Assembly: GCA_003166865.1 (NCBI GenBank)
Contig: PMUP01000056.1
Coordinates: 53,104 to 101,846 of the forward strand
Length of the DNA: 48,743 bases
Source of the DNA: Bryobacterales bacterium
Lineage (GTDB): Bacteria > Acidobacteriota > Terriglobia > Bryobacterales > Bryobacteraceae
Direction: 5' to 3'
The position numbers were made by a program, and so were the translations under genes. Below are positions 1 to 48,743 of the stretch, piece by piece; position 1 is the first letter of the stretch, and each line of letters opens with the position of its first letter. The notes beneath the pieces are model-generated. The model did not search any database, was not told the origin of the DNA, and saw only the letters and a program-made list of their open reading frames with translations.

Positions 1-443
1 GCGATGTACAACGGTTTGATCCCCATGCGATCGCGAGCCAGGACGAGCCGGCGGTCAGACGCACGCCACAGCGCCACCGCGAACATCCCGCGCAGCCGCG
101 CGAAACACTCTGTGTCCCACTCGAGGAACGCATTCAGAACGGTTTCGGTGTCGCAGTGGGAGCGGAAGCGATATCCGCGCTGTTCCAGTTCCCGGCGCAA
201 TTCCAGATGATTGTAGATCTCGCCATTGAAGACGATGACGGTGTCGTCATCCTCGGATATGATGGGCTGATCTCCCCCGTCAATATCGATAATCTTCAGG
301 CGCGCGGCGCCGAGGGAGACGGCCTCGGACTCAAAGACGCCTTGCTGGTTCGGACCGCGATGGAAGAGTGTCGCAACCGCATTCTGGATTCGCCCGGGCG
401 CCGCGGCGCGATGTCCATGCGTAAAGCCTGCAATGCCGCACAA
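1..443 (-). CDS. asnB: Asparagine synthetase (glutamine-hydrolysing), N-terminal part, cut by window edge
   Basis: The reverse strand from 443 translates as M-C-G-I-A-G-F-T-H-G and continues for 147 codons without a stop to the window edge. Cys2 is the expected nucleophile of a class II glutamine amidotransferase domain. Typical family motifs follow: FHRGPN, the stretch VFNGEIYNH, a SHCDTETVL segment and a DRMGIKPLY segment. The start is TTG at 443-441; no in-frame ATG precedes it before a stop, and a strong GAGGGGGAG ribosome site lies at 452-460. The enzyme would make asparagine, or amidate a sugar or peptide in a surface-polymer locus; the visible half does not separate these. The synthetase domain lies outside the window. 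Confidence 0.93.
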   Translation of the reverse strand, partial: MCGIAGFTHGHRAAAPGRIQNAVATLFHRGPNQQGVFESEAVSLGAARLKIIDIDGGDQPIISEDDDTVIVFNGEIYNHLELRRELEQRGYRFRSHCDTETVLNAFLEWDTECFARLRGMFAVALWRASDRRLVLARDRMGIKPLYI

Positions 444-586
444 TTCAGCAGCTCCCCCTCATCCGGGACGTTGAGTCCCTCTATACGTTACCCCATTTAA
501 GAACATAGCTGCACCAAGGGTCGAGGGCAGCCACGAGTCTCAAACAATAGACGTCTTAGTATAAGCTTGTGAGGGGCCATTTTCCG

Positions 587-1069
587 ATGAATAGCGCGAA
601 AACCAAACTGCGGTTTTTGTGTGGAACATTGTGTGTGGCGGCTGTGTGCGGCGCGCAGGACACGCTCCCAGCGGATGCTCACAAGGTTGGCGGCGGCGTC
701 AGCTCGCCGCGTCTTCTCTATAAGGTTGAGCCAGAGTATTCCGAGGAAGCTCGCAAATCCCGGCTGGAGGGGACGGTCACGTTGCGAATCGTTGTCGGCT
801 CGGATGGCAAGGACCGCGATTTCAAAGTTTTGCGTAGGCTAGGCCTAGGTCTGGATGAAAATGCAATCACGGCGTCGCGGCCCGTTATCGAAAAGGGTCC
901 GGCTCCTCGTGTCGCCGATGATGCCATTAGCGCGACCGCCACGGCGACATTCGACATTGATGAAAAAGGTATGCCGGTTAACCTCCAAGTGTGGAGGTTC
1001 AAGCCCGCCTCCCAGGATGGCCGTCCTACTTCCGTTTCTTGCACCATGGATTTTGTTCGGGGAGGATAA
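587..1069 (+). CDS. Exported TonB C-terminal-domain protein with collapsed tandem domain
   Basis: A 160-residue protein with a signal peptide (about residues 1-23) and a TonB_C fold: PRLLYKVEPEYSEEA at 41-55, then EGTVTLRIVV and LGLGLDENAITA at 85-96. The usual next element (a helix end plus WRFKPA) is displaced: WRFKPA appears only at 136-141 after 39 extra residues that resemble the start of a second TonB_C copy (FDIDEKGMPVNLQV). The protein therefore looks like two tandem domains that lost their middle. ATG587 is preferred over GTG569 because GAGGGG at 571-576 is well placed for it. It is first in a run with the NHL, cupin and M20 genes. Lacking an N-terminal TonB anchor it is unlikely to be a true energy transducer. 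Confidence 0.75.
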   Translation: MNSAKTKLRFLCGTLCVAAVCGAQDTLPADAHKVGGGVSSPRLLYKVEPEYSEEARKSRLEGTVTLRIVVGSDGKDRDFKVLRRLGLGLDENAITASRPVIEKGPAPRVADDAISATATATFDIDEKGMPVNLQVWRFKPASQDGRPTSVSCTMDFVRGG

Positions 1070-1074
1070 ATCCG

Positions 1075-2304
1075 ATGAAACGCGGCTTGTTGTTGTGTAT
1101 TGCGCTGGTGGCGCTTTTGGGTCAGCTGCATAAGCGTTCTGTGGTTCACGCCGCCGCGGTGATGGCGCCACGGTTTGAAGTGGATCCGTTCTGGCCGAAG
1201 CCGCTGCCCAATCATTGGATTCTCGGCCAAACCATCGGCGTTTCGGCCGACGCCCAGGACCATATCTGGATCATTCATCGCGTTGGTTCGCTCGAAGCCG
1301 GCGAACAGCACGCCACCACCACTCCGCCCATCTCGCAGTGCTGCGGACCAGCGCCGCCGGTTCTAGAGTTCGATCAGGAAGGCAACCTGATCGGGCACTG
1401 GGGCGGTCCGGGCGCCGGTTACGATTGGCCCGAGTCGGCGCACGGGATCACGGTCGACTACAAGGGCAACGTTTGGCTGGGCGGCAACGGCCGGGGACCG
1501 CAAAGCGGGCGGGGCGCGATCAACGGCCAGGATGAGGAGTCGAAGCCCGGCGACAAAGTCGATAGCTTTCACGATAATTCTATTCTCAAGTTCACGCAAG
1601 ACGGAAACTTCCTGTTGCAGATCGGCAAGCCCGGCCATAGCAAAGGCAGCAACGATGTCGAGAATGTCCGGCTGGCGGCTAAGACCTTCGTCGATCCGAA
1701 GACCAATGAGCTGTACGTCGCGGATGGCTACGGCAACCATCGCGTGATCGTGTTCGACGCCGACACCGGCCGGTACAAGCGGCATTGGGGCGCTTACGGC
1801 CACAAGCCCGACGACGCAGACCTAGGCCCGTATAAACCGGATGGCCCGCCCGCGCAGCAGTTTCGCAATCCGGTGCACTGCGCCATGCTGTCGAACGACG
1901 GTCTATTGTATGTCTGCGATCGCGTGAACGATCGGATACAGGTCTTCCATCCGGACGGGACTTTCGTCAAAGAGGCGTTCATCGAGAAGCAGACGCTGGG
2001 TTCCGGATCGGTTTGGGATATTACCTTTTCGCACGATCCGCAGCAGAACTTCTTGTATGTCGCGGATGGAGAAAACGACCGCGTGCACATCGTGGACCGC
2101 GCGTCACTCGAAGTTCTGACAACCTTTGGCGAAGGCGGCCGCCAGCCTGGCGAATTCTACGGCGTGCATAGCATCGCCACCGATTCAAAGGGCAACATTT
2201 ACACCACCGAGACCTACCGCGGGCAACGAGTGCAGCGATTCGTGTATAAAGGTTTGGCGCCGGTCACCAGCAAGGACCAGCGCGTCGTGTGGCCTCAGCA
2301 TTAA
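1075..2304 (+). CDS. Exported NHL-repeat six-bladed beta-propeller protein
   Basis: A 409-residue protein starting MKRGLLLCIALVALL, a Sec signal peptide ending near residue 27. The body carries repeated NHL-type blades: GNHRVIVFDADTGRYKRHWG, DRVNDRIQVFHPDGTF, ENDRVHIVDRASLEVLTTFG and GQRVQRFVYKG. Such propellers are periplasmic or surface proteins for binding or for lyase-type catalysis; the sequence does not tell which. The start is ATG1075 with GGGGAGGA at 1059-1066; longer upstream readings only run through the previous gene. It begins five bases after that gene's stop, so the two are probably cotranscribed. Confidence 0.85.
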   Translation: MKRGLLLCIALVALLGQLHKRSVVHAAAVMAPRFEVDPFWPKPLPNHWILGQTIGVSADAQDHIWIIHRVGSLEAGEQHATTTPPISQCCGPAPPVLEFDQEGNLIGHWGGPGAGYDWPESAHGITVDYKGNVWLGGNGRGPQSGRGAINGQDEESKPGDKVDSFHDNSILKFTQDGNFLLQIGKPGHSKGSNDVENVRLAAKTFVDPKTNELYVADGYGNHRVIVFDADTGRYKRHWGAYGHKPDDADLGPYKPDGPPAQQFRNPVHCAMLSNDGLLYVCDRVNDRIQVFHPDGTFVKEAFIEKQTLGSGSVWDITFSHDPQQNFLYVADGENDRVHIVDRASLEVLTTFGEGGRQPGEFYGVHSIATDSKGNIYTTETYRGQRVQRFVYKGLAPVTSKDQRVVWPQH

Positions 2305-2320
2305 TCAGGAGAGAATGAAC

Positions 2321-2911
2321 ATGCGAATCGATTGGAAAATTCTGTTTCTGGCCGGTTGCGCCTCAGCGCTGCTGGCGCAGGACTCGCACCCCAGTTGCAA
2401 CAAATGCTCGGGCACGTATATCGCGAGCGGCGAGATTCAGGCGTACCTCAAACGAGCGCCGGCCAACGCTGTTGTCACCGATCAGCAGGTTCGAGCCGTG
2501 GACGTGGGCAAGAGCAACGTGGATATTGGCGTGGTGTATCGCAGTAAGACCGCGGGCGGCGCGGTGGCCGAACACGACTTGGTGAGCGAGGTTTATCACA
2601 TCATCGACGGATCGGCGACGTTGGTTCTGGGCTCCGACATTACGGAGTTGAAACGGCGGCCGGCTGACGATCGTGCTGTGCGGTTGTTGAACGGTCCGGG
2701 AGGCAACGGCGTCTCCATTCGCGGCGGCGCAACTTACCAACTCAAGCCGGGCGACGTGGTGATCATACCCGCGGGCGTCGGGCACTGGTTCACTAAAATC
2801 GACGACCACATCGCGTATTTGATGGTGCGCGTGGACCCGGACAAAGCAACTCCGCTCAAGGACGAAGCTGCGTCGAAAGCTGATCTGAGCGGCAGCCCAG
2901 ACGCGCGATAA
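2321..2911 (+). CDS. Exported cupin-domain protein
   Basis: A 196-residue protein with an N-terminal signal peptide (MRIDWKILFLAGCASALLAQ) followed by a CNKC pair near the mature end and one cupin barrel. Cupin motif 1 is seen as EHDLVSEVYHIIDG and motif 2 as LKPGDVVIIPAGVGHWF, giving the His/Glu/His set for a metal site. ATG2321 is preferred over ATG2315 because AGGAGAG at 2307-2313 lies about seven bases upstream of it. It follows the NHL gene by 16 bases and precedes the M20 gene by 33. The substrate is unknown; it may be a metal-dependent isomerase or dioxygenase, or a small-molecule binder. Confidence 0.8.
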   Translation: MRIDWKILFLAGCASALLAQDSHPSCNKCSGTYIASGEIQAYLKRAPANAVVTDQQVRAVDVGKSNVDIGVVYRSKTAGGAVAEHDLVSEVYHIIDGSATLVLGSDITELKRRPADDRAVRLLNGPGGNGVSIRGGATYQLKPGDVVIIPAGVGHWFTKIDDHIAYLMVRVDPDKATPLKDEAASKADLSGSPDAR

Positions 2912-2944
2912 TCCGATATCGGCGGTTAGGGAGGGTATTAATCG

Positions 2945-4555
2945 ATGCGAAAACTACTTTTATCCTGCGTGCTTCTTGGAAGCTGCGCCTCCGGCCAACA
3001 GAAGATCGAGCCCGATAAGGAAGCTGCGCTCAAAGCCGACCTGGCCGGCCAAATCGAGGGGATGAAAAAGCAGGCTCAGGTGATGGTCGACAGCGTCTTC
3101 AGTTTCGGCGAGCTGGGATTTCAGGAATTCGAGACGTCCAAGTACCTCACCGGAATCCTCGAAAAGGAAGGTTTCAAGGTCGAGCGCGGTGTAGCCGGCA
3201 TTCCCACCGCATTCGTCGCCACGTGGGGGCAGGGCAAGCCGGTGATCGCGCTCGGCTCTGACATTGACGATATCCCGCAGGCTTCACAGAAACCGGGCGT
3301 GGCCTATCACGATCCCATGATCGAAGGTGCTCCCGGGCATGGAGAAGGCCACAATTCCGGCATGCCGCTCAACATCATTGCCGCCATCGCAGTGAAGAAG
3401 GTGATGGAGCGCGAGCATCTTTCGGGAACCATCAAACTCTGGCCGGGTGTGGCGGAGGAAGATCTGGGCACCAAGGCCTACTACGTGCGCGCGGGAGTTT
3501 TCAAGGACGTCGACGTGGTGCTTTTCTGCCATGTCGGCGACAATTTTCGAGTGACGATCGGCCCGACTACCATGAACGGACTGGTTTCGATTGAATACAG
3601 CTTCAAAGGCGAAAGCGCACACGCGGCGGCCGCGCCGTGGCGTGGAAGAAGCGCTTTGGATGCGGTGGAGCTCATGGACGTGGGCTGGAACTTCCGCCGC
3701 GAACATCTGCGGCTGGCTACGCGGCTGCATTACGTGATTACAAATGGCGGCGATCAGCCGAATGTCGTGCCGCCCAACGCCAGCGTCTGGTATTACTATC
3801 GCGAGGCCGACTACGACCACATCATGAATCTGTGGCGTATCGGCGACAACATGGCGCAAGCAGCGGCGCTGATGACCGACACCACTTATACGTCCCGCCT
3901 GCTCGGGAGCGCGTGGCCCGGACACTTCAACGTTCCGGTAGCCGAAGACATGTACGAGAACATCAAGCGCGTGGGCCTGCCGCAATGGTCGGCGGACGAT
4001 CAGACGCTGGCCAAGGCCCTGCAAAAAGAGCTCAAGGTTCCCGAGCGCGGTCTCGCCGCCAAGATTCCGGAATTGAAGAAGCCGAAGGCCGTGCCAGAGG
4101 CAGATGACGACGATGGTCTAGGCTCGATCGGACCCACCGGCGGCGGCTCCGACGACATCGGCGATATTTCCTGGGCCGTGCCCACCGTGACGCTCAACTA
4201 TCCTTCCAATATTCCAGGCGGCCCTGGACACAACTGGGCCAACGGTGTCTCCATGGCGACGCCCATCGCGCATAAGGGTGTGGTGGCCGGGGCAAAGGTG
4301 CAGGCGATGACGATGCTCGATCTTCTGCTGCACCCGGAACTTGTGCAAAAAAGCTGGGACTACTACAACAACGTCCAGACCAAGGACATCAAGTACAAGA
4401 GCTTCCTACGTCCGGACGACAAGCCGGCCATCTGGCTCAATCAGAAAACGATGGACGAGTTTCGCCCGCGCATGAAGGCGCTCTATTACGATCCATCGAA
4501 ATACGACAACTATCTCGAACAACTTGGGATCAAATATCCGACGGTAGCGAAGTGA
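2945..4555 (+). CDS. Exported M20-family amidohydrolase (AbgB-like)
   Basis: A 536-residue protein with a short lipoprotein-like or Sec leader (MRKLLLSCVLLGSCASGQQ). It has the M20 order: FGELGFQEFETSKYL near residues 54-68, a metal segment GSDIDDIPQA, then GHGEGHNSG, the EED pair, FKGESAHAAAAPW and a C-terminal GGGSDDIGDISWAVPT. In AbgB-type enzymes the second metal motif is usually GHxCGHN; here the Cys position is Glu. The family hydrolyses N-acyl or aminobenzoyl amides of amino acids; the substrate here is not predictable. It is the last gene of the plus-strand run and ends nine bases from the convergent GMC subunit gene. Confidence 0.85.
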   Translation: MRKLLLSCVLLGSCASGQQKIEPDKEAALKADLAGQIEGMKKQAQVMVDSVFSFGELGFQEFETSKYLTGILEKEGFKVERGVAGIPTAFVATWGQGKPVIALGSDIDDIPQASQKPGVAYHDPMIEGAPGHGEGHNSGMPLNIIAAIAVKKVMEREHLSGTIKLWPGVAEEDLGTKAYYVRAGVFKDVDVVLFCHVGDNFRVTIGPTTMNGLVSIEYSFKGESAHAAAAPWRGRSALDAVELMDVGWNFRREHLRLATRLHYVITNGGDQPNVVPPNASVWYYYREADYDHIMNLWRIGDNMAQAAALMTDTTYTSRLLGSAWPGHFNVPVAEDMYENIKRVGLPQWSADDQTLAKALQKELKVPERGLAAKIPELKKPKAVPEADDDDGLGSIGPTGGGSDDIGDISWAVPTVTLNYPSNIPGGPGHNWANGVSMATPIAHKGVVAGAKVQAMTMLDLLLHPELVQKSWDYYNNVQTKDIKYKSFLRPDDKPAIWLNQKTMDEFRPRMKALYYDPSKYDNYLEQLGIKYPTVAK

Positions 4556-4563
4556 GATAAGCG

Positions 4564-5229
4564 CTACGCCTTCTCGTCTTCCCAAGGTTTTCCCGGACGC
4601 CGCATGATCTGCTCCAGGCTCGCCGGCTTGGGTCGAAACTCCGCGCCAAAATGCTGATCGATGTCCTCTTTGTAACTCATGCGCGGCCCCGGAAATCCCA
4701 CTAGTTGCCAGCCGATCAGCCCGGCGTTTCCGCCATGCATTGGATCCGAGAACATGCCCTCGATGGTGTGCGCTCGCAGTAACTGGAAGAAATGCGTCTT
4801 CTCCATCGACTGCAGCTTCTGGATCTGCTCCGCCACTGGAAGCTCGTCGAAATTATTCCCTAGCTTAGCGATGCCCTGATGATAGGTTTCGCGCGGGTTT
4901 TCCTTCCCCTGATAGCCATGCTCGGGATACGAATCGACGAACGGCCCCTTGGTGTAGCGATATTTGTCGGCGCCGTAGGGACCGGCCAGTTGCCTATCGA
5001 TGTAGATCACAACTCCGGCTTCCTTCGCGCCCGGCCCGTTGGCATCGCTGGGGAAGATTCGCTCGCAGGCCGTGGCAATCACACGAGCTTCGCCCGCGGT
5101 GAAAAAGCGGAGCGGAACTTTTACCGTGCCCTCTTGCGCCTGCAACCGAAACGGTTCGCGGGCGAGGGTGTACAGCAGTGTGCCGCCGAGCGCGCTGGCT
5201 GGAATGGTCAAAAATTCGCGGCGTTTCAC
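4564..5229 (-). CDS. Gluconate 2-dehydrogenase-type subunit 3, Tat-exported
   Basis: A 221-residue protein beginning with the Tat motif KRREFLTIPA and hydrophobic stretch, then the subunit 3 core (FFTAGEARVIATACERIFP, HGGNAGLIGWQLVGFPGP). In this family the small subunit carries the Tat signal and brings the folded flavin subunit across the membrane. The start is GTG5229, with AAGGAGG about five bases upstream; its GTGA overlaps the stop of the GMC gene, so the two are translationally coupled. No cytochrome c subunit follows, so the electron acceptor is not identified. Confidence 0.9.
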   Translation of the reverse strand: MKRREFLTIPASALGGTLLYTLAREPFRLQAQEGTVKVPLRFFTAGEARVIATACERIFPSDANGPGAKEAGVVIYIDRQLAGPYGADKYRYTKGPFVDSYPEHGYQGKENPRETYHQGIAKLGNNFDELPVAEQIQKLQSMEKTHFFQLLRAHTIEGMFSDPMHGGNAGLIGWQLVGFPGPRMSYKEDIDQHFGAEFRPKPASLEQIMRRPGKPWEDEKA

Positions 5230-6977
5230 GCCAACCTCCTTGGATGTTTCAAATACTTGTTGATCACCGCGTCGGCGGCCCAGTACGTCACCGCCAGCGC
5301 CGTGAGCGTCGGATTCCCGGACGCGTTCTGCGGGAACGACGAAGCGCCCAGCACCCACAAATTCGGCACGTCCCAGTGCTGGAGATAAGGATTCACCACG
5401 CTGGTCTCGGGCGTGGCCCCCATCATTGCGCCCCCTTGAATGTGCGTGCTCTGATACTGGATCACGTTGTACCTGGCCCGTGACGGGCGCGTGGGATCCA
5501 CCTTCGCTCCCATGGCCGGCGCGATCTTCGCCGAAAGATCGTACGCGAATTCCTGCTGCTTATACTCGTGGTCGGTCCAATTCAGCGTGAAGCGCAGCAG
5601 CGGATCGCCGAACTTGTCGGTGTACGACGGGTCCAGATCCATGTAGTTCTGGCGATACGACATGTGTTCGCCGGCTAATGACAGTTGCGCCACGCGGTCG
5701 CGCCATTGGAGCGAAGCGGCCTTCCACTCCGCGCCCCAATTGGCTTTCGACGTGCCCGGCGGCAGAGCGCCGAAGGACGCGATGGGCAGTTCGCCGTTGC
5801 TGTTGGCGCTCAGCATCCCCAACCGCAGCAGTCCGTCCTCGCCGGTCAGCCCGTTGCCTCCGTCGTAATCGGAAATCCGCTGGCCGACGCACCCCGCGCC
5901 CATAAACGCATTGAGCGGCTTGTCGAAGAAGATCCGCGCGCCGCCCTGCACCTGATGCGTCAGGTTCCGGCCCAGCGTTCCCTTGCCCGCCGCCGGATCG
6001 TACGGCGTGCCGATCTTCGAAAGATACAGCAGGCGCACGTTGTTCAGTGTGAAGGAAGCAAGAACCACGGTTTCGGCGGGCTGGAAGAACTCGTCCCCGT
6101 TCGCATCCGTGAACTGCACCCCAGTAGCGCGCCCGTTCTCATGCACGATGCGGCGCACCCAGCTTCCTGTTCGCAATTGGAAGCTCTTATGTTTGCGCAG
6201 TACCGGGAGCAGCGTATTAGTGGGCTGCGACTTCGCTCCAATCATGCAACCGAAGCGCGAGCAATGGCCGCAGTAGACGCAACCAGGACGTGTCACGCCG
6301 TCGGGATTGGTGAAATTCTCGCTCAGATTGGCCGCAGGCGTCGGATAGGGATGATAGCCCAGCTTCCGCGTCGCCTCCTTGAACAAGAAGGACGCATAGG
6401 AATGCTTCAGCGGCGGCGTGGGGTACTCCTGGGAGCGCGGCGATTCGAAAATATTTCCGCCGTCAATCAGCTTGCCGCCCAGATTGCCGGCCTTGCCGCT
6501 GACCCCCATCATCTGTTCGGCGTACCAATAGTGCGGCTCCAGTTGATCGTACGTCACGCCCCAGTCCTGCACCGCCAGATCCGCGGGCAGGTGAGCAGCC
6601 CCGTGCTTTTCGGTCAGATGCGTTCGCAGAGTGAAGATGTCCGGCATAAAGCGAAAGCACATGCCAGTCCAATGCTCGCCCGCGCCACCCACGCCGGTGC
6701 CCGGATGGAAGGAGCCGTACTGCCGGACAGGAACCGCTGAATCGCGCGCCGAGTGCCGGTGCGTGATGGTTTCTTCGGCGATGTTCTGCATCATGCGCAA
6801 GCGGATGGCGTAGTCCAGCTCGTCCATGTCCATCGCGTAATCGGCCAAGGTTCGGGGCGCGCCGCGTTCCAGCGCCAGCACGCTGACCGAGGTGCGGCTC
6901 ACGAGTTCCTTCGCCATGGCGAGGCCAGTCCAGCCGCCGCCAATGATGGCGACATCTACAGGTTTCAGGTTGGTCAT
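5226..6977 (-). CDS. GMC-family FAD oxidoreductase (sugar or alcohol dehydrogenase large subunit)
   Basis: A 583-residue flavoprotein with a dinucleotide-binding motif VAIIGGGWTGLAMA at residues 9-22, GTGVGGAGEHWTGM in the middle, and the C-terminal GMC_C region with His in QSTHIQGGAMMG and Asn in NASGNPTLTALA, the usual catalytic pair. It has no signal peptide of its own, consistent with hitchhiking on the Tat-signal subunit encoded next (four-base overlap). Relatives oxidise gluconate, fructose, sorbitol or glucose in the periplasm; the substrate is not resolved here. It is the sixth gene of the minus-strand run starting at 13193. Confidence 0.92.
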   Translation of the reverse strand: MTNLKPVDVAIIGGGWTGLAMAKELVSRTSVSVLALERGAPRTLADYAMDMDELDYAIRLRMMQNIAEETITHRHSARDSAVPVRQYGSFHPGTGVGGAGEHWTGMCFRFMPDIFTLRTHLTEKHGAAHLPADLAVQDWGVTYDQLEPHYWYAEQMMGVSGKAGNLGGKLIDGGNIFESPRSQEYPTPPLKHSYASFLFKEATRKLGYHPYPTPAANLSENFTNPDGVTRPGCVYCGHCSRFGCMIGAKSQPTNTLLPVLRKHKSFQLRTGSWVRRIVHENGRATGVQFTDANGDEFFQPAETVVLASFTLNNVRLLYLSKIGTPYDPAAGKGTLGRNLTHQVQGGARIFFDKPLNAFMGAGCVGQRISDYDGGNGLTGEDGLLRLGMLSANSNGELPIASFGALPPGTSKANWGAEWKAASLQWRDRVAQLSLAGEHMSYRQNYMDLDPSYTDKFGDPLLRFTLNWTDHEYKQQEFAYDLSAKIAPAMGAKVDPTRPSRARYNVIQYQSTHIQGGAMMGATPETSVVNPYLQHWDVPNLWVLGASSFPQNASGNPTLTALAVTYWAADAVINKYLKHPRRLA

Positions 6978-7007
6978 GAGTACCTATCTCAGTTAATAAG
7001 CCCTAAT

Positions 7008-8633
7008 TTAGCGCGGATTCAGGGGCGCGGCGCACGCGAAATTCGCCGCATCGTTGGTGTCGCCGGTGCCCTTATAGTGCGCAACCTGCGGGTAGGGGCA
7101 GAGCGGGCGCGTCAGAGTCTTGGAAGGCTCGTCGACCGCGGTTCCCGTGCCGATAATCTTGTCCGGCGCGGTGCCTTTCTCCACCCAGCGGTCCAGCGCC
7201 GAGACAACGTCGTGCTCCGCGTCCACAGCGGCGGATCGACCGCTCTGCAACATATTTCCGAAGTTGTTCGGCCCCGCGCCGCCTCCGCAGTGACCCATTC
7301 CCGGAACCAGGAATAACCGGTAAAAGTCGTTGACGCCGACTCCCGGATCCTTCGCCAGAAACTCACGGACGCGGCCGTAATAGTCGATGGAGCCCAAAGC
7401 CGAAATCGCCGGGTCGCCCCAGCCGTGGTACTGGATGAGCTTGCCCCCGTGCGCGCGGAATGCCCGCAGATCCGGGCTGGTGGAGTTGAGAATGGAGCCG
7501 GCTTTCTCGTCGCCGATCGCGACATCTTTATCGAAATTCATGGTTCGATAATCCCATTTCGGGTTTTCAAATACGACATCCGCATAGAAGGAATTGCTGA
7601 ATGCGAATTGAACGGCTGCGGGCGGCCGTGCGGGGGTAATCCAGAGGGACCAGCCGCCTGGCCCAGCTTCGGTGGCCGGCGGGAATCCGAAAGAAATCTG
7701 GGCGCCGGTACGCGGGTTCTTGGGACCGGAGTAGATCTTGCGCACCGCTTCCACCTGCGGCGATGTGAGGCATTCCGGACTGTCCCCGGCTTTGCAGGTC
7801 AGCACCGCAGGATCGAAATGGCAGGCCCGGGGATCTTCGACGAGTCCGTCCTTCACGCCATCCAGCGCGTCACAAGCAGCCAGCGCGGCCTTCTGGATCG
7901 CAGGGAGCTTGGACGGCGGCAGGTTGCTGGCAGGGTCGTTCAGTAGAGCCTGTTCGTTCCACACACCACCCGCCATCAGGCGCGACCAACTGTTGGCCGG
8001 CGCTCCCGCGATGATGCCATCGAAGTCTTCGGGATAACGCTGTGCCTCCATGAGCGCCTCGCGGCCGCCGTCCGAGCAGCCCACGAAGTAAGAACGCGCG
8101 GGATCCTTGCCATAGAAGGCGCGCACGATCGCCTTGGCCTGTAAGCCGGTCTCATGCACCGCGCGATATCCGAAGTCGACCAGCTTCTCCGGATGTCCCG
8201 TGGCCCAACTTGCGCCGGTTACGCCGCCCTCGTGGCCGTCGTCTGTTCCCGCTGTGGCATATCCGCGCCGCAACGGTTCGATCAGGGACTGCGCCGGAAT
8301 CGCGCCCGCCCACCCGCCGTTGCCGGCCTGCTGATACTTTCCGTTCCAGCTCGCGGCTGGAAGCCACAACTCGAACTTGATTTCGGAATCGCTGGTGGGC
8401 CTGACAACACCTTTCACGACGCAGCGGGCGGGCACATTAACGGGCGGCGAATTCCCGTTGAATCCGGATGTGGAAAACGGTCCCTCTGGAACCAGAATTG
8501 AAGAAGTGATACTCGTGTGCGGCAGCTTGAGGTTCATCAACTGCTCGCAGGATTGCTGCGCGCCAAGCGCAGGTGCCATCACCGCTATCAGGGCTGGCGC
8601 AAATAGAAGCGCCCTACTGGGGTTGTTAGTCAT
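7008..8633 (-). CDS. Tannase/feruloyl esterase family hydrolase, exported
   Basis: A 541-residue protein with a signal peptide (about residues 1-25) and the tannase fold. The nucleophile is Ser187 in GCSDGGREALMEAQRYP, directly preceded by Cys186; a second cysteine follows the catalytic His in VPGMGHCGGG. This is the CS-D-HC arrangement of the family, where a disulfide ties the two catalytic segments. These enzymes cleave esters of phenolic acids (gallate, ferulate, MHET-like esters). A GAGGAGG ribosome site sits just upstream of ATG8633. The gene lies 18 bases after the amidohydrolase gene on the same strand, suggesting a shared transcript for processing of aromatic or plant-derived compounds. 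Confidence 0.92.
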   Translation of the reverse strand: MTNNPSRALLFAPALIAVMAPALGAQQSCEQLMNLKLPHTSITSSILVPEGPFSTSGFNGNSPPVNVPARCVVKGVVRPTSDSEIKFELWLPAASWNGKYQQAGNGGWAGAIPAQSLIEPLRRGYATAGTDDGHEGGVTGASWATGHPEKLVDFGYRAVHETGLQAKAIVRAFYGKDPARSYFVGCSDGGREALMEAQRYPEDFDGIIAGAPANSWSRLMAGGVWNEQALLNDPASNLPPSKLPAIQKAALAACDALDGVKDGLVEDPRACHFDPAVLTCKAGDSPECLTSPQVEAVRKIYSGPKNPRTGAQISFGFPPATEAGPGGWSLWITPARPPAAVQFAFSNSFYADVVFENPKWDYRTMNFDKDVAIGDEKAGSILNSTSPDLRAFRAHGGKLIQYHGWGDPAISALGSIDYYGRVREFLAKDPGVGVNDFYRLFLVPGMGHCGGGAGPNNFGNMLQSGRSAAVDAEHDVVSALDRWVEKGTAPDKIIGTGTAVDEPSKTLTRPLCPYPQVAHYKGTGDTNDAANFACAAPLNPR

Positions 8634-8651
8634 TTAGAAAAATCCTCCTCC

Positions 8652-10028
8652 TCATCGGGGCGCACTTTGCCCCATGTCGTTCCTGATCACCTTTCCACCC
8701 TTCATCACAAACTTGACGCGCTGGAGTTCGGTGATGTCAACCAGCGGGTCGCCTGAGACGGCGATCAGATCGGCGTACTTACCTTTGTCGACGGACCCGA
8801 TCTGGTCCTGCCATCCCAGCACTTCGGCGTTGATTGCGGTTGCGGCCTGAATAGCGCGCGCCGGACTCAGGCCGGCACGCTTCACCAACGCTTCAAAGTC
8901 GAGGGCCTGCGTGCCGTGGGCGTACGTCGCGCCATCGGCTCCGCTGCCCAGCATGATTTTCATACCTTTGGTCGCGGCGGCTACACGAACAGCATTTTCA
9001 AATATCGGGATCATGCGGTATTTGCCGCCAGTGTTCCTGGCATCGTTGTCGTCGATTCCCGGCTCCAGGTATCGAACAAAAGTCGGATCGTAATAGAGTC
9101 CCTTGTGAACCATCATATCGGCCTGCTCCTGATCTAGGCCGAACGCGTGCTCGATGGTGTCGCAGCCGGCGATGATGGCGTTCTTTTGCCCTTCGCCTCC
9201 GTAGACGTGACAAGCCGTCTTCTTCCCAAGACGATGCGTCTCATCGATCAACGCCTGTAGTACGGGCATCGGATAGGTGACCACATACTGGGCAACGCCG
9301 GTGGCAGTGAACGAATAAGCGCCCGTTGGAAACAGCTTGATCCAGTCCGCGCCACGGCCAAGCTGGTCCCGGACCGCCGCGCGCGCTTCTTCCACCGAGC
9401 GAACCACGGCGCTCGCCAATGGGTTGTCGGGAGCCGCTGGATTGGGCGGTGCCGCTCCCCAAACAATTCCCCGAGTCGATACTTGATAGCGGGGGCCATC
9501 AATGCGCCCCTGGTTAATGGCGTTGCGGACGGCCACGTCGCCGTATCCGTTACCGTGGGTGCTCATGTCGCGCGCGGCCGTAAAGCCCGCCCGCAAATCC
9601 GCCTGCACGTTCGCGACGGCGATCAGCATGGAAGCTTCCGTGGTTCCGTTGGGGCCCCGCGCATCGAACATGTGCGTGTGCGCGTCGATCAAGCCGGGCA
9701 AGACCGTGGCCCGGCTAAGGTCGATCACTTGCGCTGCCGCGGGAATCTTGACCTGGTCCTGGGATCCGACTTCAGTGATTCGCTCACCCGAAAGAATCAC
9801 GACCTGTTTCGTCAGCATCTGGCCGGTCTTGCTATCGAACAAGCGTCCGGCGCGGATCGCGATCACTCGCGCCGCCGGAGGGCATTGAAAGATGCCGCCG
9901 TCCGAGCCCACGCACGGGGTGGGCCCCGCCCCTCGCCACGGAGCCGGAGGCGATTGAACCTGTGCCCGAGCTGTGGCCGCGCTCAGTGCTATTGCTAACG
10001 CCGTGGTCAGAATAGATTTGCACCGCAT
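8652..10028 (-). CDS. Metal-dependent amidohydrolase (imidazolonepropionase/prolidase-like), exported
   Basis: A 458-residue protein with signal peptide [20 protein letters not shown] and an amidohydrolase barrel. [13 protein letters not shown] carries the HxH metal pair, [16 protein letters not shown] and [10 protein letters not shown] give later metal histidines, and LGSGADG carries the metal aspartate. The C-terminal beta subdomain ([17 protein letters not shown]) is typical. Members hydrolyse N-acyl amino acids, dipeptides, triazines or imidazolones, so the substrate is open. It lies 20 bases downstream of the molybdopterin subunit gene in the same orientation. Confidence 0.9.
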
Positions 10029-10048
10029 GTTTGGCTGGCGACTCGCCT

Positions 10049-12277
10049 TTACCCCAATTGTTTCTTGATCGGCAGCTCGCGAATCCGTTTGCCCGTGGCC
10101 GCGAAGATCGCATTGCAGATGGCGGGCGACATGGGCGGAACACCGGGTTCACCGACGCCGGCCGGCGGAGCGGAGCTGGGCACGATGTGAACGTGCGTCT
10201 CCACCGGCGCTTCGTTGAGACGCGCCACCGGATAAGTGTTGAAGTTCGATTGCTGGACGCGGCCGTTGGCGGCCGTGATTTCGCCCATTAGCGCGATGCT
10301 GGCGCCAAATACCGACGCGCCCTCCAACTGTGCGCGGACGCGATCCGGATTGATCACCTTGCCGGTGTCGAGGACCATGTCCACGCGCGGAATCCGGAGC
10401 TTGCCCTTGTCCACTTCGACTTCGACTACCGTCGCAACATAAGTGAGGAAGCTGCGGTGAACAGCGATGCCGAGCGCGCGCCCGTTGCCCGGCTTCTTCT
10501 TCGCCCATCCGGACTGCTCGGCCGCGATTTCAATCACGCGCCGCATGCGCGCGATGTCGAGCATGTACGGATCGGGGCCCTTGCGCTCCGCCGGCGGGCG
10601 CAAGTCGATCTTGCGTGGCTTACCTAAAACATCGAGCAAGTATTCGACACGATCCCGGCCGGCAGCGGCTGCGAGTTCATCGGTGAAGGATTGGACTGCG
10701 AACGCGTGGGGAATGTTGGCGACCGAGCGCATCCAGCCAATGCGAATCTTCGTGTCGGCCGGTCCGCACTCGGCGCGGAAGTTGGGAATATCATACGGGA
10801 CGTCGTTCCAGCCCATGTCCAGCTCGAAGGTGCCGTATTTGGCCGCGACATCATCCTGCGATCCGATCGGAGGAAAGACACTGCGCTGCAGCCACGCCGT
10901 GGGACGACCCTTCTCGTCCGTGGCCGCTTTGATGTACATGGCCGCTACCGCGTGATAAAAGTCGAAGCGGATGTCGTCTTCGCGGCTCCAGACCACTTTC
11001 ACCGGTTTGCCCATTTGCTTGGAGAGAATGGCCGCTTCAGCGCAATAATCCGGTTTTGATTTGCGCCCGAAGCCGCCGCCCAAAAGCGTCACGTGGCAGG
11101 TAACGTCGGTGGGCTTGAGGCCCATCGCCTTCGCGACTGTCTCCTGCACGGCCTGCGGATTCTGCGTTGACGCCCACAGTTCAACCTTGCCGTTCTTGAA
11201 TTCGGCTACTGCGACCGGCGGCTCCATGGACGCGTGCGCGAGATGCGGCACATAGTATTCGGCTTCGTGAACCTTCGCGGCCGTCTTGAAGACAGCATCT
11301 ACGTCGCCATCGTTGCGCGCGACCTTGCAAGCTTTCCGCGCCGTCTCTTGCAGCGTCTTCTTGTATGCGACGGAATCGAGACTGGCGTTGGGTCCCAGGT
11401 CCCAATCAATTTTTAGTTTTCTGCGGCCCTGCATCGCGGCCCAGGTATTGTCGGCGATGACCGCCACTCCGCCCAAAGGTTGAAATGCATACGGCGGCTT
11501 AAAGGGTGGGATGGTCAGGGTCTTCGAAACGCCGCGGACCTTGCGCGCTTCCGCGTCGTCATAAGTTTTGAGCTTTCCGCCGAACACCGGCGGATGTTCG
11601 ATGGACGCATAGACCATGCCCGGCACCCGAGCATCCATTCCGAAGACGGCATGGCCGGCCAGAATGTCGTCGAGATCCGTGATCGGAACGTTCTTGCCGA
11701 CGTAACGATACTCGGCGGGAGACTTGAACTTGAGTTGCTCCTTCTTGGGCACGGGCTGCTTCGAGGCCAGAGGCACCAGTTCTCCAAAACCCAGTTTGCG
11801 ATCGGACTTGGCGTGCAGCACCTCGTGATTCCTGGCGCGGCATTCCGAGACCGGCACGCCCCACTTGGAAGCAGCCGCGCTTTCGAGCATCATGCGCGCG
11901 GTGGCGCCCGCCTCCCGCATGGGGTCATAAAAATCACGGATGGACTCTGAGCCGTCCGTATCCTGGCTGCCGTACTTCGCGTCGCCAATAGCCTGCTCGA
12001 TCTTCACCCGCGTCCAGTCCGCTCCGAGTTCTTCCGCCACGATCATAGGCAACGAGGTGCGAATTCCGGTGCCCATTTCCGAGCGATGCGCGATGATGAT
12101 CACTCGGCCGTCGGGCTCCAGGCCTAGATACACGTTGGGTTGCCAGGTGGCGTCGGCAGTCGCCGCGGCCGTTCCTTTCAGGGGAAGGAGGATCCCGCCG
12201 AGCACCAGCGCTCCGGCCGAGAAAACGCCGCCCACGAAATCCCGGCGGCTGACTACAGTGATCGAATTGCTCTTCAT
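10049..12277 (-). CDS. Molybdopterin-binding large subunit of a xanthine-oxidase-family dehydrogenase (IorB-like)
   Basis: A 742-residue protein with a Tat signal ([19 protein letters not shown]) and the aldehyde oxidase/xanthine dehydrogenase fold seen in isoquinoline 1-oxidoreductase beta subunits. [17 protein letters not shown] marks a molybdopterin site, and [18 protein letters not shown] near the C-terminus has the glutamate expected as catalytic base. The start is ATG12277, which overlaps the stop of the 2Fe-2S subunit gene as ATGA; the longer reading would add 19 residues from inside that gene. Together the two genes encode a periplasmic dehydrogenase for an aldehyde or N-heterocycle. 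No FAD subunit is present, as is usual for Ior-type enzymes. Confidence 0.92.
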
Positions 12278-12729
12278 ACTTTCACCCCAGCGGCCATCTT
12301 CACGGCCTGCCGAATGCGCTGATACGTTCCGCAACGGCAGATGTTGCCCTGCATGGCTTCATCGATATCGCGATCCGTTGGCTTGGGCTTTTCGGTGAGC
12401 AGCGACGCGGCCTGCATGATCTGCCCGCTCTGGCAATAACCGCACTGAGGAACATTCACTGCCCGCCAGGCTTTTTGCAGAGGATGGTCGCCCTTGGGGT
12501 CGAGACCTTCGATGGTAGTGATGCGCTTGCCGGCGACGTCGCTCAGGTTGGTGACACAGCTTCGGGTCGCTTTGCCCTCGACGTGTACCGTGCAGGCGCC
12601 GCACAGGCCCATGCCGCAACCGAACTTGGCACCGGTCAGTTCGAGAAGATCGCGCAAATACCAAAGCACCGGCATTGCCGGATCGCCGTCGTATTGCTTC
12701 ACTGATCCATTGACTGTGAGTTGAATCAT
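12274..12729 (-). CDS. 2Fe-2S small subunit of a molybdenum hydroxylase (IorA-like)
   Basis: A 151-residue ferredoxin-like protein with both clusters of the xanthine-oxidase family small subunit. Plant-type cluster: Cys38, Cys43, Cys46 and Cys58 ([14 protein letters not shown]). Helical cluster: Cys96, Cys99, Cys131 and Cys133 ([11 protein letters not shown] and ICRCGTY). It passes electrons from the molybdenum centre to an outside acceptor. It has no signal peptide, so it probably crosses the membrane with the Tat-signal large subunit. ATGA overlaps join it to the genes on both sides. Confidence 0.95.
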
Positions 12730-13193
12730 TTGTGTTCCTCGTTGTGAATGGGGTCAACCCAGCGCACGGGGCTCGGCTCCTCCACGGGTTCGATGTTCAG
12801 GTTCACTACTACCGCTTCGTTGTCGCTTCGGACTAGCACGCACTCCAGTGTTTCGTCGCTGGACGCATTTATTTCCTGGTGCGGCACGTAAGGCGGCACG
12901 AAGATAAAATCGCCGGGCCCAGCCTCGGCGACATATTCCAGACGATCGCCCCAGCGCATCCGAGCGCGGCCGCGCACCACATAGATGACACTTTCGAGCG
13001 CGCCGTGGTGATGAGCGCCGGTCTTGGCGTTGGCGAAGATGCTGACGGTTCCCGCCCAGATTTTTTGTGCGCCCACGCGAGCGAAGTTGATCGCGGCGGC
13101 ACGATTCATTCCAGGCGTCTGCGCGGTGTTGGTGTCGAGAGAATCCTTGGGGATCACCTGCACCCCACGGGTTTTCCAGTCGACCTTTTCCAT
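12726..13193 (-). CDS. Cytoplasmic cupin-domain protein
   Basis: A 155-residue single-domain cupin. Motif 1 is [19 protein letters not shown] and motif 2 [17 protein letters not shown], with a complete His/Glu metal set. There is no signal peptide. ATG13193 is chosen over the upstream GTG13220, but neither has a clear ribosome site, so the start is uncertain. It is the first gene of the minus-strand run and its stop overlaps the 2Fe-2S subunit start. It may be a sensor or a small enzyme for the compound handled by the molybdenum hydroxylase; this is inferred from position only. Confidence 0.82.
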
Positions 13194-13251
13194 ATCGAAC
13201 CAGTTTAGCCGACTTTGCACGATTCAAGTAGGGCTATGCTAGGCTTTCAGG

Positions 13252-14175
13252 ATGGCGTCGAGGCTTGCTGCTACACTCCTTGTTGTGCTTTCAGCGAGCG
13301 GAGCAGTTCCTGACTTTCAATTGCAGAAGATCGGCAGCGGGATTTGGGCCGCGATCGTGAATGACGACGGGCTGGCCGGGGGCAACGCCGGGTTTGTGAT
13401 CGGCGACGACGGAGTCGCGGTGATCGACACCTTCCAGGATCCGCGGCCGGCGAAGGCGCTGCTCGGCGAGATTCGCAAGCTCACACCTTTGCCGATCCGG
13501 TTTGTGATCAACACGCATTATCACTTGGACCACGTCAATGGGAACGACGTATTTGCCGCCGCCGGAGCCACCATCGTGGCGCAGCGCAACGTGCGCGCAT
13601 GGATGCGCACCGAGAACATAAAGATGCTCGATCCGCCGATGACGCCAGAGAAAAAGGCGCGCGTGCAATCGCTCACGTTGCCGGCGGTGGACTTCGATAG
13701 CCATATCGAACTCTATCTTGGCTCGCGCCGAATCAACGTTCGATATTATCCCGGCCACACCGGCAGCGATTCCGTTGTTTCCGTTCCGGACGCGCACGTT
13801 GTGTTCTGCGGCGATATGTTGTGGAAGGAGCACGTTCCGAATCTGATTGATTCCTCCACCAAGGCTTGGGTGGACTCTCTCGATGCGATGCAAAAGGATT
13901 ACGGGCCGTCCACTTGGGTGCCCGGACACGGCGGTGTCGCTAATGCTCAGGATGTTCTGACCTTTCGAAAATATCTCGCCGACCTGCGCGCCGAAGTGCG
14001 CCGTGAGCAAGCCGCCGGGGAATCCGGCGATGCGCTGGTGCAGGCGCTGCTACCGGGCCTCAAGTCCAACTATGGCAAATGGGGCTTCTTCAGCGACTAT
14101 GCTGCCGCAGATATCGAACAAACGGCGCAAGAGTTGTTGGGAACGAAAAGGCTGCCGCCTAATCCTGAGCGATAG
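13252..14175 (+). CDS. Exported metallo-beta-lactamase-fold hydrolase
   Basis: A 307-residue protein with a signal peptide (about residues 1-18). The zinc motif is complete: NTHYHLDHVNGN with His89, His91, Asp93 and His94, then PGHTGSD with His169, CGDMLW with Asp188, and VPGHGG with the last His. Similar exported MBL proteins occur near quinoprotein dehydrogenases, which fits the qhp cluster next door, but the reaction is unknown. Its last 17 bases overlap the end of the convergent ABC exporter gene; both reading frames are intact, so this is a true tail-to-tail overlap. Confidence 0.88.
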   Translation: MASRLAATLLVVLSASGAVPDFQLQKIGSGIWAAIVNDDGLAGGNAGFVIGDDGVAVIDTFQDPRPAKALLGEIRKLTPLPIRFVINTHYHLDHVNGNDVFAAAGATIVAQRNVRAWMRTENIKMLDPPMTPEKKARVQSLTLPAVDFDSHIELYLGSRRINVRYYPGHTGSDSVVSVPDAHVVFCGDMLWKEHVPNLIDSSTKAWVDSLDAMQKDYGPSTWVPGHGGVANAQDVLTFRKYLADLRAEVRREQAAGESGDALVQALLPGLKSNYGKWGFFSDYAAADIEQTAQELLGTKRLPPNPER

Positions 14176-15847
14176 CCTCGAGAGTTCTGGCTTTGGCGGG
14201 ATCCAGGAAAACAGTCTGATGCGCGATGCGAGCCAGCGAAGCGCGATGCGTGATCAGGATCGCCGTGCGACCCTCGGCCACGCGGACCAGCGTTTCCGCA
14301 ATAGCACGTTCGTTGGCTTCATCCAGAGCCGAGGTCGGTTCATCCAGGACCAGCACCTTCGGATTGGCCAGCAGAGCCCGGGCCAGCGCGATGCGTTGAC
14401 GCTCGCCCGCTGAAAGAGTCTGGCCGCGTTCGGCGATGATTGCCTGGTAACCATCCGGCAACGCAAGGATCCGATCGTGAATCGAAGCGGCCTGGGCCGC
14501 GCTCACGATCTCATCGTCCGTGGCCTCGGGCCGGGCGTAGGCGATATTCTCGCGGACGCTGGCGTGAAAAAGATAGGGCGCCTGATCCACCAGCATGACG
14601 GCATGACGCACGTCGGCGAGCGGAAGATCGCGCAGATCCCGGCCGTCGATGCGGATCGCGCCCGCGTCGGGATCGTAGAAGCGGACCAGAAGATCCGCCA
14701 GCGTCGATTTGCCCACGCCGCTCGGGCCGAGGATCGCGCAGATTGTGCCGGGTGCCACCCGGAATGAGAGGTCTTCCAGCACGGCATCGCCGCCGTAGCC
14801 GAATGAAACGCGATCGAACTCGATTTCGCCGCGAACCTTGCCGAAGGGCTTCGCCCCAGGCAGGTCGGTGATCTCGGCGCGCGTATCGAACAGTTCCCAG
14901 ACTCGCGAAAGCGAGACGCCGCCCGTTACCAGATTGCTATACAGGCCCATCAGGTTCTGCACGGGCGCTAGCAGACGGAGATGGTAAGCCATTATTGCAA
15001 CCAAAGAACCCAGCTTTAACGAGCCGTCGATCACCAGCTTTCCGCCGTAGAGGAAAATCGCGGCGGTGGAGAGCGTCAGAATGGTTCCAGGAACAACGCC
15101 GGACAAGAACGACGTGAGCTGCATGCGCATGAGCGCGTCAAGGAAACTCTGATTTCGGGCGCGAAACCGCTCCACTTCACGCGATTCAGCGCGCGCCGAC
15201 ACAACCAGGCGAATGCCCAGTAGGGTTTCCAGCAGAAAGCTTCCGATGTCGGAGCTCCGCTCGCGGACCGCCCGCACGCGCGCCGCCAGACGGTGTTGGT
15301 AATGTTGCAGCGCCCAGACGCTGGCCGGAACCGCCGCCACGCTCACCAGAAACAGCCGCGGACTGAGCGCGATCATGATGGCTGCGCTGCCGATCAGAAA
15401 AACGACGTTCGATAGCACGCTCAACAAACTGTCCGCCGAGACGCGCTGCACCTCAGCGATATCATTGTTAATGCGCGAAACCACATCGCCCAGCTTCCTC
15501 TGCGCCCAGAACCGCGGCGAGAGCGTTTGCAGGTGCCGGTACAGTGCCACGCGCATATCAAAGAGCACGGAGGCTGAAACCCGGACGTACTGATAGCTGG
15601 AGACGATGTTCAGCACAAATCCCAGCACGGTAACGCCGAACATCAGCCCACTGACGATCAGCAGCATGCGCAGATTGCGTTTCAACAGCGCGTCATCGAT
15701 CAGAAGTTTGGAGATGTAAGGTTGCAGAAGGCCGAATCCGGTGGCGGCAATGCCTGCCAGAAGCACAAAAACCAAGCGGGGCCAATAGGGGACGATGAAT
15801 CGCAACGCGCGGCGGTAGCCATCGAGGAGCGTCCTTTGGCCCGGCAT
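14159..15847 (-). CDS. qhpF: ABC exporter (permease-ATPase fusion), probable QhpF
   Basis: A 562-residue half-transporter with an N-terminal six-helix membrane domain (about residues 20-310) and a C-terminal ATPase: Walker A GPSGVGKST, Q-loop VDQAPYLF, signature TLSAGERQRIALARAL and Walker B VLVLDEPTSALD. In Paracoccus the qhp locus encodes such a transporter, thought to export the cross-linked gamma subunit, which lacks a signal peptide. Adjacency to and divergence from qhpA (116 bases apart) support that role; sequence alone would also fit a lipid or peptide exporter. ATG15847 is chosen over GTG15874; no strong ribosome site helps. Confidence 0.78.
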   Translation of the reverse strand: MPGQRTLLDGYRRALRFIVPYWPRLVFVLLAGIAATGFGLLQPYISKLLIDDALLKRNLRMLLIVSGLMFGVTVLGFVLNIVSSYQYVRVSASVLFDMRVALYRHLQTLSPRFWAQRKLGDVVSRINNDIAEVQRVSADSLLSVLSNVVFLIGSAAIMIALSPRLFLVSVAAVPASVWALQHYQHRLAARVRAVRERSSDIGSFLLETLLGIRLVVSARAESREVERFRARNQSFLDALMRMQLTSFLSGVVPGTILTLSTAAIFLYGGKLVIDGSLKLGSLVAIMAYHLRLLAPVQNLMGLYSNLVTGGVSLSRVWELFDTRAEITDLPGAKPFGKVRGEIEFDRVSFGYGGDAVLEDLSFRVAPGTICAILGPSGVGKSTLADLLVRFYDPDAGAIRIDGRDLRDLPLADVRHAVMLVDQAPYLFHASVRENIAYARPEATDDEIVSAAQAASIHDRILALPDGYQAIIAERGQTLSAGERQRIALARALLANPKVLVLDEPTSALDEANERAIAETLVRVAEGRTAILITHRASLARIAHQTVFLDPAKARTLEAIAQD

Positions 15848-15963
15848 GAGTACTTTGTTAATAGCACATGTCACGGGAAACCGACGCGAGGCGAGATGAC
15901 TCCCATAAAGAACTTTTCTATACCCGGCGGCGCGGCAACGGTGTATGATATCCGAATAAGGTT
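15848..15963. promoter_or_regulatory. Divergent intergenic region between qhpF and qhpA
   Basis: This 116-base gap must hold start signals for both directions. A TATGAT hexamer at 15944-15949 could be a -10 box for qhpA, but no good -35 sits at the right distance and it lies very close to ATG15964. The qhpA ribosome site is weak (AAGG just upstream). Absence of a strong constitutive promoter would fit activator control, as known for qhp genes elsewhere, but no regulator gene is in the window. Confidence 0.3.
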
Positions 15964-17697
15964 ATGAAAATTCTGCTTGCATCGATTCTGGTAATACCAC
16001 TGCTTGCACAGGGCCAGAAGCCGCAAGCTGCCACGTCGGCAGAGCCGGCTAAACCGGCGCCCGAAGAGGGCATTCCGGTCACGAGTCAACTGGTGATCTC
16101 CAAGTGCGGAGCTTGCCACACCAAGGACGAAAAGGGCAACATGCTGCGCATCTCCTGGGAGCGCGCCACGCCCGAAGGCTGGGAAGAGGCCATCAAGCGC
16201 ATGGTGCGTCTGCGGGGCGTCAGCCTGACACCGGACGAAGCCCGTTCGATCCTGAAGTATCTCGCAACCTATCACGGGCTGGCTCCCGAAGAGGCGAAGC
16301 CGGTCATGTACTACGCCGAGCACAGGATTCTAGACGAGACCAACATCCCGACCGACAACGTGCGGGGCGCGTGTACGAATTGCCATCCGATGGCGCGTCC
16401 GCTGTCGTGGCGCCGCTCGCCAGAGGATTGGAAATATCTCGCCAATCTGCACATCGCTCTCTATCCGCAGGCCGACGAGGCATTCCGGTTGGGGATCAGT
16501 GCCGGCGGTTTCGATGAAGACCGCCATCACCAGGAACCCGGCGCACCCCTGCCGGTGGACGAAGCGCTCGCGTTTTTCGGTAAGACTGCTCCACTCAAAA
16601 CGCCCGACTGGGCCGCCTGGCGCGCTCGAATGCGTGCGCCGAAGCTGACCGGACGGTGGATCGTCTCCGCCTCCCTTCCGGGCCGGGGCAAGTTTTACGG
16701 AGACATGGAAGTGGCGGCGACCAGTGGAACCGACGACGAGTTCACCACGCGCGTGAAGCTGACCTCGGTGAAAGACGGCTCGACGATCTCGCGGACTGGC
16801 CACAGTTTGGTCTACGCGGGCTATGCGTGGCGCGGCCGGTCTAAAGGGACGCCGGCAGCCAACGCCGCTCCCGACGATCTCGCCAGCGAGACGCGCGAGG
16901 TGATGTGGATTTCTCCCGATCAATCCATGGCGGAAGGCCGCTGGTTTTGGGGCGAATATCAAGAGTTCGGTTTCGATGTGAAGCTACAGCGCCCCTCCGC
17001 CGATCCGACTTTGCTCGGCGCCGACCGCTCGTTGCTCAAGACCGGTTCGCAGGGGACGCGCGTCCGTCTGATCGCGCAAAGCTTGCCCGCGCAGATTGCG
17101 CCCGCGGATTTGGACTTTGGAACCGGCGTCACGGTGCGCCGCATTGTTTCCCACACGCCCACCGAAATCGTGGCGGAAGTGGACGTAGCGGCGGACGCGG
17201 TGCCGGGCAAACGGGACATCGCCTTCGGCCGGTCTGTGCTGCAGAGCGCCATGGCGGTGTACGATCGCGTCGACTACATCAAAGTGACGCCGGACTCGGC
17301 CCTGGCCCATCTGGGAAGCGAAAAGCACCCCAAGGGTTACCAGCAGTTCGAGGCCGTCGCCTACCAGCGCGGCGCGGACGGCAAAGTGCACACCGCGGAC
17401 GATGTCGAACTCGGACCCATCGACGTGAATTGGTCGGTGGAAGAGTTTTACTCTGTTTATGGCGACGATGACAAGGAGTTCGTCGGCTCGCTAAGCAACG
17501 CCGGCCTGTTCACTCCAGCCTCCGATGGCCCCAATCCGCAGCGTAAATTCAGCCGCAACAACTATGGCGACGTTTGGGTGGTGGCGACGGCGAAGGACGA
17601 AAAAGACAAGGACGGCAGGCCGCTCATCGGCAAGTCGTATTTGGTGGTGACGGTTCCAACCTACATAAAGTGGGATCAGCCGGAGGTTGGACAATGA
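15964..17697 (+). CDS. qhpA: Quinohemoprotein amine dehydrogenase alpha subunit (diheme)
   Basis: A 577-residue periplasmic protein with a Sec signal peptide (about residues 1-17). Two c-heme motifs are present: CGACH at residues 48-52 and CTNCH at 137-141, matching the diheme domain of QHNDH alpha. The rest is beta-rich, as in the known three beta-barrel domains. The subunit takes electrons from the CTQ cofactor of the gamma subunit and passes them to a soluble cytochrome or azurin-like acceptor. It is first in the plus-strand run A-D-C-B-G; its stop overlaps the qhpD start as ATGA. It is somewhat longer than the Paracoccus protein as I recall it. Confidence 0.95.
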   Translation: MKILLASILVIPLLAQGQKPQAATSAEPAKPAPEEGIPVTSQLVISKCGACHTKDEKGNMLRISWERATPEGWEEAIKRMVRLRGVSLTPDEARSILKYLATYHGLAPEEAKPVMYYAEHRILDETNIPTDNVRGACTNCHPMARPLSWRRSPEDWKYLANLHIALYPQADEAFRLGISAGGFDEDRHHQEPGAPLPVDEALAFFGKTAPLKTPDWAAWRARMRAPKLTGRWIVSASLPGRGKFYGDMEVAATSGTDDEFTTRVKLTSVKDGSTISRTGHSLVYAGYAWRGRSKGTPAANAAPDDLASETREVMWISPDQSMAEGRWFWGEYQEFGFDVKLQRPSADPTLLGADRSLLKTGSQGTRVRLIAQSLPAQIAPADLDFGTGVTVRRIVSHTPTEIVAEVDVAADAVPGKRDIAFGRSVLQSAMAVYDRVDYIKVTPDSALAHLGSEKHPKGYQQFEAVAYQRGADGKVHTADDVELGPIDVNWSVEEFYSVYGDDDKEFVGSLSNAGLFTPASDGPNPQRKFSRNNYGDVWVVATAKDEKDKDGRPLIGKSYLVVTVPTYIKWDQPEVGQ

Positions 17698-19163
17698 CGG
17701 CACCCATGACAGCGCCAATTGCAACCAATGGCGCGCGGGTTTACCGTTTGGGCGAATTTCACCGCTTTGACGCGGGAGGAGCGCATTTTCTGTACCTGGT
17801 CCCGGCGGGCGCGATCTTCGCGGTGGACACTGCCGTGGGAAAGCTTATCGACTGCCTGAGCTCGGGCGAACTGCCGCATGAGCAATTGATGGAGGATCTG
17901 GCGGCCAGCGGTCTCATGATCGAGGACGCCGACGAGTTGATTGCGGAGATGTATCACGCCAACGTGATCGTCGCGAACGACTCCGTTCCAGATCAGCCGC
18001 AACCCCTCCCCGACGTTTTTCCCATCCAGACGCTGGTGATGAACCTCACCAACCAGTGCAACTTGTCCTGCCAATACTGCTACGAGTTCGGCGCCGACAA
18101 ACTGGCCACGCCGGAAGGCAAGCCGAAATTCATGGACCTGGAGACGGCCAAGACTTCGGTGGATTTTCTTCTGGCGCAATCGGGCGACCGGCGTTCGATT
18201 CACATCACCTTCTTCGGCGGCGAGACGCTGATGAATTACCCGCTTTTGAAGGAAGTGGTGGCGTACGCCAATGAGCGAGCCAAGGAGCAAGAGCGCCACA
18301 TCGACTTCAGCCTGACCACTAACGCCACGTTGCTCACGCCTACGATCATCGAGTTTCTCTCCGAGAACCACATCGGTGTCACCGTGAGCATGGATGGGCC
18401 GAAGGAGATGCACGATCATCTGCGGGTGTTCGCCAACGGCAAAGGCAGCTATGACATCATCGAGCCGAAGGTGCGCGCACTGATTCAAAACCATCGCACG
18501 CGGCCGATTACGGCGCGCGTGACGCTGACGGCGGGGGTGTCGGACGTGATCCGCATTTTCCGCCACCTGAAGCAGGACCTGGGATTCCACGAGGTCGGCT
18601 TCGCGCCGGTGACCACTTCGCCCAATCAGCTTTATGCTATCAATGCGACCGGTATGGATAGCGTATTGGATCAGTTCCACACGCTGGCGGACGAATATCT
18701 CGAGCATGCGTTGCGCGGCGAATCGCACGGCTTTTCGAACGTCAGCGACACTTTGGCCGAGCTATGCCAGGGCGTGAACAAGTCGCATCCTTGTGGCGCC
18801 GGCCTGGGCCTGCTGGGTGTGGGACCCTCCGGGGACATCGCACCGTGCCACCGTTTTGTAGATTCCGATGCCCATGCGCTGGGACACATTTCCACTGGCA
18901 TCGACCGCGCGAAGCAGGCCGATTTTCTGCGTCGCGGTCACATCGATTCCAAATACGATTGCCACACCTGCTGGGCGCGACCGCTGTGCGCTGGCGGCTG
19001 CCATCACGAAGCATTCGTGCGCTACGGAGACACGGGCCATCCCAATCTCCACTATTGCGATTGGATCCGGGACTGGACCGACACGTGCCTTAGAATTTAT
19101 GGCGCGATCGCGGCCGGAAATCCGGGGTTTTTACAGCAGTTTGCAGAAAGGAAAGCATCATGA
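17694..19163 (+). CDS. qhpD: Radical SAM/SPASM maturase of the QHNDH gamma subunit
   Basis: A 489-residue protein. The N-terminal part (about 15-100) resembles a peptide-recognition domain. The radical SAM cluster motif is Cys122-x3-Cys126-x2-Cys129 (QCNLSCQYCYE), followed by FFGGETLMN. The C-terminal SPASM region holds many cysteines (358, 367, 385, 423, 426, 432, 436, 455, 465) for two more Fe-S clusters. QhpD is known to make the Cys-to-Asp/Glu thioether cross-links in QhpC before export. The start is ATG17694 (ATGA overlap with qhpA) with GGAGG at 17682-17686, not the longer in-frame reading inside qhpA. It is also coupled to qhpC by ATGA. Confidence 0.96.
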   Translation: MTAPMTAPIATNGARVYRLGEFHRFDAGGAHFLYLVPAGAIFAVDTAVGKLIDCLSSGELPHEQLMEDLAASGLMIEDADELIAEMYHANVIVANDSVPDQPQPLPDVFPIQTLVMNLTNQCNLSCQYCYEFGADKLATPEGKPKFMDLETAKTSVDFLLAQSGDRRSIHITFFGGETLMNYPLLKEVVAYANERAKEQERHIDFSLTTNATLLTPTIIEFLSENHIGVTVSMDGPKEMHDHLRVFANGKGSYDIIEPKVRALIQNHRTRPITARVTLTAGVSDVIRIFRHLKQDLGFHEVGFAPVTTSPNQLYAINATGMDSVLDQFHTLADEYLEHALRGESHGFSNVSDTLAELCQGVNKSHPCGAGLGLLGVGPSGDIAPCHRFVDSDAHALGHISTGIDRAKQADFLRRGHIDSKYDCHTCWARPLCAGGCHHEAFVRYGDTGHPNLHYCDWIRDWTDTCLRIYGAIAAGNPGFLQQFAERKAS

Positions 19164-19501
19164 AACACATGCGAGCGTTGAACAAGAAAGCCGGGCGCAT
19201 TGACGATTATGTGGTATCGCGTACCGAGGATGTCGTCGGCTTGCAGGATCATCCGTCCACCCAGCAGCGCCCCCATGTTCCCATGGGTTGCGCATTGATG
19301 TTCACGCCCGGCTGGGAAGTTGACGCGGCCGGTGGCACGGCCGGCCTTTGTCAGCCCGTGGAGCGCGACATCTACGACTGTTTCGTCAGCTGCTATTGGC
19401 CGGCGCAGGTTCCCGATCATTTGAACAATGCGCCGGACTGGACCGCCAAATGCGCCACCGCCACCAAGGACTGGCGAAATCTGGATCTGGTATTCCCATA
19501 A
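19160..19501 (+). CDS. qhpC: QHNDH gamma subunit precursor, CTQ-bearing cross-linked peptide
   Basis: A 113-residue precursor with no signal peptide. With an offset of 37 every cross-link residue of the solved QHNDH gamma subunit falls in place: Cys44-Glu53, Cys64-Asp70 and Cys78-Asp86 for the thioethers, and Cys74-Trp80 for cysteine tryptophylquinone (7-16, 27-33, 41-49 and 37-43 in the mature protein). This predicts a leader of about 37 residues, longer than the 28 known in Paracoccus, to be removed by QhpE. Asp70 matches the proposed catalytic base. There is an additional Cys98, six residues before Asp104. ATGA and TAATG overlaps join it to qhpD and qhpB. Confidence 0.97.
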   Translation: MKHMRALNKKAGRIDDYVVSRTEDVVGLQDHPSTQQRPHVPMGCALMFTPGWEVDAAGGTAGLCQPVERDIYDCFVSCYWPAQVPDHLNNAPDWTAKCATATKDWRNLDLVFP

Positions 19502-20583
19502 TGTGGCGACTGCTCTTGGGGTTCACTGCTTTTGCCGCGCTCGCAAGCGCTGGCACCTTGTACCTGCCAGCCTACCCCGCCGCCGTTCTCGTTTTCGACG
19601 AGGCGCAGGCCCAGATTGTCGACCGTATTCCGCTCGAGACCGGCACTCCCATGTCGATTCGCCTGTCGCCGGATCACAAGAAAATCTACGTCACCACCAT
19701 CGACCACAATGGCATCGAGGTGATCGACGTCGCGACGCGCAAGGTGATCAATCATTTTGTGCTCAATACGCCGACCAAACAATATCGCTTCTATACGGGA
19801 ACGCCGGACCCGGCGGGCAAGCTGTACTACGCGGTGACCAAGGAAATTACGGAGTTTCCAGAACACTATGAAGTCGCCAAGCCGAAGTACACCGTAGTTG
19901 ATCTCGAACAGCAGAAGATCGTCAAGACCGTGGACATTACCAAGGAAGAAGAGCCCCAGAACCAAGGCGACTACGGAGTCGGAGCACTTGAAGTTTCGCC
20001 CGACGGCAAGCTCTTGTACCAGTTCGGCGAGAAGATCACCATTCTTCAGGCCAGCGACTTCAAAGTGCTCGATCATATTGACCTGGCCAGACCGGATGCT
20101 CCAGGGATGGAGAACGTGCATTTCGGAGGCGATCTCGATTTGATCAATTCGCCCGGAGAGCACACCGCGCTCTTCGTGTCAGCCGACCCCATCGTTCACA
20201 ACCACGTGTTCGGTCTGGCTCGTTTCGATCTGAGCACGAAGCAGATGGACTTCAACCCGATTGGACCCGCTCCGGCCGGTATGGCGGGCATCGAAGTCAC
20301 GCCGGACAAGAAGTGGGCCTACACGGTGGTGTCCAACGGAATCCACGGGAACAAGCGCTGCGAGTTCTGGGCGATCGACCTGACCAGCGACAAAATCACA
20401 CAAAAGGCCGAGGTCCCTTGCCGCACGCGCTTCACGCTCGGCATCTCTACTGACGGCAAGAAGCTCTATATCTACGGAGCCGGCTTTGATATCGAAGTGT
20501 ACGATGCCGCCACGCTCAAGTACGAGAAGACCTGGGATCTGAACAACGACGTGACCTACGCCGGGATCGTCGTCATTCCTTAA
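19501..20583 (+). CDS. qhpB: QHNDH beta subunit, seven-bladed propeller (copy 1)
   Basis: A 360-residue exported propeller: a signal peptide (MWRLLLGFTAFAALASA) then GTLYLPAYPAAVLVFD and repeated YVTN-type blades. In QHNDH this subunit holds the gamma subunit and forms part of the active-site cavity. The start ATG19501 shares its A with the qhpC stop (TAATG). A second copy at 34480-35544 on the other strand is roughly three-quarters identical by eye; copy 1 has a slightly longer loop (EEEPQNQGDYGVGA) in the middle. As the copy in the A-D-C-B operon, this one is the likely partner of QhpA and QhpC. Confidence 0.95.
   Translation: MWRLLLGFTAFAALASAGTLYLPAYPAAVLVFDEAQAQIVDRIPLETGTPMSIRLSPDHKKIYVTTIDHNGIEVIDVATRKVINHFVLNTPTKQYRFYTGTPDPAGKLYYAVTKEITEFPEHYEVAKPKYTVVDLEQQKIVKTVDITKEEEPQNQGDYGVGALEVSPDGKLLYQFGEKITILQASDFKVLDHIDLARPDAPGMENVHFGGDLDLINSPGEHTALFVSADPIVHNHVFGLARFDLSTKQMDFNPIGPAPAGMAGIEVTPDKKWAYTVVSNGIHGNKRCEFWAIDLTSDKITQKAEVPCRTRFTLGISTDGKKLYIYGAGFDIEVYDAATLKYEKTWDLNNDVTYAGIVVIP
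19670..19757 (+). repeat. Best-conserved segment of the inverted qhpB repeat, copy 1
   Basis: These 88 bases match the reverse complement of 35288-35375 with about seven differences by eye. The match lies in coding sequence (PDHKKIYVTTIDHNGIEVID). With the whole qhpB genes it forms a long imperfect inverted repeat with arms about 15 kb apart, a possible site for recombination or gene conversion. Confidence 0.8.
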
Positions 20584-20584
20584 G

Positions 20585-21556
20585 GTGATCATCCGAGGTG
20601 ACGGGGTCGCGGCATATTGCTGCGCACATCTGCTTTCCAAGGCTGGATTCCAGATCGAACTCCAACCGGTGGATCGCCCGCGATTGCCGGTAATCCTGCT
20701 GGGCGAGCAGGCACTCGCGCTCATCCGCGATATTTTCGATCAGCCTGGTCTGTTCGCTGATCTGCCTCGAATCCGGAAGCGCATCGTAGCGTGGGGGCCG
20801 AGCGCCAAACCCGGTACGGTGGAACATTCCGCGATCGTAGTGTCGGAAGAGTCCCTGCTCGACGCCATCCGGCCGGATCTCGTGCCATTGGGCAGCCAGG
20901 AAGTACATTGGACGATCGTTGCAGCGCGGCCGCTGCCCGCCCCAAGCGTGGAACATCGCTTCGGCTCGCGCACGGCTTCTGCAGTGCCGGTAACGCTGAA
21001 CGAAAATTCCGATCCTGCCGCGTGCTGGATCGAATCGCTGGGAGACGGATGGCTGTTCCTGGTGCCGGGCTGGCTCCTCTCGGTCGGTGCAGCCGCGGAA
21101 ACGTTACTCGCCGGGAGCCGCGTTGTCGCCGCGGAGATGGCCGAGCGGGGCCGTCCGTTAGCTGAATTCCCGGCCTACGCGCGAATCGCCTCGCCTCTAT
21201 GCGCGCCCGGTTGGCTGGCCTGCGGGACTGCGGCGATGGCCTTCGATCCAATCTGCGGAGACGGAACCGCGCATGCGATCCGCGAAGCGATCCTGGCCTC
21301 GGCGGTGATCCGCGCGCTTGCCCAGGGCGAACACTTAGAGGAGTTGCTATCCCACTATGAGGCGCGCCTGACAGCCGGATTCCGCCGTCACTTGATGCTC
21401 TGCCGGCAGTTTTATTTGTCCGGCGGCACGGGGGCGTTCTGGACATCCGAACTGGACGCCATCGATCACGGCATCCAATGGTCCGATGCCAAGCTCCGGG
21501 CTCACGCCGGTTTCCGCTATCAGTTGCGAGGCTTGGAACTGGAAGCGGTTCTCTGA
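20585..21556 (+). CDS. qhpG: FAD-dependent monooxygenase-like protein, probable QhpG
   Basis: A 323-residue protein. An N-terminal dinucleotide motif (RGDGVAAYCCAHLL, residues 4-17) and DPICGDGTAHAIREAI at 221-236, the second FAD motif, mark it as a flavin monooxygenase relative. QhpG is known to hydroxylate the CTQ tryptophan of QhpC. Position one base after qhpB and in the same orientation supports this. It is shorter than usual flavin monooxygenases (near 400 residues), with a compact middle part; no frameshift is evident. The start is GTG20585. Its last 37 bases overlap the end of the opposite-strand cytochrome gene. Confidence 0.82.
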   Translation: MIIRGDGVAAYCCAHLLSKAGFQIELQPVDRPRLPVILLGEQALALIRDIFDQPGLFADLPRIRKRIVAWGPSAKPGTVEHSAIVVSEESLLDAIRPDLVPLGSQEVHWTIVAARPLPAPSVEHRFGSRTASAVPVTLNENSDPAACWIESLGDGWLFLVPGWLLSVGAAAETLLAGSRVVAAEMAERGRPLAEFPAYARIASPLCAPGWLACGTAAMAFDPICGDGTAHAIREAILASAVIRALAQGEHLEELLSHYEARLTAGFRRHLMLCRQFYLSGGTGAFWTSELDAIDHGIQWSDAKLRAHAGFRYQLRGLELEAVL

Positions 21557-22632
21557 ATTCCTTCATTGCCGGCTGCCAGCAAGGCTGCCGTGGCATAGCC
21601 GGTGGCGGCGTCGCTCATAAACTTCTCGGGAACCGTGCCGGCTTCATGCTTGTGGTTCATCGATTCCGCGGCCCAATAGCCTTGCGGGTTCTGGTGCGAT
21701 CTGAGCCACGCCAGCGCCCTTGACAAGCTCGCCTGCGGCGGCTGGACACCCGCCTGCTCGGTCGTGAACGCAACCAGCGCGGTGGCGTAACTGTTCGACG
21801 CAGTAGAGGCCGACGACGGCGCCGCATCGCGCTGCTTCCACTGGCCGAGTGATTGGATGCTCCATCCGCCATCCGCCTCTTGTTTGCGCCACAACTCATC
21901 CAGGATGGCCTGCTTGTCGGCGGCAGGCAACAAATCTCGCAGCTTGGACGACGCCCACAGCAGGAACAGCCGGTTATGCAACGGTTGCGTCTTTTGCCCT
22001 TCCCGCAGATAGGCTTTTAGCGCGGCTACGTTCTCCCGGATCTCCGGGCGAGCTTGATAGTCGGCCGGAGCCAGACCGGTAGCCAGGGCCGCCAGCGCGG
22101 CGCCATAAAAAGCCGAATCCTTGGTCTCCCAGGGATCGAGATCGAAGTCGGACCAGAGCCAAGCGCCCTTGTCCGGCCCGCTCTTCAACTGCAGCGACCA
22201 CATGCGATCGAAAGCCTTTTCCCCTTCCGGGCTCAATTTGCCGCGCGGCGCGTCGTCCATGGCCAGGACCAAGGAGGAAAGCACCACCTGTGCACCATAC
22301 ACCTGGTCGATAATCACGCCCTTGAGGCCCGCGAACAGATCGTTGGCATCGGTGCGGATCACGGTGGCCCGCATGCTGGCCACCAGGACGTTTTCGTATA
22401 GAGTGGGGCCGGTCTTTTCGCCCAAGGCCTGCCGCAGCAAGGGCCGCGTCAATAGGTAAGTTAAACCGGTGTGGCAAGATACACACGCCACCCCCGAGTG
22501 CATGGCCATGGGCCACGCGATCCATTCCTTTTGGCGCGAATCCATATACCGCTCGGCCAACTGAGCGTTCCAGTCGGCACAAAAAGCGGGCGCGACTGCA
22601 AGGGTGAGTAGAGCCGCAAGACGAATCGACAT
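21520..22632 (-). CDS. c-type cytochrome with terpene-cyclase/prenyltransferase-like alpha-barrel
   Basis: A 370-residue exported protein (signal peptide about 1-19, ending CADW). One heme c motif is present, CVSCH at residues 50-54. The rest is helical and has QW-like repeats such as KQEADGGWSIQSLG and HQNPQGYWAAES, as in squalene-hopene cyclase-type alpha/alpha barrels. No cyclase DxDD acid motif is obvious, so it is probably a heme protein using the barrel as scaffold. It faces qhpG with a 37-base tail overlap and could be an electron partner of QHNDH, but this rests on position only. Confidence 0.85.
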   Translation of the reverse strand: MSIRLAALLTLAVAPAFCADWNAQLAERYMDSRQKEWIAWPMAMHSGVACVSCHTGLTYLLTRPLLRQALGEKTGPTLYENVLVASMRATVIRTDANDLFAGLKGVIIDQVYGAQVVLSSLVLAMDDAPRGKLSPEGEKAFDRMWSLQLKSGPDKGAWLWSDFDLDPWETKDSAFYGAALAALATGLAPADYQARPEIRENVAALKAYLREGQKTQPLHNRLFLLWASSKLRDLLPAADKQAILDELWRKQEADGGWSIQSLGQWKQRDAAPSSASTASNSYATALVAFTTEQAGVQPPQASLSRALAWLRSHQNPQGYWAAESMNHKHEAGTVPEKFMSDAATGYATAALLAAGNEGIQRTASSSKPRN

Positions 22633-22716
22633 AGGGGTCCTCGTTAGTTCGGAGTATAGCCCGGATTGAGATCACCGGTCCAGCGCAAACTTTGCGCAAC
22701 TTGCACAAGGTTAGTC

Positions 22717-22745
22717 TTGACACGATTGCAACAGTTGGCTATACT
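22717..22745 (+). promoter_or_regulatory. Near-consensus sigma-70 promoter
   Basis: TTGACA at 22717-22722, a 17-base spacer, and TATACT at 22740-22745. This is a perfect -35 box with one mismatch in the -10 box (consensus TATAAT) and ideal spacing. It points towards the TonB receptor gene, with transcription expected to start near 22752, giving a leader of roughly 335 bases. Confidence 0.7.
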
Positions 22746-22780
22746 CGACTCCAAATTTCATCGAACCCACGTTGGTTTTG

Positions 22781-22790
22781 TCTTTATAGC
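22781..22790 (+). repeat. 10-base direct repeat TCTTTATAGC, left copy
   Basis: Identical to 23010-23019. The two copies bracket 219 bases inside the leader of the TonB receptor gene and could be a target-site duplication. No inverted ends were seen just inside the repeats. Confidence 0.45.
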
Positions 22791-23009
22791 AGGGGCGGCG
22801 GACGCAACGGTGCGCCCTCACTTTTGAAAGCTAAAATAGTCGTCCAACTGATTGCAGTGTAAATGTATCCGGTAACGCGAGCCATCTTCCAGCAGCAGAG
22901 CTGTTGCAGTTTGCGGAAGGTGCGATTGCCACGTGAGGTTGGCTTGAGCTCCCCGATGAGCCGCCGAATGCGCTCGGCATAAGGTCCATCGAAAACTTTG
23001 ATGGGCATT

Positions 23010-23019
23010 TCTTTATAGC
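23010..23019 (+). repeat. 10-base direct repeat TCTTTATAGC, right copy
   Basis: Partner of 22781-22790. It lies 67 bases before the receptor start codon and is followed by a T-rich stretch. Confidence 0.45.
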
Positions 23020-23086
23020 TTTTTTATGGCTTCTTAATGTCGCCCGTGAATGGCAGGACCGCTCGAAATTCAGAAGGAGAGATCTG

Positions 23087-26000
23087 ATGTCCTCTGCATG
23101 TTCCCTAACATACCCGGTTTCTTTGGTATCTCGTGATCGCCGGTGGATGCGTTTCGTGTTTCACCTGGCTCTCGTGGTTTCTTGTGTTCTGGCTTTCTGT
23201 CAGGCAAGCCACGCTCAGTCCACTTTCGGGACCGTGCTCGGCACCATCAAGGATCCGTCGGGTAGCGTGGTTGCCATGGCGACAGTGAGTCTCATGAACA
23301 CTGGCACGAACGCGGAGAAAACGGCCACTACCAACGCTAACGGTGGGTATGAATTTGTAAACGTCGAAATTGGAAATTATAAGCTCACGGTGGAGGCCCC
23401 CGGCTTCCAAAAGACCGAGTACCAGGCCTTCGATGTTGCCGCCCGAGCCACCATGCGTATCGATGTGGATTTGAAGGTCGCCTCGCAAGCTACCTCGGTG
23501 ACCGTCGAGGCCGTGGCGGTGCTCCAGACCGACGCCTCCAGCGTATCGGAGACCAAGGGCAGCCTGGAGCTGATCGACCTTCCGGTAGCTATCGCTACCC
23601 GTTCCTCCGGGTCCACCAGCGCCTATGCAACCTTAACGGCGCAGCCGGGCGTGCAGATCGATAATTCAAACAATATCGCAGTTTCCGGAGCGACGCAGTC
23701 CCAACTCTCCTTCAGCATCGACGGCATCAGTACCGTCGGACCGGGGACCCTGGGCGCGCTGTCCGAATTATTCCCCTCCTTCAACTCCATCGAAGAAATC
23801 AAGATCAGCGAAGACCTAAATCCGGCCGAGTTCGGAGGGGTGGCCGACGTGACCACCATATCGAAGTCGGGGACCAACGAGTTCCACGGAGGCGTATTCG
23901 AGAACGTTCAGAATACCAACTTCAATGCCGCCGACACGTTCAGCCACGTAGTCACGGAAGACAAGATGAACAACTTCGGTATTTACCTGGGCGGACCGGT
24001 CATCTTTCCGAAACTGTACAATGGCCGCAACAAGACCTTCTTCTTCGGAAGCTTCGAAGCGCTTCGATTGCCGAAGTCGGAGACCTTTGTCAACAGCGTT
24101 CCCACCGCGGCGATGCGATCTGGCGATCTTTCCGCTTATCTGTTACCGGCCAATGGCGGCTCGGCTAACGCGCTGACCGGCTACCCAAACAACCAAATTC
24201 CCGCGACCGCATTAAATCCTTTTACCCAGAAGCTGTTGGATTTGCTCTATCCATTGCCCAACTACGGCCCTCCGGGCGCTATCTCGAATAACTATGTAGG
24301 TTCGTATCAGATTCCCATCAATAGCGCCCAGGGCGATGTCCGCCTGGATCAGAGCTTTGGCCCCAAGCACATGTTCTATGTCCGATACACTTACAAAAAT
24401 CGTCGCATCGAAATCCCGCAGCAGCAGGGTTTTTATCCCAGCAACCCAAGCAGCACACTGATTGGAGGCGTCTCGACTCCCCAGATCTATAATTCCCTCG
24501 CCGCTTCCTACAATTGGGTTATTTCTCCGAGTGTGGTAAACGAGTTGCGCGGCGGCTTTAGCGTGAGTCATACCAACACCACCGATGCACTAACATCCCA
24601 GCAAGCCGCAAACGCCCTGGGCCTCACCAGTGGCCCGGGAGCTTTGCCAGGCCCCATCCCTCCCGGATTCGACCTGCCGACCATCACTATCACCGGATTT
24701 ATGGGATACCAGGCTCAATCCAACGACATAAATCCGCACCAAGGCACCTTCGAACTCACCGACAACTTAACTTGGACGAAGGGTAAACACACCTTCAAGT
24801 TTGGCGCTGACTTCCGGTATCTCGAAAGTCTCAACAGCGAAGTCTTCAACGACTATCGAATGGGTCAGTATCAATTCAACGGCTCGGTGATGAGCCAGTA
24901 CTTTTGCCCGCCCGCTCCCGCTGCATGCCCATCCAACGCGGCGGTTCCAATGGCTTCCCTCCTTCTGGGCTATCCTGACCTCACCGCCATCGCCACCGTT
25001 TACAACCCCGACACTTATGCCTACGCGAACGCCTATGCGCTTTTTGTGCAGGACGATTTTAAAGTCTCGCAGTCCCTCACCCTCAACTATGGCCTGCGCT
25101 GGGAATACCATCCCGGGTTCAAAGACGCCTACAACGACATGGTGAATTTCGATCCCTACTACCAGAACATTGTGAATGGGAGGAATACTGGGGCGGTTAT
25201 CGTCGACAACCAGACTAACCTCAATACGAACATTAATCCGGGGTTTGTGCAGTCCATCTATCCCACGCCTCTGGTACTGGCTTCAAAGGCAGGCGTACCC
25301 GCCGATCTGCGTGACGTCTCCAAGCTGGACTTTGCGCCGCGCGTGGGCTTCGCCTGGCGTGTTTTCAACAATAACAAAACTGTTCTGCGTGGCGGCTATG
25401 GCCGCTTCATTGAGTCTCTGTTGAGCGGTACGGCGATCGACGGTTGGTCGGTGGGTTCGAGCGACGTAGGATTCTTCACTCAGAACTTTGGCAGCAATGG
25501 CAAGCCGACCGCTATCGCGCCCTATTCGTTCCCTTCCAACATCGCGCAACCAGGGACACAGTTCTTCGATCTTGCCGTCCAGGTTCACTACAAGGATCCG
25601 ATCGTCGAGGAGTGGAACCTCACTCTGGAACAGGAGCTGGGCAAAGGAGTTGTCTTCCGCGCTTCCTACGACGGAAACCATGCTTATAATGTTCCGACGG
25701 CTGCGAATGCGGACCAGCCTCCCGTGAATACCGCGGGGTTCAATGCCGCAAGTACACAAAACGCTATTCCATTTCCGCTGTTGGCGTACATTGATACCAC
25801 GAGCCCTCTCGGCTTTGCCAACTACAACGCCGCGACATTCTTGATCAAGAAGCACTCGAAGAACTTCCAATTCGAGATCGCTTACTCCTACACGCGGGAT
25901 TTGTCCAACGTCAATGGAGCGCCCGTTGCGAGCACCGCAGGCTTTGCAAACGAACTCGGCGATACCTTGGAAGATCCCTACCATCCTGGTCTGGACTACG

Positions 26001-26620
26001 GGAATATTCCCTATATCCACCGCAATCGCGTTCTGGGAAGTTTTCTCTATGAACTGCCTTTTGGAAAAGGCCAAGCGTTCCTGAACAGCAACGGTTTTCT
26101 GACTCAGGCTGTGGGCGGTTGGGAGCTGAGTGGCGTGGCGCTCTTCCAGACTGGACCGTTCATGTCCGTGGCCGTAACGAGCGATCCATCCGGCACGGGC
26201 TTCAACGTTTATGGCTCCTTAAGCGGCTTTGGAAGCCGCGCTGACACGGTGCCCGGTGTGAATCCGTATGCCGGCCAATCCATCAACCAATGGATCAATC
26301 CGAACGCCTTTGTCGATCCGTGCGCGAATACTTGCGCAAACGGGACGGCTATCGGCCGGTTCGGTGACGAGACTTCAGGCTCCATTGCCGGTCCGGGCAC
26401 GCAGGCGGTTTCGCTGTCGCTGATCAAGCGGTTCTTCCTCACAGAACGGGCTCGCGTAGAGCTCGGAATGCAGGTTTCGAACGCTTTCAACCATGCCAAC
26501 TATGCACCTCCCGCCAGCCTCACCGTGGGAGTCGCGGGCTTCGGTCAAATCTCAGCCATGCAAAACGCGGAGGGTGCCGGACCGCGCCAAGTCCAATTGA
26601 CTGGACGCTTGACGTTCTAA
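23087..26620 (+). CDS. Large TonB-dependent outer-membrane receptor with carboxypeptidase-regulatory domain (Oar-like)
   Basis: An 1177-residue outer-membrane protein. A signal peptide ends near residue 44 (CQASHAQ), then a carboxypeptidase-regulatory-like domain (GTVLGTIKDPSGSVVAMA, about 46-125), a plug domain (VSGATQSQLSFSIDGI region) and a long beta barrel ending in Phe. Acidobacteria hold many such receptors. The ligand is unknown; genes downstream (cupin, lipocalin-like, PepSY) suggest uptake of a metal complex or small organic molecule. AGAAGGAGAG lies six bases before ATG23087. It follows the strong promoter at 22717-22745. Confidence 0.93.
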   Translation: MSSACSLTYPVSLVSRDRRWMRFVFHLALVVSCVLAFCQASHAQSTFGTVLGTIKDPSGSVVAMATVSLMNTGTNAEKTATTNANGGYEFVNVEIGNYKLTVEAPGFQKTEYQAFDVAARATMRIDVDLKVASQATSVTVEAVAVLQTDASSVSETKGSLELIDLPVAIATRSSGSTSAYATLTAQPGVQIDNSNNIAVSGATQSQLSFSIDGISTVGPGTLGALSELFPSFNSIEEIKISEDLNPAEFGGVADVTTISKSGTNEFHGGVFENVQNTNFNAADTFSHVVTEDKMNNFGIYLGGPVIFPKLYNGRNKTFFFGSFEALRLPKSETFVNSVPTAAMRSGDLSAYLLPANGGSANALTGYPNNQIPATALNPFTQKLLDLLYPLPNYGPPGAISNNYVGSYQIPINSAQGDVRLDQSFGPKHMFYVRYTYKNRRIEIPQQQGFYPSNPSSTLIGGVSTPQIYNSLAASYNWVISPSVVNELRGGFSVSHTNTTDALTSQQAANALGLTSGPGALPGPIPPGFDLPTITITGFMGYQAQSNDINPHQGTFELTDNLTWTKGKHTFKFGADFRYLESLNSEVFNDYRMGQYQFNGSVMSQYFCPPAPAACPSNAAVPMASLLLGYPDLTAIATVYNPDTYAYANAYALFVQDDFKVSQSLTLNYGLRWEYHPGFKDAYNDMVNFDPYYQNIVNGRNTGAVIVDNQTNLNTNINPGFVQSIYPTPLVLASKAGVPADLRDVSKLDFAPRVGFAWRVFNNNKTVLRGGYGRFIESLLSGTAIDGWSVGSSDVGFFTQNFGSNGKPTAIAPYSFPSNIAQPGTQFFDLAVQVHYKDPIVEEWNLTLEQELGKGVVFRASYDGNHAYNVPTAANADQPPVNTAGFNAASTQNAIPFPLLAYIDTTSPLGFANYNAATFLIKKHSKNFQFEIAYSYTRDLSNVNGAPVASTAGFANELGDTLEDPYHPGLDYGNIPYIHRNRVLGSFLYELPFGKGQAFLNSNGFLTQAVGGWELSGVALFQTGPFMSVAVTSDPSGTGFNVYGSLSGFGSRADTVPGVNPYAGQSINQWINPNAFVDPCANTCANGTAIGRFGDETSGSIAGPGTQAVSLSLIKRFFLTERARVELGMQVSNAFNHANYAPPASLTVGVAGFGQISAMQNAEGAGPRQVQLTGRLTF

Positions 26621-26623
26621 GAA

Positions 26624-27070
26624 TTGCGCCATTTGCCTCGACTTCGGCTCGTGATCTTGCTGCTCGCGATTGCGAGCCGGTTTGAGGCTCAGACGAAAAC
26701 CCAGGGTGCCGTTCGGCCCCTTGCCGAAGTCAAATTCGATCCCGATGACGACGTCAAGTGCCTCTTGTCGGCGGTTGAGACCGGGAACCCCGCCACGGGA
26801 TCCTCCACCATCATTCTGAAATCGCCCCCAAATTGTCTAGTTCCGTGGCACTATCACACGGCCACGGAACAGCTCATCGTAGTCCAAGGAAGCGTCCAGA
26901 CCGAGATGGAAGGCATGTCTCCGCGCCCGCTCGGCCCGGGCGGGTTTGCGATGATGCCCAGCAAAGCGAAGCACCAGTTCTCGTGCCAATCTAAAACGGC
27001 TTGCGTGATGTTTGTGACCTTCGATCGCACCTATGACATCTTCTGGGTGAAAGATAATAAGAGCAAATGA
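26624..27070 (+). CDS. Exported small cupin protein
   Basis: A 148-residue protein with a signal peptide (residues 1-22) and one cupin domain: WHYHTATEQLIVVQGS (motif 1) and LGPGGFAMMPSKAKHQF (motif 2), with a complete His/Glu/His set. The start is TTG26624, three bases after the receptor stop; GTG26648 is an alternative, and no good ribosome site decides. It is coupled to the next gene by an ATGA overlap. A periplasmic binding or processing role for the receptor's cargo is possible but unproven. Confidence 0.78.
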   Translation: MRHLPRLRLVILLLAIASRFEAQTKTQGAVRPLAEVKFDPDDDVKCLLSAVETGNPATGSSTIILKSPPNCLVPWHYHTATEQLIVVQGSVQTEMEGMSPRPLGPGGFAMMPSKAKHQFSCQSKTACVMFVTFDRTYDIFWVKDNKSK

Positions 27071-27540
27071 GACATGCACTGGTCCTGGCCGCGGCCATGG
27101 TTCTTCTGACGCCGGCCGTCTACGCTGCCCCGGAACCGCTGATCGGAACGTGGCGGCTCGAAAGTCAGGAAGTCAACGGCCAAAAAAGCAATGCCGAACC
27201 GCTTACGCTGAAGGTCTCGCAAGATGGCGATAAGCTGGCGTTCGCGTTCTCAGTGCCCGTGAACAACGTTTACTTCGTCAGCATGACTTACACAGTGAAG
27301 CTGGATGGGAGCGAAGCGGATGTCAAGAATTCGCAGGGAGAAAAGATGGGCACCATCCAAGTGACCGTCAGCGGCCCATCCCAATACAAGCTGATCTTGA
27401 AGGGACCGAATCGGCCCGACAGTTCCGGCAAGCTCACGGTTTCTCCAGATGGTAAGACTCTGAACAGCGAGCAGGACACCGTCCCAGGCGGGCCGTCGGG
27501 CCGGTCCATGCATTCCAAGCAGATTTTCTCGCGCTACTAA
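27067..27540 (+). CDS. Exported lipocalin-like protein of unknown function
   Basis: A 157-residue protein with a signal peptide ending near residue 20 (AVYAAPEP), then LIGTWRLESQEVNGQ, the start seen in lipocalin-like domains, and a run of short beta strands (MTYTVKLDGSEADVKN, YKLILKGPNRPDSSGKL). It starts inside the stop of the cupin gene (ATGA). It may bind a small hydrophobic ligand; no catalytic residues stand out. Confidence 0.72.
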   Translation: MRHALVLAAAMVLLTPAVYAAPEPLIGTWRLESQEVNGQKSNAEPLTLKVSQDGDKLAFAFSVPVNNVYFVSMTYTVKLDGSEADVKNSQGEKMGTIQVTVSGPSQYKLILKGPNRPDSSGKLTVSPDGKTLNSEQDTVPGGPSGRSMHSKQIFSRY

Positions 27541-27549
27541 CGGTGCGAA

Positions 27550-28725
27550 GTGGGCTTCCTACAGCGCTATTACCGCCGGCCTCAGCAACTCGGGGCGCGC
27601 CGGCTGAACTTCCAGGTGCACCTTTGGGCGGGGATCATCCTGACTCTGTACCTGGTTGTGATCGGAATCACCGGATCGATTCTCGTGTTTCGCCCGGAGT
27701 TGGAACAGCTTTCCGGTTTGAAGCCCTGGCAGGGAATTCGAGTCAAAGAGCCGCTCGCAGATATCGCGACGGTGGTGGAGAACTTGCGAGCCGCTTATCC
27801 GCGCTATCGCATCGTTTCTGTGGACGTTCCCACGGAGAACGACGCCACATTCGTCGCAGTTCTGCAAGGACGGGGCCGGATCAAAGTGGCCTGCGGACCG
27901 GCCGACGGCAAGGTTCTGGGTGAATTTCCGAGAGGGCGAAATTGGCTGGATGTAGTTCAGGAACTGCATGAGACTCTGCTCGTTCAGCAACGGGGCCGCG
28001 GCCGGATGTTGAACGGAATCGGCGCTGCGTTTCTGCTTTTGCTAAACGCCACCGGAATGGTGATCTGGTGGCCGGGCATACGAAATTGGAAGCGTGCGCT
28101 GAAGGTCGACTTCCGGAGGAACTGGCGGCGGATCAACTTCGACCTGCATGTTGCCGTGGGGTTCTGGACCATTCTGATCGCGTCTTTTTGGGCCTTGAGT
28201 GGCATTTATTTCGGATGGCCCCGGCAAGTTTTCAACTTGGTGAATTCGATTTCGCCAGTGATCACGGCTCGTCCTCCGGCCATCAGCGTTACGCCGGAGA
28301 GCAATGCTCCTGAACTCGATCTCCACGCGCTCGTGGGGCGTGCCTATGCAATCGATCCGGGAACTACGCTGGGCGGGATCTCCTTCCCCTACGGCCGGAG
28401 AGCGCCTCTTGGAATCCTTATGCGCCGGCGTAAGAGTCCAGGCTACGAGTACGTGGACACCGTGTACTTCAATCCGTACAGCGGCGAGTTTATTTCTACG
28501 TGGCAATACGGAGTGAACCAGAGCCTGGGCGATTGGATCATCTGGTCGCAGATCCCGTTGCACTTTGGCACCTATTGGGGGCTGGGCGTCAAGGTTGTTT
28601 GGTGCGCGGCGGGACTGGCCATCCCGGTACTAGCGGTAACGGGCCTGCTCATGTACTGGAATCGGGCCCTCCGAAGAAGGTGGAAGACGCTGCGGAAAGC
28701 CAGACCGGCGGCGGTTGCGGCCTAG
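27550..28725 (+). CDS. PepSY-associated inner-membrane protein
   Basis: A 391-residue protein with four membrane spans: near residues 28-47 (starting just after His24 in FQVHLWAG), 157-177, 201-221 (after DLHVAVGFW) and 353-372. Between them lie periplasmic PepSY-type regions. Members with these histidines near the membrane are often found beside TonB receptors and are thought to reduce ferric siderophores or other metal complexes. The start is GTG27550, nine bases after the lipocalin-like gene. It ends the receptor operon. Confidence 0.88.
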   Translation: MGFLQRYYRRPQQLGARRLNFQVHLWAGIILTLYLVVIGITGSILVFRPELEQLSGLKPWQGIRVKEPLADIATVVENLRAAYPRYRIVSVDVPTENDATFVAVLQGRGRIKVACGPADGKVLGEFPRGRNWLDVVQELHETLLVQQRGRGRMLNGIGAAFLLLLNATGMVIWWPGIRNWKRALKVDFRRNWRRINFDLHVAVGFWTILIASFWALSGIYFGWPRQVFNLVNSISPVITARPPAISVTPESNAPELDLHALVGRAYAIDPGTTLGGISFPYGRRAPLGILMRRRKSPGYEYVDTVYFNPYSGEFISTWQYGVNQSLGDWIIWSQIPLHFGTYWGLGVKVVWCAAGLAIPVLAVTGLLMYWNRALRRRWKTLRKARPAAVAA

Positions 28726-28741
28726 CCAGTTTCTCACAACC

Positions 28742-28769
28742 TTGTTCATTTTTGCGCAATGTTTATGAT
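28742..28769 (+). promoter_or_regulatory. Possible promoter of the aminotransferase gene
   Basis: TTGTTC at 28742-28747, a 16-base spacer and TATGAT at 28764-28769. The -10 box is good and the -35 box weak. Transcription would start about 14 bases before ATG28790, giving a very short leader without a clear ribosome site. Confidence 0.35.
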
Positions 28770-28789
28770 AGGCTTATTGCGAGCACACT

Positions 28790-30196
28790 ATGGCAAAAAC
28801 GAACCTCGCCAACCGTGACATCGCGACGGCGATTCACCCCTACACGAATCTGAAGGCGCACGAGGCCGAAGGTCCGCTAGTGATCAGCGAGGGCGATGGG
28901 GTTTTTGTCCGCGGTGAAGACGGCAAGATGTATCTCGAAGGACTCGCCGGGCTGTGGTGCGCGAGCCTGGGATTTTCCGAGCGGCGGCTGGCCGAGGCCG
29001 CCTACCGCCAGATGTTAAAGCTGCCCTTTTACCACACGTTCGCTCATAAAGCGACCGATATCGGTATAGAACTCGCCGAAAAACTCCTGAGTATTGCCCC
29101 GGTTCCGATGACCAAGGTGTTTTTTGTGAACTCAGGCTCGGAGGCCAATGATACAGTAGTCAAGCTGGTTTGGTATTACAACAATGCCGTCGGCCGTCCA
29201 AACAAGAAGAAGATTATCAGCCGCACCAAGGCATATCACGGCGTAACTGTGGCCAGCGCCAGTCTCACCGGGCTCGCGAACAACCATCGCGATTTCGACC
29301 TGCCCATCGACAAGATCTTGCATGTCGAGTGCCCGCATTTCTATCGCTTCGGACGGCCGGGCGAAACCGAAGAGGCCTTTGCCAGCCGCATGGCCGATTC
29401 GCTAGAGCAACGCATTTTGAGCGAAGGTCCCGGCACAGTGGCGGCATTTATTGCGGAGCCGATCATGGGCGCCGGCGGTGTACTTCTGCCACCTGCGACC
29501 TATTGGGAGAAAATCCAGGCCGTTTTAGGAAAATACGACGTTTTGTTGATTGCCGATGAAGTCATTTGCGGATTCGGACGTACGGGCGAGATGTGGGGAA
29601 CTACCACGTACGGTTTGAAGCCCGATATGATCACCTGCGCCAAGGCGCTCTCCTCCGGCTACATGCCGATCGGCGCGGTCATGGTCTCGGAAGCAATTTA
29701 CGCTGCGCTGGTGAAGCAATCCGAAAAAATCGGCGTGTTCAGTCACGGCTTCACCTATAGCGGCCATCCGGTAACCTCGGCAGTCGCTCTGGAGACGCTG
29801 AACATCTACGAAAAGGACGACATACTGTCTCACGTGCGCCGCATGGCGCCGCGAATGCAGGCCGGGTTGCGGCGGTTCGCGGACCATCCGCTGGTGGGCG
29901 AGGTGCGGGGGATCGGGCTGATCGGAGCGATCGAGTTGGTCCGGGACAAAGCGACGAAAGCGCCGTTCGACGCGGCCCAAGCTGTCGGCCCGTTTCTTGC
30001 CAAACGCGCTCATCAGCATGGTCTGATACTGCGTGCATTGGGCGACTCCATCGCATTCTGCCCTCCGCTCATCATCAACGAAGCGGAAATCGATTTGATG
30101 TTCGAGAGATTTGCTCTCGCCCTCGACGACACAGTGGCGATGGTTCGGGAGCGCGGACTGGTTGAGAACGCGCTGATCCCCGCACTGGCGCAGTAA
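28790..30196 (+). CDS. Class III PLP aminotransferase (omega-amino acid/amine:pyruvate type)
   Basis: A 468-residue cytoplasmic enzyme of full family length. NSGSEANDTVVKLV binds the PLP phosphate, AYHGVTVASASLTGL follows, LLIADEVICGFGRTG has the Asp that pairs with the pyridine nitrogen, and the lysine in TCAKALSSGYMPIGA forms the Schiff base. Overall features resemble putrescine or amine:pyruvate aminotransferases (SpuC-like). It would transfer the amino group of an amine or omega-amino acid to pyruvate, in keeping with the amine oxidases nearby. It is a single gene converging on the amidase at 30207. Confidence 0.92.
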   Translation: MAKTNLANRDIATAIHPYTNLKAHEAEGPLVISEGDGVFVRGEDGKMYLEGLAGLWCASLGFSERRLAEAAYRQMLKLPFYHTFAHKATDIGIELAEKLLSIAPVPMTKVFFVNSGSEANDTVVKLVWYYNNAVGRPNKKKIISRTKAYHGVTVASASLTGLANNHRDFDLPIDKILHVECPHFYRFGRPGETEEAFASRMADSLEQRILSEGPGTVAAFIAEPIMGAGGVLLPPATYWEKIQAVLGKYDVLLIADEVICGFGRTGEMWGTTTYGLKPDMITCAKALSSGYMPIGAVMVSEAIYAALVKQSEKIGVFSHGFTYSGHPVTSAVALETLNIYEKDDILSHVRRMAPRMQAGLRRFADHPLVGEVRGIGLIGAIELVRDKATKAPFDAAQAVGPFLAKRAHQHGLILRALGDSIAFCPPLIINEAEIDLMFERFALALDDTVAMVRERGLVENALIPALAQ

Positions 30197-30206
30197 ATCG
30201 GCCGCG

Positions 30207-31655
30207 CTAGGCGTGCACCGGAGGAATGCGTGCGCTCCACGGCCGGGCCTGCTCCAGTTGCGCCGCCAGCCGTATCAATACGTCCTCGCGCGCGTACGCC
30301 GCGCCCAATTGGACGCCCACTGGTAAGCCGTCCTTCGTCCAATGCAACGGCAAGCTGATCGCCGGCTGTCCGGCGAGATTGAAGTACGCCGTGAACGGCC
30401 ACCATAGCGCTGATGTTTTCAAACGGGCCGAATCCATGCCGAGCGCTCCCAGCTTGGGCGTGACGGTTCCGGTCACCGGCGTGATCAGAATGTCGTAGCC
30501 CCCGCGGCGGTCATGGTCCCACCAGCCGGCGAACGCGCGAGTGAACGTGTCCATGTCTTCCAGCGCCACGACATAATCGGTCGCGCTGACGCCGCGCGCG
30601 CGATCCAGCCAATACAGCGTGTCGGGATCGAGATTGTCGGGGCCTGCCTTCTTTTCCAATTTGCGCTCGAAGGATTGCAGCGCGGAGAGCAGCCGGACCG
30701 GCCAGATGCGATTGAAAATGGTCGACGTTTTCGGATCATCCAGAATCGCGGGATGAGCCAGCTCCACGGAGTGACCCAAGGTTTCGAGCAGTTTTCCCGC
30801 TTGCTCGACCGCTTCCTCACATTCAGGATGAAGACTGCCGTCGAGCGTCGCGGGCAGTCGATTCCACAGGCCGATTCTCAGCTTGCCAGGGTTAGCACCA
30901 ACTTCACTCGCATAGGATCGAACAGGAACCGGCGGCGGCATGGGATCGCCTGGCAACGACCCGGAGGCGAAATCCATGCAGGCCGCCAGATCGCGAACGG
31001 TCCGTGTCTGGAATCCCTGCACGCTCACCGGAGTGAGCCATTCCGTGGATGGCCAAATGTTGATGCGGCCCCGCGTGGGCTTCAATCCCACCAGCCCGCA
31101 AGCCGCCGCAGGTAGGCGAATGGACCCTCCGCCATCGCTGCCGTGAGCGACTGGAACCATCAGAGCAGCCACCGCGGCACAAGAACCGCCACTCGATCCC
31201 GCAGCCGTCCGCGTAGTATCCCAAGGATTTCGCGTCGGGCCCCAAGCGAGCGGCTCGGTGGTCGGCACCGCACCGAACTCCGGCGTGTTGGTTCGGCCGA
31301 GGTTGATGAAGCCGGCGGCCTTGATGCGGCGCGCCAGTTCCGTGGTCACGCTCGCGACGTAGCCATTCTCTTTCAAGAACCGCGAACCACTGGAATCCGG
31401 CTCGCCCGCCGTTGTGCAACCGAGGTCCTTGGTGAGGAACGGAACACCGCGGAACGGACCTTCCGGCAAGTGCGCCGTACGCGCCTCGTCGCGAGCTTTT
31501 TCGAAGCGCTCCCACACCACCGCGTTCAATTGCGGGTTCACCTTCTGGATACGCTGGATCGCAGCGTCCACAAGCTCCAGTGGCGACGCCTCGCGCCGGC
31601 GAACCAACTCGGCTTGCGCCGTGGCATCCATGATGTTAAGTGCGGAGGGGTCCAT
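30207..31655 (-). CDS. Amidase (amidase-signature family)
   Basis: A 482-residue enzyme with the Ser-cisSer-Lys triad region: the lysine in [10 protein letters not shown], and the glycine-serine-rich stretch [18 protein letters not shown] followed by [17 protein letters not shown]. The family hydrolyses amides to acids and ammonia or amines. ATG31655 is preferred; a TTG at 31667 is also possible and would overlap the upstream stop. It has no signal peptide. It is the last gene of the minus-strand run starting with paiB, so it may release amines for the oxidases. Confidence 0.9.
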
Positions 31656-31663
31656 GTTCGCTT

Positions 31664-32130
31664 TCAAAAAATCGGCGGAGTGTTAATCCAGAGGATCAGC
31701 GTCTCGGTCTTTCCAGGATTGGACCAGCGATGCTGACTCTTGCTGCTGAAATAGAAGCTGTCACCCGCCCGAAGCTGGAATTCCTCGCCCGCCAACTCGA
31801 TGTCCAGCCGGCCACGCACCAGATACAGAAACTTCTCACCTTCGTGCGAGTCAGGATCGCGGGGGCGTTCAATCCTTGTACTCGGCGCAAGTAAATGGCG
31901 CGCCGCAGAACCCGCAGGTCGTCGTTGGTGTAGAGCCGGTACTTGCTCTGGCTGCGCGCGGGACTGGCCAGCCCGAGTTTCTCCCACAAGCGCACCATGG
32001 AGGCGGACACTCCCAAGCGTTCGGCCACCGCGCCCACCTTCAGCGCTTCGCCGACTTTCCTCGCCGAACGCGCCGCTTTCTTTCTGCGATCGCCGCTCTT
32101 GGAATAGGAGTTAGTTGAAGCCTTGGACAA
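31664..32130 (-). pseudogene. Broken MerR-type regulator with C-terminal cupin domain (frameshift or internal deletion)
   Basis: The first frame (from 32130, TTG start) encodes a MerR-type helix-turn-helix: LKVGAVAERLGVSASMVRLW, then YRLYTNDDLRVLRRAIYLRR. After RRVQGLNAPAI the frame turns to nonsense. A different minus frame ending at 31664 then encodes a clean cupin: DSHEGEKFLYLVRGRLDIEL and LRAGDSFYFSSKSQHRW. The switch falls near 31850-31880, beside a run of Cs. In related regulators the MerR part is usually followed by further sequence before the cupin, so a deletion with frame change is likely. A sequencing error alone would not restore the missing middle if the family has one. Confidence 0.78.
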
Positions 32131-32145
32131 TGGACCTCAGTGATC

Positions 32146-33825
32146 CTAGGGCCGGAGCGGCTCCGGTATCGCTGCTCCGTCGGCGCGCGGATCGGACGCC
32201 GCGTAATTCGTCCCAGTCTTTGAGTTGTGCAGGATCGCCTGGCCGCGGCCCATGGTCTCCACGTACTCGCGCCCAATTCGAATCACGTGACCGCGCTCGG
32301 ACAATTGCTGGAGCGTCTGTTCGGGCACGCGCGATTCAATGTAGACGTCGCAACCTGGGGCATTGCTCTTGAAGAAACGCGGCGCCTCCAACGCTTCCTG
32401 AAGGGTCATGCCGTAGTCGACGTAATTGGAAACGAACTGCGCATGCGCCATCGGTTGCACCGCGCCTCCCATGATCCCAAATCCGATGTGCTCGTCGCCC
32501 TTCTCCATGAACGCCGGAATGATGGTGTGAAACGGCCGCTTGCCTCCGGCCAGCACGTTGGGATGTTTGGCATCGAGCGTGAAGCTCGCGCCGCGATTTT
32601 GCAGCGCGAACCCCATCCCTTCCACGGTGACCCGCGAACCGAAGCCGGAGTAGAGGCTCTGAATCCAACTGGCGATGTTGCCGTCCTTGTCGACAATCGT
32701 CAAGTACGTCGTATTACTGCCAACAGGCTCGCCAGCCTTTACTTCGCAATTGGCGCGATTGGAATTGATCAGGGCTGCACGCTTGCGCGCGTACTCTTTC
32801 GAAAGAAGCTGAGCCACGGGCGCATCGTGAACGCGAGGATCCGCAACGTTGGCGTGAACGTCCGAATAAGCCAGCTTCATTGCCTCGATGCGCTTGTGCA
32901 TTTCCGGCGCGCTGAATGCGCCCAGCGGCGACGGCGGCGACGTTTCCATGATGTTGAGCATCTCCAGCGCCGCCATCCCCTGGCCATTCGGCGGTAGTTC
33001 ATAGACGCGCCAGCCACGGTAGTCGATGGAAAGCGGCTCCACCCACTCGGACGAATACGAGGCCAGATCCTCGGCCGTCATTGTGCCGCCCAGGTGTTCG
33101 GAAGTTTTCACGATGGCGGTTGCGATCGCGCCCTTGTAGAACACGTCCGGCCCCTTCTCGGCGACTAAGCGGAACGCGCGCGCCATGTCGGGATTCTTAA
33201 ATAGTTCGCCGGTGCGTAGGCCCCTCCCGCCGGGGAGGAACACACGCTTCGACTCTGCATTCGCCTCCAACGCGCGAATCATAGCAGGATCCTTCCAATA
33301 TTCGTCAACTCCTTCGTAAACCGGAAACCCCTGCTCGGCATATGTGATCGCATCCTGGAACAGGTCCTTCCAAGGAAGCTTACCGAAGCGCTGGTGCATT
33401 CGATACCAACCCTCAACGGCGCCTGGAATAGTCACGGTGTGAATGCCATCTTGCGGCATGCTCTTGATGTCGTGCTGAGCGAGGAAGACGGGAGAAAGTG
33501 CGCGTGGCGCGGGTCCCGAGGCATTCAGGCCGGTCAGTTTCCCCGTTTTGGCGTCCCAGTACATAACGAAAAGATCTCCGCCCAGCCCGGTCATCATCGG
33601 CTCCGTAACACCGAGGACCGCATTCGAAGCGATGGCGGCGTCCACGGCGGATCCGCCGCGAGCCAGGATCTGCGCGCCGGTCTGCGATGCCAGCACCTGG
33701 CTGGTGGCAGCGATTCCTTGCTGGCTGATGACGATGGAGCGGCCGTAGTTGCGGCCGAGCACTTGTGGGTACAGGATAGACATGGAGAAAACCGAGAGTC
33801 CCAGAATACTGAATATGAGTCTCAC
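32146..33825 (-). CDS. ggt: Gamma-glutamyltransferase
   Basis: A 559-residue Ntn-hydrolase precursor with a signal peptide. The N-terminal part has MMTGLGGDLFVMYWD and PGAVEGW. The autoprocessing site is Thr372 in VGSNTTYLTIVDKDGN, the first residue of the small subunit and the catalytic nucleophile; GGKRPFHTIIPAFM and GIMGGAVQPMAHAQ follow, as in the family. The tyrosine after TT replaces the more common His. It cleaves gamma-glutamyl bonds (glutathione, gamma-glutamyl amines). The GTG start overlaps the qhpE stop as GTGA, so the two genes are coupled. Release of amines from gamma-glutamyl amides would suit the setting, but that is inference. Confidence 0.92.
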   Translation of the reverse strand: MRLIFSILGLSVFSMSILYPQVLGRNYGRSIVISQQGIAATSQVLASQTGAQILARGGSAVDAAIASNAVLGVTEPMMTGLGGDLFVMYWDAKTGKLTGLNASGPAPRALSPVFLAQHDIKSMPQDGIHTVTIPGAVEGWYRMHQRFGKLPWKDLFQDAITYAEQGFPVYEGVDEYWKDPAMIRALEANAESKRVFLPGGRGLRTGELFKNPDMARAFRLVAEKGPDVFYKGAIATAIVKTSEHLGGTMTAEDLASYSSEWVEPLSIDYRGWRVYELPPNGQGMAALEMLNIMETSPPSPLGAFSAPEMHKRIEAMKLAYSDVHANVADPRVHDAPVAQLLSKEYARKRAALINSNRANCEVKAGEPVGSNTTYLTIVDKDGNIASWIQSLYSGFGSRVTVEGMGFALQNRGASFTLDAKHPNVLAGGKRPFHTIIPAFMEKGDEHIGFGIMGGAVQPMAHAQFVSNYVDYGMTLQEALEAPRFFKSNAPGCDVYIESRVPEQTLQQLSERGHVIRIGREYVETMGRGQAILHNSKTGTNYAASDPRADGAAIPEPLRP

Positions 33826-34457
33826 ACGCTGCCTCTAGAAATCATATCTTGCGCTTGCACAACAAGAGCCTCTCGAATCGCCGATCGCGAGCTATTTTTC
33901 AACACGCGCGCGACCAGACCGGTCATGTTTGCGACGGCGAAGCTAATCCCCTGGAGGTTGCGAGCGACGGGAACGCCCGGAATCGGCCGCGGATAGGGGG
34001 ACGCATAGAACACGCCGCCATGATAGCGGAAAGCATCACGAGGGCAATCGGGATCGGGAGCCACGCCGATGACCTCAGGCAAACTGCCGGGCAAAACGTT
34101 GGCCGCGCTGACCACGAGTAAATCATCGCCAAGAACGCCGAGGAAGCTGTCGCGATGCGCTGGATTCTCGGTGCCCAAGCTCAGATTCACGAGATCCATG
34201 CGGTGGTCGCGGCACCACGCCAGCGCGCGAAGAATCACGCCGATGTTCGCCGTCAGCCTGCCATCGAAAACTTTGACCGCGTACAACTCGGCGTCGGGCG
34301 CTTTTTCGCGGATGGCGCCAGCGACTGCCGTGCCGTGGCCCAGCCGATCGATCGCATCATTATTTTCGCCAGCAGGCGCGATGCCGACGGCGCCGGCGAT
34401 TTCGCCCACGTGCGGATGGCCGAGATGAATTCCACTATCGATGATCGCAATCTTCAT
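33822..34457 (-). CDS. qhpE: Subtilisin-like serine protease, probable QhpE (QhpC leader peptidase)
   Basis: A 211-residue S8 protease without signal peptide or propeptide. Triad: Asp7 in AIIDSGIHLGHP, His41 in GHGTAVAGAI, Ser172 in QGISFAVANM; Asn120 in SAANVLPG is the oxyanion residue. The minimal cytoplasmic form is what is known for QhpE, which removes the QhpC leader after cross-linking. The start is ATG34457; the longer in-frame reading comes from inside the upstream qhpB copy. It follows qhpB2 by 22 bases and overlaps ggt by four. No other candidate leader peptidase occurs in the window, so it most likely serves the QhpC encoded 14 kb away. Confidence 0.88.
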   Translation of the reverse strand: MKIAIIDSGIHLGHPHVGEIAGAVGIAPAGENNDAIDRLGHGTAVAGAIREKAPDAELYAVKVFDGRLTANIGVILRALAWCRDHRMDLVNLSLGTENPAHRDSFLGVLGDDLLVVSAANVLPGSLPEVIGVAPDPDCPRDAFRYHGGVFYASPYPRPIPGVPVARNLQGISFAVANMTGLVARVLKNSSRSAIREALVVQAQDMISRGSV

Positions 34458-34479
34458 GCGGGCGACACGGGGATAGACC

Positions 34480-35544
34480 TTACGGCAGGACCGCGATTCC
34501 GCCTGTGACGTCGTTATTGAGATCCCACGTCTTCTCCAGTTTGAACGTGGCGGTGTCATAAACCTCGATGTCAAACCCGGCGCCGTAAATGTAGAGCTTC
34601 TCGCCATTGCTGGACATGCCGAAGCTGAAGCGCGTCCGACAAGGAACTTCGGCTTTCTGAGTCAAGCGATCGGTGGTCAAATCGAATTTCCAGAACTCGC
34701 AGACCCTGTTTCCGTTTGCACCGTTGGATACGATTGTGTAAGCAAACTTTTTGTCCGGCGTCACCTGCAGCCCTCGCATGCCGCTGGGCGCGGGGCCGAT
34801 CGGATTGTAGTTCACTTGCCGCGTCGAAAGATCCAATCGCGCTAGGCCGAACACGCGGTTGTGGACAATTGGATCGGCCGAGTTAAAGATGGACGTATGC
34901 ATGCCCGGCTGGCTGATCAAATCCAGGTCGCCTCCCAGGCGGATATTCTCCATTCCCTCGAAATCCGGCGCCGCCAGGTCCAATGTATCGACCACCTTGA
35001 AGTCCGAGGTCTGAAGAATTTTGATCTTCGGGCCGAACTGGTACAGATACTTTCCATCGGGAGACACTTCAAAAGACATGCGGTTGGTTTGCTCGTCCTC
35101 CAGCGGCATGTCTACGGTCTTGACGATCTTCTGCTGCGCCAAGTCGATCACTGTGTACTTGGCTTTTGCCACGTCGAAGTGCTCCGGCAGTTTGTCGATC
35201 TCCCTGGTCACCGTGTAGAACAGCTTGCCCTCCGGATCGGCCGCGCCGCCGCGAAAGCGGTACTGTTTGGTGGGCGTATTCAGCTCGAAATGATTGATGA
35301 CCTTGCGCGTGGCCACGTCGATCACTTCGATGCCATTGTGATCGATGGTGGTGACGTAAATCTTCTTGTGATCCGGCGCCAGGCGTATCGACGTGGGCGT
35401 ACCGGTTACCAAAGGAATGCGGTCGACGATCTCGCCCTTGGCCTCATCGAACACTAGGACGGCGGCTGGATAGGCAGGAACGTACAGCGTGCCCGCGCTC
35501 GCAACAGCCGCGAACAATGCCAGGAGCGAAAGCAAGCGCTTCAT
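34480..35544 (-). CDS. qhpB: QHNDH beta-subunit paralogue (copy 2)
   Basis: A 354-residue exported propeller with signal peptide MKRLLSLLALFAAVASA and near-identical blades to copy 1, including GTLYVPAYPAAVLVFDEA, KKIYVTTIDHNGIEVIDVAT, DPIVHNRVFGLARLDLST and the end TWDLNNDVTGGIAVLP. Differences cluster in one loop that is shorter by a few residues. No second qhpA, qhpC or qhpD exists in the window. It may be an alternative beta subunit or a relic of an operon duplication. It lies 13 bases after the paiB-like gene and 22 bases before qhpE, all on the minus strand. Confidence 0.92.
   Translation of the reverse strand: MKRLLSLLALFAAVASAGTLYVPAYPAAVLVFDEAKGEIVDRIPLVTGTPTSIRLAPDHKKIYVTTIDHNGIEVIDVATRKVINHFELNTPTKQYRFRGGAADPEGKLFYTVTREIDKLPEHFDVAKAKYTVIDLAQQKIVKTVDMPLEDEQTNRMSFEVSPDGKYLYQFGPKIKILQTSDFKVVDTLDLAAPDFEGMENIRLGGDLDLISQPGMHTSIFNSADPIVHNRVFGLARLDLSTRQVNYNPIGPAPSGMRGLQVTPDKKFAYTIVSNGANGNRVCEFWKFDLTTDRLTQKAEVPCRTRFSFGMSSNGEKLYIYGAGFDIEVYDTATFKLEKTWDLNNDVTGGIAVLP
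35288..35375 (-). repeat. Best-conserved segment of the inverted qhpB repeat, copy 2
   Basis: Reverse complement of this segment matches 19670-19757 with about seven mismatches in 88 bases by eye. It includes a 17-base perfect stretch (TACGTCACCACCATCGA). Confidence 0.8.
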
Positions 35545-35557
35545 ATATTAGATAAGG

Positions 35558-36187
35558 TTACGATAAATCGGTGCTTCGGCGCTGGATCATCAGACTAGCG
35601 ACTGCTTGCTGCAGCGGATCCTCGCTCGCCGAAAGCGCCTCGATCACACCCGCGCGATCCGCTGGCGTGCGATTCTGATTCAGCTTGAACTTTCCTTGGA
35701 GCCTTTGGATCTTGATTTCAAAGCCCGCGATTTCAGGCATCTGCTTTTGCATGAAAGGATCGCCTGGATCGAAGTCCCAAGGCTTCTCGAACGAGCTCTC
35801 GTGCTTGCCCACCAAACCCTTCAGGAGCGCGACCATGGCCTCCCGGTCCAAGATTTGGGGCACCCCGTAGGCATGGACCACGGTGTAGTTCCAGGTGGGC
35901 ACGTTCTCCGGCCGCACATACCAGGATGGAGAGATGTAGGTATGCGGGCCCTGGAAAATCACCAGCGCCTGAGAGCCGGATCGAAAGTCTTGGAGCTGCG
36001 GGTTTCTGATGGCGACGTACGCGCGCAGCACGCCGTAGGGCGCCACGTTGCGGTCCAACAGGAAGGGTATGTGCGATGCGGTCAGCTCACCGTCTCGTTG
36101 CGTAACCACCGTGGCAAAATTGAATTCCTCCATGAAGTCCTGGAGCTGAACCAAATCGTCAACGGCGAATGCCTTGGGCACATACAT
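35558..36187 (-). CDS. PaiB-type FMN-binding protein
   Basis: A 209-residue protein with the PaiB order: MYVPKAFAVDDL start, TASHIPFLLDR, then YVAIRNPQLQDF, FQGPHTYISPSWY and PTWNYTVVHAYG, the conserved flavin-fold motifs. The family is named for a Bacillus gene paired with a polyamine acetyltransferase and is often called a negative regulator, although the fold is that of flavin oxidoreductases. ATG36187 is chosen because family members begin this way; ATG36205 is possible. It is the first gene of the run leading into qhpB2, qhpE and ggt, so it may use or sense an amine-related compound. Confidence 0.88.
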   Translation of the reverse strand: MYVPKAFAVDDLVQLQDFMEEFNFATVVTQRDGELTASHIPFLLDRNVAPYGVLRAYVAIRNPQLQDFRSGSQALVIFQGPHTYISPSWYVRPENVPTWNYTVVHAYGVPQILDREAMVALLKGLVGKHESSFEKPWDFDPGDPFMQKQMPEIAGFEIKIQRLQGKFKLNQNRTPADRAGVIEALSASEDPLQQAVASLMIQRRSTDLS

Positions 36188-36232
36188 ATTTGCCCATTGC
36201 AACATATCGGCAAGGAAGGATAAACTCGCAGC

Positions 36233-37735
36233 ATGCCCGATCCACCGCCTGATCTACGTGTCACGCGTCGCGAAGCCGCGCAATTGTTGGGGGTTGCGGC
36301 AGCAACACAATTGCTCGGCGCGTCAAGCCCGGACATCTGTTTCCTTACCGCAACCGAAATGGCGGAGCTGATTCGCCGCAAGAAACTGAGCGCGCGTGAA
36401 ACGCTGGACGCTCACCTCAAACAAATCGACCGCGTCAATCCGCAGGTCAATGCGATTGTTACGCTAGTCGCGGAGCAGGCGGTCGACAATGCCCGCAGGG
36501 CCGACGAAGCCCAGGCTCACGGCGCCGTACTCGGGCCATTGCACGGGCTCCCCATCGCGCATAAGGACTTGGTGGAGACCGCGGGCATCCGCACCACTTT
36601 CGGCTCGCGAATCTTCAAGGACAACGTGCCGACCCACGATGCCATCCTGGTGGAGCGGATCAGAAAAGCGGGCGCGATCTGCGTGGGCAAAACCAACGCG
36701 CCGGAATTCGGCGCGGGGTCGCAGACGTTCAACGCCGTGTTCGGCGCAACGAAGAATCCGTACGATCTCACGAAGACCTGCGGCGGCAGCAGCGGCGGCG
36801 CGGCGGTGAGCCTGGCGTCCGGGATGCTTCCGATTGCCGACGGCAGCGACAGTGGCGGCTCCTTGCGCAACCCAGCCGCGTTTTGCGGCGTGATTGGATT
36901 CCGCGTGGCTCCGGGGCGGGTCGCGAATGCCGCCAGCGGAAATGCCTGGAGCACCGTCAGTGTTTCCGGCCCCATGGCGCGCACCGTCTCCGACGTCGCT
37001 CTGCTGCTCAGCGTGATGGCTGGGCCCGATCCGCGCTGTCCCATTTCAATCAGCGAGCCCGGCTCTCGCTTCACAGCCAATCTGGAGCGCAACTTCAAGG
37101 GCGTTCGCGTCGCGTGGTTCAAGGACATGGGCGGGATTCCGTTCGACCCGCGAGTTCTCAGTCTGGTCAACGCGCAGCGTAAGGTTTTTGAGAGCCTCGG
37201 TTGCATCGTGGAAGAAGCCGAGCCGGATTGGACCGGCGTCCATGAGTCGATCGACACGCTGCGTGCCTGGGGCTATGCCACCTCGCAGTCGGAAAATATT
37301 CGGCTGCATCGCGATCTGGTGAAGGACACCATTCAATGGGAAGCAGAGCGCGGCTCCAAGCTCACCGGCGCTGACATTGCTCATGCCCACACCCTGCGGA
37401 GCAAGGCGTGGGACAACATGCGGATCTTTCAAGAGAAGTACGAGTACTTCATCGCGCCCACCACGCAAGTGCTGCCCTTCGACGTAACCCAGCCGTATCC
37501 CACCGAAATCGCGGGCGTCAAGATGTCGACGTATATCGAGTGGATGAAAGTCTGCTTGCTGATTTCGGCGCTCGAGAACCCCTCAATTTCCATGCCCTGC
37601 GGCTTCACCGAAGGCGGCTTACCAGTCGGCTTGCAGATTGTCGGACGGCATCGCGACGAGTGGAGCGTCTTGCAGATGGCGCGCGCGTTCGAGCAAGCCA
37701 CGCCGGCCGCTCGCCGCAAACCGGCGATCGCTTAG
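36233..37735 (+). CDS. Amidase (amidase-signature family), possibly Tat-exported
   Basis: A 500-residue enzyme. The N-terminus (RVTRREAAQLLGVAAATQLL) looks like a Tat signal, so it may act in the periplasm, unlike the amidase at 30207. The signature is complete: lysine in LPIAHKDLVE, CGGSSGGAAVSLASGM and DGSDSGGSLRNPAAFCG with the two serines. It is 45 bases from the divergent paiB-like gene and converges on the copper amine oxidase gene nine bases away. An amide releasing a primary amine would link it to these oxidases; the substrate is not known. Confidence 0.9.
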   Translation: MPDPPPDLRVTRREAAQLLGVAAATQLLGASSPDICFLTATEMAELIRRKKLSARETLDAHLKQIDRVNPQVNAIVTLVAEQAVDNARRADEAQAHGAVLGPLHGLPIAHKDLVETAGIRTTFGSRIFKDNVPTHDAILVERIRKAGAICVGKTNAPEFGAGSQTFNAVFGATKNPYDLTKTCGGSSGGAAVSLASGMLPIADGSDSGGSLRNPAAFCGVIGFRVAPGRVANAASGNAWSTVSVSGPMARTVSDVALLLSVMAGPDPRCPISISEPGSRFTANLERNFKGVRVAWFKDMGGIPFDPRVLSLVNAQRKVFESLGCIVEEAEPDWTGVHESIDTLRAWGYATSQSENIRLHRDLVKDTIQWEAERGSKLTGADIAHAHTLRSKAWDNMRIFQEKYEYFIAPTTQVLPFDVTQPYPTEIAGVKMSTYIEWMKVCLLISALENPSISMPCGFTEGGLPVGLQIVGRHRDEWSVLQMARAFEQATPAARRKPAIA

Positions 37736-37744
37736 ATTAATTAG

Positions 37745-39703
37745 TTAGTGGCAACATTCCGATTTCGCGGGCGGCGGAGCCACATCCATCGCGGGACTGC
37801 GCTCGAAGAATCCATCCGGACGGAACCCGAATCCCAGCATCGACACGGGCATCACGGGCCAGTCCTCCGGACGTGGAACGTGGTTATGCGCGAACACGTA
37901 CCACAGCGCGATCTCGGTATCATCAATCTTCCGATTCGCCTTGGTCCAGTTCGGCAACCCGTCTCCGGTCGGATGCTGATTCGGATATTCCCCGGCCGCG
38001 TATCGCTCCTGCGGACTGTAGGGCGTCACCCAAACGTGATTCGATGTGAACCCCGCACGGCGCATTACCGCAGCGTCCGGCTGCACGAAGGGCGGGCAGT
38101 TTTCGCCCGGAACCAAACGATAACCCACCGGCCGTCCGAGCCGGTTCTTCTTGCTCGGATTCACCACTCGCCAGAAACGCGCGGTCGCCGAATTCACCCG
38201 CCGCTGAGCTTCCTTCTCGGTAGTGAACAGCGTTTCCTCTGCGACGAATGCATTGCCGTGCGGATTGCTCGGACCGGTGGGCACGCCGACACTGTTCACC
38301 TCGACCACCGAATTGTTGGGACCATCCACGCTCGGCACCAGCCGGGCCGCGAAAATGTGCTGATGAAATGGCGCATTCAATTGCGGAGCCACTTCCATCC
38401 CATACGGCGACGTCTCGCCCGGCGCCAACGCGGTTGTGTTCATGATCCCGGTCAGCTTGATCTCGCACTGAATCGATCCGTCCTGGTAGAAGTACCAATA
38501 GAATCCGTATTCATAGTTCCCGACGGTGGCAATGAAGGAGATCGACAGACGCCGCGACCTTCGCACCTCCGATTGTCCGGTGCGCCAATCCGTGTGCTTC
38601 CACAGAATGCCGAAGTCTTCCTCATGCAGACACACCGCGTTCGTGAGCGGTGTGACGTTGCCGTGGCTGTTCACCAGAGGAAAATCGAAGTAATGGATCA
38701 CGCCCAGACAATCGCAACCCAGCGCCAGTGAATTGGCCAGCATCCCCAGGCCGTATTCGCCGATGTCAAACGCGTTCTTGCGATAGTACTGCTCGCGGGG
38801 ATCGCCGTACGGAACCACCATCTCGCAAATCGACGCACGATAAAGGATCGGGCGTTCCACACCATCGTCGTTGTAGCTGATGGTGTGAAGCACCAAGCCC
38901 TCCCGCGAGGTGAAGCCGACGCGGAACTTCCATTTCTGCCACTCCACCTGGTTGCCTTCCACCGTGAAGCTGGGGCCTTCCGGCTGCACGATGTCCACCG
39001 GCTTGAGATCCTTCCGCATGTTCGGAATGTACTCGCGCGCCCAATTGGCGGGCTCGGGCGGCAACGGCGCGATGGGATATTCCTCGATGCGGATCACCTT
39101 CATTTCGTAGAGATCCACAACCATCACCATGCTGTCCATGGGGCGCGCGTAGCCGTTGTCCTTAGGCTCCGATCGCAAGAAACACAGCGCCCGCAATCTC
39201 CGCACGCCTTTGTCTTCCGGCAATTCGGTGCCGTACATGCCGGCCGACCAGGGTTCCACCATCACCAGATCGGCGTCCGTCACACCACGCTTCTTCAGCG
39301 CGGCCTGAAACAGCGGCGAGCGCCGGACGGCCTGCTCGCACTCGCTGAATTCATCCAGCATGACCGAAGGCTGGACACCGCTCGGAAGCGGCGTGACCGA
39401 CGAGACGGATTTGTTAACCAGATCCACCACCGCTTCGTACGACGCGCGCTTGCCGCGATCCATGAGAACAGCCAGCGCCTTTCGTTCAAACGGACTCCTG
39501 GGCTGGTGCTTCTCGACCAAGCTTTTCGCGGGTTCTATCAAGTTGATGGATGCAATCCGAACATTGTCGCCGAGGTGATTTTCCCGCGCGAGTATTGCAA
39601 CCGTCTCCTCCAACTCGGCGGAATACAGAGGATCGAGTGGATGCTTCGCGAATGGAGCAATTACCTGCTCCGAAATTTCCCGGACGTCGGTTGATATCGC
39701 CAT
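37745..39703 (-). CDS. Copper-containing primary-amine oxidase (topaquinone enzyme)
   Basis: A 652-residue enzyme of normal family length. The topaquinone precursor is Tyr397 in TVGNYEYGF. Copper ligands are His447 and His449 in FHQHIF and the His in FAHNHVPRPEDWPVMP near the C-terminus. Asp313 in AFDIGEYGLG is the catalytic base. It oxidises primary amines to aldehydes with release of ammonia and hydrogen peroxide; topaquinone forms by itself from copper and oxygen. The start is ATG39703 with GGAGAGG about eight bases upstream. It has no evident signal peptide. It is transcribed away from the APC permease across 56 bases. Confidence 0.95.
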   Translation of the reverse strand: MAISTDVREISEQVIAPFAKHPLDPLYSAELEETVAILARENHLGDNVRIASINLIEPAKSLVEKHQPRSPFERKALAVLMDRGKRASYEAVVDLVNKSVSSVTPLPSGVQPSVMLDEFSECEQAVRRSPLFQAALKKRGVTDADLVMVEPWSAGMYGTELPEDKGVRRLRALCFLRSEPKDNGYARPMDSMVMVVDLYEMKVIRIEEYPIAPLPPEPANWAREYIPNMRKDLKPVDIVQPEGPSFTVEGNQVEWQKWKFRVGFTSREGLVLHTISYNDDGVERPILYRASICEMVVPYGDPREQYYRKNAFDIGEYGLGMLANSLALGCDCLGVIHYFDFPLVNSHGNVTPLTNAVCLHEEDFGILWKHTDWRTGQSEVRRSRRLSISFIATVGNYEYGFYWYFYQDGSIQCEIKLTGIMNTTALAPGETSPYGMEVAPQLNAPFHQHIFAARLVPSVDGPNNSVVEVNSVGVPTGPSNPHGNAFVAEETLFTTEKEAQRRVNSATARFWRVVNPSKKNRLGRPVGYRLVPGENCPPFVQPDAAVMRRAGFTSNHVWVTPYSPQERYAAGEYPNQHPTGDGLPNWTKANRKIDDTEIALWYVFAHNHVPRPEDWPVMPVSMLGFGFRPDGFFERSPAMDVAPPPAKSECCH

Positions 39704-39759
39704 GTTGCCGCCTCTCCAAGCGAGAACGGTTCGCTTAAATCTGATGCTAGTATAAGTGG
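39704..39759. promoter_or_regulatory. Divergent control region, amine oxidase and permease
   Basis: In this 56-base gap TATACT (minus strand, 39754 to 39749) is a plausible -10 box for the copper amine oxidase, leaving a leader of about 38 bases with its ribosome site. No good -35 was found. For the permease the gap is too short for a usual leader, so that mRNA may be nearly leaderless. Confidence 0.3.
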
Positions 39760-41196
39760 ATGGAACTTGGCAATACTTCGGTAAGGTTGGTAAACCCCGC
39801 CGCCTCGTCCGCGCCAGAGTCTCCAGCATCCGCTTCTTACGGACTGAAGTCCGGCTCATTGTCGCCGAGCGAAACTTTGGCCCAATCCGTCGCTCTCATC
39901 GCACCCACCGGCGCCCCGGTGATGACCATACCTCTCGTATTCGGGTTGGCGGGACAAGGCGTGGCCATCGCTTTTCTTATTTCCACCGTCGGCGTTCTAC
40001 TGGTGGCCCTCAACGTCAACCAGTTCGCCAGGATATCGTCCTCGCCCGGTTCTCTGTACACCTATATTACCGACCACATGCATCCGCGATGGGGCGTTTT
40101 GGCCGGCTGGGCATTGTTGATTGCGTATGTCGGCACCGCGGCGGCTGTCGGCGCCGGCGTAACGAATTATGCCAACGTAATCTTGCGGGATCGCTTCGGC
40201 GTGCAAGCTTTTCCAGTGCTATTAACCGCGCTGGTCATGGTAGTCGCGTGTTATTTGGCCTATCGCGATGTAAAAATCTCGGCGCGTCTCATGCTTTGGC
40301 TGGAAGCGGCATCGGTGGCTCTGATTTCTCTCATCGCGTTCAGCATTATCATCAAACACGGATGGCGCCTCGACATGGGGCAGCTCACGCTCCAAGGCGT
40401 GACTCCGGAAAAACTTCGCCTGGGGCTGGTGCTCGCGATATTCAGCTCCGTGGGATTCGAAAGCGCGACCTCGCTCGGCTCGGAAGCCAGGAATCCGTTG
40501 ACCAGCATCCCGCGAGCGGTCAAATGGAGCGCGATCCTGGCTGGCGTTTTCTTCTTCCTGTGCGCGTACGCGGAAGTGCTGGGGTTTCGAGGCGAAGCTC
40601 AAACTCTGGGCGAGAGCGTCGCGCCTCTGCACCTACTCGCGCAGAAGGCCGGATTCCCAGCTTGGGTGGGCACGCTCACCGACCTTGGCGCGGTCCTGAG
40701 CTTCTTCTCGTGCTTTCTGGCTTGCATCACCGCGGCAGCTCGCGTGCTCTTTCTCATGGGACGGCATGGCGCGCTGCACTCCGTACTGGGCCAAGCGCAC
40801 CTGGCGAATCAAACCCCGCATCGCGCCGTGTTGCTGAGTTCCATCGCTGCCTTTCTGCCCGCCGCGGTTATGATGTTGCAGGGCAGGAACCTGTTCGACA
40901 TCTACGGACTTATCGGAACTCTGGCGACATTCGGTTTCGTCACCGCGTATATCCTGGTCTCCGCGGCCGCGCCTCTCTTCCTGCGCTCGCGCGGCTGCTT
41001 GACGCCGCAGGCCATCGGCATTTCTATTTTGGCTATTCTCGCGATGGGAGCAGCGCTGCTGGGTAATCTTTATCCGGTCCCGGCGGCGCCGTACTCGTAC
41101 CTGCCTTACCTTTATCTGGGGCTGCTCCTAAGCGGCTTCGCCTGGTCCACGATTTGGATCGCCCGGGCGCCTGCGCTCGCAGCTGAACCTCTATGA
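39760..41196 (+). CDS. APC-family amino acid/amine permease
   Basis: A 478-residue inner-membrane protein with about twelve hydrophobic spans. The first carries PTGAPVMTIPLVFGLAGQG, followed by SSPGSLYTYI in the second; IFSSVGFESATSLGSEARNP in span six is typical of APC transporters. Such permeases import amino acids, polyamines or other amines. It is coupled to the SpdH-like gene by ATGA and stands opposite the copper amine oxidase, which suggests that it brings in an amine. A 436-codon frame overlapping it in another frame is composition-driven and lacks membrane spans. Confidence 0.92.
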   Translation: MELGNTSVRLVNPAASSAPESPASASYGLKSGSLSPSETLAQSVALIAPTGAPVMTIPLVFGLAGQGVAIAFLISTVGVLLVALNVNQFARISSSPGSLYTYITDHMHPRWGVLAGWALLIAYVGTAAAVGAGVTNYANVILRDRFGVQAFPVLLTALVMVVACYLAYRDVKISARLMLWLEAASVALISLIAFSIIIKHGWRLDMGQLTLQGVTPEKLRLGLVLAIFSSVGFESATSLGSEARNPLTSIPRAVKWSAILAGVFFFLCAYAEVLGFRGEAQTLGESVAPLHLLAQKAGFPAWVGTLTDLGAVLSFFSCFLACITAAARVLFLMGRHGALHSVLGQAHLANQTPHRAVLLSSIAAFLPAAVMMLQGRNLFDIYGLIGTLATFGFVTAYILVSAAAPLFLRSRGCLTPQAIGISILAILAMGAALLGNLYPVPAAPYSYLPYLYLGLLLSGFAWSTIWIARAPALAAEPL

Positions 41197-43133
41197 ACTC
41201 CAGAGATCGCGAACTTGGAATGGATCGCCCCATTAAGCGGCGAGATTTTCTGAATGGCGTGGCCGTAGCGATTGGCGCGTCCTTGTTGGGAGCAGAATCC
41301 GCGGCCGGTCAAGCGCCGCCCGGCTACTATCCACCGGCACTCACAGGAATGCGCGGCCTCTACCCAGGCTCATTCACCACTGCGCACTCGCTGCGTGATC
41401 ATACTTTCTGGAAAACCCATGCGTACAAACCAGCCGATACGGGCGAGCGCTACGACCTGGTGATCGTCGGCGGAGGCATCAGCGGTTTGAGCGCCGCGTA
41501 CTTCTATCGAAAGGCCGCAGGCGACAACGCACGCATTCTGATCCTCGACGTTCTGGATGACTTCGGCGGCCACGCCAAACGCAATGAGTTCGACGTCAAC
41601 GGCCGCAAACTGCTGGGTTACGGCGGCACCTATGCGATCGAGAGCCCGAGTCCCTATAGCCCCATCGCGAAGAGCGTCATCGACGATCTCGGCATTGATG
41701 TAACGGCCACCGCGCGGGTGCTGGATCGCAAACTTTATCCGTCACTCGGTCTCGGCCCCGGCGTTTTCTTCGACAAAGAAACTTTCGGCGCCGACCTGCT
41801 GCTGCCTGATCCCAAACCAGAGAAGGACGCCGATTTTGGCGATCCAGGCACTTCTGAAACGCACTGGAAGGAGTTTCACGAGAAGGCGCCCCTGCCGGCC
41901 GGAGCGAAGCAAGACATCCAGCGTATCTACGAGGGCTCGAAGGATTACATGCCGGGCTTGTCGCCGTCGGAAAAGAAAGCTCGCCTGGCGCGGATGACTT
42001 ACGCCAACTACCTGACCGAGGTCGCGGGCGCCGACCCTGCAGTGGTCAAGTACTTCCAAACCCGCCCGCATGCCTACTTTGGCGTGGGCATCGATGCGGT
42101 CTCGGCTCAAGACGCGTGGGGATTCGGACTTCCTGGCTTCCAGGGGTTGGACCTGGGAACTGAACCTGGCCCCGGCATCAGTCACGACTCTATTCAAAAC
42201 GAAGAGGCCGAAAAGTACTGGTTTCATTTCCCCGATGGGAACGCCTCCATCGCCCGGTTGTTGGTGAGAAAGCTGCTGCCGGCCGCAATTCCCGGAAACT
42301 CGATTGAAGACGTCGTCACGGCTCGCGCCGATTATTCGCGCCTCGATGAACCTGCTTCCAACACTCGCATCCGCCTGAATAGCACCGTGGCGCGCGTACG
42401 GCACTTAGGCGACGTGGACACAGCGAAAGAAGTCGAGGTTGCATACGTCAAGGACGGCAAATTGCAATCGATTCGCGCGGGACGCTGCATCTTGGCGTGC
42501 TGGCACCAGATGATTCCGTATCTCACGGATGAGCTTTCCCAGCGTCAACGAGCCGCGCTGGCGTCGGCCGCGAAAGTGCCGATCGTCTACACCAATGTCG
42601 TGCTGAAGAATTGGACCGCGTTTCAAAAGGCAGGCGTCAACTCGGTGTACGCGCCCGGCAGCTATTTCGAGGCCGTACAGCTGGACCTGCCGGTGAGCAT
42701 GGGTGATTATAAGTGTCCCCGAACGCCCGACGAACCGATTGTCGTGCACCTGATGAAGACGCCCTGCCACCCCGGTCTCCCGGCGCGCGACCAGCATCGC
42801 GCCGGACGCATTGAGTTGTACGGCACGACGTTTGAAACGTTCGAGCGCAATATACGCGATGAATTTGCCCGCTCTCTTGCAAGCGGCGGATTCGATCCGG
42901 CGCGCGACATCGCGGCCATCACGGTAAATCGCTGGCCGCATGGCTACGCGTACGAATACAACTCCTTGTTCGATCCATTCTGGCTGGAGGGCGGCGAGCA
43001 GCCCTGTGTTGTGGCGCGCCAGCCCTTTGGAAGAATCGCGATCGCAAACGCCGACGCGGCGGCCTATGCGTATACCGACGCCGCGATCGATGAAGCGTAT
43101 CGCGCCGTCAATGACCTGCTCGGCATCGCCTGA
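41193..43133 (+). CDS. Spermidine-dehydrogenase-like FAD oxidoreductase, Tat-exported
   Basis: A 646-residue flavoprotein with a Tat signal (IKRRDFLNGVAVAIGASLLG, residues 14-33) and an FAD motif LVIVGGGISGLSAAYF around 89-104. RPHAYFGVGIDAVSAQDAWG in the middle and the C-terminal VNRWPHGYAYEYNSLFDP fit the SpdH family (Pseudomonas spermidine dehydrogenase), a periplasmic enzyme that oxidises polyamines and gives electrons to the respiratory chain. ATG41193 overlaps the permease stop; ATG41220 is an alternative. Family assignment is from remembered motifs, so the exact substrate stays open. Confidence 0.85.
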   Translation: MNSRDRELGMDRPIKRRDFLNGVAVAIGASLLGAESAAGQAPPGYYPPALTGMRGLYPGSFTTAHSLRDHTFWKTHAYKPADTGERYDLVIVGGGISGLSAAYFYRKAAGDNARILILDVLDDFGGHAKRNEFDVNGRKLLGYGGTYAIESPSPYSPIAKSVIDDLGIDVTATARVLDRKLYPSLGLGPGVFFDKETFGADLLLPDPKPEKDADFGDPGTSETHWKEFHEKAPLPAGAKQDIQRIYEGSKDYMPGLSPSEKKARLARMTYANYLTEVAGADPAVVKYFQTRPHAYFGVGIDAVSAQDAWGFGLPGFQGLDLGTEPGPGISHDSIQNEEAEKYWFHFPDGNASIARLLVRKLLPAAIPGNSIEDVVTARADYSRLDEPASNTRIRLNSTVARVRHLGDVDTAKEVEVAYVKDGKLQSIRAGRCILACWHQMIPYLTDELSQRQRAALASAAKVPIVYTNVVLKNWTAFQKAGVNSVYAPGSYFEAVQLDLPVSMGDYKCPRTPDEPIVVHLMKTPCHPGLPARDQHRAGRIELYGTTFETFERNIRDEFARSLASGGFDPARDIAAITVNRWPHGYAYEYNSLFDPFWLEGGEQPCVVARQPFGRIAIANADAAAYAYTDAAIDEAYRAVNDLLGIA

Positions 43134-43136
43134 AGG

Positions 43137-43928
43137 CTAAAGATCTTCGAGCGCCGCGGGAGACTCGGGCAGCACCTGCCCCCCGTCCACCACGATCGTT
43201 TGCCCGGTGATGTACCCCGCTTCGTCGCTCGCCAGAAACAGCGCCGCGTAGGCAATGTCCTCCACCGAGCCGAGCCGCCGCTGGGGAATCGCGGATGTCA
43301 TCCGTGCAATATATTCGGGGCCGAGCGCTTCCATGCCCTCCGTGAAAATATTCCCCGGCAGCACTGCGTTCACCGTGATATTGTGCGGCGCCAGCTCGAT
43401 CGCCGCAGTGCGAACGAAGCCGAGTTGCCCCGCCTTGCTGGCCGCATAGTGGCTCCAGCCCGGGTACCCCGTAATCGGTCCGGTGATCGATGACGTTACG
43501 ATAATGCGCCCCTTGCCCCGCGCTTTCAGTCCGGCGAGGCACGCTTTCACCGTCAGAAAGGTGCCTTTGAGATTGATGTCGAGTACTTGATCCCAATCGG
43601 CGACACTCATCTCTCCGAGCCGCGCGGCCGGAAAGACGCCAGCGTTCGAACAGACGATGTCGATGCCGCCATGCCGCTCGTCCGCCGCCGCCGCCATTCG
43701 TGCACAATCTTCGGGGCTCGAAACATCCGCGGCCACCGCGCTGGCGATTCCTCCCCCACCGCCAATCGAAGCACGGATCTCGGCGGCGGCAGCTTCAGCC
43801 TGGGCCAAATCGCGCGCCGCAAGTAAAACCTTGGCGCCCTTGCTGGCGAAGACGCGCGCAATTCCCTTCCCGATCCCTTTGCTCGCGCCGGTCACGATGA
43901 CGGAGCGGCCTGAAAGTGATGTGAGCAC
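43137..43928 (-). CDS. Short-chain dehydrogenase/reductase (SDR)
   Basis: A 263-residue classical SDR. VTGASKGIGKGIA binds the cofactor, CSNAG follows, catalytic Ser lies in IVTSSITG, and the YxxxK motif is HYAASKAG. Arg after LLAAR suggests NADP preference. The C-terminal part (GQTIVVDGGQ) is typical of the FabG/glucose dehydrogenase group. It reduces or oxidises an alcohol or ketone; no particular substrate can be assigned. It converges on the SpdH-like gene three bases away. Confidence 0.93.
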   Translation of the reverse strand: MLTSLSGRSVIVTGASKGIGKGIARVFASKGAKVLLAARDLAQAEAAAAEIRASIGGGGGIASAVAADVSSPEDCARMAAAADERHGGIDIVCSNAGVFPAARLGEMSVADWDQVLDINLKGTFLTVKACLAGLKARGKGRIIVTSSITGPITGYPGWSHYAASKAGQLGFVRTAAIELAPHNITVNAVLPGNIFTEGMEALGPEYIARMTSAIPQRRLGSVEDIAYAALFLASDEAGYITGQTIVVDGGQVLPESPAALEDL

Positions 43929-43980
43929 AATCAGACTATTCTAGCCGGAACCTCAAGCGGCTACTATTGAAGATGAACTC

Positions 43981-45258
43981 GTGAATTCGTATAGGACCAA
44001 CCTCAAGCAGAAATATCCGGATTGCTGGCAATGGATCAGTCTGGCGCGGCGAATTCCAGGCCAGCTCACCGAAAACGAAGCGAACTTGCTGTTCCAATTA
44101 GCGCGAACACGGACGCCTTTAGTCGATCCGGTGCTGGTCGAGTTAGGAGCATGGCGAGGAAAGACCTCGTTGCTTCTGGCGGCGGGGCTCTGCGGCAAGA
44201 TCAGGCCGCGGCTATTTTCTATCCAGCGCACCGGCGAGGCCGGCGGCAAACCGAACCAACAAACATTGCATCGTAATCTCCAGCGATGCCACTTGGGACA
44301 CATTGTGGACACCACCGCGAGTCGTTCGCGCGACGCCTCGGCGAATTGGAAGGACTGTATCGACATTCTTTTCATTAACGCCACCGAGGACTATGACGCG
44401 CTAGACAGCGATCTCTTGCTTTGGTCGCCATTTGTCAAATTGGGCGGTAGCGTGATTCTACATGGGGCTTCACCGCAAAGCCTGCAGCCGCCACGGTACA
44501 GTGACTTGCGGCACGTAGACAGTCTCGCCTGGGCAGTGAAGCGGCAGAGCGCTGCCTCACTCGCCACCCCGGAAGCCACCTATCCCGCGCGGCTGCAGGA
44601 TTACGTACGCCGCGCTGCGAAGGAGGTCGCGGAGAACAGGCATGCCATCCAAGCACTGCGCCGCTCTTGGTCCTGGAGGCTGACAGCCCCATTGCGGTTG
44701 GGGATGGAGACGCTGCACGCCATCGCCGGATTGCTCACCAGCTTCGGCCACGGCTCGCCGAAGGCTCGCATCGCTGGTTTGGCTCAGTGGATGTTATTCG
44801 GGAGGCAAGTTCGTGCCAGCGGACTTTTGGATGAGCGTTACTATCGAGGCCATCATCCAGATGTGGCCTGGGCACGCACCAGTCCCTTGCTCCACTTCTT
44901 GGTGTGCGGGGCGAGTGAAGGTAAAAACCCCAACGAGCTCTTCGATGTGGATTATTACCTTGGCCGTTATCCGGACGTCGCCCATTCAGGCGTCAATCCT
45001 CTGATTCATTATTTGAAGAATGGCGCATACGAGGGCCGGGATCCGCACCCCTATTTCGACAGCAGCTTCTATCTGGAACAGAATCCCGATGTCCGGGAAG
45101 GTCAGCTCAACCCGTTGGGACACTATCTGGCGCCCGGCATCGCGGAAGGCCGCGACCCGAACCCGTGGTTTGACACCTCGGAGTATCTGGAGCAAAACCC
45201 TGATGTTGCTATGTTCGGTCTCAACCCATTAGGGCATTACATCGAGGAGACGCATTAG
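43981..45258 (+). CDS. Methyltransferase-like protein with C-terminal repeats found on glycosyltransferases
   Basis: A 425-residue protein. The N-terminal part resembles a class I methyltransferase: VELGAWRGKTSLLLAAGL is the SAM-binding start and DILFINATEDYDALDSDL the later acidic segment. From residue 282 to the end there are four repeats of about 38 residues with the pattern FD..YYL..NPDV...NPL.HYL..G..EGRDP, the last one shortened. Such repeats occur at the ends of surface-polysaccharide enzymes and may bind a scaffold or glycan. The start is GTG43981. It leads a four-gene plus-strand group for glycan synthesis. Confidence 0.78.
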   Translation: MNSYRTNLKQKYPDCWQWISLARRIPGQLTENEANLLFQLARTRTPLVDPVLVELGAWRGKTSLLLAAGLCGKIRPRLFSIQRTGEAGGKPNQQTLHRNLQRCHLGHIVDTTASRSRDASANWKDCIDILFINATEDYDALDSDLLLWSPFVKLGGSVILHGASPQSLQPPRYSDLRHVDSLAWAVKRQSAASLATPEATYPARLQDYVRRAAKEVAENRHAIQALRRSWSWRLTAPLRLGMETLHAIAGLLTSFGHGSPKARIAGLAQWMLFGRQVRASGLLDERYYRGHHPDVAWARTSPLLHFLVCGASEGKNPNELFDVDYYLGRYPDVAHSGVNPLIHYLKNGAYEGRDPHPYFDSSFYLEQNPDVREGQLNPLGHYLAPGIAEGRDPNPWFDTSEYLEQNPDVAMFGLNPLGHYIEETH

Positions 45259-45284
45259 ACCGAGTCGCGCTCGAATCATCGCTT

Positions 45285-46058
45285 ATGTTCTCAGTAGTGA
45301 TCCCGATCTACAATCACGCGGAATTCGTTCGGCCAGCGATCTGGTCGGCATTACGCTGTCCGCTGGTCAAGGAAATTTTGGTCGTTGATGATGGTTCAAA
45401 GGATGGGTCGGATAAGATTGCCGCCAGCATGGCCGCGACGCACTCCGGCCGCGTGCGGGACTTGACGCCCACTTCCGGCGGTAACCGCGGCGCTCACCAC
45501 CGTCTCAATGAACTTGTGGAACTGGCCCAGTGCGAGTGGGTTGCGGTGCTCAACTCCGATGACGCCTTTGTGGACGGCCGTTTCGAAGCCATCGTCCGGG
45601 ACCCAGAGTTCTCCGATTGCGACTTCGCGTTTGGCAATGTATTGCTCATGAACGAACGCGGGGCGCTGATCGGCGCTAAACGTGGACCCTTGGATTCCTG
45701 GGCGCCATTCCGGCCGTCCTTCGACTTGTTGAGAATGGTGGCGGAACGGCGGTTCGTCGAACTATTGTATAAGCAGAACTACTTAATTACAACCAGCAAT
45801 ATGGTTTTTCGAAAGAGCCTGCATGCGCGTATCGGAGGGTTTCGTCCCTACCGTTACGTGCACGATTGGGATTTCGCGCTGCGGGCCATGCTGCTCGGCC
45901 GCGGAGCATATATACAGCGCTTCGTGACCGCCTATCGCGTACACTCGCGCAACACAATTCTGGAGAGCGAACGAAAAGCGAGCATGGAGATGAGCTCCAT
46001 GCTCGACCGCTTCCAGGCGGAGGCCTCGCGCTTTGCGGAGACCAACACTATTGGGTGA
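45285..46058 (+). CDS. Family 2 glycosyltransferase
   Basis: A 257-residue GT-A enzyme: SVVIPIYNHAEFVRPAI at the start, LVVDDGSKDGSDKI for nucleotide-sugar binding, and VLNSDDAFVDGRF as the metal-binding DxD-type site. HDWDFALRAMLLGRG marks the acceptor side, with the expected ED/WD-type catalytic region. It probably adds a sugar to a surface polysaccharide or glycoprotein. It lies 26 bases after the methyltransferase-like gene. Confidence 0.92.
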   Translation: MFSVVIPIYNHAEFVRPAIWSALRCPLVKEILVVDDGSKDGSDKIAASMAATHSGRVRDLTPTSGGNRGAHHRLNELVELAQCEWVAVLNSDDAFVDGRFEAIVRDPEFSDCDFAFGNVLLMNERGALIGAKRGPLDSWAPFRPSFDLLRMVAERRFVELLYKQNYLITTSNMVFRKSLHARIGGFRPYRYVHDWDFALRAMLLGRGAYIQRFVTAYRVHSRNTILESERKASMEMSSMLDRFQAEASRFAETNTIG

Positions 46059-46091
46059 ATGTTATGATTGGGTGCAGGTTAGTTTCTTTCT

Positions 46092-47123
46092 ATGTCGCGC
46101 AGTTCGAAGCCCTATGCTCTCGTAACCGGCGCTGCCGGGTTTTTGGGCGTCCACGTCACCCGCCAGTTGATTGCGGAAGGCCGCTTTTCGCTGGTTGCCC
46201 TCGATGACCTGTCCGGTGGTTTCCGGGAACACCTGCCGGAAACAGTCGAATTCGTGCATGCCAGTATCAATGATGTCGCGCTGCTTCAGGATCTTTTCCG
46301 GAAGTACAAGTTCAAATACATTTATCATCTGGCTGCCTATGCCGCGGAAGGTCTGTCGCACTTTATAAGGCGGTTCAATTACGCCAACAACCTGATTGGC
46401 AGCGTTAATCTGATTAACGAAGCCGTGAAGGTCTCGGCGGAGTGTTTTGTATTCACTAGCTCAATCGCGGTGTACGGCTCGCAGCAGCCGCCCATGACCG
46501 AGCAGACGTTTCCAAAACCAGAAGACCCGTATGGCATCGCAAAGTTCGCCGTGGAAATGGATCTGCGCGCCGCTCATGAAATGTTCGGGCTGGATTACGT
46601 GATCTTTCGCCCTCACAATGTTTACGGCGAGTATCAGAACTTATCCGATCCCTATCGAAACGTGATAGGTATTTTCGTAAAACAAATTCGCCATAATCAA
46701 CCCATGACGATTTTCGGCGACGGTGAACAGCAGCGCGCCTTTACCTATGTCGACGATGTTGCGCCCGCGATTGCCCGCTCGCCTTTCGTGGATGGTGCCC
46801 GTAATGAGATCTTCAACATCGGCGCCGACAAACCGCATACCGTCAAGGAGGTCGCGGCAGCGGTTGCCGAGGCAATGGGTAAGCCCAATCACCCCATACA
46901 ACACCTTCCAGCTCGAAACGAAGTTAGGCACGCGTATAGCGACCATTCGAAAGCCCGCGGCGTGTTTCTACTGGAGGACGAAACGACGCTCGCAAACGGA
47001 CTCGCACGCATGGCTGCCTGGGCGTCGCGCGTCAATATCCGTCCGCTCGAGCCGTTCTCGCAAATTGAAGTGGAAAAAAGCATGCCCCCCAGCTGGCTCA
47101 AGTATCTAGCTCATGCGCAGTGA
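46092..47123 (+). CDS. NAD-dependent sugar epimerase/dehydratase (GalE/WcaG family)
   Basis: A 343-residue extended SDR. VTGAAGFLGVHVTRQL binds NAD, FVFTSSIAVYG gives the serine region and DPYGIAKFAVE the YxxxK pair. FRPHNVYGEYQNLSDPYRN and FGDGEQQRAFTYVDDVA are typical of UDP-sugar 4-epimerases. It would supply a nucleotide sugar for the neighbouring transferases. Its last 11 bases overlap the next gene in another frame. Confidence 0.93.
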   Translation: MSRSSKPYALVTGAAGFLGVHVTRQLIAEGRFSLVALDDLSGGFREHLPETVEFVHASINDVALLQDLFRKYKFKYIYHLAAYAAEGLSHFIRRFNYANNLIGSVNLINEAVKVSAECFVFTSSIAVYGSQQPPMTEQTFPKPEDPYGIAKFAVEMDLRAAHEMFGLDYVIFRPHNVYGEYQNLSDPYRNVIGIFVKQIRHNQPMTIFGDGEQQRAFTYVDDVAPAIARSPFVDGARNEIFNIGADKPHTVKEVAAAVAEAMGKPNHPIQHLPARNEVRHAYSDHSKARGVFLLEDETTLANGLARMAAWASRVNIRPLEPFSQIEVEKSMPPSWLKYLAHAQ

Positions 47124-48738
47124 TACCGTCCGCTCAATCCATGTTTTCGCATCCGATTTTCTCGCATATCCTGGATTGCCGCGCACGGCCGGAGGAAACC
47201 GAAGCCGTCAGGTTATCTCCGCGCTGCAAAAGGCTGGACATCAAGTTACCTTTAGCTTTCCACTGCACCATAATCTCTTCCAGAAATATGGCGCCCGCAT
47301 TTTGGCGGATTTCACCGCCCAGGAACGCTGGTGCTGCGAGCACTTCTTCGAGCCCGAAGTTGTTCTGAACCGGCTGCAGCCCGACATCGCGATCTATTGC
47401 AACATCAACACATTCTGGACCATGCGGCGCTTCGCCCGAGAGATTGTTCATATCGTCGATCTTTGTGGACCGGTGCAGATCGAATCGTTCTTGGTGCAAT
47501 CCAGCGATTATGAAACGGCCATGCGCGACGGAGAACATCTGGAGACTAATTGTCGCGAGATGGCTGAGAAGCTTCGCTTCGCCGACTACATGGTCACCGT
47601 CTCCGAACGACAAAAGTATTTCTGGTCCGCCTACTGCTCAATGGCCGGCTTTGCTCTTCGTGATATCGATCCACTGGTTTGCCCGTGCTCTTTTGATATA
47701 CCTCCTGTTGACCAGCGCAGTCCCTCGCCTCGGCTCAGCATGGTTTACTCCAGCGGATTTTATCCCTGGCAGAATCCGCGCAGCGCCTTGCTCTCGCTGG
47801 TGGAGATACTGGATCGGGTCGAGGGCGCTGTATTGCACATTTTCGGCGCACCCCACGCGGGGGTGCCGAACGCAGAGGACGCCTTGCGCCTCATCGACGA
47901 CCTCCGGACCCACGCCTGTGTGAAATATCACGGCTATGCGACGGCCGAGGAATTATCCGCGGTCCTTGCCACCGCTTGGTGCGGAGTTGAGCTGATGGAG
48001 CAAACCGTCGAGCGGGAGTTGGCGATCACGGGAAGTACCGTTCATTTCCTGTCCACCGCAACCCCGGTGATTTACAACAATTACTCCTCGCTTTCCGGCT
48101 TGGTTCGGCAGTATGGGGCCGGCTGGACCGTGCCTCCTGGCGATGCTACCGCGCTATGCAGCGTAGTGAACGAGCTCGTCACAGGGGGTCACGCTTTGTT
48201 GCGGGAGCTTTCTGACAATGTACGCCGTCTGGCCTTGGAAGAGTTCGCGCCGCATGCATCGATGAGTCCGCTGCTCGAGGCCTGCGGAGAACGCCTGCGC
48301 AAGCGCCCCGTCTCAGTAGCTTCGCCCAGCCCCACGGTTCGCAAACGCAGCGGGGTTGCAGGTAAATCGATCGGCAACGTATTGAGCATCACTCCCGGTG
48401 CTGGTGCGCTGTTCGAATTGCGGGTTGGCAATCCCCTCCGGTCACTCCAGGGCGTCGGCCGCATTTCCAGGCTTGTCAATACCGGCCCCTTCTTAAGGGA
48501 ACTGCCGGGTAGCAATCTCCGCGTGGACGCAATCATCCTGCAGCGCAGCCTTCCCGATTTCATCTGCCGCGCTCTTTCCAACGCCGGCATTCCGTTCCTG
48601 CAGGATGTTGACGACAACTTGCTAGCCAACGCCGTTTATCGCGCCGAGCCGACTGAAACCGCAGTTGTAGAGGGACTCGCGCGCGCCGCCGTGGTGACCA
48701 TGCCCAACCCCCGGCTGGTCCTGACCTGCTCTCGATAA
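47113..48738 (+). CDS. Glycosyltransferase-like protein, C-terminal domain ends early
   Basis: A 541-residue protein. The first half looks like a GT-B transferase: GGNRSRQVISALQKAGHQV at the N-terminus, a second-domain segment VYSSGFYPWQNPRSALLSL and later STATPVIYNNYSSLSGLVRQ. From about residue 470 a new unit begins (VDAIILQRSLPDFICRAL, then PFLQDVDDNLLANAVY), as at the beginning of another glycosyltransferase domain, and the frame stops at 48736-48738 just after it starts. This suggests a truncated second domain or a frame change beyond the window. The start is ATG47113 inside the epimerase gene. Confidence 0.75.
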   Translation: MRSDTVRSIHVFASDFLAYPGLPRTAGGNRSRQVISALQKAGHQVTFSFPLHHNLFQKYGARILADFTAQERWCCEHFFEPEVVLNRLQPDIAIYCNINTFWTMRRFAREIVHIVDLCGPVQIESFLVQSSDYETAMRDGEHLETNCREMAEKLRFADYMVTVSERQKYFWSAYCSMAGFALRDIDPLVCPCSFDIPPVDQRSPSPRLSMVYSSGFYPWQNPRSALLSLVEILDRVEGAVLHIFGAPHAGVPNAEDALRLIDDLRTHACVKYHGYATAEELSAVLATAWCGVELMEQTVERELAITGSTVHFLSTATPVIYNNYSSLSGLVRQYGAGWTVPPGDATALCSVVNELVTGGHALLRELSDNVRRLALEEFAPHASMSPLLEACGERLRKRPVSVASPSPTVRKRSGVAGKSIGNVLSITPGAGALFELRVGNPLRSLQGVGRISRLVNTGPFLRELPGSNLRVDAIILQRSLPDFICRALSNAGIPFLQDVDDNLLANAVYRAEPTETAVVEGLARAAVVTMPNPRLVLTCSR

Positions 48739-48743
48739 TTTAG

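Follow-up and report, generated by a model that had tools for sequence, protein, structure and literature searches.

A probable CTQ-type QHNDH system of a soil acidobacterium with its leader-protease gene displaced beside a second beta-subunit gene

Introduction

QHNDH is an amine-oxidizing enzyme whose cofactor, cysteine-tryptophylquinone (CTQ), is made from its own amino acids. The qhp loci of Paracoccus pantotrophus (NZ_CP044425) and Pseudomonas nitroreducens (NZ_CP049141) have the A-D-C-B core of the locus analysed below and, like it, carry qhpE, qhpF and a gene for a flavin monooxygenase; in both, qhpE stands behind a qhpB. The initial annotation of the DNA studied here took the maturation genes of Paracoccus to lie in a single array; A-D-C-B-E-F do form one run in P. 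pantotrophus, but the presumed QhpG and AraC genes flank it on the opposite strand. One study (PMC7876137) reports that qhp genes vary in arrangement, order and strand, and that QhpD, QhpE and QhpG are single-turnover enzymes, a property that its authors tie to co-transcription with qhpC. Because of that link, a qhpE outside the substrate operon matters.

Here we analyse such a case in a 48,743-nt stretch (the window) of a contig from a soil acidobacterium (Bryobacterales). Whereas the Paracoccus locus has E-F inside the run and an adjoining AraC gene, qhpF in the window is divergent from qhpA and no AraC regulator is seen; the window also differs from both the Paracoccus and the Pseudomonas loci in that qhpE lies behind a second qhpB well past qhpG, and in that QhpG is compact. 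Novosphingobium sp. RL4 (L222) and Acetobacter malorum LMG 1746 (L187) carry the window's gene set, including a compact QhpG right after qhpB, but unlike the window they arrange A-D-C-B-G-F-E as one co-directional run with one qhpB per stretch.

Results

The core of the locus and its exporter comprise six genes.

14159..15847, minus strand: qhpF-like ABC exporter, 562 aa from the ATG at 15847, divergent from qhpA (PF00664 and PF00005)
15964..17697, plus strand: qhpA, alpha subunit (TIGR03908 549.5 bits, cut-off 274)
17694..19163, plus strand: qhpD, radical SAM crosslinking enzyme (TIGR03906 631.7 bits, cut-off 453; motif CNLSCQYC)
19160..19501, plus strand: qhpC, gamma subunit precursor with leader (NF037958 133.6 bits, cut-off 50)
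19501..20583, plus strand: qhpB1, beta subunit (TIGR03907 71.6 bits, below the cut-off of 223; 1jju_B E 2.9e-7; trees)
20585..21556, plus strand: compact qhpG, flavin monooxygenase, 323 aa (NF049967 64.5 bits, cut-off 240)

Profile searches bore out the tight plus-strand run of qhpA, D, C, B and G (15964-21556) proposed in the initial annotation, and its overlaps can be read directly from the sequence: A/D and D/C overlap in ATGA, C/B in TAATG, and B and G are separated by 1 nt. Curated cut-offs are passed by alpha, gamma and QhpD (the latter scored on a longer ORF, 17574-19163) and missed by beta (B1 and B2), QhpE and QhpG. The product of qhpA has two haem c motifs, CGACH and CTNCH, and the N-termini of both QhpA and QhpB1 look signal-like by eye. 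Crosslinks in the gamma subunit presumably pair Cys with acidic partners; aligned to 1jmx_G and 1jju_C, the qhpC product retains these Cys and acidic residues as well as the CTQ Cys and Trp. Only one gamma gene was found by profile search in the whole genome. The closest qhpD genes come mostly from acidobacterial MAGs (Bryobacterales, Solibacteraceae), in keeping with the origin first proposed. A scan of 13200-23100 found promoter-like sites at the shuffled level and terminator-like sites slightly above it.

The divergent exporter (ORF in full, 14159-15874) is the only qhpF-level match of the genome, at 1193.6 bits with the next ABC gene at 247 bits, a gap that rules out a chance member of the ABC family and fits the original qhpF-like assignment. 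No QhpF model was among the 25 of 188 NCBIfam matches listed, and the assignment is based on this gap and on synteny: copies 84-86% identical occupy the same divergent position in L162 and L163/G478.

The remaining genes of interest lie mostly further downstream.

21520..22632, minus strand: alpha/alpha-toroid-like protein with a CVSCH motif (PF13243 9.5e-6, just under its cut-off)
31696..32130, minus strand: MerR-type HTH ORF, same strand as qhpE, possibly incomplete (PF13411)
32146..33825, minus strand: gamma-glutamyltranspeptidase, overlapping the qhpE end by 4 nt on the same strand (PF01019)
33822..34457, minus strand: qhpE, subtilisin-like leader protease (NF049966 135.4 bits, below the cut-off of 165; D-H-S motifs)
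34480..35544, minus strand: qhpB2, second beta subunit (74% identical to qhpB1; ends 22 nt before qhpE)
37745..39859, minus strand: copper amine oxidase with a TVGNYE (TPQ-type) motif, syntenic companion of qhpB2 (PF01179)
39760..41196, plus strand: amino acid permease, syntenic companion (PF00324; synteny)

The protein with the CVSCH motif is a recurrent neighbour of qhp clusters. Neither the G478 nor the L162 stretch contains a match to the gamma-glutamyltranspeptidase gene. As first noted, no AraC-type regulator is in view: Pfam scans of 40 window ORFs gave no AraC helix-turn-helix match with E <= 0.001, and AraC_binding/cupin matches at 2126-2911 and 12726-13220 come without an HTH.

The qhpE gene is, as had been claimed, encoded apart from the main run; it lies about 12 kb past the end of qhpG, and 34457, the start given originally, was again the best on re-examination. 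Its Asp-His-Ser triad motifs are DSG, HGT and GISFA. For the ORF at 33822-34607, the next family after NF049966 scores 22 bits among the matches listed. This is the sole qhpE-level gene of the genome (135.7 bits in the genome-wide search); the next matches, 48.7 and 43.5 bits, are in ORFs of 605 and 618 aa, and this gap rules out a chance subtilase. Thus neither the transporter nor the protease belongs to an unrelated family, and no other qhpE or qhpF gene was found in the genome. The NF049966 cut-off is reached in only 19 of 78 gamma-carrying genomes. In 14 control genomes the gamma model matched none, while the QhpE model matched four in one search and three in another and the QhpG model matched seven, never over cut-off; weak QhpE and QhpG matches are therefore unspecific.

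The initial annotation had contrasted the split gene set with the Paracoccus locus. It is true that qhpE lies outside the substrate operon, but this is not special to the window: among the matches listed, qhpE is displaced, meaning that no co-directional qhpE occurs within 8 kb downstream of gamma, in 23 of 78 decidable gamma loci (92 loci less 14 undecidable ones), and in G458 it is 3.7 Mb from its gamma locus. Six of the 23 are extra clusters in genomes that have another cluster with an adjoining qhpE (G514:C61, G479:C12, G518:C167, G377:C105, G535 at 65375 and G532 at 43539). G424 and G471 have no QhpE-model match at E <= 1e-12 among the matches listed. The count leaves out a weak gamma match in G585, qhpE matches that were weak or came from long ORFs starting only at profile position ~30 (generic subtilases), a second qhpE-level match in G241, one in G077 and a partial one in G479:C145; contig sizes of G285, G333 and G391 are placeholders, and since all three loci are co-directional the count is unaffected. 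The first reading had passed over this commonness of displaced qhpE, the shortness of QhpG and the presence of qhpB2 beside qhpE.

The qhpB2 product scores 70.4 bits against TIGR03907, below the cut-off of 223. In the tree, the qhpB2 copies of the window, L162 and G478 form one clade with support 100/99, and the B1 clade is likewise supported (100/99). Between the window and G478 copies dN is 0.09 and dS is saturated. The qhpB2 gene is intact and evolves under purifying selection, and we read it as an old paralogue maintained by selection. Its surroundings are also shared. L162 (F- A D C B1 E- B2- CuAO- AAperm+) has the window's B2-E pair with the copper amine oxidase next. G478 (F- A D C B1 G SQ- TonB hyp PepSY E- (amidohydrolase) B2- CuAO- AAperm+) keeps B2 and qhpE in the same order, again with the copper amine oxidase next; there B2 and qhpE are not one operon, because an opposite-strand amidohydrolase gene separates them. 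G514 and G533 also carry second beta genes, but their orthology to qhpB2 found no support: they are 70% identical to both B1 and B2, and the tree assigns them to neither of the two. The genome also has a second, solitary alpha gene (G000:C92:223086-224600), which exceeds the cut-off at 426.6 bits; the 9 kb that follow it contain no match to beta, gamma or QhpD.

The window QhpG ends before the C-terminal winged-helix domain of QhpG (PDB 7CTQ) and has no counterparts of Glu42, Arg47 and Trp183, which are among the five positions where mutation inactivated or impaired the Ps. putida enzyme. It retains the equivalent of Arg314 and shares the RxVxW, GW and DP motifs. Its predicted model (pLDDT 91.4) has 7ctq QhpG as top PDB match, with the catalytic-domain fold in common (E 2.2e-14). 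Having missed both the NF049967 cut-off and the winged helix, the protein is not a canonical QhpG; its modelled fold and its gene context are those of a QhpG-like protein. Truncation or frameshift is ruled out by the same compact form in 38 of 78 gamma-carrying genomes and two Acetobacter loci, and the gene directly follows qhpB in the window, G478, G514, G533, Novosphingobium and Acetobacter. The best NF049967 match of the genome is a different gene (C1:71579-72445, 76.8 bits), and the model's own cut-off is passed in only 5 of the 78 genomes.

Full-length QhpG occurs in 29 of these 78 genomes and a four-cysteine protein, X, in 9, and the compact, full-length and X sets are disjoint under the criterion used for full-length QhpG, namely an NF049967 score of 176 bits or more with a match that extends to profile position 395 or further, plus G277 (250.9 bits, ending at 361). 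Matches of ~140-196 bits ending near positions 311-352 were left out of the count; they are, at a guess, LodB/GoxB-like. Counting them would break the exclusivity: they are present in seven compact-QhpG genomes (G443, G461, G435, G518, G579, G541 and G517), two of the nine X genomes (G259 and G446) and G424. A Fisher test gave p = 3e-10, uncorrected for genome relatedness. Four weaker X-like matches (259-328 bits) are in full-length QhpG genomes, G116, G041, G253 and G191, on contigs other than gamma's.

X was searched genome-wide and its neighbour Y in fetched stretches. In eight of the nine genomes X is followed by Y, a UbiU-like U32 protein, and the pair, which belongs to relatives and is absent from the window, lies mostly between qhpB and qhpF. 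Two scanned Y proteins pass PF01136 (115, cut-off 22); Y shares with UbiU/UbiV and other U32 oxidases this domain and the CX6C start of the cysteine motif, but its UbiU match is weak, at 87.8 and 95.8 bits where the cut-off is 440. Ten scanned X proteins gave no NCBIfam model, no convincing Pfam match and no UbiV or U32; recognition of X as UbiV also failed at the level of structure (AlphaFold pLDDT 54, PDB matches not significant). An X-Y profile comparison gave no support for a relationship (probability 3.8%), sequence searches of the PDB found no relative of X at E up to 1 and none of Y at E up to 0.01, and on plasmids X had one weak Roseburia match. The disjoint sets suggest, from gene content, an oxygen-independent replacement of Trp hydroxylation in the X genomes.

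Discussion

We consider it probable, judging from the genes and their conservation, that the window encodes a complete CTQ-type QHNDH system whose leader protease acts in trans, with qhpB2 as a likely alternative beta subunit in an amine-use island. QhpD would introduce three thioether crosslinks into QhpC, compact QhpG would dihydroxylate the QhpC Trp, QhpE would remove the leader, QhpF would export gamma, and alpha and beta would reach the periplasm through their signal peptides. QhpE would be supplied from a convergent unit, behind the second beta gene, and its gene would not have to belong to the qhpC operon. QhpB2 would most likely give an alternative alpha-beta2-gamma isoform in an island shared with the copper amine oxidase.

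The qhpB2-qhpE pair could instead be what remains of another qhp cluster that was largely lost, with qhpE alone still of importance and qhpB2 a passenger. Since qhpE follows qhpB in the Paracoccus and Pseudomonas loci, B2-E could be an old B-E junction, and three gamma genes each in G514 and G533 indicate that whole clusters multiply; but B2 is intact and under purifying selection, and it persists in the window, in L162 and in G478, where another gene stands between it and qhpE, and we regard this origin as unlikely. It is doubtful, too, that B2 partners the solitary second alpha, as a separate enzyme or in an alpha2-beta2-gamma form: that alpha is over cut-off and has no beta of its own downstream, yet it sits on another contig, at its very end, with the upstream side out of view.

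For Trp hydroxylation, a flavin enzyme elsewhere might serve the system in place of compact QhpG, whose low NF049967 score is exceeded by that of C1:71579-72445 and which lacks three mutation-sensitive residues. Against this stand its conserved place directly behind qhpB, its top fold match to QhpG with RxVxW and the Arg314 equivalent kept, and the finding that none of the 38 compact-QhpG genomes has a full-length QhpG under the criterion above, which together make an enzyme elsewhere very unlikely.

On a broader reading, to which we give about an even chance, the step that hydroxylates the CTQ-precursor Trp would be a module open to exchange, carried out by full-length QhpG, by compact QhpG lacking the winged helix, as in the window, or, in relatives that have neither of these, by an iron-sulfur X-Y pair of the U32-oxidase type, which would introduce the oxygens without O2. 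Lineages with qhpE elsewhere, up to megabases away, are natural tests of the idea that ties single turnover to operon sharing; those with compact QhpG are natural tests of the same idea and of the purpose of the winged-helix domain. If the module is exchangeable, QHNDH maturation in X-Y bacteria would have no need of oxygen, and the window would represent one of three solutions. If X-Y indeed replaces QhpG, a protein-derived quinone cofactor could be made without oxygen, and U32 oxidases would have a new kind of substrate.

A QHNDH system with a variant layout

The window encodes a quinohemoprotein amine dehydrogenase (QHNDH) system with a variant layout, in which the beta subunit occurs twice and the tryptophan hydroxylase QhpG has a compact form. 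Profile searches bore out the gene identities proposed in the initial annotation, qhpA (alpha), qhpD (radical SAM) and qhpC (gamma) scoring above the curated cut-offs and qhpB (beta), qhpE (protease) and qhpG below theirs. The A-D-C-B-G run (15964-21556, +) is as tight as claimed, neighbouring genes overlapping or lying 1 nt apart. The mature part of the gamma precursor aligns with gamma subunits of known structure (1jmx_G, 1jju_C), and the crosslinking cysteines, acidic residues and cysteine-tryptophylquinone tryptophan are all present in this alignment; the pairing partners among the crosslinking residues are our assumption. Alpha has two CxxCH motifs, QhpD the motif CNLSCQYC, and QhpE the D, H and S motifs. 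Further qhpE or qhpF (exporter) genes, a point raised in the annotation, were sought genome-wide (6.67 Mb, 107 contigs); the genome has a single gamma gene and a single gene each at the level of qhpE and of qhpF. A second, solitary alpha gene, 60% identical, lies at a contig end (G000:C92:223086-224600; L213, L217); gamma, QhpD and beta were sought in the 9 kb downstream, with no match. Extra alpha genes with weaker scores occur in stretches L105, L114, L118 and L122.

No AraC-type regulator had been seen, and an AraC HTH was likewise absent from the 40 window ORFs scanned. A MerR HTH ORF (31696-32130) shares the strand of qhpE; judged by eye, its C-terminus looks atypical for the family, as if frameshifted and ending in a cupin-like tail, and it may be a decayed regulator.

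Displaced qhpE and a duplicated beta subunit

The initial annotation had observed correctly that the qhp set is split, and its interpretation of this as a departure from the known array was right in part: the layout is real, but variable qhp arrangement, order and strands are already stated in a 2021 paper (PMC7876137, partial text). Gamma was found in 29/396 genomes of a phylum sample and 53/200 of a family sample (one match below cut-off). Among 92 gamma loci from 78 genomes, qhpE lies co-directionally at most 8 kb downstream in 55, on the opposite strand within 20 kb in 11 (the window included), distant or upstream on the same contig in three (3.7 Mb away in G458), and is missing from the contig despite at least 8 kb of following sequence in nine; 14 loci were undecidable. 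Displacement thus affects 23 of 78 decidable loci, six of them extra clusters with qhpE beside another cluster in the same genome. The A-D-C-B core is nearly constant, while G, F and E shift position and strand. Two divergent qhp-like loci (L063, G514:C61; L066, G533:C29) have A, C and B with no QhpD match in the stretch, and are perhaps of another gamma-subunit type. In the family sample, a toroid-like protein with CVSCH (window 21520-22632) occurs in 30/53 gamma-positive versus 44/147 gamma-negative genomes (Fisher p 8e-4, uncorrected for relatedness); by hand count, 11 of the 30 have it no more than about 9 kb from gamma.

The gene preceding qhpE (33822-34457, -) was overlooked in the annotation. 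It encodes a second beta subunit (B2; 34480-35544, -) with 74% identity to that of the A-D-C-B-G run (B1). Since qhpE follows qhpB in the two plasmid loci examined, of Paracoccus pantotrophus and Pseudomonas nitroreducens, the B2-qhpE pair looks by analogy like an old B-E junction. In a related stretch, L162, qhpE and B2 lie 16 nt apart directly past B1 and convergent to it, followed beyond B2 by a copper amine oxidase and an amino acid permease. Genome G478 has the order F(-), A, D, C, B1, G, SQ(-), TonB, hyp, PepSY, E(-), B2(-), copper amine oxidase(-), permease(+), with a 589-codon opposite-strand reading frame, amidohydrolase-like by eye, between qhpE and B2; B2-qhpE contact is therefore kept in two of the three. 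Three places in the window hold genes beyond those of G478: past the TonB receptor a cupin; from PepSY to qhpE an aminotransferase, an amidase, the MerR ORF and a gamma-glutamyltranspeptidase; and from B2 to the oxidase an FMN-binding protein and a second amidase. This gene-order comparison puts the distance from the B1 run to qhpE down to genes that separate the convergent halves of a single shared island. Window 28790-41196 also forms an amine-use island (class III aminotransferase, two amidases, gamma-glutamyltranspeptidase, FMN-binding protein, copper amine oxidase, permease), mostly outside the G478-shared part; only oxidase and permease have a syntenic place there.

The B2 copies of the window, L162 and G478 form one clade (support 100/99), and the B1 copies of five genomes a clade beside it (100/99), so the duplication predates the split of the three B2-bearing genomes. 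Between window and G478, B2 has a low dN (0.09) and saturated synonymous change. Two members of the window's genus, G514 and G533, have another beta gene adjoining cupin-hyp-PepSY. It looks B2-like by position; no qhpE match adjoins it, the sole qhpE-level gene lying in another qhp cluster, and it is equidistant from B1 and B2, the tree assigning it to neither.

Compact QhpG

The window QhpG has 323 residues versus 429 in 7CTQ, where 349-429 form a winged-helix domain (PMC7876137, partial text). Its structure model (pLDDT 91.4) finds 7CTQ as best PDB match (TM 0.71 by query length), and the QhpG profile matches each of the 17 compact proteins scanned at E <= 1e-5 (best 2.5e-23); the top QhpG-profile match in the window's genome is a different gene (76.8 bits). 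Mutation of five residues in Pseudomonas putida QhpG cost activity or affinity (same source, partial text). Arg70, Val72 and Trp74 are kept in 17/17 compact proteins, the Glu42 position is Ile, Leu or Val in 17/17, and Arg47 is kept in one; by hand alignment, Phe replaces Trp183, whereas Arg314 is retained. Arg47 and Arg70 are likewise missing from ten full-length acidobacterial proteins, and Glu42 from four, so these sites drift within the family. That the compact protein would function as QhpG rests on context and predicted fold.

A candidate hydroxylase pair in relatives

Compact QhpG occurs in 38 of the 78 gamma-carrying genomes and full-length QhpG, defined as NF049967 at >=176 bits reaching profile position >=395, plus G277, in 29, with zero overlap under this criterion; a looser one would blur the separation. 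In nine of the 11 genomes with neither, the qhp cluster includes an unassigned protein, X, whose four cysteines are invariant, followed in eight by Y, a UbiU-like U32 protein; the two Y proteins scanned match the U32 family, and UbiU weakly. G458 showed no Y in the stretches fetched, and G424 and G562 have none of compact QhpG, full-length QhpG or X.

X and Y in qhp clusters without QhpG
L141:11541-13491, X-Y pair
L102:9012-10984, X-Y pair
L070:11311-13220, X-Y pair
L077, L089, L115, L093, L155, X-Y pair in each
L205, X-Y pair directly after qhpD
L080, X without Y

The order A-D-C-B-X-Y-F-E recurs in six loci, in which X-Y occupies the slot of compact QhpG in Novosphingobium and Acetobacter. 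Two hydroxylase types occur within a single genus in g1, g2, g250, g251, g264 and g276. We infer from sequence that X-Y replaces QhpG. UbiV and UbiU bind [4Fe-4S] via CXnCX12CX3C and CX6CX16CX38C, respectively (PMC6747719, partial text); X has C-Xn-C-X18-C-X3-C (10 sequences), and Y opens with C-X6-C (nine sequences). U32 oxidases hydroxylate without O2, prephenate being the likely oxygen source (PMC10470549, PMC11574389, partial texts). A literature search of limited scope found no paper linking QHNDH tryptophan hydroxylation with U32-type oxidases. The X-Y pair may possibly be an O2-independent tryptophan hydroxylase, and the window's relatives are the more surprising lead.
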